A DNA stretch of 64,000 bases from Owenia fusiformis. Taxonomy: Eukaryota > Annelida > Polychaeta > Sabellida > Oweniidae. Below the pieces are notes generated by a model. That model was not told the origin of the DNA and ran no database searches. It saw nothing but the letters and a program-made list of their open reading frames with translations. This document shows, one piece after another, positions 1 to 64,000 of the stretch (position 1 is the first letter of the stretch; each line of letters starts with the position of its first letter). Where the stretch lies: the NCBI GenBank assembly GCA_903813345.2, contig CAIIXF020000007.1:2609730-2673729 (forward strand), given 5' to 3'. The position numbers and the translations under genes are program-made.

Positions 1-936
1 GCTGGATAGGAAGGGTGTATAGAGAAGAATGGTTAATTAAGGGTGGAAGGATGGCTGGAAAGAAAGGGTGCATAGAGAAGAATGGTAACTGAGGGAAGAG
101 CAGATGGCTTGAAAGGAAGGGTACATGGAGAAGAATGGTTAACTAAGTGTAGTGAGGATGGCTTGAAAGGAAGGGTGCATAGAGAAGAATGGTTAATTGA
201 GGGTAGAGCAGATGGCTTGAAAGGAACGGTACATAGAGGAGAATGGTTAACTGGGGGTATTGAGGATGGCTTGAAAGGAAGGGTGCAAAGAGGCGAATAG
301 TTAACTGAGGGTAGTGAGGATGGCTTGAAAGGAAGGGTGCATAGAGAAGAATGGTTAACTGATGGCAGTGAGGTTGGCTTGAAAGGAAGGGTGCATAGAG
401 GAGAATGGTTAACTGAGTGTAGTGAGGATGGCTTGGAGGGAAGGGTGCATAGAGGAGAATGGTTAACTGATGGCATTGATGTTGGCTTGAAAGGAAGGGT
501 GCATAGAGGAGAATGGTTAACTGAGTGTAGTGAGGATGACTTGAAAGGAAGGATGCATAGAGGAGAATGGTTAACTGAGTGTAGTGAGGATGACTTGAAA
601 GGAAGGGTGCATAGAGGAGAATGGTTAACTGATGGCAGTGAGGATGGCTTGAAAGGAAGGGTGCATAGAGGAGAATGGTTAACTGAGTGTCGTGAGGATG
701 ACTTGAAAGGAAGGGTGCATAGAGGAGAATGGTTAACTGAGTGTAGTGAGGATGGCTTGAAAGGAAGGGTGCATAGAGGAGAATGGTTAACTGAGTGTCG
801 TGAGGATGACTTGAAAGGAAGGGTGCATAGAGGAGAATGGTTAACTGATGGCAGTGAGGTTGGCTTGAAAGGAAGGATGCATAGAGGAGAATGGTTAACT
901 GAGTGTAGTGAGGATGGCTTGAAAGGAAGGGTGTAG
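1..936. repeat. 54-bp minisatellite, about 17 units
   Basis: A tandem array of a 54-bp unit built around GGTTAACTGAGTGTAGTGAG, GATGGCTTGAAAGGAAGGG and TGCATAGAGGAGAAT. The array starts at or before the left edge. Units differ by a few substitutions, such as GAGTGT/GATGGC and GGATGG/GGTTGG. Because 54 is 18 codons and the unit has few stops, long reading frames stay open on both strands. I regard these as by-products of the repeat: no start context, splice sites or non-repetitive domain accompany them. Confidence 0.93.
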
Positions 937-978
937 GGAATGGTGGAGGGTTGGTGAAATGTAGGTAGGCTTGGAGGA

Positions 979-1041
979 TGGAAGAAGAAGAAGAAGAAGA
1001 AGAAGAAGAAGAAGAAGAAGAAGAAGAAGAAGAAGAAGAAG

Positions 1042-1073
<32 letters not shown>

Positions 1074-1092
1074 GAAGAAGAAGAAGAAAAAG
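979..1092. repeat. GAA/TTC microsatellite
   Basis: A nearly pure run of GAA triplets directly follows the minisatellite. It is interrupted only near its right end by a GTA and an AAA. On the minus strand it reads as a long poly-serine stretch, which is not evidence for a protein. Confidence 0.96.
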
Positions 1093-1562
1093 AAGAAGAT
1101 GAGGAGAAGAGTGGGTTAAAGTGAGAAAGAAATAATGAAAGGAGAAAAGACAGAAACAAACGGCGCAAGTGTGGACGTTTTCTTAATCTTTGATTACTTC
1201 CATACGTCAAATCCAGGGCATATCTAAGGATACTTCAAAAAGTAGTACACTTCTCACGTTTCAACACAGGACAAAGAAAGGTCAATGATGCGTGGATTTA
1301 TAGAAGCAGTCGCAATGTTAAGTAGATTTTTATATAAAACTACAGAGATAGCGCTTTATTTTTAGTACCTGCTATTATTTAGTAGCCTCAACTTGTCACC
1401 TAAACAAGGGTCCCCAATTACGAACGGATTAGATAATCTGAAATACCCTTCAGATCAGTCATCATTATTCACCTCCTTAGCCCGCCATTAGAAACAACTG
1501 ATGCATACCATTATGAACCTATTAATCCAAATGAAATAAGTCACGCGGACTCTTTGATCGAG

Positions 1563-2340
1563 GTAATTGGGAATTGTTTCTACAAAGACTAAAGGAAGAA
1601 CAGTTTGTAAAGGATGGGTATCGATATGGCGAACTTTTTGAACACACGTTTCTCTTAAACCAGTCATCAAAAGATTCTGAAAATTTTACACAGTGTCAAT
1701 TTAATGGTTATCTTTTGAATGGTAACACTATAAATTGAAAAATATTTATATACTTTCATCTATATTGTTTTAGAAAACACATCAAACACTTGTTTTGTTC
1801 TTGGTATCATGTTTCCAAAGTGAAATGAAACATCTTTCCGAACCTCATTGGAACAAAACGACATAAAAACAACATGTTTAGGTCTCTCAATATTGTAATT
1901 GTACAAAGGAAATTTTGGTTGATTTTAAAAAAGTATCTTGTTAATGAAATAAAAGGTTTATCTCGATTTTTATCTATTTTGGGGGATTTTGTTTTAATTT
2001 TTTGAATACTTTTTTTAAAATCAACCAAAAATTGTATATGCTATTTTGTTCCAACAAGGTTCGGAAAGACATTTTATTTCATTCTCAAGAATTGGTAGAA
2101 AGGAGCAAAAACAATTGCACTAAAAAACAAAAAATGTTAACAAAAACAGTTAGAGAAAATTTTCGCATTAAATTGTTGTCAATCAGTCAACATTGCATAA
2201 ATTACTGTGTTTTTTACAGAATGTTTTCAATGATTGGTTTAAGAGAAAAACATTGTTGAATTCAGTTCTCCATATCGATACCTATCCTTTGCATTGTTAG
2301 CCTTTATAAAAATGAAACAAAGTAATCTAATGACAATTTT
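1563..2340. repeat. Large imperfect inverted repeat (foldback element)
   Basis: The left arm (about 1563-1930) returns as its reverse complement at about 1990-2340. Matching blocks include GGGTATCGATATGGCGAACT with its partner near 2265-2285, TCTCTTAAACCAGTCAT with 2230-2247, and TTTCCGAACC...GGAACAAAA with 2046-2070. The arms are about 350 bp and roughly 75-80 percent similar by eye, around a centre near 1960. Short reading frames on either strand are mirror images of each other and not coding. It resembles a foldback or MITE-type element; no transposase was seen. Confidence 0.75.
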
Positions 2341-4660
2341 AATAGTCACATTTAGGCGAAGGAAAACTAGTTTGAATTCCAAGCAGAGAGCGTCGTGATA
2401 GATTTCATTAAAAACATACGAAACTAGGAGTTATCCTCGCGTAATATCTATAACTGGAAAATAATCATAATGATCTGAAGATGGATATTGTCAAATGTGT
2501 TGCTTGCTTACGATGTCAAATAGGAAGTCGGAAAACTCGTAGGAGATGTGCCTTGAACAATCGCCGGTGATGTTACGCAAGGAACGAATTCACGTGGGAG
2601 ATAGAGCAAAAACGGGGCCTGTTAATACACCCGAGTGGTGTTTACAACTGAATGAAATCAATAGAGGTTTGTTTTATATGTTAATATGTTTGTATTATTC
2701 ATTTAGTAGAAAAACATTCAGATCAAAGGAGTCGATATAATTCATCACTGAATTACAACTTCTCACTTTTGAATTATTCAATTTGAATACAACGTTGCTC
2801 ATATATTGAATATTGGTCACTTCTGGAACATTTGTAGATTTCCTTAACTGTTGGTATTAAATTGGTTCCATGCATCCAACACAATGATGCAAATATGAAA
2901 AAAACAAAGAAGTGTTGTTGACAAATCAAAAAGAATCAATATAAAAAGATCCGTTTGGTCTGAAGAATATGGTATTTTACATTTTAGTTTCTTGGGATTG
3001 AACCGTCAAAATTGTTGAGATTTTGTTCCGGATAAATTTTGAAAATAGGAAGATTAAGCTTGCATATAAATCGGAACGAAAACGTAACGTATCAATCGCC
3101 CATATACATTGCATGTAGTTTTCTCGCTTAATCAACCGCTTCAGTGTTTACTTAGACCACACCGCAACATGTTATATGCCATTGGTAGTTCTATAGCTGG
3201 TTTTCTGATACCTTTCTAAACAAGATCGTTTGGAAAGATATTTGGAACAAAAACATGCATGATATATAAGTACATCATCTTCTCCAAAAAATATTCCTCT
3301 TTGCATCGAAATCAAAATTGCCAGCATAGTATTCAATGGACACGATTACAATGATTTCCGTTGATACCAATGCTCAAAACACGAACGGGTATTGAAGTAG
3401 ACGAAAGCGCCTACAAAAGTATGGTCGCAACATACATTCCGATTCTTTTTATTGTTCAGGTTTACGTAGTTGTGAAAAACAGTGCAAGCTTAACCTCCCT
3501 TATATTTGAAAACGTCCCCTTCGTTTAATTTTTTTAGCACGTGAGTTGCAATCTATTTAATCATGGAAAATTGACAAATAAATTCTCAGAAACTTTTAGC
3601 AAGAACGAGTGGACAACATGTTTTAGATTGTTGGTAGACATTTATCTATATTTTTAATTTTCCACTAGTATATTTATAATTTGCAAAAATTGACATTCTC
3701 TAATTTCATCAGGTATATCCGTAAAGTAGAGTAAAAACTCGAAAATTTTAACTTCTTGGTCACCCTGTATATCAGTAGTTCATTGATGTGCGAAGACGGC
3801 CCAATATCTTTAAAATCTAAAAGCTCCTCAATGACAGAATTTTTATCAACTTTTAGCTAATCAGTGGTACAATTAACTTCAGATGAATCTCTCAAAAACA
3901 GACATTTAAGAAGTTGAGGGAATAATTTGTATTTGTCAAAATGAGAAACGAGATGGACATTTTCTCATAGGGGAATAGTGTAATGAAATCTTGAACTGAG
4001 TCATTTCTCTCACGTATATATTTGTGAAAGCATTATCTCTTGATTTACAGATAAGCCTTTATTCCATTATTTATGTGTTATTTCAGCAAATATTCACAGA
4101 TTGGATTGTCGTCCATTCTCTTTTATTTTCTAGATAAATGAAGACATTGATCTTTATTGCACTGCCGGGTTTCCTCTTCATGACGTTATTCTTCATATTC
4201 CCACGTCATGTGTACTCTTGTACGTAATGGGATTTGCAAAATGCTAAAAAGCAAACGATGCAATAGAAGGTGAATATGTTCACATCTTAGATGTGTCTTT
4301 GGTTGATACCAATTAGTATTTGATTTTGATTGTATTATTGTTGAATGCGTCACTAAATTCATCAAATTTTAATTTAAATAGTTGTTCCGATCTATTTTCC
4401 AAAGGATATCAATTTTAACCATAATTACGTACATAGCTTTACTCGGAACGCCCCGCCCCTGGACAACAATATAATATTATTTATTCAACATAATGGTGTG
4501 AGTTTTGATAATAACCTCTTTCATATTGCTCGTAGATCAAATATCTAAGTCGTCACATACCCTGAGCGAGGTAATCCACATGTTATATACATGTATATGT
4601 GTAGCCTGGCGCACAATGCGGCTATGCAGTCATAAATGCCTAGTTTTTATATTACATGCT
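2341..4660. other. No gene seen
   Basis: AT-rich sequence without a convincing exon or RNA gene. The motif CACCCTGTAT near 3762 resembles the ends of the TACAGGGTG element family found elsewhere in the window (57704, 63114), so a decayed copy may end here. Confidence 0.5.
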
Positions 4661-5110
4661 AAGAAGGTCTAGACTTGATTATCTTTTCGGTGGCCATCTT
4701 GATTTCTAGCAGCGATTTCGGAAGTATTTAGATAAATCTTGTCATCGCGATTCCAGGAAAACTAATTTTTACACATATCACATGGTAACTTCTAGAGCTG
4801 ATTAACTTTTCGTTTCGTTGGCCATTTTGCTTTCTTGCGGCAATTTTGAAAAGTTTTAGTTAAATCTTGTCATCGTGAATCCAGGAAAACCATCAAATGA
4901 AATTACTTCAAATTTTTACACATGTTATTACTTGGTTATAAGTTCTAGAGCTTTTTAAATTGTCGGTTGCTATTTTGATTTTTGACGGCAATTTTGGATG
5001 TTTTAGATATATCTTGTCATCGCGATTCCAGGAAAACCACTTTACGGAATTATTTCAAAGTTTCACACATGTTACGTGTTCACAAGAAGGTCTAAAATCT
5101 GATTAACCAT
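4661..5110. repeat. Degenerate tandem repeat, about three units of 120-155 bp
   Basis: The block TAAATCTTGTCATCGCGATTCCAGGAAAAC recurs in variant form three times (about 4731, 4861, 5003). Each copy is preceded by a TTGGCCATTTTG- or GGCAATTTTG-like block, and TCTAGAGCTGATTAA-like starts recur near 4669, 4792, 4939 and 5092. No coding potential was seen. Confidence 0.7.
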
Positions 5111-8100
5111 ACAAGCCCATACTGCTATATTTTAGGTACGATGATATTGGTAACCCCGTGCCTTGTTTACTTTACTTAAAAATGACTCGATCCGATTAAC
5201 ATATAATCTGATTTATTGATACGGAGGACATATCAATTAGTGGATGTTTCATATCACTTTATGACTTATGAGGAATGTAGTATGTTATGTAATACGCTAA
5301 CTGCCAATTTAGGTTCATTTTGCCTCATTTCTAAAAAAATAAATCAAGGGCGTTTTAACCTAAAATGGATATTGATGAATATCGCTGCATTCGCAACATA
5401 AAGTCAGACATTCGATTGGCATCTATATAAAATGCACGGGCATGTTTCATCTAAATCAATTTCACTATATAAGTTTCACAGCTGGTGAGACAAAACTATG
5501 CATTCCATGATCACAATGTACATGTGCGTACTAGTTCCATGTTTTCTTTCAGCTAGATTCAACATATTATTTCATTCATATACTAGTACTATCATATCAA
5601 GTATCATAACATATCGACAATAATGTCGAATTGACACTGCCTAAATAATAAAAATGACAAAACAGTAAAGATCCATTATGATAAACCATGCTACCCCATT
5701 CCTTGAGATCAGGCTTGACATTGAGATTATTTTGTGTCAGGTTTACCGATATAGCAGAGCCTAAATGTGTAGCAGAAATGAGATCTTTCATTTTAGCTCA
5801 CACTTCCTAGTTTAAAAGTGGAGATTATCACTGGTTCCCAGTCACTACTGGTTATCACTGTTATAAGACGTGAGGTCTTTGTAACAAAATGGATGAACTT
5901 TCGTCGGAGGAAATTTTGATTCTCGTCATTTTCACCAAAAAAGAGGTTGGTTTGTATCCAAATATTTTACCAATATGTTAATAGTAAAATTCGGTCACTG
6001 AAAAGCTAGTGAATCACGAGCAAATATATCCAGCAGCTCCAATAATCGAGTGAGAATTCCCTCACTTTTGCAACCAGGACGTTATCTGGTTGGTGATTTC
6101 ATAACGTCTTGGTTGTGTCGTGTTAATTTGGACTAACTCGCTGAATCGATCGAGGGGTTTCTGACTCGATTTCAAACGCCTGTGAGATCTTTTCAACAGA
6201 TAGAGAGGCTGCGCAACTTTTATCCATTGACTGACAGAATAAGCATTTTAGAGAAAATGTTAAAACAATAAAAACATGATAACCATCACTTTCGTTTATT
6301 ACAGTTATGATCTGACCTCTCCGAGCAGATGTGATAATATGAGATGTAATAATATTAGAGCATGTTTTTAGTTGAAACAGAAAAGTGTTGTGTATGATGA
6401 GTATCTGAATGGTAAAAAACCGATAAAGAGAAAGATGTCCCTATCAATTACTGGCAGGTTAGACCACAAGGCAAATATGCAGCTCGACGAAACTCGCGTG
6501 GCAGTTGTTCTTCCAACATTCATGTTTCTATTGGTTTTATAAATCAAATGATAATACTGATCGTAAAAGCTCAATTACCCTTCATTAGGGTGACTATGAA
6601 CAAATAAGAAATGCTATTATATCTTAATTTCAATCTTACATGTCCAAGCTTTGTGAAAATCGCCTTCTTTTTACCATTGGTAGAAAATAAAAAATATGTG
6701 ATTTGTATTAGGATGATCTCCTAGGTGATATACAGGCTAAACTCTTGCGAATCAATAGCAAGGTGGGTCATTTCATTAATTGGATTCTGTGTGTATTATT
6801 CTGGGCATCTTGGATTTCCAAGATATGGACTGGTAAGCGAGTACGTATTCTGGGTCCTTTATAAAAAGCAAGCCCTGGTAATATTTCCACAACCCTATAG
6901 AATAATCTCTGTATACCTAGAAGATCTGGTCGAGTTGCTTAAAATGTCCCATTCTGCATATTTTGCCCAATCTGGACAAAAACTCGTCCCTAGGAAATAT
7001 CCTTCCGACACACGAATGGAAAGTAGTGCAGCTTGACATTTGATTCGTTTCTGGCAATTGATCCATTCTAATCAATCGTATTTTATTTGATTATTTTATT
7101 TACCCCTTGATTTGAACCTGTTTCAAATGACTGGCTTAAGAGAGGGAAATGTTTAAAGCCATGACGACACATTCTCGAATAACTCAAGAACGTTTAATTT
7201 GCCAGACAATCGTATAAATAAAGAATGAATCGATCGATTGATATCTCGTTTTCATTATAAATGTGCCATCAACTGATGCCTTATATTATAGTTTAGACTG
7301 ATATGTGAAACTTGAACAATTTAAATATTTTTTCCTCAAAAATGTTGAATTTGTTACACCTATCAAATAATTAATTTCATTGTAGTCTCACACAAAGATG
7401 CTGATGAAGAATGTATGATACCTCTAGATATAGCACACTTCTCGAGCTATGTATTGCAAGAATTTTAAATATAAATTGTAAATCAAATATATTTCAGTCT
7501 AAAAAATATTGAAATATTGAAGGGATTATGAATTTACTACTGATGGCGACCCTCTACTGGGGTATGAAGTATGATGTCTAATTACGGCACGGTGTGCTTA
7601 AATAAGCATTTCTGGTCCGATCTTCATACGGAATGTTACCTCAGAAGTTTCCTGATTTACACGGAGGTTTTCTGTTCCTTGAAAGCACAAATGTGCCATC
7701 ACCTTAACACATCATATCAACACATTTTATGCGATCTTCACAGATAAGGTACTTGTACGTCTAATCCAATTTGAATTAATTCCAACGAAGAAATGCACAG
7801 CTATAAGCTGGAACTTCAGATATTTTAGTTAATTGGGATCCTTGGAGATTATTTTTAGAGTTATGTTTCATCTAGTTGTCATTTACGATAATATAATATG
7901 ATAGCGGCTGAACCGGTTAGAACTTGGGAATATCTGATGCATATAAGACAGGTGTATGTTTATCAGATTTATATACTTCTACAGAAACTAAAATATCAAT
8001 AAGTACAATCTTATATAAGTTCCTAAGAAAACTCATAAAGTTTCCATCAAAAGATATTACCACCATGGGTCTATTATTCACAACAGTTTCTTTGCAATTG

Positions 8101-8784
8101 ATGCACATTTCGCCAAGTGGCAGCATACATATTGATGAGAATCTGCTTCTTATTGTCGGCATGCGATAGATAAAACAAATTGAACAATACATTGCAATCG
8201 TTATTGTATAGTTATTCATTATTTCGTAGTGTGTTCCCCGAGGTTATCGCAAGACTAATTTGATCGGCTACTTTCCATGATCGTTTTATGCAGATTATAA
8301 CGACAGTAACGTCCCTCTAATTTTTCAGCTTCAACGATATGCTCTGACACTAACTGACTTTCCTTTTGAATATTAGTAGAACTTTTAGCGCTAATAAGAT
8401 GAACTTGTCTTCTAAGTGTACATCTAATTTTTGTCAATTTATTTCATTTTTACTTCTTATTGTACCGATTCCATCTAAGCCGCCATTGTATGAAATCAAA
8501 GCCTTCTATTAGTTTCTCTCATATTGCTAAAACAGAAAGATGTGATGAGTACGAATGAGCTGTCAACCACTTTGACTGACTTGTTAGCATTTCCCATAGC
8601 GAGTGTTGCGTATGCTAAATAAAAATATCAAACACCTTTCCCTTTAACCTTCCCTTGACTCTTTGCGCCTCTTCTTTGGCGCAAATGACGTGTCTCACCT
8701 CTGGGTGGTACCAGGACATCAATCTATATTGCTGTTTGCTCCAAACATTGAGCAGCCAAACAAGCATGAACATTTTACAAGATC
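5111..8784. other. No gene seen
   Basis: Intergenic-looking AT-rich DNA. All open frames are short, lack a start and splice context, and match no family I recognise. The longest (6725-7036, +) begins only at GTG and is treated under rejected items. Confidence 0.45.
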
Positions 8785-8989
8785 TACAGTCAAAACAGAA
8801 TGTTTGTGAGTACTTTGAATTTAAAAAATAAGCAATCAAATGACTATATTGCAACAGTTTATTTATATTTATCCTAACTTTTGAATATTTTAGTTATTTT
8901 ACCTTATTAACCGACTGTTTCAATATATGGTCATTTGATTGCTTATTTTTTAAATTAGTACTCACAAACATCACTGTTTTGACTATAGA
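8785..8989. mobile_element. MITE-like foldback element, about 56-bp terminal inverted repeats
   Basis: The left end (ACAGTCAAAACAGAATGTTTG..., through AATAAGCAATCAAATGAC) is repeated in reverse complement at the right end (GTCATTTGATTGCTTATT... to CAAACATCACTGTTTTGACT). About 90 bp lie between the arms. There is no open frame of note, so this is a non-autonomous DNA element. Confidence 0.82.
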
Positions 8990-11346
8990 GTTTTTATTTT
9001 GCCAAGACCGCACACTCTTTAAATGCAAACGGCTCATCTCCCCTTTCAGTAATCATCCTGACTACAATGTCATTGTCAGGACCTTAAGATAAGCGCAAAA
9101 GGCTAAATGGGATCAATAAAGTCCAAGTCATCACTCCAATGACAACAATTTAGTTGTAAGCGTGTGAAAGGAGATATACATTTACATGAAAACATTTGTT
9201 GAGGCATTAGCCTCACCTGCCCTGTATCTTGTTAGTATGTTACGCCCTTATATGGCATACAAGGCAACAGAGCAGGTAGTTGCAACATCAAAATTGAGGA
9301 CACCTTCACTCGCATAGTCATCCATCAAGTATAGATTTAAACTAAGCGTAATTGATGGCTTTGGATAACCAACTAGCATTTAGAGAATTGAAAAAAGTCC
9401 TTAGTAATCAGTTACATGAACGTGACTAGTTTTAACCAGCGATGATGCTGTGAAAAAGCGAACTGACACAGAATGAAGGTCAAGGAAGCAATTCAAAATC
9501 ATGAATTCATGTAACTTTGCATTTGTATGACCCAGCTTCTTAAAAGATAGCTTCGTCTTGTTTAGAACAAACTATGCGCCCAGGCTACAAATCGTGTTAA
9601 TCTAGAAGGGTAGAATCTTTGGATCGCGTTTAAAAGATATTTCACCTCAACTTGTTTCCATCTCGATATGGTTGATATGCGGTCCATTACGTAATGGTCT
9701 ACATCGCGAGCCTTCTCAGATCAGTTCCTTTTCAGAATTCGAAGGATATTGATAGCTTGAAACAGACGGATGTGATGGGTATCAGAATGAATATTCCAAC
9801 TCTGTATTACAAGACAGAAAATGATTGGGTGTGTTATACCCTTTTAAACTCTGTAGGGTCATGCTAGAAGTCAAAGTTAACGATTTAATTTCAACCGTGC
9901 TGATGTTAATTTGTTTTTAAGGCAACGACGTTTCACAATGGCTTGTTTAAAAAATAAACAGTCAAATTAATCAATATTCTAAATATATAGACATTATTTT
10001 GTTATATTGATTACTTCTATTGGGTACGGAGCAGTACTGTATGGCAAACGATACAATGCTCAATTAGCGTCAGTTAATTCATTTTCTTGCCAATCAGAAT
10101 CTACTTTATATCCGTATGAATTGTTTTATCCACATTTCAGGTCTTTGAATGAATTTCATTGCAACCTGGAAATTGCAGATATTATTCAATGAATAGTTCA
10201 ATCAAAACGGGTGAACGCTGAACAGTTATGAAATGTATCATATTCCAAGCGATCCATTGCTAAATGAAGATAAATTGTGATATTAAACAATTATCTTTGA
10301 ACCTTTTTGTATAATGCAACCTCGATAGGTCGGAACGTGTTGACCAAATGATTCTGTCGAAGACAAGCTAGCAGAAAAACAGAATTGCACTCATATCCAA
10401 ATTGTGTTATCATGGAATATCATATATAATCTGACGAGGCATAGGAACTGACTGGTGTAAGAAAGGAATTGAGATCATATTTGTAATCGATCAACCGACA
10501 GTCGAGTTACATAGTAAAATCATTCAATCATACTCGCTTACAGTATCTCCGTAAATCTCAGCTGAGATACCAGAGACAAATTACTCAATACAATTAAGGG
10601 CTGAGACTGGTAATTACTCGAGATAGAAGTTTGCAGATTCTGGGCGAGAATTAGAGAATAATTCGCCAATGAGCAACGGAATTCCATGCAATAAATCGCA
10701 TTAATTACCTTAAATAGTACGTCCATTCAATTCACGCGGCCACAGTACTTGAACTTACCTGGTAAAGAAGACGCAAACGTCTCGACGACGTCTCACCGAG
10801 CACCGAAGTGAATGACAAGATCAAAACAAACCTACTGAACGTGAGAAGCGAGAACATTTTCGAAATATATCAGCAGCACATTAGATTGGAGAAAGAATGA
10901 ATTATTTCCTGAGAATTCTTGAAACAAGCTAACATAAAACGGTAGTATGTTAATTAGACAGCGAGAATGTATGTTATGGATGTCCTGCCATCGAGAGTAA
11001 TAAATTCATGAGTTATAAAGTTGCACACAGCAGTATAAGAAGCCGAGCCAGATAACTTTACACTTATTATTTTGAAAGCAGGAAAAATCAACACATTCAA
11101 AAAGAAGAACGCGAAAACAGCAGAGCTAATTCGAAACAACAACAACCGATGTGGTATTTCCAGCGTATCAGTCACATTTATAAGAATTGAATCAAGTGAT
11201 AGGAAGGGTTTGGAGATTAGGGCTTGATTTGCATTTTTAGTCCTTTCGCACATTATGCTAAAGCAAAATCAGGATTGATTCATGATTATCAATAATTCAC
11301 CTTAATTGATAGCAAAATAATGAAAAGATAGTAAACGCTTCTAAAC
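8990..11346. other. Upstream flank of the GPCR gene, no further gene seen
   Basis: No convincing coding exon. A good minus-strand donor motif (CCAG|GTAAGT, near 10757) follows a slightly more GC-rich stretch (10760-10860). It could mark an untranslated exon of a divergent transcript, but this is only a suggestion. In-frame stops precede the GPCR start codon. Confidence 0.35.
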
Positions 11347-11479
11347 ATGGACGAGGAGATGGCGAACGAGGACCGGGAGCATCAATATGACGGAGACATG
11401 AGCTTTTCTGAAGAATTAAACAGTACTGAACTATTAGAACGTTTACTTTGTGAAATGGAAAATGAAAATTTCATTCGTG
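11347..11479 (+). other. First coding exon of the class B GPCR
   Basis: Encodes 44 residues plus one base (phase 1). The peptide is acidic (MDEEMANEDRE..., ...LCEMENENFIR) with one NST glycosylation sequon. The donor is CGTG|GTAAGT and its phase joins exactly to the hormone-domain exon at 21217. A TAA lies in frame at 11332-11334 with no AG acceptor between it and the ATG, so this ATG is a true transcript start if the exon is used. It has no hydrophobic signal peptide. The link across a 9.7-kb intron rests on phase, donor quality and spacing only. Confidence 0.65.
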
Positions 11480-14400
11480 GTAAGTAAAAAACAACACAGA
11501 TTGATTTCAGTACAAATTGTCCTTACGTTAATTCACATTTAATGTTGAATTAATATGTTGTTGTCGAGTTGAATTGGTATTCGACTTGTGAAAATGACAC
11601 TTTGTAACATTCGATCTGTCTGAATATGACTTGACACTTAATTTACAATTTAATAAAGTTCTCCCTTTCAATAATTTTTCCTACATTAATCAAATTAGTT
11701 TTATTGCAAAGTGACAATTTATAAAATAATGTTGGCACGAGCATGAGCTTCAATTCGGCCAATTCTGATGGATTTAAGGTTGTATGTCACTCTGGCCAAT
11801 TGGTTGTTTTTAATGTGATTTACATGCTGTGTTATGTTATATCATACAAAAACTGCCTTCTATGCCCTTATATGATCTTTCAACCAGATATAACACCAAC
11901 TTGTTACATGTTTATATACATAAACGTCCCGGGGGATTTGAGGGATTGTACAACACATTAATTATAAATATCTTGTCCCGTTACAACGTATACAGTGGGA
12001 AAACAAGCAATACAACAATTTAAAAAGCAATCAATTGCGAATGATACATGTCACTACACGTGTATCAAGTATCCATGGTGACCCATTCTGCAAAAACCAA
12101 CGGATTCATTGGTTACTAATGACTATAACTCTTCATTTATTTAAAATGAACAGAAGAAGCGCTCAAGCGCAGAACATTCAAATGATGTTATAATTGAAAA
12201 AGCTGGCATACTCAAACATGTTACAGAACATTACCAGCTACATTGATGGCAGCCTAGCTACAAGCCCTTGCGAGCACCATCCCTCACCCCACTGCACACC
12301 TACCCACCAAATGTGATGTGTCGGTGAAGTAGGTAAGGGGAGAGGCCGGGAGAGAGGTCATAAGTCTTGAAGCAAGACTATATTGATGGCAAATATTAGC
12401 TACTCACAATTTAGGAAATGTAATTTTTGACTAAAAACCATGTATTCTCTCTGTCATGTGAAGTAAAAAGTGTTTTATATTCTAGAATAATCTATTGTAG
12501 TACGTGGCCCTCAGTTCACAAGTTAGGCTATTTGTAACGAACCGCTGGCCAAATTCCTCACTCGCATAGGAAACTCATTTATTACTCTCAAACCGAGTTG
12601 GGTTGAGCATATACGAAGCAAACAAAGGAAAACAATAAATTCAACATATTACAATGTATTATTTGCATGTAATATTCATAAGTGCAAACAAACTGGTCTG
12701 ATCTCTGATTTATTTAACACCAAAGCCAGTTCATTTATTTTCAAAAATCGATTTCAGATATAGTTTATCATATGAAATGTATAGGTTAAAATAAGTCCAC
12801 GAGATCATGCCATATAGCTTCATATTGACTGTTATACAATGAAAGACATATAGTAGGTCATTTGTTAACCGTTCAAATCAAAATTTTGTTGGCATAAACA
12901 TGTCATTTGGTAATAGAGGTATCAAACCCAATGTGAGTTATGAATGATAAGGCTGACAATGCAGAAAAAGAAAAATTTATCTTGTTTTAATAATGATATT
13001 TGGCACTTAATAAGTAATAATCCGTGTAAACATAATCTGGTTATGATTGCCCTGTTATATAAAAGCCTTAGATCATATGCTACTGACTTTAGTGATCATA
13101 TGATTTGTGGGTGATTTAAATTACAAGGTTCTTTGATGTAGGTTTAACCGTAACGGTAGTTTGAGATTGAAGGCAAGCATACAAGAAACGATATACTGTA
13201 TCTTAAAAGTTGCAACTAAAAACAATTTGCAAGAGTTACACCGACGGACCAACCTGTGTATCCTAGTCTAGTTCATAACGCTTTGACCTGTACGTTTAGC
13301 ACTTACTTGGCTTAAGAAAATATTCACAGTTTTTATGTCATCACCAAAAGTGACGGCGGGTTGGTGGTTGGCGTCCGGCAGTTGGCGTCTGTAACAAATT
13401 CTTACAACTTCCAATAACTAACAAATACTGGTTAGACTGAAGTTACATTTTTTCAAAATTCTCAGAAGTTCAAAATTGGCTTTAGATTTAAGATTTGACC
13501 TTCAATGACCTTCTCAAGGTAAAAAAGGTTAAAAAGGTCTTTTTTTCAACTTGCTTCAAATTGACCAATTTTTGATTGAATGCATTTACCAACTATTGCA
13601 TACGTACTTTGAATCGTTGTAGAACCACTCGAGGTATATGCAATTTTTGGAGGATACTTTCATCTTCAAAATCAATTTACATTCTGTGAAAACAGTTTGC
13701 CTCACAAATCAAAGTCAAATCTGTTTAGGAACTGTTAAAGGCCCCGTGTAAAGTCTGAACCACTTTGGCGTTTACGTTTGGTACAATGTGTGTATATCAA
13801 AATGTGATATGTGAAACCTTTTTTAATTTCAAAAAGGGGCCTTCTTCCTCGAGAAATCGCGAGAAATTTATTTGATATTATTATTATTATTATTCATTGT
13901 CACACGCTTTTTGTAAAAATAATTTAGAACATTGGTTGATGAATATGTGAGAAATAAACTCATCCTCGCATGAAAGTAGTTCAGGGGAAAATGCATTTTA
14001 AATTTAAATTCTCAACTTAGTTAGACAATCAACAATTGGTTTATTTTGGAAGTTTATCATATTTAGCAAAGATTGGCATGGCATTTTATAAAAAAAAATC
14101 CCAAAAATATTTGTATCCTAAGTGATGTCACGATAACGTCACATACTTAGGATGCAATTTTTTAAAAATATATTAAGTGGCACATTAGATTTCTAAGTGG
14201 CACATCAGATATGACATTTAATTCGTTAATTAATCGTTCAATCTTCACAATGGTGTTAAAATATGATTAATGTGTTTTGCACTGTAAAGTTAAATATTTA
14301 ATGATTAAAGATATCAATTTTTATTTGAAAATAGGGGCAAATTTGAATTTTGGAGAAATAAAAAGCTGTCAACTTTTTTTAGAAAAATAGTTTTTTCAGA

Positions 14401-17400
14401 CATTTCCAAGCTAACTTTCAAAGTCATGAACAATAGTAAATGGATGCTAAAATTTTTTAAACTTTACTAGGGCAAATGTAACAGTTATGATACGTTGTTC
14501 AGATGTTTTAAAACTAGATACTTATCTCAAAGAACTTGAGTTACGTGTTTAATACGCATTTTTTCACATGTCATACAGACATTCACATTAATTGTAAAGT
14601 ATGCAAATCAGTTTATTTGTAGATGTAAGGTGTTTTCATTTGCTATACAGACATTCACAATTCATCTACACCCTGAAAATCAGTTTATTTGTAGATGTAA
14701 GGTGTTTTCATTTGCTATACAGACATTCACAATTCATCTAAACCCTGAAAATCAGTTTATTTTTAGATGTAAGGTGTTTTCATTTGCTATACAGACATTC
14801 ACAATTCATCTAAACCCTGAAAATCACTTTATTTGTAGATGTAAGGTGTACTCTTTAATTATCTGCGATTTGATAAATTGTGTTTCATTTTCGGCAACGC
14901 GCTTTGTAATCTACGATTTATTCCTGGAACACAGCTCAAAATTTGTTTCCGATTACAGTCAAATTAATTGTACCAAAGATTCCAAAATCAATACTTTTAA
15001 GAAAGATAATCCTTCACATTCCCCCCGTGGATTCAAAATAGACAATGTAAGAATATCCGGGCGTGAAAAACGACAATTGTCGTAAATCATTACACTGGTT
15101 AAGCAAAGGGCATTTGTATGTTATCTCTTTTAATACACGGGGGAACATTCTTTCTTCAATCCCACTTATTACCGAGCAATATTTTTATAACCGAACTTCT
15201 TTTCCACTTTATTTCAAATTGATCAATTTTCTCGTATCGGTGCTGTAACCGTGATAGACGCAATATCTTTATAACTTGTTATTAAAACTGACTCGAATAA
15301 ATCAAGCAAGAGAGGGATTATGTTTTCTATCTACTCAAATTTCCATCCGAATATCAAGTTCCTTCTAACATATCGCATAGTAGTAATGTAAAATGACATA
15401 ACCGAGCTATAGTATTGAATTTGATAGGCATGTTCTTATTGGTGTAATAAGTCTCAATAAGTCTTAACAACAAACTTAAAAGAGCGGAAATACACCTAAC
15501 AATTCTTCCAAATAAGTTCATTAACAAGTTCATCAAATATTGATGCCCAACAGAAAGACTTAATTAGCTCCAATTGTCTATCGGATATTTTCAATCCAAT
15601 GTACTGTATGCCCCATATGGTGATGGTGCATCTATCTATGCCCTCTTCTCTTCATTAAGTTCAGTGACCCATACAACATTTTTCGTTATAGTTAGTCAAT
15701 CTAAAGTCTCAGGAATATACTAAGAGAGCGTAACTCCACCTAAATAATCCTGTAATTAGGTAAAACAAGTTCGTGAAAATCGTCATCATGTATTGATGCC
15801 TAACAGGCATGGGTTAATGCACTTAAGAGCTCATTTAGGGCTTATACCCTGTGGACTGTAAAATTTGATACAGGTCGAACTCTATTTTTAGAGTTCTTGG
15901 TAAAGATGATTTCTATTCTAAATATAAACATAAGGAGGAATCAATAGAACCGATGAACAAGAGATCGGGGTTAAGGAGATCTGGGTTAACCTGAAGTATT
16001 CATCCCTGATGTAACCATCTTTCCATGATGGCGCTTCAAATTATCTCAAATCCTTAAATTGATTTGTGATTCAGTTCTCGATAGTAAATTTGGTTTACAC
16101 TCCAGTGGTCCTGATTTCACAGACAAACACGTACAATTATTGCGCAAAATTATTCAAATATTGCTAAATTGCCATAAAATGCTTTAAAAATCGTTATAAA
16201 GTATTTTTATTACCATGATTTCTTTTATTTATTACGTTCTGCACGCTTTAAAACGCAAAGGGTAATGCCGATTTCATGTTTTGAGATATTGTATTTTAAT
16301 ATTTCTTTGAAAAACATTCAATTGACCTAATTTATGGTTTAATTATAATCGTTACCTTTTTCGCAAATGGTATTCTAATTTTTATACAAAGCGGCAAATG
16401 GGCATTTTACATGCTACCATACATGGAGTCGGAAAAGAGTTCTCAAGATCATTGGTTATTTGAATAATTAAACAATTATTTCATTCGTTAATTGGATGTG
16501 TTACCTGTCACAGATTTGATCGCATTGTGAATATAATTGATTTTCTATGTTGTTTTAAATAATACTTTTCAGAGTTTATCGGCATTTCATCTGCAGTATT
16601 CTCAAATAAAATCTCCAGTTATTAAGAAAAAATCACATTGATCAGACATGTTTAATGTCTTTTCATAAAATATCATATCCTAGGGTTACCATGGATGTTT
16701 ATTAAAGCCACAATGTCTTTCATATTCTCAACTATATATCGATCTAGCATTGAAATCGTATAAGATTCTAATTTGAAATTGTTGCATTTTATCTTCGATT
16801 TTCTGTCCCGACAAAACATATCCGCTGCATCGAGTAAAGTCTCACGGTTTACAATTGTATTAAAACTAGATAAAGGATGGCTCAACCGTATTGTCTGTGG
16901 ATCAAAGAAAAGATGTTTCAGTATTTGCTACTGGATTGTAGATTTGTATCTTGCTCTAGTAACACTCAAGAATCTTTTTGATGTACTATTAAAGGTATAG
17001 AAATAGCGAGCAACTTTTCGAAAATAATCTTCCAATGTCTTTTGCACAAAATTCATTCCTTTTGATGTCTATTTTTGAAATCCCAGTTTCGTCTAGTATT
17101 TCTGTGTTATACATTATGTCTTTTGTAATTGATAAAGACATCATGGATGTTTTTGAGTTTGGTAACAAACAAAGCAATTTTGTCACCCCTATATCAAATG
17201 CTAGATTTAGCACAATCTGTGAAAGATAAATTCAGGAGATATTGTATTACCATAGCATAATATATACCTTCTATATTTTCATATAAGCGATCTTATTTTC
17301 TTAGTTTTTCTTAGTGTAAGTGAGTGATTTTACTCTACTGATTGTACGATGCGGCTTTATCAGTTTTCCAAGTTTTTTCATTTTACATTCTTTCTGATAT

Positions 17401-20400
17401 TAATCACATCTTACCGTTTCGGTAGCAAACACCCTGACACTGTTGTGACACTTGTAATACATACTGTACTATTTGCTTTATTTGGTAAATTGATAGTTCC
17501 AATATCACTTGTTATAGCTAGAATTGAAATTGATAACATGCATTTCATAAAACATTTATAACTAATTTACTTATAGCTAGGCATGATATAATCATTTTGG
17601 AACAATCAGAACACATTATAGCCATTCTATATTTCACAGCAGATGGCCTGGACTCTGTGAAATTCTCAACCACCGTGTTATCAGGGTCATAAAGTGTACT
17701 CAATTTATCCGGATAAATAATATAATCAAATTGTTCTTATGTCTTGTATTTACCTATTTACTATTGAAAGTGAATAAAGCTACCAGAAAGATGAAATATG
17801 AAAATTAAAAGGTGTGACGTGAACAAACGTATTTTCTAATAAGGGAGTTGCTATGTAGCTGAATAAAGCTATATAATAGATGTCACCAGCATTTTTTTTA
17901 TTTATTTTTGGTTGAACCAGACTGCCAAGGGCTTCAATGGTAAAAACTTGCAATGTTCACTTTATTTCATGATTAATCAAAAAGTGTTGGTTGAATCTGT
18001 CTAAAACTCAAATGGCATGCTATGGGTTGATTCTGTTAATGTACCTATTGTTATTAATTATGATTTTGGTTGTTGAGTGAATAAACCAAGGTTTTGAGAA
18101 GTAACATCAATTGATCAATGGAGATTTGGCACAAACTCTTTTAGAGATCTTATCAGACCATTTTCTTTGATATATTTATCATCTGGGTTTCTCATTTTGA
18201 ATATAGCATGCAGGAAATAGCACACATGAAGGAAGAAATGCCTCAATCCTTCTATACGGCCCCTCTAAGTCCTCAATATACGGAGATGGTGTCACGTTGA
18301 CATATAGGGTCTCTCTGAATTAATCTTGAAATCCTGAAACCTCACGTCTGTGTTCTCCAATGTTTAAGGTCTGGCTTGTTGTCTGGTCTATTGATACCGT
18401 AACGACCCTCGATAGCAAGTTGCTACTACAGCCCATTTGTAGCGGCTAGTCCCTATTGGCTCAGCTGTAAAGCATCAATGTATGGAGTGGAAGATCCTGG
18501 TTCGATTCCCGCATAGGGCATTGAATTTAGCACACCCTTCCTTGTGTCAATATCTGGCTTGTTATCCTAGAGCTCCCCGGAGAGGTCTCTGGTCGCTACA
18601 TTGGTGTCAGACGTGGGATGAGTCGCCTTAGAGTATATCTTGTCTTGGTGACGATGGCGCCAGCCCGGGGTTAGCCATTGAATTAAAGGACACTCCCTTT
18701 CACTACACAGTCGGGCCGTTACTATTACGCAACAGATCTATAGTGCTGCAACCAGAATCCTAAAATAACGGATGAAAATTGAGGTCAAAGGAAATAAAAT
18801 CCTTCAATTGGAGTTGAACAACCTTCTATCAGTTGCTTCCAGATTTCTTGACAGTTTGAAAAACGGGAATATGATGAGTACATGTCAGAATGAAGGATTA
18901 TAAATCAAAATCAATCATGCCTGGCCGAGCTGCTCTAACTTAGCTTGTTATTTCATACAGTAAAGCTACGAGGTATCGTTATGTCAAAGCTATGGTCTGA
19001 ACCTCTTTCTTATTTTCGCCACAACCTTTTCCCAAAACGAAAATGTTAACTTAATGATTGGTTAGTTCTTGTATTGTACCAATTTGTATTGCTACTGAGA
19101 TTGTCCCCATTGATCATCTCTGTCACAATACAGAAAATATCGGGACGGAGGGTACATTCTCAGTAGCAATACAGAGGATCACACGATAAAAACGTTATAG
19201 AATGATTTGAAGTGCAATTGCACTATGATATATTCTGTCTCGATATTCTGTATTGGCACTCGACTTCGTTTTGAGCAGAATATATCCTGTATTGTTCTTC
19301 AAATCATTCAATAACTTATATACTTGCTTATTAGTGTTCGCCCAAGGAGGATTGGCTCCCAGAGTGCAACATGGATATTCTGTCCCATATGAATGGACAG
19401 GAATGAATTTTCAAGAATGCATGTCGTGATACAAAATTCACAATTTTGTTCACTTCAATAACAACATTTCGACGCTTTCATTGTTGGAAATGCTGGGAGC
19501 CAATCCTTCTTGGTGTTCGCCCAAAACTTTTTTTGTCAAATATTCCACTTTTGAATCTGCATTTTGTAGATAATGGATTAACCCACAGATAAAGTTTCTG
19601 ATATCAATACGTACTGTACACTGCAGTTTTCAAAAGAACGTCAGAAATCAAATAGATCAAATGTCGTAAAAAGGCCTATACCTACTGTAGATATGAATCG
19701 GAAATTAAGTAAAAGTTAATTATGTGTGGTTTGATATCGTGGGATTGCTAGAGGGTTTGCAGTGTTATTCCATTATCAGTCGACGTATAATTTTCAAGAT
19801 ACCCATTTGCTTCTTAATCAAACTAGGAATTGACATCGTCGCTTGGGAAGGGACCGAATCTATCATTCTGTCAAATTAGCTAGAAGCAAGCCAGAAAATG
19901 ACTTTACTCATGGATACATTTGGATAGTTACTGATAAATTGATATAAAATACTTTTGTTCCAAAAGGAAGATTTGTTAAAAATGCCAAACGAACTAAGGT
20001 CATGGTTGCTTGTTAACTAATTATTAGCTAACGTTAGTATTTATAAAAATATAGTTTTCGTTCTGGAGAATACGCATGCACTCCTGTAGTATGTTGGTTT
20101 CATCAGGAAAGCTATGTTCCAAGTTTTCATTAAATTGTACTCTAATTTGGTACTTGTCATTCTTGAAAATGACGTACAATTATCATCCTATTCTATCCAC
20201 CACGTTGTTGAAATAAACGCCATAACCATACATGTAGACGTTCACAGGTTCACCTAAAGCAAAACATCCGCTTTCTTGTAAACACTAGTTTCAGATATTC
20301 ATTCTGACTCATTTTTAGTTTTAGGTCTATATCATACTGACATAGCATGATAAATGGGACATCTTTATCATTTGCAGAGGCATGGTTCGGAAATAAGAAC

Positions 20401-23400
20401 ATCATGTATCCCCACGCTAGAGAGCTTCTCACTGCGCTCATTGCCGTGATAAATTACATTGCATTTTGACCAGAATTGATTCCGAGCATCTTTGGATACG
20501 GCCTCTGCCAGGCAGAACTTAATTTCGTCGTTTTCTGCTAGAAGTTGCTGAACTGTGTGGCGTTATCATTTTTGTTGACAGTGTCATTAACGAACCGATT
20601 CATTCTAAAATCTACCTCTGGGAGAAGAAAAGGGAAATGAGATTGCCCCTTGCACAGCTTGTTATAATTCATTGTGAATTGAAATTGGCATTTGCCTCTT
20701 AAAATAATCTATTAGACTAACATTAATTTTTACAGAGAAACAACTTACTTGAGAGAACGAGAGTGTATAGTATTTTAAATGGCCTAGTGTCAATCAGTAG
20801 AATATGACCAACTTTAGTGTTCCTGTAATTGTTTGTTTAAAAATTCTTTCTAATGCACTGCAACTTGTTATACAGTTTTTACACTGATCTGAGTCAGTTG
20901 TAATACTTGTAATTAAAAATACATGTATTTGTTGCTTTGACCCAGTTTCTATAACACTACTCTTTCGAACATATGATTGTATTTCAAACTTGGGATGTGT
21001 GTACAAGTGCGCATCCTTGGTCTGATTCCCATTCCGCAACCAATTCATCCGAATTGCAATCGCCCGAATTTGGATAATTGTGATTCGTACGACTGGATAA
21101 GGACGAGTGTGCTTCGGACTGGATTTGGACAAATGATACCAGATGCAATAACTGAACACTCGCGATGTTATAACTATAAACGAATACAAATCCAATATTT
21201 TTCATTATATTTACAGAAGAGGGACAAGTATACTGCAACAGTTCATGGGACTCTGTGACCTGCTGGCCCACAACTCTAGGGGGGCAATTGGCAACTGCAC
21301 CATGTCCGCCTACGTCTGAGGAATACAGTGTCGTCAAGTCTATGTCTACAAGTAAGTAGTGTTGAATTAATTTGATAAAAGTGGCTAAATCGCTATACTT
21401 TTAACTTTGTTTCAATACCATTAATTAATAAAAGCCTTTCTCTTAAATCTTATTGATTGTACTATTGAATATATTACGGTGAATCGAATGTCATCAGAAA
21501 TATGACAGACTCGCAAATCCATCGATGTCATCATCCATTTTACTGGCGTCGCTGTTTTGTTCACAAATATTGACACGTTCTCTTTTCAAAAGTTGTCATT
21601 AGTGTATTTCTAATTATATGTTCTTGTCTGTTCCTCAGCTAATTGCTCACTGTATTTTCTATTAATGTCTCCTGTATGTATTATTCCTCTTGTAAATTGT
21701 ACTTTTAGAATGTTAATCTTTAAATGCTACATTTCTTCTCATCTTATGCCCCATACTGTTGTAAACTCACTACTGCATTGACCCATGGTACAATAACGTG
21801 CCTGTGTGTATATAAACCATTCTACAATTATAGAAAATGCGACACACCTTTGTCTACCAAACGGTACCTGGGAGCATTTATCTGACTACAAGCCCTGTGT
21901 GGAGGGTATCGGTGGAATGGTCGACGAGGTGAGATACCATTCTTTAACAACAGTATTACCATTGGGAAATAAATCACCTTAGGGAATATAGAATTTCTAA
22001 AAAAGGTTCATACTACAATGAATTGTTCAATAAACACAATATCATATATCAACAGTGAAAGGAAACAATCATGTCAATGCCCACTAAATAAGATGATATC
22101 CTAATCGTAAATGAGGTACACACTGCAATCACAAACACAAGTATGTAATCTCAAATTGCCCCTTACCTCTCAAAAGACTACAAATTGTCGTTAAATTGAC
22201 ATCTAAAGGACCTATACGTTTATTTTGAAGAGTTGTAAGAGTACAGCAAATGCATAAATGCATAGAAATAAAATAAGATTGTGTGAGGTTCAATCAGTGA
22301 CGTTGTTTGCATTAATTGTTTTAGCTAGATGTCTTCTTGAAGGTAACGTAATAGGAACAGTAAATTGCATACCTTTCAACGACACATTTTGCATTTTGAT
22401 CTGATACAGTAAATTAGCCTATATACATTTTACCCAATATGCAAAAAAGCATTTGACATAAATCAATATTGACCGGTAATTTGTTGTGCACATGATACAA
22501 ATCAGTGTTGATTTAAGTCAAAGCACTGACAATGCTTATAGTACCCATTAAGTAAATATAAGTGTTTTATCATCACTTTGATTTTATTTACATATATGAA
22601 CTGTCTATTTTATTTCCTTTGATCTTTGATTTGTCTGATTGACACCTTACTGTTTACATATAGATTTTATAATTCATTTAAATAGATGTATTCCGATTTC
22701 AAAATGCAAAATGGACGTCTCCCAATTTTATAGAATTTTAAGACATTATAAATTGCATAGATATGACCGCTTGCATAGAATTTCAAATGGAAATTAAAAA
22801 TACATAGCCGCTTTAGTAATCGCTTTTTATAGTTCAACTAACCATATTTAAGATTTGAGGGATGTCGTGGATGGCATTCAATGGGGTTGGTTACGTTCAT
22901 GTTTAACTGGAAATGGGAGTGACGAATAATTGTACTACAGTACATACACATGTATCTGTTATAAACGAAACTGTAATGAGGTAGCTTTTATAGGGGTTTA
23001 TATTAGATAAAAGGATTAGGGATCCTCTGCGTTTTAAATGTCACAGTGTAAAAAATCTAATAAGACATATTGTACACTCCCCTCCGTAAGCTTGGCAACC
23101 GGAAGTCTCGTTTTGGATCACTTATCAAAGTCTGTCTGTATATGGCGATTTAAAAGAATCCATCAAATTTGTCATAAACCGAACTATTGTAAATGAAAGA
23201 ACAAAATTAAGATTCACATACTGACAGATTTTGATTTGGTATCCAATGGGAACTCGGTTTGCCGGTTGCCAAACTTATGGAGGGGAGTGTACATGTATGA
23301 ATGAAAGTAGTATAATTGGGTATAACAACAACCAGGTGTCGTCTTATACAAACGTTTTATTAGAAGTTTTACACCCCTTGCTAGTGTATCAAATGTATAT

Positions 23401-26400
23401 ATCTGAATGAATATGCACATAATCTTACTAAAAAGAAAAATAAGTTTATGTTCTTATTTGTGGTAACAATTACTTATAAATATGCTTTTAGGATATTACA
23501 ATATATCTTAGTTTTAGTTCTGCTTCCTCTAACTTTATGTATGCATTCACTTTTATGAGTGACAATATTACAATTGTATCCCCGGCAGACAGGTAAAATA
23601 TATTTATCTGTGTCTCGTATGGACAGGTACAGTATAGATGGATAGGTGGGCTACACAACACAGATAATCGTCCCCTTGGAATTTTGAGGGTATCTCAGCC
23701 ATGTTCCACATATTATATGTATATATCTAGTAATTATTATGATCCCTGCAATCTTAAATACTTGACATAATATTAATTAAGATTTTTACTTTCAAATATT
23801 GTAAAGAAGATAATTAAGTTGAAAAACGCCTGTATTGCTCTCTAAGGCTTGACCCAATTTAATTGTTTTGTTTTTTAGAAGTTTGAGACACAAACACTAA
23901 CTGTGAGGATTATATATTACGCTGGATATAGCCTTTCTACACTGACTCTGATTATAGCCCTGTCAATCTTCTGCCATTTCAAGTGAGTAAATGAACCTAG
24001 TGTTGTCCTATATAACATTTCCCTACATGACAGGTTATCGACCTAATACAGTTCTATCACCAGAGAGGAGAACAGCTCATAAAACCCTGCGTACATGTTG
24101 ATTATGTCAGCTTTGGATGTAATATTATCATTTATTGCTCCATCATTGTACACTCACTCTACTATACCTTGCATTTGGTGTTCATGAGCAACCATTCGGC
24201 TTAATAGTATTACTATTGATTATGTTATTTGTTTTTATACGTCCGTTCTTTATTAATGGTTTATCGGATGACTGTTAGATGTTAATAAGGTATTTGCAAA
24301 AATATACTAAACAATACTATTAGACCAACAGAGTAGCTCATGCATTTTGTAAAGCCTGTTTATATAAATGTGATTTAAAAAAAATCATTACTGAATGTGG
24401 GTAGGAGATATATATGTGAATAGTTAATACTGTTTGTCGCAAACTAAGCCACTTAGTTATTGACGTTTCGGAACATAACGTGTTCCTTCCAAAAAACTAT
24501 GAGAGTTTGAAATTGCTTAAACGTCGGTATGTGGTTTTAAGTTTGGTTGAGACAAACAGTATATGTTTATATGAAAATCATCAAATTCATAGATTTATAT
24601 AAGAAACAAAATTAAGATTCAAGCATTGATCATGATGGTCTTTGATACCCTAGCCGATGAAGATTCCGGTCGACAAACTTACGGAAGTTTATCGAAACTG
24701 ATTATGTTCTTATTGTTATTTTCATTGTTGTTTTCCTACCTATATCACCTTTGCAATAATGCAACAGTTCCAACGATTGCTTATGACCAAAGATCATATT
24801 AGTAAATCTATTGTTTAATGACATTTTTACGTTTTATTTTACGTTTTTGTTTTAACTGAAAATCTAGGGCAGCAATTTTGTTGAAATAATACACTCCATT
24901 TCCAAAAATAGCAGCCATGGCGGTTCGAGGGGATTTGCTACGCCTTGCCGTTGCTGTTATCTAGTTTTGCTTTTGGTCCATCAAGAAATATTATATTGAC
25001 CCTCGGTATAAAACCCATTCTCAATCCCTCCACTATTTTTCATAAACTAAAATGCGTCCAACATGTACACATGTCAGTAGTAGTATGAGGAGCAATAACA
25101 AAACTCAGCACAACTATTATGAGGAAATAAGGACTATTATTCTAAATTATGATCTAAATCGCAAGGAACCAATGTCTCAGCCCCTTAACCTAATATCCAG
25201 GAATCATTGTCAAGTACATTAGGCATTCTGATACTCATAGCATCTTTCTGTTTCACCTGAAACATCTCTCAGGGCTGAGAAGAAATGAGATGTCATGGTT
25301 TATCATGATGACATTTGGTTGCATATACATTTTATAATATTCATATACACTTTGCTTTCTTTAAGGAGTCTACGATGTCTGCGGAACACAATTCACTGTC
25401 ATCTGATAATGACCTTCATTCTTCGAAATGTATTCTGGATTATCATGAACAACATTCTTCAAGCCACACACGATGGCATTGTTCCAACGGTAAGCACTTT
25501 ATAAATATCCATGTCATGACTATGACAAATCTATTTATATTTCAATCTATTTAACTTTATGACCGTGTTTTCACAATTTTCCTTTCGTGCATCCTCATTT
25601 GTCACATTGCTCGTCATATTTGTCATTTATATCATCTACGAATATATACACGTCTATATCTCCATTTTCATGCTTTCATCTTTGATTGATTTCAGTCAAT
25701 GTAAGCCTTCTATTTGCTATCAAAATCCAATAATAAGAATGAAATATGTACACTAAGTCAGTCATTTTATTTACCTCATTACCCCCAATGAAAATAAATA
25801 AAGTACTTAACATCAAACAAAAACACATCCACATATGATTAATATATATAAGATGAAAGGAGACGAATCATACATATTTCACGGATATACTTTACTAGTT
25901 ACAAACTTACATTTGTCAATATTTATGAGTTAGGTTTATTAAAGCAGCATGACCTAATGCCATTACGGGTTCACTAGGAAACACATAATTTACATTCTAT
26001 GGTTGAAGTCTCAAAGATAACTCACTTTTAGGTAAACACGATATATCATAATTGGACATTTCAAATCCCAAAAGAACATCACTGATCTGGTGTAAATACA
26101 ATGGATGAATTAGGCGGAACAAGCATTATTCATGGTTCGATGCATTCAGACATTATACTTTATTACCAGTATGGCATCTCCAAATTTATTTAAAGTCCCC
26201 GTCTAAAGTTTGAAAATATTTTTTTATCATTCATTTACTATTTGTCAGGACTTAAAAAGTGATTTTAGAGATTTTTGAACAAAAAAATTTTTTTGAAAAA
26301 AAAGTTGTAAGCATTTCATTTCTCAAATATTCAAATTTCCCGCCATTTTTCAAAAAAAGTTGAAATTTCTTAATCATCAAATATTTCTTAATGCATTTCA

Positions 26401-29400
26401 AAAAAGATTATATTTTTAACACCAATGCAAAGATTGAACAAAAGGCACACTATTTCAATAATAAAATGTCATATTTAATGGGCCACTTCAATGTTTTAGC
26501 TTATCAAAAATATTTTGAAACATTAGTGATGTCACTAAGGTAACAAAAACGTTTTGAAAAAAATTGAATTTTTTTTTTCGATGTCAATCTTTTCTAAATA
26601 TGCTAGACTTTCATAAAAAACAATGTTGATTGTCTAACCAGGTTAAAAGGAAGAATAAATTATGTTTTAGATATCATTGTACCATTGGTTTCTATGAGAA
26701 CTAAAATTTTGAAATGCATTTTTCTCAGAACCATTTTCATGCACTGATAAGTTCATTTCTCGCTTGTTTATCAACCAATTTTCTTAATTTTTTCGGCAAA
26801 AAACATAGGAGGATGTATGCTATGCATTGGTATGAATTGTGGCTAATTAGAAGATATGAGTGACCTCTAAAATTTGGTTTTAAATAAATTCACAAATTTT
26901 GGAACAAAAAGTCTATCAAAAACCACTTTTTGAAATTAAAAAAAAAGTTTCACATATCACACTTTGATAACATTGGGTAAGACTACAATATAAGCCAAAG
27001 TGGTTTAAACTTTACATGGGGCCTTTAACAATCAGATTAATACTCATTTCTTTTTACTTTTTTTGAATTTGTAGTGGATTTGTAAAGCTATCATCGCAGT
27101 ATTTAACTATCTACAAACCACAAATTTTTTCTGGATGTTCGTAGAAGGCCTTTACCTGCATATGATGATAGTATGGGCGTACAAGTCGAGCAACATAAAA
27201 ACTAAGCACTATGCAGTGATAGGATGGGGTGAGTTGTTGATCACTTTTTAAATACGAGAATATCTATGATATGGATGCTATCTGTAATATAAAATACAAT
27301 TGAGATATATTATTTATAATTCAAGACATTTGTTTTGAAATCTGATGCAATAGCCAGTGAAGACGACAAAGTTCAATAACTGATGCCCGTAGAGATGTAT
27401 ATTGACATACTCATATAGGTAAATCATTGGAAGGATGTATTGTTTCATTGAACATATTTACTTTTAGGTTCATGCAATTAAACTGTGATGTATTGTCTGC
27501 AATATATCAGATCTCTAACACCTTGGGTAAAATAACCATCTCATCCATTTGTATTGAGGTACTAGTAGTTATAAAATGGCAAACGATGACTCCATCCTTT
27601 GATACATAAACAATAATTTGACGAGTGCTCAGCTAGAGGTTATGTACAGAGTGACTCCAAAAACATTACCCTATAACATATTTTGTATACATGTTTTTCC
27701 AAATACCTGTATTTGCAGGAATCCCTATTATTTTTATAATATTATGGATCTGTGTGAAATCTCAAATTGAGGATACTGTGTAAGTATATAAAAACTACTC
27801 CAGTTTTAAAAGCTTCTAAAAATTAGGTTTCCTCGACCCACCTTTGTCTTGAAAATACAAAATATCTAAGAAATAGTCAATGAGACAAGATGAATCGGGG
27901 AGACTGTTTTCAGAAGCAAACCTAACTTACAATCCTCTTCAAAGGTTTGGCAATCGAAAGCGTCATTTTAAACCAGTGTATGCTTGTTTATGTTTGGCGT
28001 TTTACAAATTCACCAAAATCATTAAGTGCAGACCTTGTGTAACAAGATTCAAACATAAACATGGTTAAACACACTGTCCAATGTGACTTTTCGGTTGATA
28101 GACTTATGAGGGGGAGGGGTTGTATATTAGACAGCTATATCATTTCGGTTTTTACAAATATTTGCTTATAGGTCTTCCAACTTTCTTTATCATAGCATGG
28201 GCTACGGTGAGAGCCCGCTATTATGACATTATTGAGTAAGTAGTGATCCATCATACTTGCATGAATCTTAATTAGTTGTGCCATTGTTCTAATTCTATCT
28301 GATGTCAATGAAATGATCGATTCGGTGGTGCATCTTTGCAGCTTATTATTAATAGATGGCGTATTTGCGGTAGCTTGTGACCGATGCATATTCACTATAA
28401 TACAGGGTGTCCATATTGTCTCTTTACAATTACAATACAAAGTCTGTGAAAAGTGGAAATATACTTTATGGACACCCTATATATAATTGCAGGTTATGTC
28501 TCCTAGAAACAACATCCAGTGTGGAACGAACGTTTTTGGAAGCCCAACTGTTCTGGGCTACCCAAGTGTTTTTGAAAATTAAGGCTCATTTATCCATAAA
28601 TGAAAGATTTTTCTTTAATTGGACCACTGCTTGAATATATTGATATATTCTATTTAGATATTCTACTGCACCTGAGTGTTCCATGGTGCAAAAGTTGCAC
28701 ACCCGGGGATCTTGTTCAAGCAGAAGGGGCATGCACATGTATATATTGCTTAAAAATTAAGACCATGGTTTAACGAAAATATACCAATATTGAACCTCAA
28801 GAGGAGGGAAAACAAAGAGTTCAAAGATAACCTCAACTTCACTGGATATTTTTCCGAATAGAGATGACCCTCATCATATGGTCAAATGACATAGACGCTA
28901 ATAAAAACAAAATGTAGGCAAGGTGTGTCCAATACCAACCAATCAGAACACGCTATTTCACGGAACTGCATTCCGTTATATAACCAACAATAACGCATTT
29001 GTTGTATGACTGTCAAAGTGAGAACTTGGCCTACAGATTGAAATTGATGCTTTGCCAACTTGACCACGTGCAAAAAGTTTCATTGAAATGCATTGTGGCT
29101 GCTTCATTCAACTCAGTCGTTGTTTCCTAAACTTTGCATTCCCACTGCGCAATTGAAATAATTCAAAGATTTGGAAAAACACCTTCGATGGACTGATTCA
29201 GCACGCAACGCACTGAGTCCAGGGCTTAAATCCTTAATGCAAAATGTAAAACGCTTCGAATAATATAATCAGTTGAATGTGATGTTAATTGCTGATGTGT
29301 TTACCAATTTCACGCCAATATAAATATGTAAGGAATATGTTCCCATCGATTAAAACATCAAAATTGATGTGTGATAATTTAAAAATTAGATGGAGGAAAT

Positions 29401-32400
29401 TTTGACAATCGAAGGTGGTAAGCAAGAAAGGTAAATATGGGGTCATCTCTGAGCTCTTGGGGTTTCCCTCATCTTTTCAGTGCCTCCCTCCTGAAGGCTC
29501 GACAAAACAACTATGACATCTATAAACTGATACAATAACTTAATTTTGCTAAGGCTTGGAGTGTCAGTCATTTGTCGATGTGCCATGCACACTCTCTAGG
29601 TTTTGTGATTTAGTAAATGTTTGTGCCACTGCATGGGAACGTCTTGGAGAAGCAGTTTATCACAAAGTGTTGAATTGATGTTGATTGGTTAGCATGTGTC
29701 TAAATTTGTGATGACGTCAAATTGGGTCAACAAATATAATATCATAAATTACATCACAAGAAATATAACCTTTGATTTAAACGCATACCTTTTCATAATT
29801 ACAAGATCTATTCTGATCAAAACAGAATAAAATATTCATATCCATGAAGAAACGTCCTTTGTTCTAAAATCATCAAATTATAGCTTTTGTTTGAAATTTG
29901 TACCCCCATGCTATCACTATTGATTCTATTTTTGTGGATTAAAATACATCAATATAACGCTTTACTATGTAATTACAGATGTTGGTTGCCAATGAAAAAC
30001 TCACAAATACATTTCATCTACATCACACCAGTGCTGGTCGTTTTATTTGTAAGTATAGAATTAGTTACCGTATATATTATAGTTAGTTAGTTAAATATTT
30101 ATTATAGTGTCACAGGCTATACAATATATGAGACATATGATTTACAAAACAGGCAATAGCCCCCAGCCGTCTCCGGCTTATGAGACACTTTATATCAATG
30201 AATTTACTGTGATTGTTGCAATTTCTTTGTTCGATTCAGTCCATTGATTGTCCAGTTTCGATATGATTAAATGGTGAGTCTATGTTATTAGTTTAAATAT
30301 CAAACTAATTACTGTGTACATATATGTCGACATTAATCTGTGCCATATGAATTCAAAAATGAGTCAAATGTTTTTAGTTATTACTCAAGTCGCACAAATA
30401 AGTCAATGTGTTTCTTTTCTTTACAAAATATAATCCTATGGTTTTTCTTGGTTCAGTAGTTCTGCGATGAAACAAGCTTATTAGCCTATAACTTACAATC
30501 TAATTGATGCCATAATCGTGTACATAGGCAATATGCAGTTGTCGAATATCCAAGATCGACTGGATGTAAACAAGGGTATTACTGAATTAAAGTTACCCAA
30601 GGCAAAATACACATGTCAGTTGTTATGCCTTTGTGTATAATTTATCCACAATCCTAATGTGTGTGTGTGGGGGGGGTTGATAGTCATTTTGGAGAACCGG
30701 TCATTTTCCTGAGAGAGCGTACTAGATATTCCTGCTGTAGTTGTTCCCTAGTTTTCCTGGTGTCAATATAAACATTGCGGTACTTTGTGGAGTGTCTAAG
30801 GCGATGTTTCGATTTCAGTATGCACATTTTATCTCTATGTGATGTCAAGGCTACAAACACGATACCTGATCGGTCCTGTTGAGATTGTAGTCTTTTGACA
30901 CCATCAGGGGTAGTTTCAATTTTGTCATCCATCAATAGTTCATCAAAAATATCATTCACAGTTTGAGCCAAGTCCGACGTTTGATCCAAATTCTTAATCA
31001 CAATACAGTTGTCCTCAATTTCAATCGCATTTGAATTCACAGAATCAGATTTGTCTTGATTTTCCAAAATATCCAAACGAGCGTGCATATTATCAATGTT
31101 ATCACGTAAAATACTGATCTCAGTGTCAATCTTCAACTTTACCTTCGTTATGTGGCTGTCTAAAATATCCACAAATTGTTGTCGCTGTAAATCCAGTTGT
31201 TGTACTAGACGGTTCGTACTATCCATCAAATCCTCCACCTTTTGTTGTAATGCAACTATAACTGTCATTATATCATCTGTAGTAGTTGTGTTGTTATTGC
31301 TGTTCAAATTTGAAATTTTACCAGTTGTGGAAAGATTACTTGTGGAAGCCATATTGGATTTGGCTACATTTTTTGTTGGTCCTTTTGAAATCTTTGGAGA
31401 TTGTCCTGTTGTTTCTGGTTTAGTTTTCCTTGAATATTTAGACTTCCCCATAGTCTTGGTACCTTTATACAATAGTCCAATGGGGTAATTCAGGAAAATT
31501 CTACATAAACACTGGCAAATTTGACAAAATCTTGAGACAGTTTTATACAGTGTGTGCAGTGATTCAATGACCTTGACCTATAATATGTAATATATTATAC
31601 TTACATACTAAAGAATATACATGTACTATTAAAATTTGAAAAAACATAATGAAGCCTCATTATAAATTTATGATATATTATATCCCGATTCCACAGATCT
31701 TGTGCTCAATAGGCAATGGTAAAGACTTATTTTGTATATTTGTTATAATTGTAGATAAATATTATTTTCCTATCGACAATTGTTTGGGTCTTAGTTCTAA
31801 AGATACGAGCATCACATTCCATTGAAACACGACAATATAGGTAAGTTATGTAACAGCTAAAATCACTTACAGGGTCCCCCTGCTACAACTGAAAGCGAGT
31901 ACCTATTGTGATATACCATTGGACAGATCATACAAAGTTACGTTAACTAACCTGATGTCTTAATATTTAGTGTGCCCTCCTCCAGCAGATTGTATTGCGT
32001 CAAAATTAGAAGGATGTGACCTCAGCAATACATAAAAAATTAGTGTTTTTCGCATTCCACTTCTTACAAAAAATCGTCACCACTATCCATTGCCCATCAG
32101 TATACTACACATCTTTTCTGATGCCAGATACGCCACATTGCAATGTTTCTAGGTCTTTGGTCACCTCAGATGATAAAATGTGGCAATTTGTGAAATAGAT
32201 TGACAGATATCAGATATATGCCAATCAACATAACTGTGGTTGATCTTTCCAATGATATATCACACTAGAAACCACTAAGGACAGGATTATTGGACACCCT
32301 GTCTTTTAATCACTAATTATTAGTTATATGCACATATCTAAATTTTGAACAACGCAACCAAAGATAAGGAGTAGTATACTTTGAAAGAGCAAAAATACCT

Positions 32401-35400
32401 ATTATTCTAAACCAAAGGATATAAGGTTAGACTCCCATTTCCCATAAACCTTTCCAAATTGTGGTTACAGTTATTAATTACGTAGCAATGTCTATAAGAT
32501 AAATTAAATACAATGTGTATCTTTATTGCTAAGAACTTACACCTCGAAATAATACTGTTCACCGATGTACATCAAATTCAAATTTTACAAGATACATAGC
32601 ACAAAATAAGCATCTTTTTCCTCCAGGAAAGCTGCCAAATCCACTCTGATACTCTTTCCACTTCTTGGTCTAACATATGTGTTGTTCATCACTCCACCCG
32701 GCGATGATCCGGGAGTCAACGCAGCCTTCCTCTATTTCAACGCAATTTTACAGTCTCTCCAGGTAAGGGCTTCCCAGGGGTTACATGTATTTAATGTGAA
32801 TCATTGATGGTTATACAGTTAATAAAAGGTGTTAAAGAACATTTAACAGCGTTTCTACTGATCACTATATTTTGTGAAATTACAGTATAATAGTAACCTA
32901 ATATAATTAGAATTATTGTTCCGCGTATAATTGTGAATAGTGTGGGAATATTCTAAGTATTTGCTGCAGTGGCATATAGTAAAACATAATTTTCATCACA
33001 TCGTACATGATAATCACAGTGTTGATGTTATTTCATTTATTTCCAGGGATTCTTTGTCTCGCTGTTCTATTGCTTTTTAAACGGAGAGGTTAGTACAGAA
33101 AAGGAGTCAGTAAATAGCATGATAGCACAGTAGTTGATAAGTTGAAATTAAAGGTCCCTTTATTGGTTTAATTAATGATCCATATCTTGTTTTCAAAACT
33201 AAGGAAATGTTTGTGACATTGAAAAGCTTGGTATTAATTTTCAAAAAGGCCAATATTTTCGAATTTCTGCCATTTAAGGAACAAAAGTTTAGATTAAATC
33301 AAACAATGTGTAATGATCATTTTATACATACACGAAATCTTAAAACAGTATATATTTCACTGGTCAGTATCAAGCGCACCGAATATCAGTTATCTTATCA
33401 ACTGTAAAAACCCTAGGGTTCCGATAAGCTTCCCGTATAAAACAATATGGCTGCTCCAGGCGAGTCAACTGGATCAGTCCATTTTTAAGAAATAGGGGGG
33501 ATTTTGTAAAATCCAGTTGATTGAAATTGTCTTGGAGATAAAGTAATCCGTTTATAATGATTCTAAAAACATTATTGAGAGAATGATTGTTCAAAGAATG
33601 CATGTACAACAGCCAATATAAATGTATGTATTAGAACTGCTTTGTTTCATTTCGAGGATATTTCATATGCCAAGCTGTGTACTAATACGTTATGTGGAAA
33701 GGAGCACGTGGGTTATCGCAAACAATTTCAGAAGGTTATATCTTGGATTATGAGTATTTTCTGACAATGAAGACAAGTTTATCTTTTAGATCAATTCATT
33801 ATCTCAAAGAAAATTATGCACAGTAATGATAAATTCAAACAAACTCGGAGATATTTAACTAGCAATTAACCCATCAACACACTTTTTGACCCCATTTTGA
33901 AGATGTTGACCCCATTTTCACCAAAAATGCAATCATTTTTTACAATGTTTAATGCATTACTATTCTTTATTTTGATGTATCAAATAGTTCTTGAAAGAAA
34001 AACTTAATTGCATTAAGATAAGTGTTCCCCATGTTATTTCTCCATTGAAAAATCTCATGCTATCCATTGGTTTCAGTTCATTTTGGTCATCCAAATTGAA
34101 TATCCTTAAAGTCCCTGGAGCAATCAAATTTTCCTTTTAGGAAATCGAACATATGCATTCAACAATATAATAATAGGTTGCATTTTTGGTGAAAATTAGG
34201 TCAACATTTTTGAAAAAGTATGTTGATTGGTCCATTGCCCCTTCAATATCACTTAGGTCTGATTAACTAAATTATCATTATATATACTTTTCTTGAAGAT
34301 AACGAATGGATCTAAAAGATACACCCATGTTCATGATCAAAAAATATTCATAATTCAAGTTAGAATCGTTTGAAATTGTTTGCGATAACCTACGTGCTCC
34401 TTTAGATGCCAATTTTTCCTTATTACAAACACATAGAAGATACCAAAACTTCACCCATAAATGTGAAATTGGTTTGTCAAGATAAAAAATCTCCCTTTTA
34501 TAAATGTGTGACCGATCAATAATATAATAATGCTATATAAGAGTTAGAGGTATAAAGTAGATTATTTCGATGAAAACTAAAATTATCGAAATCGACACTT
34601 CCCGTCCACCATCTTTGATGCGAAGGTAACGGCCGTTACCTTCGCTTGATACTGACCCCGTACCGTGTATTTCTCTGAAATACTTTCCTGTGCTTATCAA
34701 TTATACTCTCGCTTAATTTTCAACCAAATATCTTTCACTGGTTTAATAAAATAATAGATGAGCCCTGCAGCTTAACTTTACATTAAACTTTACATGGAAC
34801 CTATATTTTTACTTCAAAGTTCTTCGTTTATTTTCGGATAAATGTGTCTTTTAAGTATTCCTAGATTGTATAGTGGTTTTACTTCAGATTTTGTTTTAAC
34901 CTTAGTGGGTTTATTTGTTATATTTCGTTGTATGTATAAAAATATCGCAAGAAACCAAATATTCAGTAAAAAATGAAAATTGGGAGAATAAAATTAGAGA
35001 AAAACATAATGGCAAGATGAAAATTGAGAAATTGTATATACAGATGCTATCCCAAATTGTGATTCAATTCAATTCCTCTGTTTATTACATTTCAGGTGCG
35101 GAACGTTTTAAAACAGAGATATTACAGATGGTTGGACCAAAGGACTATAGGTGGCGGCAATAGTCGCATGTCAGTGACTCAGATAGAGGCTAAATCAGAT
35201 TGTGAGTCTCGAAGGGCCTCGAGACTGAACTCAGCCATATCTATAAATGGTAGATTGGATATACCAAAACGAAAATCTAGTCAAGCAAGGTCCAGTGTAT
35301 CAACCGGTACTACCATATTAGAATTCTCAAATAAAACTGGTCAAAGTCAACCTTTCAAAATTGGGGAAACAACTCCACTCAAACAACAGACTGACGGGGA

Positions 35401-35554
35401 AACAACCCCACTTAAACCACAATCTGATGCGGTTATGGCAGTGGAGAGCGCACCGTCTTGTTCTGATGAAATGTTGCCAGTTATCCACCGAAATCAGAAT
35501 GGAAAGATAGACAGTAATGGAAACGATACAAATGTCCATCTTTGTGTTGAATGA
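11347..35554 (+). CDS. Secretin-family (class B) GPCR, CRF/diuretic hormone 44 receptor-like
   Basis: A peptide-hormone receptor of the plasma membrane, expected by family to signal mainly through Gs/cAMP. The assembled exons are 11347-11479, 21217-21351, 21834-21928, 23879-23982, 25366-25489, 27075-27228, one of 27719-27779 or 28172-28235, then 29979-30048, 31755-31840, 32627-32762, 33047-33088 and 35096-35554. Every junction is GT-AG and the phases agree, giving 533 codons with the second TM4 exon. Exons 2-3 carry the hormone-binding domain (YCNSSWD, CWP, PCP, NGTW, YKPC). Exons 4-11 carry seven membrane segments. Diagnostic motifs are LRCLRNTIH and FILRN (TM2), NFFWMFVEGLYLH (TM3), KIRAS before TM6 and FYCFLNGEVR after TM7. 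The RCLRN...FILRN pattern favours CRF/DH44 receptors over calcitonin-type ones. The tail is long and Ser/Thr-rich with RRAS and KRKSS sites. The ATG has an in-frame stop five codons upstream but no evident signal peptide. Confidence 0.9.
13735..14478 (-). mobile_element. Non-autonomous DNA element, family shared with 26190-27028
   Basis: The left end (TTAAAGGCCCCGTGTAAAGT, then CCACTTTGGC and TGTGATATGTGAAACC) is the reverse complement of the right end of the element at 26190-27028. Its right end (AAACTTTACTAGGGCAAAT) resembles the other element's left end. An internal block containing GTGATGTCAC also matches. Both copies are AT-rich with no protein, and each lies in an intron of the GPCR. 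Confidence 0.72.
14577..14855. repeat. 72-bp tandem repeat, about 3.8 units
   Basis: The unit contains TGCTATACAGACATTCACAA and ATCAGTTTATTTGTAGATGT, with starts 72 bp apart (14641, 14713, 14785). The first unit is more diverged. Being 24 codons long, the unit keeps a plus-strand frame open, but no start, acceptor or known domain supports translation. Confidence 0.9.
16673..17213 (-). pseudogene. Possible decayed coding sequence of unknown family
   Basis: Two adjacent minus-strand frames read like one broken protein. Positions 17213-16989 give NLAFDIGVTKLL, SLSITKDIMYNTEILDE and KIDIKRNEFCAKDIGR; positions 16885-16673 give SFNTIVNRETLLDAADMFC and MLDRYIVENMKDIVALI. The residue mix is protein-like rather than repeat-like, and the frames would join through a frameshift near 16900-16990. 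I recognise no family. It may be a remnant of a mobile-element protein or chance. Confidence 0.25.
18447..18735 (+). mobile_element. tRNA-derived SINE
   Basis: The head has internal RNA polymerase III promoter boxes: TGGCTCAGCTGTAAAG resembles box A and GGTTCGATTCCC matches box B. CCCTAT...ATAGGG recalls an acceptor stem. A GC-richer tail follows (GGCTTGTTATCCTAGAGCTC..., GTGGGATGAGTCGCC). The tail has no tRNA meaning, which favours a SINE over a working tRNA gene. A related tail (AACAAGCCAGATA on the reverse strand) lies inside the foldback at 53283-53772. Confidence 0.7.
19086..19173. mobile_element. Short foldback element
   Basis: The ends TGTATTGCTACTGAGA and TCTCAGTAGCAATACA are perfect inverted repeats around about 56 bp. 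No coding capacity. Confidence 0.7.
19194..19315. mobile_element. Short foldback element
   Basis: The ends GTTATAGAATGATTTGAAG and CTTCAAATCATTCAATAAC are inverted repeats with one mismatch. A second inner pair (ATATATTCTG / CAGAATATAT) makes most of the 122 bp able to fold. Confidence 0.72.
19344..19512. mobile_element. MITE with terminal inverted repeats and a 10-12 bp target duplication
   Basis: The ends AAGGAGGATTGGCTCCCAG and CTGGGAGCCAATCCTTCTT are inverted repeats. The direct repeat GTGTTCGCCC flanks the element on both sides (19334-19343 and 19513-19522). A target duplication of this size is typical of Mutator-like elements, which is inference. A related end (GGAAGCCAATCCTCCTTG) is at about 36297-36314. 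Confidence 0.8.
21217..21928 (+). other. Hormone-receptor domain exons (exons 2 and 3 of the GPCR)
   Basis: Exon 2 is 21217-21351 and exon 3 is 21834-21928. Together they encode the cysteine-rich extracellular hormone-binding module. Exon 2 has YCNSSWD, TCWPTT and APCPPT; exon 3 has LCLPNGTW and DYKPC. The class B Trp/Cys pattern and three glycosylation sequons (NSS, NAT, NGT) are visible. The exons join within an AAA codon (phase 1), and exon 3 ends on a codon boundary before the TM1 exon. Confidence 0.9.
23071..23293. mobile_element. MITE with 32-bp terminal inverted repeats
   Basis: TGTACACTCCCCTCCGTAAG...CAACCGG at the left is matched in reverse by CCGGTTGCC...ATGGAGGGGAGTGTACA at the right. 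It lies in GPCR intron 3. A diverged copy of the same end pair lies at about 27923-28129. Confidence 0.82.
24428..24562. mobile_element. Short foldback element
   Basis: The ends ATACTGTTTGTCGCAAACT and AGTTTGGTTGAGACAAACAG are inverted repeats, with a further inner pair (GACGTTT / AAACGTC). It lies in GPCR intron 4. Confidence 0.7.
26190..27028 (+). mobile_element. Non-autonomous DNA element, about 840 bp
   Basis: The ends TTAAAGTCCCCGTCTAAAGTTT and AACTTTACATGGGGCCTTTAA are imperfect inverted repeats. The interior is AT-rich with poly-T/poly-A tracts and no protein. It lies in GPCR intron 5, ending 46 bp before the TM3 exon. Same family as 13735-14478. Confidence 0.75.
27719..27779 (+). other. 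Alternative TM4 exon, version a
   Basis: Bounded by TTTGCAG and GTAAGT. It reads G-IPIIFIILWICVKSQIEDT-V in the phase left by the TM3 exon (one base carried in, two carried out). It keeps the Gly-X-Pro start and the conserved TM4 Trp. At 61 bp it is exactly one codon shorter than version b and is followed by the same ECL2/TM5 exon starting CWLP. Confidence 0.85.
27923..28129. mobile_element. Diverged MITE between the two TM4 exons
   Basis: TTTGGCAATCGAAAG at the left and CTTTTCGGTTGATAGAC...GGGGAGGGGTTGTA at the right resemble the ends of the element at 23071-23293. The copy is too diverged for a clear boundary. Confidence 0.5.
28172..28235 (+). other. Alternative TM4 exon, version b
   Basis: Bounded by GCTTATAG and GTAAGT. 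It reads G-LPTFFIIAWATVRARYYDII-E in the same phase as version a. The AWA core and the YY near the end are closer to the CRF receptor TM4 pattern, so this may be the ancestral form. It is 64 bp long. Confidence 0.88.
28398..28482. mobile_element. Very short foldback element
   Basis: ATACAGGGTGTCCATA at the left and TATGGACACCCTATAT at the right enclose about 50 bp. The ACAGGGTG terminus recurs in the window at 57704 and 63114. Confidence 0.6.
30090..31490 (-). mobile_element. Probable non-LTR retroelement fragment carrying an ORF1-type gene
   Basis: The unit comprises the 262-codon minus-strand frame at 30684-31472 and about 590 bp of 3' sequence. That sequence ends, on the minus strand, in an AATAAA followed by short TTAA/AACT repeats near 30090-30110, as the 3' ends of some LINE families do. 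No reverse transcriptase or endonuclease frame was seen, so the element would be partial or dependent on another for movement. Boundaries are approximate. It lies antisense in a GPCR intron. Confidence 0.5.
30684..31472 (-). CDS. Coiled-coil plus RRM-like protein, retroelement ORF1-type
   Basis: 262 residues, intronless, lying antisense in the GPCR intron between exons 29979-30048 and 31755-31840. The first 75 residues are rich in Lys, Ser, Thr and Asn. Residues about 70-135 form a likely coiled coil (VALQQKVEDLMDSTNRLVQQL, IDTEISILRDNIDNMHARLD). Residues about 150-250 look like an RNA-binding fold (CIVIKNLDQT, VKRLQSQ, GIVFVALTSHRDKMCILKSK, YRNVYIDTRKTREQLQQEY). Coiled coil plus RRM-like fold is the layout of ORF1 proteins of non-LTR retrotransposons and of many orphan single-exon invertebrate genes. 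A second ATG at 31451 (MGKSKYS) could be the start. The frame is intact, so it is either recent or retained. Function is inferred only from layout. Confidence 0.6.
   Translation of the reverse strand: MYKGTKTMGKSKYSRKTKPETTGQSPKISKGPTKNVAKSNMASTSNLSTTGKISNLNSNNNTTTTDDIMTVIVALQQKVEDLMDSTNRLVQQLDLQRQQFVDILDSHITKVKLKIDTEISILRDNIDNMHARLDILENQDKSDSVNSNAIEIEDNCIVIKNLDQTSDLAQTVNDIFDELLMDDKIETTPDGVKRLQSQQDRSGIVFVALTSHRDKMCILKSKHRLRHSTKYRNVYIDTRKTREQLQQEYLVRSLRKMTGSPK
33697..34404. mobile_element. Foldback element with about 34-bp terminal inverted repeats
   Basis: AAAGGAGCACGTGGGTTATC...AACAATTTCA at the left pairs with TGAAATTGTT...GATAACCTACGTGCTCCTTT at the right, with one mismatch. The interior (about 640 bp) is AT-rich, has a short direct repeat (TTGACCCCATTTT) and no protein. 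It lies in the last GPCR intron. Confidence 0.83.
34620..34645. repeat. Perfect 26-bp palindrome
   Basis: The half-site GCGAAGGTAACGG is followed immediately by its exact reverse complement. It is unusually GC-rich for this intron. It could be a relic of a foldback element or a protein-binding site; nothing nearby decides. Confidence 0.85.
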
Positions 35555-36964
35555 TTGTACTGCGAGGAACATCAGTTATTTACATATTCGATATTCAACT
35601 TTCATAGACACAAACCGTATTATGTAGTGAATAATGCCAAGATTATGTTTTTGTAACATACTTAATACTATACTCAGTGTGTCAAAAAGCAGATGATATC
35701 TATTATTTATATTAAATTGTAAATTATTATTTATATTCAGGTCATTGAATGTAGTATATCTCAAGCATGATTTTGGTTCACTTTCACTTATTATTTATTT
35801 AAGTATGACTTACGTTACGAGGCAAAAACTAGGAACAATTGTCCATCTATTGGCTAGAAAACTGTATATACGGTCATCATTTAAAAGCACTGTATATACC
35901 CCATACACCAAGTCAGCATTAGCCTTATGAAATATATTCTCCAATATTATATAGTCAATTTTGGAAGTCCCGAAACTTTTGTTTATCTTTCTATTCAGAA
36001 GGAAATTATTAATATTGAAGAATCTGTAAATGCAGATGAGAGCTTCACGAATGAATTGCAAGGAGAATGACCAATCTTAACCTTATATCAACATAGAACA
36101 TGTTGTTATTTTCTGACATCACAATTGACTACATAGTGATCATAAATGATTTGAACTAATATTTTGACCCATGATTTTTCTAAGGAAATATGACCAAAAC
36201 TAGCGATTCAAATTCTGAAGTGAAAAAATGGCGACTGTTTGATTTTAAATTTTGTACATGACTCCATGTAAGGCAGAATATCGAGTTGAAACACTGGAAG
36301 CCAATCCTCCTTGTTAAATATATTTAATTAGAAGCGCTTGCCATCCTGAAAATGTCTCTTAGGATTTTATCGTTTTTCGTTTGTTCAAATTGAGAGCTGA
36401 GAAAAAAATTCTGCAACACAGACGATTAAGCTGTAGGGGCCATAGCATTTTATTAAAATGCATGAAATCGTGTAACCTGTCCATATCATGCACTTGTATT
36501 TATAACACTGGTGATCCGCTCGATTACGCTGGTTACCGAAACGGTGCATCACCAGTGTATAAGTTCAATACGAGGGAACTTACTATCTTTCAAGACAGTG
36601 GAATCAAGATTACTGTCAAACTAGATAAAATGTAGCATTCTTACTTATGGAATACAATTTGAGTTAATAAATATGCATATAATAAAAAGATATTTATCGC
36701 TAATTAATTATTATATTATTTATTCTTTCAACAACATAGTGATTATGTTAAAATGTCACAAAAGTATCCCGCTATGTTTGCTTCATAGTAATCAGTATAG
36801 CCTTATTAATATTTGCTTCATCCTAATTAAAATTACATTTTCTCTGTAAAATAGAGTTACTTCCTTGAAAGTGATTTTCTATCTGCGTTTGTAATTTGCC
36901 CAGGTAATTACGAGCATTTGCAAAATCAACTGATCAACCTATTTTATGGGAAATTCATTTCAAT
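35555..36964. other. 3' flank of the GPCR, no gene seen
   Basis: Contains the GPCR 3' UTR and flank. A fragment resembling the end of the MITE at 19344-19512 lies near 36297-36314. No exon with supporting splice sites was found. Confidence 0.5.
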
Positions 36965-37145
36965 ATGAATAAAATAGTGGCAGGAACTATTCATATTCAA
37001 ATGAGTTGGCCATAAAGAGCAATCAAACCGCCAGCCGAAAGCCGACTAGCTTAGGTAACATTCGCGAAATAAACTGCCGGCTGACGGATTATTTATGGCC
37101 AACTCCTTTAAATATAAATAGTAAACCTACCACTATTCTATTTAG
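36965..37145. mobile_element. MITE-like near-complete hairpin
   Basis: AAATAGTGGCAGGAACTATT...GAGTTGGCCATAAA is matched in reverse by TTATGGCCAACTC...AAACCTACCACTATTCTATTT. Inner blocks (CCGCCAGCCG / CGGCTGACGG) also pair, so almost all of the 180 bp can fold. Its right edge overlaps the start of the 541-bp duplication. Confidence 0.75.
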
Positions 37146-38205
37146 ATTTAAATGAGTTTGCCATAAAATAGTAGGCCAATCCGTCAGCCGACAGTTAATT
37201 CTCGAATGCTACCTTAGTTAGCTGAGAGCTATCAGTGAATTGAGAACATTGGAACAGTACATGTCAAAACATTTTTATTATACATATTAGGAGAGAGATT
37301 ATTAAGACATTTTAAATTATATTTTGTTGATTTATTTATATTTGTCATTCACGGGCCTAAAGCCTGTAATCTCAGTCATATTTGCTCTACGACGGGCGTA
37401 CGGCGGGCGAAACTTCCCACAATGATATATACAAAATATATATATGTAAAATCTACATCGTACAGCTTATCCCATATTTTATGCTGCATATTTCTCTCGA
37501 TTGTGGGAAGCAACGGCCACCGTACGGTTGCTGTATATCAAATGCGACTGAGGCATTACACCACCCATGTTACATACACATATTATACAAATTGTTTATA
37601 AAATATAAGAATTGAAACATGCACATCATCTGGTTTGTCTAGTTGAAACATAATACACAAATATAACCTACCACTATTCTATTTAGATTTAAATGAGTTT
37701 GCCATAAAATAGTAGGCCAATCCGTCAGCCGACAGTTAATTCTCGAATGCTACCTTAGTTAGCTGAGAGCTATCAGTGAATTGAGAACATTGGAACAGTA
37801 CATGTCAAAACATTTTTATTATACATATTAGGAGAGAGATTATTAAGACATTTTAAATTATATTTTGTTGATTTATTTATATTTGTCATTCACGGGCCTA
37901 AAGCCTGTAATCTCAGTCATATTTGCTCTACGACGGGCGTACGGCGGGCGAAACTTCCCACAATGATATATACAAAATATATATATGTAAAATCTACATC
38001 GTACAGCTTATCCCATATTTTATGCTGCATATTTCTCTCGATTGTGGGAAGCAACGGCCACCGTACGGTTGCTGTATATCAAATGCGACTGAGGCATTAC
38101 ACCACCCATGTTACATACACATATTATACAAATTGTTTATAAAATATAAGAATTGAAACATGCACATCATCTGGTTTGTCTAGTTGAAACATAATACACA
38201 AATAT
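37124..38205. repeat. Tandem duplication, two 541-bp copies
   Basis: Positions 37124-37664 are repeated at 37665-38205 with no difference noticed by eye; landmarks such as TTTGCTCTACGACGGGCGTA recur exactly 541 bp apart. Each copy contains a 190-bp foldback (TCTCAGTCATATTTGCTCT ... CAAATGCGACTGAGGCATT) related to the element at 63805-63968. The near identity means a recent duplication or an assembly artefact. Confidence 0.92.
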
Positions 38206-38219
38206 ACCTGTATTGTCTG

Positions 38220-39530
38220 GCATATCACTGATGGAGCACATATTGTTTAAATATCACAACTGAAACATTTATGTCTGACATGCCACAGATGTAGCACATA
38301 TTGTTTAAAATATCACAATTGAAACATTTATGTCTGACATGCCACAGATGTAGCACATATTGTTTAAAATATCATAATTGAAACATTTATGCCTGACATG
38401 ACACAGATGTAGAACATATTGTTTAAAATATCATAACTGAAACATTTATGTCTGGACATGCCACAGATGGAGCACATATTGTTCCAAATATCACAATAGA
38501 TGTTTCCTATAAATCGTGCCATCTTTTGATCCATCAGAGAAACCACAATATATTGGCTAGATTGACGATGTCATAGGTTGTACTTTAATAAAATTAGCAA
38601 AAAAGTAAATACCATTTTTGAATGGGCAGTTTGCTACCTACAACCAATGACATCATCAATCTAGCCAATGAGTTATAGTTTCCCAGATGGATCAAAAGAG
38701 GGCACGATTTATCGGAAACGTCTATTGAAACATTTATGTCTGACATGCCACAGATGTAGCACATATTGTTTAAAATATCATAATTGAAACATTTATATCG
38801 GACATGCCACAGATAGAGCACATATTGTTTAAAATATCACAATTGAAACATTTATATCGGACATGCCACAGATAGAGCACATATTGTTTAAAATATCACA
38901 ATTGAAACATTTATGTCTGACATGACACAGATGTAGCATATATTGTTTAAAATATCATAATTGAAACATTTATGTCTGACATGACACAGATGTAGCACAT
39001 ATTGTTTAAAATATCATAATTGAAATATTTATGTCTGACATGCCACAGATGTAGCACATATTGTTTAAAATATCACAATTGAAACATTTATGTCTGACAT
39101 GCCACAGATGTAGCACATATTGTTTAAAATATCATAATTGAAACATTTATGTCTGACATGCCACAGATGTAGCACATATTGTTGAAAGAATATCACAATT
39201 GAGACATATATTGTCTGACATGTCACGGATGAAGCACATATTGCTTAAAATACCACAACTGACACATATAGTTTAAATTATCAGAGCTGAAACATATATT
39301 GTCTGACATATCACAGATGGAGCACATGTTGTTAAAAATATCACAATTGAAACATTATCTGACATGTCTTGGATGAAGCGCATGTTTAAAACATCACAAC
39401 TGAAACATATATTGTCTGACATGTCTCGGATGGGGCACATATTGTTTAAAATATCACAGTTGAAACATTATCTGACATGTCATGCATGAAGCACAAATTG
39501 TTAAAAATATCAAAATTGAAACCTGTATTT
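38220..39530. repeat. 59-bp satellite array, about 18 units
   Basis: The unit contains AAACATTTATGTCTGACATG, CCACAGATGTAGCACATATT and GTTTAAAATATCACAATTG. The central units are nearly identical; units near 39180-39530 are diverged and vary in length. The array is interrupted at 38497-38725 by a foldback element. Short frames within it are repeat artefacts. Confidence 0.93.
38497..38725. mobile_element. Foldback element inserted in the 59-bp array
   Basis: AGATGTTTCCTATAAATCGT...TTTTGATCCATC and ATTGGCTAGATTGACGATGTC at the left are paired in reverse by GACATCATCAATCTAGCCAAT...GATGGATCAAAAG and ACGATTTATCGGAAACGTCT at the right, giving arms of about 90 bp. The unit sequence (CACAAT ... TTGAAAC) resumes across it, showing insertion into a pre-existing array. 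Confidence 0.85.
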
Positions 39531-39668
39531 TCCGATATATTAAAAATGTCCACTCAACAGCTGGGACATGTTTTGACGTGCCACAGCCACATATTGGCTA
39601 AAACATTTATTGTAGATGACGTGACAGTTTTAGTCATGTTACAATATTACCCAAAGACAGACCAGCAT

Positions 39669-39870
39669 CTATGGAGTAACATATGATGTTTTGGCTGGAC
39701 TTCGTAATCCAATATAAACAGGATTCTTGGCAGATGAAATTGCTCGCACGCCAATATATGATAAGAATCCATCAGCAGTAAGTGAAAGTCCCGATGAACC
39801 AACAAGGTTTTTGTAAGTTTCAGATTCTTTTGTGTATTGGTCGATGATGGCGTCAGCTTCAACATTCGCT
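39669..39870 (-). other. Last exon of SPFH/Band 7 protein A
   Basis: The acceptor TATATTCCAG is followed by a frame that continues the helix of exon 6 (IIINR / ANVEADAIIDQYTKESETYK), then SSGLSLTADGFLSYIG and a TAG. Protein B has ANATATQTLENAQMTGLRTL, LGISMTDNHKMSFNYL and a similar Pro-containing end. Both the phase (2) and the order of features agree. Confidence 0.85.
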
Positions 39871-42800
39871 CTGGAATATATAATGTAAATAGTAAATATA
39901 CAATCAATCGTGCAATGAAATGACTAAAACTTCAGATCTAGGAATGGAAACTTATCCTTAGCTTAGCCATATCCGTGATCATGAAAATGTTGAAGCAATT
40001 TATCCCACAACACATTGGCATTTTTCTATGTTGTGGATGTTTTTCAAGATGGTGGATTAATCGACGATACGTCTCCTGCCTGTCCACATCCTGGTCTCTT
40101 GGGGCGATCATCGTCTAATGGTGTGCCATTGGATCAATTTATGATTTTTATTCTTAAACCAAAACTGTAACATTGTAACTACAAACTAAGATGATTAGAC
40201 GACCTGACTTTAGTTCTTCTTTTTTAGAGCGTAGAAAAGTGGTCCAAGAGAAAAAATTCAAAGTTTTAGTTCTCATTAAATCCAATGGTACATATATATA
40301 AGAATACAAAAAACATGGTAACAACTTATTTTCGTCATATTCAACAATGCTTTAATTTGAAAGATTGGCATAATTAGAAAGAATTAGAATCTCTAAGAGA
40401 AAGACGACAATTTTTGATATTGTATTCCTTGGCAAATGATGTACTCCCGGTATTTTTCGCGTGCGATTTCGTGATTTTGTAAAATGTTGCCGAGTGTTTT
40501 TAGGCGATAAATGGGATACTAAGTAAATTGGCACAGGTTACAAGAACCTGTTGTTAAAGTAGATAATGGGGAGGGGTCCATATTTTGCCATAGCCAAAAT
40601 AAAAGAAAGAACAGAGAAGAACATTTTTGACTATCCATCTACCTTAGCAGACTAAAGAATCTGATACAATAATTTGAACATTTCCAGAAATTAAACCTTT
40701 TATGTATAACGGCTCATGTTGTGAAAAGTGTAGACATTGTTGCATCCCTCCATGTTGTTAGCTTGTGACATTAAAATTACCAGCTAACAAGCTAGACCCC
40801 AGCATGGCTACTGCATGCCTAACGTTAACGATTGAACACATGATTGCATATTAATTGAGAGCAATAAGAGATACAACAGTCACGCAGTGGTGAGTTTTGG
40901 ACTATGTTAGCCACTGAATAAGCTCTATGTTTAACTTGGCAGCTATTGCACTACATTTGTTAAAAATGGACCATGTACTATATACCGTTAATAACGTATA
41001 AATGCAAATTTTGAAACTCTGTTTTAATGCTTTGCAATTTTAAAAAGAAAATAGGTAAAATGTTGAATAAAACAATAATATGGATATACATTTTGTTTGG
41101 ATTCGTAGGATTATCACTGCTTTGCAACTGGTCTTTATATGTCACAGTTCGAAATAGAACATTGGTTCAAAGAGGGATTGACACCGAGATTGCAGAAACT
41201 AAAAATACCAGATTAATGCAGCTAAATAACATATCTGTTAAGGGTGAAAACAGAATGGAGGATACTGTTAATGGAAGTCTCAGGAATGGTCAAACAGTAT
41301 CAAAAAATGGACATAAAAGCACTACATTATTGCACAATGCCTTCCTAATGTATTTAGATCAAGGGGATGGGCATATGGTACAATTTACATTATTTCTGTA
41401 TGCATCCTGGAAATACGTCATGAGTCATCGGTACCTCAAATCCAACGTTACTATCGACAATACAACATCCCTGCCAGACATCATATTTGACTTGGTTGTG
41501 TATTGTCACCCAGAATCATGCAAGCTTCTCCCATTAGATTGCATCCCTATTGAACATGGCAATGTCTTAGAGGCTGTTCCAAGATGCTGGTACATTCCGT
41601 CTGGTCGACTCCAAAATCATCCAGACTATCCCTCTAACTATGGCTACATTAACACATTTACGTTTCTACTTGATGATAACTTGGGTCAGATTGCAAACAG
41701 ATATGATAGGATTTTGAGGACAGATACTGATGTGTTTATCTCTCCAGCAATATTAGGTTGGCCCGTCAAATATCCTTTTGTTACTGGCCGAGGGGGTTAT
41801 GGAGTACCATTTAGTGAAAACAGATTACGGGAAATATCAGCAAAACTTGGTTTGCGTCATCAGCACATCTCTAACATTGGAAGCAGCTGGTATGCAGAGC
41901 CAGGTATATTCCTGAAAGCTGCTAAGCTTGCATTGAAACTTTCAGTTCACTTTTATAACAATGAATTCAACAAATCCCTACCAGGTCTTGAAGGTGTATT
42001 TAACAAAACTACCGATGGAGAATGGCCAAAATGGTGGCGCGGCGTTTCAACAATGTATGGTAGTGAGCTAGCCGTCAATCATCTCATCCCCAATCTCACT
42101 CAAGACCACATAGCTTTTCGATATATGGACAAGGAAAGTACGGATGGTGTGACACCAGTAATGAAGGCACCTCATATACATTGCTGGCACACAGACATTG
42201 AATTCAACAAGTTTGTATTTACAGATAAACTTGTACGCTTTATTAGAACAGATATTAAAAAATTATGGATGCAGAATGAGACAATGTTATACTTTGGAGA
42301 TTTGGATGTATCTGGGATGACCATTAGGCAATATGTGACTTATATAGCATGGAATGGAGTCCTCAAATACGTACCACATATGTTTGAAAAAATGATGGCG
42401 CATTAGCCTTACTTATCAGATATCACCACAACCAATGAAATTCTGTATATCATTGCCCGTATCAACGGAAAAACAAATCCCAAAGAACAATATACCGTTT
42501 CCCACTCATTAATTTTAGCATAAAATCATTTACAACAAGATATTAAATATGAATGCAGATGGTTGTGTTATGTTTTTCAATTGCTTTTCAAAGTAACTTT
42601 CTACCAATAATAACATTTGGTTCACAAATACACATTTTTAATAAAAATATTTGATACATCATCTAAAAATATTTGGTACCTGATGGAACTAGGTGGTCAT
42701 TTATTTCGAATAATAATTTGAAAGTGGTTTCAAACCTAATGATAGCTATTTGATATCATGATAATTAGGATTGCGATTGAGTCATAAAATTAAAATGGGA

Positions 42801-45800
42801 ACGTTATGCGCACGTTCGCATACAATTATACATACAGTTGTACGATCCACTTCTTCGCCAACTTAACTTTCAGCTGTTAGGTTCAAGCAATGTACTCACG
42901 CGGGTTCAACTAGTCGGAGCGTATCGAAACCACTACATCCAGGAATAACCATGATAACAGTTGATTTGAACTTTAAACCTATCACTGCACCGTATTTCGT
43001 CAAACTTGTTCTATTCAAAGGAACAAAAATGCCTTTCTTCGGTACATTGATTTATTGTACAAAATTCCTCATTGCAGCGACGCCTTATTTTCATAGATTT
43101 CAACTAATGCCTGGGTCACATTTGCTCTGACTCATCAGCCTGCGCCCGTCCGATTGAGTATTTTGTTCAAATCGGAATTTACAATTTTGAATAAAATACT
43201 CAATCGGCCGATGAATCGGAGCAAATGTGACCCAGGCATAAGTCTAGTTATCTCGCCAGTTCTTTTCTCATTTCCGCCCACATTTTCCGAATGGACGCCC
43301 GATACAACCCTCCTTCGCTGCATCTAATTGTTTTGGCATTTAACGCAGCAGTTTTGAAACAACCCGCACATCTGCTAAAAATACGTCATGTAGTCTTTCA
43401 CTACACCCCATAGAGTGTCTATGACTACAAACGTGGAGTTATAAAACATTTTGCCCATCGTTGTGTCTGTTTGTAGGTTTGCCATGGTCGATTCTAAACA
43501 CAGAATCGACTTGTGTTTTAAGATTTTCCCTGTCTTGACCATTAATATAACATATATACGATTAAAGCATACAGTTAACTCTATATCAATTTATCGTATT
43601 CAATCATTCCAATAACCCAGATGCCAGGAGGTAGTAACCAATTTCACCACTAGGTGACTAATTCCGGTCAGAAAACATGGCAGATAAAGTAGAAAAATCC
43701 CTTAGACTTCAGTTTTAGTGGATCAATTTTTATATTACCCTTATGTTTCTGAAAGTTATTCAAATTAAAATATGTCCAGAAAAATAAAAATATTATCTGT
43801 CCAATGCAAGAAAATATATTTCTCTCTTTGATTTTGTAACATGGGTTCTATGGGGAATCTACCCAACCTTAAAGTCACATTAAGTTGATTAACAATTTAT
43901 GAAACCACTTTTCTAGATGTAATATTGTGACACCGAAGCACCCCTACTCCCTGAAGTTTTCAAAAATAACCTCGCCTCACAGTTTTCATGTTAGCTTTAA
44001 CAGACAGGACACAATCGTGTCCAAGAAATTAATTTTTAATGGGGATTCAAATAGGTAAATAAATAGAATGCTTCTTTGTGGAGGATTCAGAAAATTACAG
44101 AGAAATACTTTAAAGGAGAAGATCCACATATTTTATCCAAGATTTTTATGTTCAGTTCAGAATGCTAATTGGGACCATTTATCAAAAAGCTACAAGCTAC
44201 GTACAAAATACAAGCAAAATTACACAAGTTCAAACACTATTTCATTTACTTCAAGGTACAATATTGTGAATACCTGTTTATTATAATCCTAGCCTGGGAC
44301 TCTGCCAGGGCTACAGTTATGTCTGCTTGTGTCTCAGCCTCACGTTTCTGTGTTGTTGCTTGAGTCTCCAATCTTGGTCTTTCATTCCTTGCAACCTAGA
44401 TAGGTAGGTTTGTATATCATTAAATAATGCATGGTGTGAGCAAATTTTCACAAGATGATATTCCACAAGCCCGAATGGAATATCACTTGTGAAAGATGCA
44501 CAGGTATTCACCGAAAATATAATTAAATATTTGTATAATATGAGTCTGCAAACTTACCTCAATATTTTCCCTAGCTGCCTCCTTAGATCTAACTGCTTCC
44601 TCATAGGTAGATGGTCGTGCAATGTTATTAACCTAAAAACACAATGGAATTGAAACATGCAAACTTTTACTTGAACATAGAATCAGAGCAATGGAAAAGT
44701 ACTACTGCTTTTCTCTCTGCCTATTAATCAGATAGTATATGGATAGCAATACAACCTTTCTAAAAGATAATATCCTTTCTTATCAGGCTTCCACGTATTA
44801 AAATATAAGATCAACAAAATCACTTTGTTACTTTTGGAGTAATGGCAAAAACCCAAAATGCATGTCACATATAACTGTATAATGCAAGTAATTGAACTGG
44901 CTGACTTATTGTATCTCATCTTGTGATCTTGGCTTCCATTGTTGCCTCTGACTGCATCATAACAGTCAGTCTCTGGACAGGTCAATAATTGAATATATAT
45001 ATATCTTTTATCGACTCTTTAGATGTCATATCATGACATATTAGTCACTAAGGTAGAGCAGTTCTTCCCATTGTCGAGTTGAAGAACTGGTATCTTTATC
45101 CTGGCTAGAACCATAGACAATTCTAGCCAGCGCCAGCCTTTTATCGAGTTAGCAAGCACTCTAGTAATCGCCAGTATAGGTCAGCAGTCATAGGTCAAAG
45201 ACAAATCACAAGAAGTGCTGTGACCTGGGTTTGAACCCAAGACCTCTACTTTTCAGCTTGAAGCCAGACTTCCTGCTTTAGAGAATACTTACTTGTAAAT
45301 CAGTGACATCAGCATGCAATTCAGCATATCTTTCTTGCAGTGTTACTCGTACAGTTTCTTGGAATAGACCTCGCTCAGACTGTAGCTGTGATGTGTTGAA
45401 CAAACTGCATGTCTCATGTAATGATGCAGTTCCTTTAAAGGATGATGATTGTATTAATTACAATTTATCTTAGATGTTATGGATATTGATAGATATATGA
45501 TTAAAATGAAAATGTTTTAATGACAATTGCAGAAAATAGAATGCTGAAACAGATCAATGAACAATTTAAAATCAAAAACATTTATTTATTCAGAGCACTC
45601 CTGTATATTATATTGTGAGACAATACTCATAATATAGACATTAAATTGATATCACAAGAGAATATCACTAACTTACCAACTGAATAAAGAACAGTGAGGT
45701 AGGTGTCATGAGCCTTGAATTATGTGATGTCAGTCACAAGAGAATACTGTATCACTAACTCACCAACTGCATGAAGAACAGTGAGGTAGGTGTCATGATC

Positions 45801-47389
45801 ATTGAATTGAGTGATGATATCACAAGAGAATATCACTAACTTACCAACTGAATAAAGAACAGTGAGGTAGGTGTCATGATCCTTGAATTGAGTGATGTCA
45901 GTCACAAGAGAATACTGTATCACTAACTCACCAACTGCATGAAGAACAGTGAGGTAGGTGTCATGAGCCTTGAATTATGTGATGACATCACAAGAAAATA
46001 TCACTAACTTACCAACTGAATAAAGAACAATGAGGTAGGTGTCATGATCCTTGAATTGAGTGATGATAGACTTCAGGTGGTTTGCTTGAGCCTGGTACTG
46101 GTAGGCTACATCTAGAGTGATCTCAACGCCATCTTTATTTAGACACTACAAATAATATTAAGTTGTAGCTCTAGTTATGATTGGAGAGAATACTAATGGA
46201 ATAACAAGGTATATATGCAAAATTCCACCACCTACCATTTGTTACAAATGCTGAACTACAATCACTGAACACCAATTGCAAAACACTGTCCACAAAAAAA
46301 GTTGAGGCCTGCGGTAATGACATAATAAATACATAAATATTTTCATTTCCTATTCAATTGTTATGAACTTTGACATTGCTTCCAACACTATCTATCCAAT
46401 GCTGCATGCTACATTAATAATAGACATAAAATAAAATGTCAGATCTTACGATTAGATTGCTGAAAGAAATCGTCTTATAAACACTTGGAAATATAATGAA
46501 CTCAAATCCTGGAGGCCCCAGATGAAGTCCTTCATTTGTAGCTGAATCCTCCAAACTTCTAGCTATTGTATCATACTTCAAACCAACTGAAATCAAAGAA
46601 GTGTTTAGTTATATAAACAAATATATTATATAATACATAACAATATGATCAGAAAAAACATCAGGTTACTATAATAACCATACAATGAACCAATCAAATA
46701 GTAGAAACTTTATTCTTAATATTTATAACTCAATAATGTACCAAGTTAAGATGATTGGTCCAGTAGTATTGGAATAGCAACGTTTGAAGTTACTTGTGGA
46801 TCACCCTGTATATATGTGCATGTTCATACTAAGGTTTGAATAATCAAATTACATGACAATGTATACATAGGGAGTCATGCTACATTTCAAGGTATCAGCA
46901 TCTATCTAAGTAACTAGTAGTTGTAATATGGTTGGGTAGCTCCATACTATAGTGATGGCATGTTCAGCTAAAAATAGGACATAAATTTTGTGTTATCACT
47001 CTTTTGAAATTTTTTTTAAACTTTATATTGATACATAATGTTGATGGATTTTGATGGATTTTTGTTGCACTTTGGTATGAAATTAGCAACATCTCTTCTT
47101 ATGACACCAAATAATGGAATACTAGTTACATGGGAGGTCACTTAGAGCTTTTCTGAACAAAATCACAAGCTTTTAAAGGGCCTATATAGGATTCATAATT
47201 CGTACCTTTTGGCAGTGTTATATTAAACCTCACGCAATAAATGCTACAAATCAGTGATTTGGTGAATGAATCATTACCTTCGTATGTGTCCAAGCGCTTG
47301 AGAGACGAGGCCACAAGTGCAACAATAGCTGCTATAATACCAATCACTATTACACCTATAAATATCTTAAGACCCTTCCCTTCAGACAT
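39669..47389 (-). CDS. SPFH/Band 7 domain membrane protein A
   Basis: Seven exons on the minus strand: 47278-47389, 46450-46586, 46013-46145, 45293-45432, 44558-44632, 44274-44395 and 39669-39870. All junctions are GT-AG with agreeing phases, and 921 bp encode 306 residues. Residues 8-30 form one hydrophobic membrane segment (LKIFIGVIVIGIIAA). A Band 7-type region follows (HLGPPGFEFIIFPS, NKDGVEITLDVAYQYQ, LQSERGLFQETVRVTL). Next comes a charged helical stretch typical of prohibitin/stomatin proteins (YEEAVRSKEAARENIEVARN, KREAETQADITVALAESQA) and a C-terminal part (TADGFLSYIG). Such proteins form oligomeric membrane microdomains; the exact role is unknown. The last exon lies 4.4 kb from the sixth and was accepted because its phase, helix continuation and C-terminal layout match SPFH protein B. 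A putative 5' UTR exon ends at 48097 (CAGG|GTAAGA) and splices to 47429. Confidence 0.85.
41027..42406 (+). CDS. Intronless type II membrane protein, glycosyltransferase-like (possible DUF7164 family)
   Basis: A single open frame of 459 residues, nested in the opposite orientation inside the last intron of SPFH gene A. Residues about 15-37 form a signal anchor (IIWIYILFGFVGLSLL) after a short basic cytosolic end. A stem of about 60 residues with NIS, NGS and other sequons follows, then a catalytic-like region. Its core is YDRILRTDTDVFISP (near residue 228), a DxD motif of nucleotide-sugar transferases, in the context FLLDDN...FVTGRGGYG. Other marks are VVYCHPESCKLLP, PSNYGYIN, AEPGIFL, MYGSELAVNH and APHIHCWHT. 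A Golgi location and sugar transfer are inferred; substrate unknown. I associate the pattern with DUF7164 proteins from memory only. A second ATG at 41060 (MLNKTIIW) could be the start. An AATAAA lies at 42640. Confidence 0.82.
   Translation: MLCNFKKKIGKMLNKTIIWIYILFGFVGLSLLCNWSLYVTVRNRTLVQRGIDTEIAETKNTRLMQLNNISVKGENRMEDTVNGSLRNGQTVSKNGHKSTTLLHNAFLMYLDQGDGHMVQFTLFLYASWKYVMSHRYLKSNVTIDNTTSLPDIIFDLVVYCHPESCKLLPLDCIPIEHGNVLEAVPRCWYIPSGRLQNHPDYPSNYGYINTFTFLLDDNLGQIANRYDRILRTDTDVFISPAILGWPVKYPFVTGRGGYGVPFSENRLREISAKLGLRHQHISNIGSSWYAEPGIFLKAAKLALKLSVHFYNNEFNKSLPGLEGVFNKTTDGEWPKWWRGVSTMYGSELAVNHLIPNLTQDHIAFRYMDKESTDGVTPVMKAPHIHCWHTDIEFNKFVFTDKLVRFIRTDIKKLWMQNETMLYFGDLDVSGMTIRQYVTYIAWNGVLKYVPHMFEKMMAH
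42640..42645 (+). other. Probable polyadenylation signal of the nested gene
   Basis: The first good AATAAA downstream of the nested gene, 234 bp after its stop codon. Position is the only support. Confidence 0.45.
43107..43239. mobile_element. MITE, near-perfect hairpin (TGCCTGGGTCACATTTGCTC family)
   Basis: The ends ATGCCTGGGTCACATTTGCT and AGCAAATGTGACCCAGGCAT are perfect inverted repeats. The interior (GATTGAGTATTTTGTTCAAA / TTTGAATAAAATACTCAATC) pairs too, so the 133 bp form one hairpin. TAA flanks both sides, a possible 3-bp target duplication. Related termini occur at 37376 and 63805. Confidence 0.88.
45664..46100 (-). repeat. Tandem array of an exon-intron boundary, five copies
   Basis: Each copy (minus strand) contains the end of exon 3 of SPFH gene A (ITQFKDHDTYLTVLYSVG), its 5' splice site (GTAAGTTAG or GTGAGTTAG) and about 30 bp of intron. 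Donor positions are 46013, 45932, 45845, 45764 and 45677, giving spacings of 81, 87, 81 and 87 bp, a 168-bp dimer. The copy joined to the rest of exon 3 (ending at 46013) is the one used in the model. Confidence 0.9.
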
Positions 47390-47429
47390 CTTGCAGCATA
47401 ATAGTCAGTCAATACTGGATTTGAACAAA

Positions 47430-49717
47430 CTGAAAATTTAAATAATTTTTTTGGGGTTGGCTTGTTTAAATGAGATTATTATAATGCCACTGTTTTTTCA
47501 ACATTGGTACTTTTTCAATTCTCATTTTACTATTCATAGAAAGTACAATGACAAAAAAAGTTATTAAACATTATGTGGGTGGGTGTCATTTTTTGTGTCA
47601 CGCGGTATGTAACTTAAGGCAATTGTTTCAGTTAAATAAATTAGCAGTTTTCCATGAAAAAATGAGAAAACGCATAGATTAACCTAGACTACAAGGTGGG
47701 CCAAAATGTGACACTAAAATTATATAGATCTAAGATACAAATTAATTTTGTGAACCTCAATGGACATATTATGGTATTATTGGAGACTGCTTGGTGTAAT
47801 GTGCATGTTACAGACCTAAATTACTCAACAGTTTATAAAATTGACAACAATAACATGTCATCACATGTGACTTATCAGGGTGTATTTTCAATAGTGGTCA
47901 TAAAAAGCGTCACAATTATTGTCCAACTCTGTACTCTAATCTTGTCCAAATTATCTAATATAGAAATGAACGTATCCTAATACTGACCAACTCAATCGTT
48001 ATATCAAGTATACAATCAAAATTAAAACCATAGAAATTAATGAATTCTGATCTCCGAACACTAAATTTAGTGACAAAAACAACACGAAATTCTTACCCTG
48101 TTTTCTGTCTTCTTAGCTGCACGGAACACAGTCCAACTTATTGATTATCAATTATGAACGTTGAAAACTTGCGTTTTACAAATGCAAAATGTCGATGTGT
48201 AAATACATATGCCCAAATTAAAGTCTACTTTGTTCATATGTATTTAATTCAGTAAACCGAGAAAAGTGAGAGATAGGTATGTTTTGAAACATAATGGACT
48301 GTGTATATACGCTCATCAATTTGGCATAGCGACAAGAATATTTCACCTGAACAGGTATTATATTGCAGATGGAATGACGAGGGTAGGTCGATTTTATATT
48401 TATGGTTTACTTATATAGAAGCTTATCTATCAAACGAAGCAGTATTACTGTGTTTGTTATGCTCTAGTTTTGTATGGTGCACAACAATTTGATTTTGAAC
48501 AAACTGCACTTTCACGTAGATACCATTGATGACTAAATTGATACCCTGTAATACACTTAGGATTTCATTAAACCCTTAGAATTTTAGGACTACATTGATA
48601 CCCTTACATTTAGGACTACATTGATACTCTTACATTTAGAACTACATTGATACACTGACATTTAGAACTACATTGATACTCTTACATTTAGAACTACATT
48701 GATACACTTACATTTAGAACTACATTGATACCTTACATTTAGAACTACATTGATACCTTACATACCCTTACATTTAAGACTACATTGATACACTTACATT
48801 TGGGGCTACATTGCTACCCTTACATTTAAGACTACATTGAGACCCTTACATTTAAGACTACATTGATACACTTACATTTAGGGCTACATTGCTACCCTTA
48901 CATTTAAGACTACATTGAGACCCTTACATTTAAGACTACATTGATACACTTACATTTAGGGCTACATTGCTACCCTTACATTTAGACTACATTGATACCC
49001 TTACATTTAAGACTACATTGATACACTTATATTTAAGACTACAGTGATACCCTTACATTTAGGGCTACATTGATACCCTTTCATTTAAGACTACATTGAT
49101 ACCCTTACATTTAGGGTCTAAATTGATACCCTTATCTTAGGACTTTGTTGATGATACCTTGACCTTGCATTAAGACTGCACTGATACCTGTTCTAAATCG
49201 GTACCCTTGCACTAGGACTGTACTGATAACCATACTAAATTGATACCCTTGCATTAAAAATGTTCTGATACCCATACTAAATTGAAACCCTTGCATTAAG
49301 CCTGCTCTGGTACCTGTACTAAATTTTGTCCCTTACATTAAGACTGCACTGATACCTGTTCTAAATCGGTACCTTGCACTAGGACTGTTCTGATACCCAT
49401 ACTTAATTTATACCCTTGCATTAAGAATGTTCTGATACCCGTACTAGATTGATACCCCCTTGCACTAAGACTGCACTGTTAGTGTTATCCATACTAAATT
49501 GTTACCCTTCCATTAAGAATGTTCTGATACCCATACTAAATTGATACCCTTGCATTAAGAATGTTCTGATACCCATACTAAATTGATACCCTTGCATTAA
49601 GAATGTTCTGTTATCCATACTAAATTGATATCCTTGCATTAAGACTGAAGGGCTCATTTGCAACCTTCTCCTCCCCAACACATAATGCTATATATGCTTT
49701 GGAACTGTTTATTTCAG
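47430..49717. promoter_or_regulatory. Divergent intergenic region between the two SPFH genes
   Basis: Start codons of the two SPFH genes are 2.36 kb apart on opposite strands. The region holds a putative untranslated exon of gene A (ending at 48097, minus strand) and a tandem repeat next to gene B. A bidirectional promoter would most likely lie at 48100-48500. No core promoter motif is clear enough to call. Confidence 0.4.
48535..49660. repeat. 27-bp minisatellite grading into a degenerate 50-60 bp repeat
   Basis: Positions 48560-49135 are units of about 27 bp containing CTTACATTTAGAACTACATT and GATACCC, with variants (AAGACTACATTGAGACC, GGGCTACATTGCTACC). Positions 49140-49650 are a related, looser repeat with CTAAATTGATACCCTTGCAT and AAGAATGTTCTGATACCCAT. 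It ends 85 bp before gene B's start codon. Confidence 0.9.
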
Positions 49718-49744
49718 GTAGACTACCACACCTACAATTAAGAC

Positions 49745-52700
49745 ATGGCAGAGAAGTTTGTGTATCTTATAGGAGTTGCTGTAGGTGTAGTTGCCCTACT
49801 CATTCTCATCCTAGTGCCTTCAAGCTTCTCCTACCTTGAGTACCATGAGGTATGTTACATGTCAAGGAGATAGAATAAGGAGTTGATTTTCGGCCAGTAT
49901 GCCCTTTACTTTCCCAAAAATCTCAGAAATGATGTCACCACAAGCCTTGACATATTGTTTTAGTCTGCAACTTTTTTTGAATTGTGTTTGGTATTTGTCA
50001 GTCAGCGTTTGGCATTTGGCAAATTGGCAGTCTAAGAGTCTGTAACAAATGGCAGGTGGCTACATTATGCCTTGTTATGTCTAAAATATATTTTTACCCT
50101 TGACTCATAATCTAGCTATATATTTCAAGCACTCTTTGTGCAAAACCAAAAGATAAAGATCATGCCATAATTATAGATCATGTGTGGAGTATGAGTTTTA
50201 TCTACTTGAGAATAACATGTAGAACTCTGATATTGGAAGATATTAAATTTCTGAACTGTGGATCAATATACCATAAGGCCATTTCTTATAGGGTACATAT
50301 TTAAAGGTAGAGATTAAAAGGTGGATTGGATCGAGTGGATTGGATTCATGTAAAAGGTGGATTGGATCGGGAATCTTCAAAATGTGGAATTTCTTATAAA
50401 AAAATTCTGTTGATCTCCCTCTAAACAATTTCCCTCTACAGTATTAGAGGTCCCTTTTGAAAAATCAGAACAAAGCAATGACAAATACATACACCAATTA
50501 GTTCATGGAAACTCTAAGTATTTAACCGCTTTCCCTTGTAAATCAACTTTTGTAAGACATAGATCTTTAGAAAAAGAAAACCTGTCATTCAAATTGATGT
50601 GTGAATGTACACAAAACATTTCTGGTATGTTCAGTTTGGATTGAAAACAGATGATATGGATCTTCAAACCAGTCTGCCTTATGATTTATGAAATGTCTCA
50701 AATTACACTTGGAATGAATAAGATCATGTATCAGAAAGCGGGTACCAGGTCATCCTTCTAGCCCACCCAAGCAAAATAATATTACATCTATTATTTGACA
50801 TTGTGCAAGTGAAGAGAGCACCAATCTTCCTAAAGGGAGATCAATAGAATTTTTTAAAGGAAAATCCATATATTGAAGATAGCCAATCCAATCCACCTTT
50901 TACATGAATCAAATCCACCGATCCAATCCACCTTTTAATCTTTACCTATTTAAAATGTGTTAAGTCTACATACTACTCTCTGTATAAGATTTATGTAAAT
51001 AAAGCTCTGTTGGCTTGAGTTCAATGGAAACAAACATTGATCCATTACCTGCTATATTTATTCATTTTGCCTATATACAACTTACATGCACACAGGGTTT
51101 AACTGGACCATTAAACATTTTGGGAGTTACTATGTTTAACTTTGCATTTCCATATGATGGAAATTTTTATTCAAGGCTCTCAGTTTCTTTAACTGGTTAG
51201 GTGTCTTAATATATGACTGATAGGCTATGCCTATACAGTTGGTTTGTTTTTTAATGGTGTTGGTCTTAATTTTACTATAGGTTTGTCTTTGGACAGATTA
51301 CTGCATTTGCTGATCTGAGATTGTTTTGTTGAGTCAGTAGGTTCCGAATGACTTGCCAGGTCCAGTCTCTGATGACCACTGCATCTTACATGTACTTCAT
51401 GTACTGCCTCCTTGTGTCACTGTTGGTTTGGTTTGTAACATTCAGAATGGGTTTTACATTGGTCATGGACAACCAGGCAGGGGAGAACTTACTTCCTTGT
51501 TAAAATTGAATTCACTCAACAAATTTTAAAATGCTGAGGTCATAATAGCATTGCCTGATATATTCGCCTTTGAAAATCACCGATCCAATGTTTATTCATT
51601 CTTTAATAACTACATTCTTACAAAAATATCAGTGGGGAATTAATATTAAAATACAGAGTGAGACAAAGGTACCATTACCTGATTGAAAATATTCCAAAGG
51701 CAACACAATAAGTTATAAATTGATGAAGATAATTTAATCCCTAGTATTTTGGTTCCTTACTACATTATCTACATTAGAAATAGGGAAATCATTTTCTCCT
51801 GTATAACATGGTATAAAAGGTTGTAGGGTTTTAGTAAAGGATAATATATTCGAGTGTCTTTTTAACACTTAATTTATTAGTCTCAGGTTGAAGGGTTCTC
51901 AATCTCATTACATTCCATTATATTTGAATCTATTTTCAAAAATTATAAGGACCTGTGCTTTGTTACTTTTACTTCTAAATTCTCCAAACAAACATGTTGT
52001 AAAATTGAGCCAAATAGTAGACATGTTAAATCATTTTTTCAGTGGAACTGTTCATAGTGTTTCATTAGATGCTGTATATATGAATATTATTTATATTCTA
52101 AGAGGCATTTTTGTTAGACCGAACAATTAGGATACCTTTGATATTGTAACATTGATGTAATTCATGTTTATTTACTCTAGATTGGGTTAATTTGGCGCTA
52201 CTTAATTTGGCAATTTTGCCATTTTTTCATATTGGCAGCTATTTAATTTGGCAGACACTATAGGTCTTGGACATTGCTCTGACACAATGAATTCCATATA
52301 CACTGCAAATACAAATTATCACACTTATTCCTTCAATTCAACTACTCAATCTAGCTAATAATTTATTATTGAAGGAATTCACTGTGAAAATGCTCACTCA
52401 TATTGATGTTCAATGTATCCTTTTCAGATTTTGCAAAAACTAAACTGAAAGTGATTGAAATACACCAGAGGAAGATCCCTAAAAATTCCAGGGGATCCTT
52501 TCTAAATTTTGCCGGAGATGTAAATTGGCATTTTTTCTATTTTGCCAAATTCGCCAAATTAAAGCGGGCGCCAAATTAACCCAATCTACAGTACCTGTAT
52601 CTTTATATCAACTCTGACTGTTACGTTAAACTTATTGATTTTATTACCAAAGTAGGACTTAAGTAAGATGGTAAAAAATCATTTTTGGTTGAAAACACCA

Positions 52701-55700
52701 ATACTTGCTGATTATGTATATCAAAAAATAGTATTTATAAATACGTAAAACCTGTCTATGTGCAACACCTTTGGTACCTCTAAGAAGTGTTTCACTTATA
52801 GTGGTCCTTTTAACATAAAGTCAGTTATTATTGAGACTCTGAAAAGTGTTCCACTTACAGAGGTGTTCCAATTCACAGATTTCACTGTATTTTGAACTAC
52901 AGTAAACAGGAAAAATTTTATATTATAAACTGCATTCAATCAAGCTGATTGTTTCCCTTTTTAATTACAGTTTGGCTTTGTAAAGCGTAAAACGACGGGG
53001 GAAGTTAGCTTAGATAAAGTGTATGGAAGTGGACGTTATGCGATTGGTCCAGATCACATGTTCAAGACATTCACTTCTTCTGCACATGTAGTGTATATGG
53101 ACAATATTGATGTATTTGCATCAGATAAGCTTGAGGTAAGATATGAAGTGTTAATGTCCTCACTATCATGTTTTCATCCTGTGATTGGTTGAACATGCAT
53201 CACATGACATTAACTATACTCAGATATTTCCCTGTGATATGTGCAGTGACAGAAACTGAACCTCATTGTGAAGAGTGAATAAGGCTTTGTATAATAAACC
53301 TCCTACCTCATACCCACCTACCCAGCTACCCACCTACGTGAAACATGATACAGTCATTGAAGGGTTCAATTTTAAAGATTATTAAATCTCAAAATAGCTC
53401 AAATTATTAACATTTCTGGCTTTATTTTATGACTTGACAGATGACAGATCCATAAATAAAGGCATATGGATGCATTTTAATATGTAATGACCCAATGGCG
53501 CCCCAGTGGAATAAATAGGTAACGACCACGAACATAGGTCCAACAAGCCAGATAAAGAAATTGAAAGAAAGTATGCTAAATTCGATACCCCCAGTGGCAA
53601 TTGAACCCAGCTGGGATATACATTTAGTATCATCAATGGTCGTTACAAATGCATCTATAATTCATCATAAACTAAGATTTAATAAACTAAGATCTTTAAA
53701 ATTGAACCCTTCAAAGACTGCATCATGTCCCATGTGTAGGTGGGTATGAGGTAGGAGGTTTTTTATACAAAGCCGAGTGAATAATTCAGAAACTGCATTT
53801 CAATATCATTCTTTGAGGATGTATTTCATGTTCGTATGTTTTTAGTAATTTATTGAAATAATAACAACATCACAAGCTTAATCTGAGGAGAAATCCTTTA
53901 AGGTAGCCAGAGTAGAATAACTTTAACACCTGTTGGACATGAAATGAGTATGAATGCTTAAAGCATCTTGATTCAAGATTACCCGGCAGCTCCAGATATT
54001 TAGGAAGAAATCTGAGAATATTTTAATGACCTAAATCTAATTGCTGAGTTAATGAGTACATTTTTAATTACAAAACATAATTGACATTATTTTAGCAAAA
54101 GTGAAACAAAAAGTAAACATCAAATAAACAATAAAATCCCCATGTGATACTATACTATGCCTTCCTTAACTGTCACTAATGCTAATTGATGCAGTTTTTT
54201 TATCCCATTTTCTCTTGTTTTGATACTGTGTGTAGGTAACAATGTCAGCGACGTTCCAATATTTCTTGAGGGAAGAGGATTTAGCTGACCTCCATAAGGC
54301 TTATGATATATACTATGCACCCATTATGAAAACCAGTGCAGTGGATGCCTTAAAGGTAAGCTATAGCTGACCTCTATATATAATGTATACAATGATATAT
54401 AAAACAATGGATGCACCATTTATGACTTAAAATTAAAGAGTGAACAAATTTTATGTTGAATTTTTATCTTCATGTTATTTCATATTCCCAACAGGGAGCT
54501 TCAACGATTCATTCGACAAGAGACTTCATCCGTAATCGTAAAGAGATCGAGGCAGACTTGTTTAAGGCTGTTAGAGAACGACTTGGGGGAAAATGTTGCG
54601 AGAAGGACTGTGGCACCCCTGGAAGTAAGTCTCAACAAATGCCAATACAGATATGAACTTAAACATGTGTTTCATCCACTGATCACCATTTGCGCTGTAA
54701 ATGGGATGACAAAAGGGAAACCATATTAAACTACAAATTATTGACAAACTCAATGCAATAAGGTCAATCACAGCCAAAGCTTTTGGTAATTTGAGATATC
54801 AAGATTTAGGATTTTGATACATTGCTATTGTGAGAATCCTAGTGTAAACTGAAAATCAAAAACCAGGGTTATGTATTCTATACTTAATACTGCAGACTGC
54901 ATCCTTTAGTATAAACCGTTGTTTATTCAAACAAATGTGTAGGAATAATACTACAAAATAGAATGTTTCTTATGTTTTACAGATCCATCCTGTTATAGTG
55001 GATGTAAAGCATATAGCACATGTACAAAAAGTGATAAAGGACTGTTTGCAAGTGTACGGTATGTTCAACTTCTGATAATATATATCAAACATAATTTGTT
55101 GAAAGTAATTATTAGAACTGATTTTACATGTCAGAGAAGGTTACACGAATTGAGCTTAGCAATGCCAGTTTAACTTTGCCTCACCTATTTAACTTTGCCC
55201 CACCTGTTTAACTTTGCCCCACCTGTTTAACTTTGCCCCACCTGTTTAACTTTGCCCCACCTGTTTAACTTTGCCCCACCTGTTTAACTTTGCCTCACCT
55301 GTTTAACTTTGCCTCAGCTGTTTAACTTTGCCTCAGCTGTTTAACTTTGCCCCACCTGTTTAACTTTGCCTCATGTATATACAAGTGTATTACATACCTA
55401 GCGAAGCATTTGTATGGAAGTCAATGGGAAAGTTAGCGAGCTATATCCACCGATATTGCCCGATTACCCCGATATAGCCCGCTTACCTCGTTTTGATATT
55501 AGATTTCTTTAATAACCATGATAATATCATGACGTCACGTCATTGATACAAAGTAACCATGGGAACAAAGGCATGTAATACATCAGTTATGTCACTATGA
55601 CGTGAAATATGCCTTCGTTCTTGCCCAAATATAGAGCCTCCCAAGGTCGGCCTATATTGGGAGAACTCAGGCATATTTCACGTCATAGTGACATAACCTC

Positions 55701-56397
55701 TAAATAGATCCTGGCTACACCTCTGTATATACAGCAATATTGAATTCTACATTGATCTATTACATTTAGGTATTTCCAACTTGGCCAGGTGAAAATCCCA
55801 ATGGATGTGGAGGGCAGGTTTCTTCAGGCTCTCATCCTGAATGAACAGACAGAGAGAGAACATTTCCTGCAAGAAGCAACAGTTGTCAGGAAAGAAACAG
55901 AAGGTTTGGTAAGTACAATAAATGTGTACAATGAATGTGATTTACTACAATAATGCATAAAATCAAGAAAGCTACAAATACATCAGCAAATAGATAACAT
56001 TCTCTTGTATATTCTATCATATTACAGCATTAAATATATAAGCTCTATAGAATTCAAGATATGTAATGTACAAAGGACATAGCACATGTGTTTCTTTTGA
56101 TTAATGATAAATGGCCTCTTCCAGGTTAAGGATATCATCAACGAAGCTCACGAGATTTCCCAAAATGCAACAGCTCAAGCAAATCTGATTCTCTCGCAAG
56201 CTAACGCCACAGCAACACAAACATTAGAAAATGCCCAAATGACTGGACTTCGAACACTTTTTAATGGCCTGGGTATATCAATGACTGATAACCATAAAAT
56301 GTCTTTTAACTATCTAAGGAATTTGAAAGATCTGTCCAACCTGCATATGGCTGTTGATTTTAATAGTCTCATGGTTGGGCCATTAAAATCACCTTAA
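49745..56397 (+). CDS. SPFH/Band 7 domain membrane protein B
   Basis: Seven exons: 49745-49849, 52971-53135, 54236-54355, 54495-54624, 54983-55058, 55770-55908 and 56125-56397. Phases agree and 1008 bp encode 335 residues. Residues 5-28 are a membrane segment (VYLIGVAVGVVALLILILVP). A Band 7-like region follows: FGFVKRKTTGEV, GSGRYAIGPDHMFKTF, ASDKLEVTMSATFQYFL, DIYYAPIMKTSAVDAL and DLFKAVRERLGG. Exons 4-5 then insert a cysteine-rich loop (CCEKDC, CYSGCKAYSTC) absent from protein A. After it come KIPMDVEGRFLQALILNEQT, a helical stretch rich in Ala, Gln and Glu (DIINEAHEISQNATAQANLI) and the end LSNLHMAVDFNSLMVGP. The cysteines and NAT sequons suggest that the domain faces the lumen or the outside; this is inference. 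A 5' UTR segment probably starts at 49718 after TATTTCAG. Function unknown. Confidence 0.85.
52183..52593. mobile_element. Terminal-inverted-repeat element (ATTGGGTTAATTTGGCGC family)
   Basis: AGATTGGGTTAATTTGGCGC at the left and GCGCCAAATTAACCCAATCT at the right are perfect inverted repeats. Subterminal TTTAATTTGGCAG / GCCAAATTCGCCAAATTAAA blocks repeat the TTTGGC motif. About 410 bp, no transposase. It lies in intron 1 of SPFH gene B. A second family member spans 58557-59777. Confidence 0.87.
53283..53775. mobile_element. Foldback element enclosing a reversed SINE-like piece
   Basis: CTCCTACCTCATACCCACCT...GAAGGGTTCAATTTTAAAGA at the left is paired in reverse by TCTTTAAAATTGAACCCTTC...AGGTGGGTATGAGGTAGGAG at the right, with arms of about 100 bp. 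Between them, GGCAATTGAACCCAGCTGGG (a reverse box B-like stretch) and CAACAAGCCAGATAAAG recall the SINE at 18447 on the opposite strand. Confidence 0.75.
55170..55372. repeat. 19-bp tandem repeat, about 10-11 units
   Basis: Repeats of CTGTTTAACTTTGCCCCAC, with CCTCAC and CCTCAG variants, in intron 5 of SPFH gene B. Confidence 0.95.
55586..55697. mobile_element. MITE, 28-bp perfect terminal inverted repeats
   Basis: GTTATGTCACTATGACGTGA at the left and TCACGTCATAGTGACATAAC at the right are exact inverted repeats that extend through AATATGCC / GGCATATT. Only about 56 bp lie between them, with a further inner pair (GCCCAAATATAG / CTATATTGGG). Intron 5 of SPFH gene B. Confidence 0.85.
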
Positions 56398-56954
56398 TCT
56401 CCTTTGTATCTATTTATATTTGGGATGATGAGTGACAGGACTGAAAGATACAAACAACTTATAAGCAATATAACACTTATTCTATGAATTTAATCAGATG
56501 GAAAACTGTTTAGCCCAATTCCACTGAGAGAGTATTTTTATAGGAATTTTATATCGAATGTTGATATTTTGTCACAATATCCTAGAAATTGTTACATATA
56601 TAGATTGTACTAATTTTCTATATTAAATTGTGATAAACTCTCAGGTAAAATGTTCTACTTCTAGTTTACATAACATACAAGATGGGCCAAAATCATTAAA
56701 GCTATTAATAATACTTCTAAGATTAATGCTCTACTGTACATGTACATACATTATAATTAGTGGAGATACAGAGAAGTATCCATCCATGTTTCCAGTGTAT
56801 TACTAGAATAATAGTAATCAGATTTGGCTCATAATTTTATAGTCTGGTGTATTAAAGGCATAGAATCCCTTCACAAAAAACAACAAAATCCAAAGAATAT
56901 TTTCGAAACATCCTCTATTTTTTAAAAACCAAAATCTTGGAAAAATAATCAAAG
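56398..56954. other. 3' flank of SPFH gene B
   Basis: Probable 3' UTR and flank. No further exon or RNA gene seen. Confidence 0.5.
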
Positions 56955-57260
56955 TCCACTCGCTATGGCTCAATGGCAGAGCCAAGGTTACCAATATCGC
57001 TTGGCCCCGGGTTCGATTCCCAGTTCAGACAAGTTTGTGCGTTATGTAATTCTGGGTGTTTGACTGAGTGGTTCACGACTCATATAAAAGGCTGTTGTGT
57101 ACCTGTAAGTCTGTGTACCTGTGCACACAAAAGAACACAGGGCTCCTCCAAGGACTAAGGAGGGGTTTCTGGCTCTATCTTCGAGTGTAAAATACGAAAT
57201 ATACCAATGAGGCTTGCCAAATATGGCGGTAACCAAGATATAATAATAATAACAAAGAGC
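56955..57260 (+). mobile_element. tRNA-derived SINE
   Basis: The head contains TGGCTCAATGGCAGAGCC (box A-like) and GGTTCGATTCCCAG (box B). A body with TGACTGAGTGGTTCACGACT and AAGGACTAAGGAGGGGTTTC follows. The 3' end is a short ATA repeat (AATAATAATAAC), a common SINE tail. The tRNA-like fold is incomplete, so this is not called a functional tRNA gene. It differs in body from the SINE at 18447. Confidence 0.75.
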
Positions 57261-57703
57261 CTTTAAAACAGATTGAAGTATGAATTATTGTGAATTATGA
57301 ATGTGATTGTCTGAGTACTGTGATGTATCAATAACTCAATGTCTTTCATATCAGATCCTATTGGAAATATATCTGATATCCCTGATTGTAAGGGTTGTTA
57401 TTCTAGAAATGAACATTCTGTAATATGTGTATTTTTTCATTATGTCACCATTTACTCGAGAATATGGGATAATTCTAAGTTATTTATTAATTTAACTTGA
57501 GCAAAATAGAGACACTAATTGCTCTCCTTAGTGATTTTTAAATTACATCTTCTGCCCTAAGGTTCCAATACACCATTGGAAAGCTGAGAGTGTCAGCTTT
57601 AAGAATCTAACCTCCATTCAAATTTTCGTTGATTGCAAAATTAGATATTAACCCTTTCATCACCAAGGGATGTGTTTGGAACCTTGGTGCAGAGGTGGTC
57701 ATT

Positions 57704-57938
57704 TACAGGGTGGGCCAAAAAATTTTGCAACCTTTTTAGAAGGCAAAAAAAGTATCATAACATTATGGTATTGACATGAAATATTTTTTTACAGAAACTT
57801 AAGGATAGGCATATTTTACCATTCAAATACTTAAGCTAATACTGACTTCAAATCTTTTTGTCAGATGTTTGAATATTAATGGTAAATTGTTCATTTGTCC
57901 GAGATTTACCATTTTTCCTATTTTTGGCTCACCCTGTA
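57704..57938. mobile_element. TIR element (TACAGGGTG family)
   Basis: TACAGGGTGGGCCAAAAA at the left and TTTTTGGCTCACCCTGTA at the right are imperfect inverted repeats. The interior is AT-rich and non-coding. Similar ends occur at 28398, 46802, 47691 and 63114. Confidence 0.72.
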
Positions 57939-58268
57939 TATCATCCTAGTTTGCTCTACTAACTGTATTTTCCATTAATTTAGTCCTACTTAATTTGAGA
58001 TTTTGCTTGGATTTTTGAATTGTGTGAATTGACAATACACTGAATTTGCATACCCAAAATGACTCCTAATTTTTAATATTGTGTGATATCCAAGGCAATT
58101 AAAGTACCCAAGCATATGGCATGTATGTAACACTAATAAAATAAAGGACAACTTTTCAGAGTTTTAATTCCATATTATACATTCCCTAGGTCTATTTAAT
58201 TTGGCATTTTTTATTATTTGCCAGTTTTTTAAATTGTAAAGTTCCCCAAATTAGACACTGTACTTGTT

Positions 58269-58391
58269 CTGTTGTACAGGATTATCTATTGTTACTATCT
58301 TCTTATGTGTATATGAGGGTGATGCTTACCTGTTGTACAGGATTATCTATTGTTACTATCTTCTTATGTGTATATGAGGGTGATGCTTACC
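58269..58391. repeat. 61-bp perfect tandem duplication
   Basis: CTGTTGTACAGGATTATCTA ... GAGGGTGATGCTTACC occurs twice back to back without visible change. Probably recent replication slippage. Confidence 0.92.
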
Positions 58392-58556
58392 AAATGTAAT
58401 AGTTGACTAAGTGTAATAATGCAATCCTCAAGGAATGTGTATGTTTTATTTTAACAAAATATAAAATGATTAAAACACATGGAACTTTGGTTAGTTTGAT
58501 TTATATTTGGATACATTTTATGAAAGATTTGGTACATTTAAATGAAGTATGCGAAA

Positions 58557-59777
58557 TACTGTAGATTGGGTTAATTTGGCGCTACTTAATTTGGCGATTT
58601 TGCCATTTTTGCCATATTGGCGGCTATTTAATTTGGCGGATATGCAAAAAAGTTTTTTAATTAAATGCAATATTAAACTTACGCGCTGTTTGCGAATTAC
58701 GATGTAAATGGGAATGTTTGGCTATGTTCATTTTTTATTTTGAGGACCACTGGCGATATTCACCACGTTTGTACATTTTTGTGAGATCATCCTTTACATT
58801 TTGCACCTCGATCGATGCTGCTACTATACCATGCTTTTCCTTTCTAGCTTTTCCCTGAATATTAATGAGTGACTGACCAGTTCTGAGCCAATTTATGAGA
58901 GATATTTTTTCATATTTTTGGAAAAAACTAAACTGGAAGTGACCTAAATACACTGGAGGAAATACCCTAGATAATTCCCAGGGATTCATTCTAAATTTTG
59001 GCGAAGATTTATAAATGGAGAGGGTAATGGTTTTATACATCAGAAGTTATCAAATGGTTCATTGACCCACCAGAATTTTTGATCGTTTTGCATATCACCT
59101 ATGGAATACATCAAGGCTCTAGTTTCGTGGCTCTCATCTATGTGCAATATAGGCTATAGAGACCTCATACAGAAATCAATTGTTCATGTTCATCACATTT
59201 TATTGAAGTTCTGAAACAATTTCAATAATTCCAATCACATGTTTATGCACAAATTCCCAACTTGTGCATAGAAACTGTTTCTGGAAACTAGCATTAGTAT
59301 ATGATCAGGTACATAACATTTTGTTTGTTTGTGTCATATAAAATATATATATATTTCACTGTGACAATATTGTATACATAATATGCATACATACAAATAA
59401 TACATGTATGTACTAAAAATTCTTTTATAAATTCTAAAGCAATAACTAAACAAGAAATTCAACAACTGTACTATACTTACTTTGTGAGATCATCCTTTAC
59501 ATTTTGCACCTCGATCGATGCTGCTACTATACCATGCTTTTCCTTTCTAGCTTTTCCCTGAATATTAATGAGTGACTGACCAGTTCTGAGCCAATTTATG
59601 AGAGATATTTTTTCATATTTTTGGAAAAAACTAAACTGGAAGTGACCTAAATACACTGGAGGAAATACCCTAGATAATTCCCAGGGATTCATTCTAAATT
59701 TTGGCGAAGATTTATATTGGCGAATTTTTCAATTTCGCCAAATTAAAGCGGGCGCCAAATTAACCCAATCTACAGTA
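58557..59777. mobile_element. TIR element split by an internal duplication
   Basis: The left end TACTGTAGATTGGGTTAATT and right end AATTAACCCAATCTACAGTA match the element at 52183-52593. Here the ends are 1.2 kb apart because 58785-59009 recurs at 59482-59706 and unrelated DNA lies between them. Minus-strand frames at 58735-59040 and 59477-59692 are copies of the same non-coding block. Confidence 0.8.
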
Positions 59778-60345
59778 TTTGGAGAATGTCCTGTTCTGGC
59801 TAACAATTGAAACTAGGTAACTTGAAATTGAATTCAGACTGTTCAAAACCCGGGTCTCGCATGAAGCCCTCGTGTATCATTCTCTAATATAGAAATAAAT
59901 GGAGAGGGTAATGGTTTTATACATCAGAAGTTATCAAATGGTTCATTGACCCACCAGAATTTTTGATCGTTTTGCATATCACCTATGGAATACATCAAGG
60001 CTCTAGTTTCGTGGCTCTCATCTATGTGCAATATAGGCTATAGAGACCTCATACAGAGGTCAATTGTTCATGTTCATCACATTTTATTGAAGTTCTGAAA
60101 CAATTTCAATAATTCCAATCACATGTTTATGCACAAATTCCCAACTTGTGCATAGAAACTGTTTCTGGAAACTAGCATTAGTATATGATCAGGTACATAA
60201 CATTTTGTTTGTTTGTGTCATATAAAATATATATATATTTCACTGTGACAATATTGTATACATAATATGCATACATACAAATAATACATGTATGTACTAA
60301 AAATTCTTTTATAAATTCTAAAGCAATAACTAAACAAGAAATTCA
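58785..60345. repeat. Segmental duplication with an internal deletion
   Basis: Copy 1 spans about 58785-59455 and copy 2 about 59482-60345. Copy 2 has, after the shared block A (to 59706), the element's right end and about 180 bp more, then shared block B (59897-60345). In copy 1, A runs straight into B at about 59010 (GAAGATTTAT|AAATGGAGAG). B differs between copies only by rare substitutions, such as AATCAATTG / GGTCAATTG. Confidence 0.88.
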
Positions 60346-63300
60346 ACAACTGAATAACATTACAACTACAACATTAAACTCTAACCCAAGCCACAGGTCC
60401 CCACATTTCACAACAGAATGCAATTACTATTGTGATTTTAACTTGCTTTAAGCTTTAATTCATCAAATAAGTTAAAATTCATAAAACCAATGACTTAATA
60501 TCCATAGGAAGTGAAAATTTGAAAAAACATGGTATGGTGAGAATTGATGATCAAATAATGCAGCACTTATTTTCAGAAGGCTGGAATCATTCAAGTTGTC
60601 TGACAGGAAGTAATGACATTGACTCTTAACTTGCTTATGACAACAAGCGATGTGGCAAAATGGCAGGAGAATATTGGTCCTTACTTTTTAGTAAAAATGC
60701 ACTTAAAGGCTTATCAAGGTATGCAAAGAAAATATCATTATAATTTGTGGATTTTTAATTTTTAATTCAAGACAATATTCAAAAAATAATTTAGTTGGTT
60801 TTGATTTTTCAAATACTTTTACATACGAATAATGAGTTAACGACATCACTTCCTGTTAGGTACTTTTCAAGATGGCAGGCAATTTGAAATAAATAACATT
60901 TCTAAATGGCCATTTGACTTGACCAATACTTTAATAATCAATAATTTATGTAAAAACCGATAGTTTATAATTGGTCATTGTAACAACATCAATACCAATA
61001 CAGTGACAGGCTGGTAAGGAATGTCCCTTTAAGTGAATTAGCCAACATTTTCATATGACATATACAAGGCCTAGCCCAAATAATATATTGACCCTGCTAC
61101 TATCTATATATTACAATTTTAGATATGTTCATGACCAATAAAAGGCAAAATTGTTTAAAAAATTGTTCAAAAAATCCAGATTACAAGAACTTGATATGTT
61201 CAACTTTCTTTTACACATGACAAGATATTATTTTGACATACCAATTCTATTAAAGTCTGTTATTCATCATGGATTTCTCACTCGTAACAAGTCAACTTGG
61301 CTAGTTTTAATTGGATAATCCATGATTAGACCTGGTACATGTATATAGGATTATGAGTTGTTCAGTGTTTTGTATGGAACAGGAAATAATATGCTTTAAG
61401 TAACAGATACTTAAACATGTACTGGATATACAAGTATTGGATAAACGATTACAGCATTGGGACTGGGAGTCATGATTCAGTGATGAATGACTCAAATATG
61501 CTTCAGATTAGTCAAAGATTCATTCTATATAGTCAAATCCCTAAACCTTGAGAAACTATTACATGTTTTACACAGAAACACTTTACAACTATACCTTTAA
61601 AGAAAAAAATCAAAAATTCAACATTGCCCAAACACTGATACTGAATATAGTGTTTCAATGTTTGGCCAAGTTTTAAAACAAGATATAGCAGTACAATCAG
61701 AATTCAAAACTTATCAGATTAAATACAAAACAAATAGAATTCTGGATTTCACAACTTGTAAGCACAAAGCACCAACGTTGGCTGACCATACATAATTGTA
61801 CATGTGGTGGCATTGAACTTTAATATTAAGATTAAATCTAATAACAATTTGGCAAATATTCACATTTTATATTTGCATTTCTTAACACAGCACCATTTTC
61901 ATGACTCAAAATCATCCTTTTATGAGATTCTGTTTCCCAGGGGAATGTTACATGAAGCAATGTCGAAGTTCAATGTATGCACCAACTGGAGTATACATGT
62001 TTTTATTCATAAAGATAACATTATAAATTAAATCTATATTATATATTGCAATATTCCAAATGCATTTCTAACATTTGGCATTTCCATTGCTTTCCCTTTT
62101 ATAAAGATTTTTAATATAACTGAATTCAAGTTGATCAGAGTTAACCAGGGTCCTAGTTGACCACACACCATCTATGACAGGTTAATTGGAAATTCACAGT
62201 GATTGAAACTGATGTCACACAGAAAACTTTGCATTTAGTCATATTAACATATGTCATTAAGTACAAATGGGGAGATGAAAATGTAAGTTTTTTTTATGTA
62301 GATTACACAGCACTTTACACTGTTACATACTTTAAGAATATAGATTATGACTAAAATGACATGTCATGTTTAAGCTACAATAAAATATGAGTACATTTCT
62401 TTAGTCATGTCTGAATAAATGTAAGGTTCTAACACATAACCTCAGCCCCATTTGGAGTGAAAATCTTACTTGTAATTGATTACACATTTCTCTATAGTTC
62501 AGTTTGAAGAACTTTTTATATTTAGCTTTATGCATCAATTTTGCAAAGATTATAATCTCATGCGAAACATTAGGCACTCATCGCATACTGAAAAAATGAT
62601 TTACCCTTCACAATAAAGTAAGTTAATACTCACAATAAACATACATTCAAAATAAGATTTCCATTCAACTAAGTGTGAACTGATTCAAATCCAGATTCAC
62701 ATGTACCCAACTTCAATATTGAGTACTGTGTAACAAGAACCTTTAAGGATTATAATATTATCCTCCTAAAATTGTCCAAAAATATTTTTATTCATAATGA
62801 TATTTAATTTATCTTGCATGATCATCATACACATTCTTTTATCTAATAATAATAAAAGCTCAAAAATCACTTAATGATGTAGAAGTTGAATTAATTGTCT
62901 TTTGAAATTCAAGTACTATTCATGCTATGCTGCTTACTTTGAGAGCAACCTTTTCAAGTTCTAATATTTTCAGAAAATGAGGTCTGAACCAAAGTGCAAA
63001 CTACATTTCATTATGAATAAAAAATATTTTTGGTTACTAAGGATTACTGACTCTACCCTTTCAATTCTGACCAGGGTCTGTTTCTCTTCTTAACAATATC
63101 CTGAAAAAATCCATACAGGGTGACTGGAAAAAAATAGACCACTGAAATAGGCATTATCTTCTCCACAAGTGACATCAATGAAAGTGAAAATTAAATCATC
63201 ATTATCAAAGAAGTAAGTCAAAATCTTTTTCGGTCTCCTTTTTCTGGTTACCCTGTATTTGGATAAGAGCTGTTGGCTTTTCCCCACAAATAAGAGTTTC

Positions 63301-63402
63301 CATCTGTGCAGTTTTTTCTCCGTATCTCCTTTCTATTTACTCTCTCCTCTTTCACAGCAATAGCTCATCACATAAATAAATATTGCATTAGTATCTCACA
63401 AT
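60346..63402. other. No coding sequence seen
   Basis: AT-rich DNA that probably includes the 3' UTR of the minus-strand gene ending at 63403. A possible foldback element lies at about 60595-60865 (ACAGGAAGTAATGACATTG ... GACATCACTTCCTGT). No supported exon. Confidence 0.45.
63114..63257. mobile_element. Short TIR element (TACAGGGTG family)
   Basis: TACAGGGTGACTGGAAAAA at the left and TTTTCTGGTTACCCTGTA at the right are inverted repeats with few mismatches. The minus-strand frame across it is not credible as a gene. Confidence 0.72.
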
Positions 63403-63577
63403 TTATGATCTTTGTGATGTTTTAGTCTTCTTGAGCTTTAGAATTTTATAAACGCTATTTTTAAACGCTGGCTCAAAATACGGCCCTGGATTCTCCCCAA
63501 GGACTTCACAAAGAGGAGGTTGTCCACGATTCTTGACATCCTCTAGATCCCAGATTTCAACCATACCACATCCCTCT
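63403..63577 (-). CDS. Last exon of an unidentified gene continuing off the right edge
   Basis: A frame of 57 codons plus a stop follows a good acceptor (CTATTTCAG at 63585-63578); one base completes a split codon. It reads EGCGMVEIWDLEDVKNRGQ, PPLCEVLGENPGPYFEPAF and KNSVYKILKLKKTKTSQRS. The composition and the acidic/aromatic core followed by a basic tail look like a real protein C-terminus. I could not assign a family. Upstream exons would lie beyond position 64000 on the same strand. Confidence 0.65.
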
Positions 63578-63804
63578 CTGAAATAGAGCAATAGAAGTAA
63601 TTTGACAAGTACTTCATTATTGTGAATCACTTTATACAAGAGTGCCCTATAAAATATGTTAATTCTTAGTGGTCTAATTCCTTTCCCAGTTTGTTTAAGG
63701 CAGATTAAGGCAAGCTTAATTGGGAAGCTTTTGGGTCTGTTAGAGTATATACCTCATTATATTCAGTCTTTCTACCTCAATATTCTGTCATGATGTGGTG
63801 CTTT

Positions 63805-63968
63805 AAGCCTCAGTCACATTTGCTCTACCTACCGACGTAGCTTCACAAAATTAATACAATATAGAAAATCTACATCATACTGCTTATCCCATCTTATGCT
63901 GCATTTTTCTCTCGATTTCGGGAAACTTTACCTCTATGGTTGCCACAGACCAAATGTGACTGAGGCAT
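63805..63968. mobile_element. MITE (CCTCAGTCACATTTGCTC family)
   Basis: GCCTCAGTCACATTTG at the left and CAAATGTGACTGAGGC at the right are perfect inverted repeats, with an inner ATCTACATC...TGCTTATCCCAT...TTTCTCTCGATTT block. The same order of blocks is found in each copy of the 541-bp duplication (37366-37560), so these are one family. Confidence 0.83.
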
Positions 63969-64000
63969 TACTTATATTTACTTATTTATGTTTATAATTA

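Follow-up and report, generated by a model that had tools for sequence, protein, structure and literature searches.

Does a single CRF/DH44-type receptor gene of Owenia fusiformis hold two alternative exons that encode outer TM4, and would it give rise to two receptors rather than one? The question arises in a stretch of 64,000 nucleotides (C7:2609730-2673729, hereafter the window), where the original prediction placed two consecutive exons, here called TM4a and TM4b, that were proposed to be used one at a time. The analysis described below favours this reading. With a probability of roughly three in four, one CRF/DH44-type gene carries two tandem, diverged exons for outer TM4 and the start of ECL2, of which each transcript would use a single one, giving two receptors.

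Gene structure and receptor subfamily

Positions 21217-35554 on the forward strand of the window hold a secretin-family receptor gene with GT-AG exon borders (Table 1). The gene model comprises 11 exon positions, from 21217 to the stop codon ending at 35554: two for the ectodomain, one each for TM1, TM2 and TM3, a single one for TM4, and one each for ECL2, TM5, TM6, TM7 and the tail. The 5' exon or exons with the start codon and signal peptide lie outside the model. The joined protein matches the Pfam family 7tm_2 (PF00002) with 217.0 bits when TM4b is used (form b) and 219.6 bits when TM4a is used (form a), and the HRM family with 50.0 and 50.1 bits, respectively. Thus, the 7tm_2 region and the HRM ectodomain of a secretin-family (class B1) GPCR are both present.

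Table 1 Features of the receptor gene (positions within the window)
Feature	Position	Strand	Basis
Ectodomain exon, first part of Cys-rich hormone receptor domain	21217..21351	+	exon joining; HRM PF02793 in joined protein
Ectodomain exon, second part	21834..21928	+	exon joining; HRM PF02793 in joined protein
TM1 exon	23879..23982	+	exon joining
TM2 exon (SLRCLRN...)	25366..25489	+	exon joining
TM3 exon; 3' end is the inner start of TM4 (VIGW)	27075..27228	+	exon joining
Alternative exon TM4a, 61 bp, GIPIIFIILWICVKSQIEDT(V)	27719..27779	+	borders, frame, simulation, Pfam gain, mutual match
Alternative exon TM4b, 64 bp, GLPTFFIIAWATVRARYYDII(E)	28172..28235	+	borders, frame, simulation, Pfam gain, mutual match
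TGCATG, beginning 23 nt past the last base of TM4b	28258..28263	+	
ECL2 (CWLP, Cys-Trp) to TM5 exon	29979..30048	+	exon joining
TM5 to ICL3 exon	31755..31840	+	exon joining
TM6 exon	32627..32762	+	exon joining
TM7 exon, 42 bp	33047..33088	+	exon joining
C-terminal tail exon including stop codon	35096..35554	+	exon joining

Comparison of the part from TM2 to ICL3 with the sequences of PDB entries placed CRFR2 first for both forms. Form b scored 137.6 bits against CRFR2 (E-value 3.9e-39) and 86.6 bits against PAC1, the best other receptor; for form a the corresponding values are 134.8 bits (2.7e-38) and 89.4 bits, the latter for the secretin receptor. Within PDB sequences, to which this ranking is confined, the CRF receptors hence stand above all other class B1 receptors. 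With CRF receptors 2 and 1 as the best solved relatives, assignment to the CRF/DH44 type of the secretin family (class B1) is supported, in line with the original prediction.

The two forms were further compared by exchanging the TM4 exon alone and scoring against the PDB structures. Form b scored higher not only for CRFR2 but also for CRFR1 (6pb0, 130.3 vs 126.7), the calcitonin receptor (9uwm, 82.9 vs 80.8), the CGRP receptor (6e3y, 74.0 vs 72.3) and the PTH2 receptor (7f16, 77.8 vs 76.7). Form a scored higher for PTH1R (8ha0, 86.0 vs 77.7), the secretin receptor (89.4 vs 82.7), VPAC1 (6vn7, 83.5 vs 79.1), VPAC2 (7wbj, 82.2 vs 79.9), GIPR (7dty, 78.9 vs 74.9) and GLP1R (27xk, 68.8 vs 62.7), and PAC1 gave a mixed result (6m1i, 89.3 for form a vs 86.6 for form b; 6lpb, 85.9 for form b vs 84.2 for form a). 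TM4b tends to lie slightly nearer to the CRF receptors and TM4a nearer to PTH1R and the secretin and VPAC receptors; as the gaps in score are small, this is a tendency and no classification.

Borders, phase and frame of the exon pair

TM4a and TM4b are flanked by the TM3 exon on the 5' side and the Cys-Trp (ECL2) exon on the 3' side, with a gap of 392 nt from one to the other. Their phases are equal (two bases in, two bases out), each acceptor falling behind the first base of a codon and each donor behind the second; both have the donor gtaagt, and the acceptors of the pair are ttgcag and ttatag. When the borders were re-read, the coordinates, the lengths of 61 and 64 bp, the phases and the splice sites all proved to be as first described. 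The IGW that opens TM4 is encoded by the TM3 exon and by neither member of the pair. TM4a and TM4b thus each supply outer TM4 and, as far as the conserved Cys, the beginning of ECL2; they are TM4 exons, as had been claimed, but the “full TM4” ascribed to each has to be reduced to this outer part. Such content fits the splitting of TM4 across two exons in deuterostome members of the family, as described in the accessible part of PMC1764030. The swapped segment amounts to 21 residues in form a and 22 in form b, so that TM4b exceeds by one the 21 residues of CRFR1, CRFR2, GIPR, PTH2R and CALCR. Both exons keep G-x-P and the central Trp, and the outer end is polar in each.

Inclusion of a single exon leaves the frame open to the stop codon, giving 487 codons with TM4a and 488 with TM4b (counted from the second ectodomain-side exon found). 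When TM4a and TM4b are joined together, the frame ends at a stop after residue 241, and when both are skipped, at a stop after residue 208; several exon junctions lie downstream of either stop. Transcripts with both exons or with neither are out of frame and stop early. The predicted loss of frame upon double inclusion or skipping is hence confirmed and, as far as the frame decides, so is the claim that only single inclusion gives a receptor. In summary, adjacent homologous exons of equal phase are each open on their own, and no full protein results from their joint inclusion or skipping, as is characteristic of a mutually exclusive pair.

Early stops ahead of several junctions would also suit a gene in which one exon served mainly as a poison exon, double inclusion or skipping lowering the receptor level and thereby tuning the amount of receptor, not its kind. 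A good class B TM4 is not required of a poison exon, however, whereas both exons encode one and each alone is open to the stop; we regard this explanation as improbable.

Chance resemblance and homology of the two exons

A spurious open segment might pass for a second exon. The frequency of such segments was estimated by a rule that selects open phase-1/2 AG..GT segments of 58-67 bp with G-x-P, Trp and hydrophobicity; it was defined post hoc from the exons and serves as a guide, not as a formal probability. On the forward strand of the window two of 220 open segments satisfy the rule, namely TM4a and TM4b, and on the reverse strand none of 214. Among 1347 strands of 64 kb simulated from a dinucleotide model of the window, two segments passed, and none when good splice sites were demanded as well. 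In a rule-free scan, each exon was aligned to all open AG..GT segments in 19000-35600 that match its phases and differ from it in length by at most 6 bases. The top match of TM4a among 69 segments was TM4b and the top match of TM4b among 57 was TM4a, each with a score of 39, and the runner-up scores across the pair were 8 and 11. Non-self matches of the nine other internal exons reached 16 at most (ECL2).

The contribution of each exon to the Pfam 7tm_2 match was determined for the part from TM2 to TM7. A copy with TM4 masked scored 157.0 bits, whereas TM4a and TM4b gave 189.7 and 186.9 bits, each about 30 bits above the masked copy. Two decoys, open hydrophobic segments of the window, reached 161.0 and 174.0 bits (gains of 4 and 17). 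By these measures both have the appearance of genuine class B TM4 exons. That one decoy gains as much as 17 bits, and that the rule was set once the exons were known, speaks for one exon being a chance segment with no past as an exon; this is nonetheless very improbable, given the simulated strands, the mutual best match and the higher scores of both exons than of both decoys.

The exons are considerably diverged. After the first Gly, TM4a and TM4b have seven of 19 compared residues in common, and their 60-nt flanks match at 37-38%. A duplication, if there was one, would consequently be old on the time scale of intron turnover; alternatively, one exon may stem from another receptor gene. A shuffle test of their similarity gave 0/5000, which is weak evidence because shuffling destroys the hydrophobic-then-polar order common to TM4 segments. 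Searching the window by tblastn with each exon peptide revealed no second, closely similar copy of any exon; the search also missed the pairing of TM4a with TM4b and is too weak for diverged copies.

The divergence bears on the possibility that one exon is a duplicate that has died or is decaying and is rarely if ever spliced, so that the gene makes one receptor. Codon usage supports neither exon (TM4a ranks 176 and TM4b 77 among the 220 open segments), TM4b has its one residue in excess of the solved receptors listed above, and TM4a scores a little below TM4b against the CRF receptors; all three points are compatible with decay. Still, both exons are open and retain phase, consensus donors, G-x-P, the central Trp, the polar outer end and the gain on the 7tm_2 profile. 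In an exon of such divergence that had long been dead, some of these TM4 features should have disappeared, and their retention renders a dead duplicate unlikely. Judged by its sequence features, the exon pair is real and well formed, and it is likely to be functional.

Copy number and paralogues

The assembly (498 Mb, 525 contigs) was scanned for further copies. Among the best 40 of 2964 first-look candidates, which were those scored, the TM4 region occurred in full once, and an unmerged allele or a second gene copy is accordingly an unlikely source of the pair among the candidates scored. All 67 other matches listed fall in a repeat at about 28907-29248 and not in the TM4 exons. This dispersed repeat lies in the intron 3' of TM4b and has at least 67 other matches in the assembly, 70-92% identical and often in two halves. 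A single scan of viral_contigs matched eight stretches, none of which is a relative.

Six secretin-type paralogues were read between TM3 and ECL2. Two of them (L024 and L028) were classed by PDB searches and the other four (L021, L023, L025 and L026) by search matches and by eye; the remaining stretches, adhesion-type or unclassified by eye, were scanned loosely. In this by-eye reading of the TM3-ECL2 interval, none of the six showed two credible TM4 exons. L021, L024 and L028 have one clear 61-bp TM4 exon each with a gtaagt donor. In L023, TM4 and Cys-Trp/ECL2 occupy one open frame at about 5552-5688, as if the intervening intron had been lost, L026 has one 67-bp TM4 candidate without Pro, and no TM4 exon was identified between TM3 and ECL2 in L025. 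Paralogue segments were dropped by eye for having no Pro, low hydrophobicity or poor donors; these include a 70-bp open hydrophobic segment of L021 (8822-8891) and two overlapping ones of L024 (5359-5419). As none of the six paralogues shows the pair in this reading, it may be recent or lineage-restricted. All six, classed largely by eye, are located on contig C7, as is the gene in the window; matches taken by eye as adhesion-type are found on several contigs other than C7.

Choice between TM4a and TM4b

The 392-nt gap argues against simple steric exclusion, which depends on short spacing, and the GT-AG sites with gtaagt donors argue against a U2/U12 clash. Looping-out by inverted repeats was considered as well; the nine pairs found are weak (14-32 nt, 78-93% identity) and none is convincing. 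Downstream of TM4b lies a TGCATG, a motif of the RBFOX type. With a density of 0.30 per kb for this motif on the forward strand of the window, its position by TM4b may be due to chance. Exon choice is likely to be controlled by the reading frame together with regulated splicing.

Relation to known receptors

The nearest solved relatives of the receptor by sequence are vertebrate CRFR1 and CRFR2, in which we know of no doubled TM4 exon. A different receptor, the ecdysis triggering hormone (ETH) receptor, belongs to class A. In insects, its forms ETHR-A and ETHR-B are specified by mutually exclusive exons from TM4 to the C-terminus, according to the accessible sections of PMC5572281. The two genes are alike in that a neuropeptide GPCR gene has two exons beginning at TM4, known to be mutually exclusive in the ETH receptor and predicted to be so in the window gene; apart from receptor class, they differ in that the window gene would swap outer TM4 and the ECL2 start only.

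Within the secretin family, TM4 is involved in oligomerisation or dimerisation and in partner contacts, as stated in the available text of a review (PMC3659299). The same text describes a rat receptor with an altered TM4, PAC1-TM4, that activated neither cAMP nor PLC in one cell type and showed low potency in another, while the calcium response was kept. This variant results from a 12-to-6-bp change plus substitutions elsewhere, its mechanism is called unclear, and in contrast to TM4a and TM4b no duplicated exon is described for it in that text. The claim that no such case has been described in this receptor family is not contradicted for the CRF receptors by the literature searched, but has to be qualified for the secretin family, to which the PAC1 variant belongs.

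CRF-type signalling has probably been diversified on the hormone side in a beetle, where, in the excerpt available, the DH37/DH47 gene is described as a likely case of exon duplication with alternative splicing (PMC6585902); there the hormone is doubled, whereas in the window gene it is the receptor. For DH44 receptors, the accessible part of a review on neuropeptide receptors of insects (PMC3510462) makes no mention of splice forms. A search of the open-licence PMC literature yielded no account of a CRF-type receptor with a doubled TM4 exon, which is weak evidence of novelty; as far as this limited search reaches, the pair would be the first such duplication described for this type of receptor.

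Predicted consequences of the exon swap

In the favoured reading, one gene with single use of TM4a or TM4b, the spliceosome would connect the TM3 exon through either of the two to the Cys-Trp exon, and transcripts of both kinds would exist. Transcripts with both exons or neither would be degraded or yield a dead protein. The two receptors would be identical except for the swapped segment, form b being the longer by one residue. The swap would most likely alter contacts at TM4 between receptors or with partners and, next to the peptide pocket, the shape or charge of ECL2, so that signalling or trafficking would be changed more than basic hormone recognition. In view of the role of TM4 in oligomerisation and the behaviour of PAC1-TM4 (PMC3659299, accessible text), altered coupling or partner choice is the most plausible effect. 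More tentatively, and with appreciable doubt, the gene might supply two pharmacologically distinct CRF-type receptors, one with a CRF-like and one with a secretin/PTH1R-like segment, as a means of switching signalling bias, the choice of partner or the preferred ligand between tissues or stages. If both forms are made, they would constitute a natural receptor pair, a built-in domain swap that probes outer TM4 and the start of ECL2.

Other features of the window

The intron between the ECL2 and TM5 exons contains, on the reverse strand, an open frame of 297 codons from stop to stop (30687-31577). It has no Pfam match, and we would guess from its make-up that the product is a mobile-element protein. 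Downstream of the receptor gene, a long open frame on the forward strand (41060-42403) matches DUF7164 (PF23741) with 425.9 bits and apparently represents a single-exon gene. Two open frames on the forward strand, 37239-37598 and 37780-38139, lie 541 bases apart and have identical translations; this pair is evidently a recent direct duplication. A second nearby repeat is seen on the reverse strand, where the open frames at 58738-59046 and 59480-59728 share a long identical stretch.
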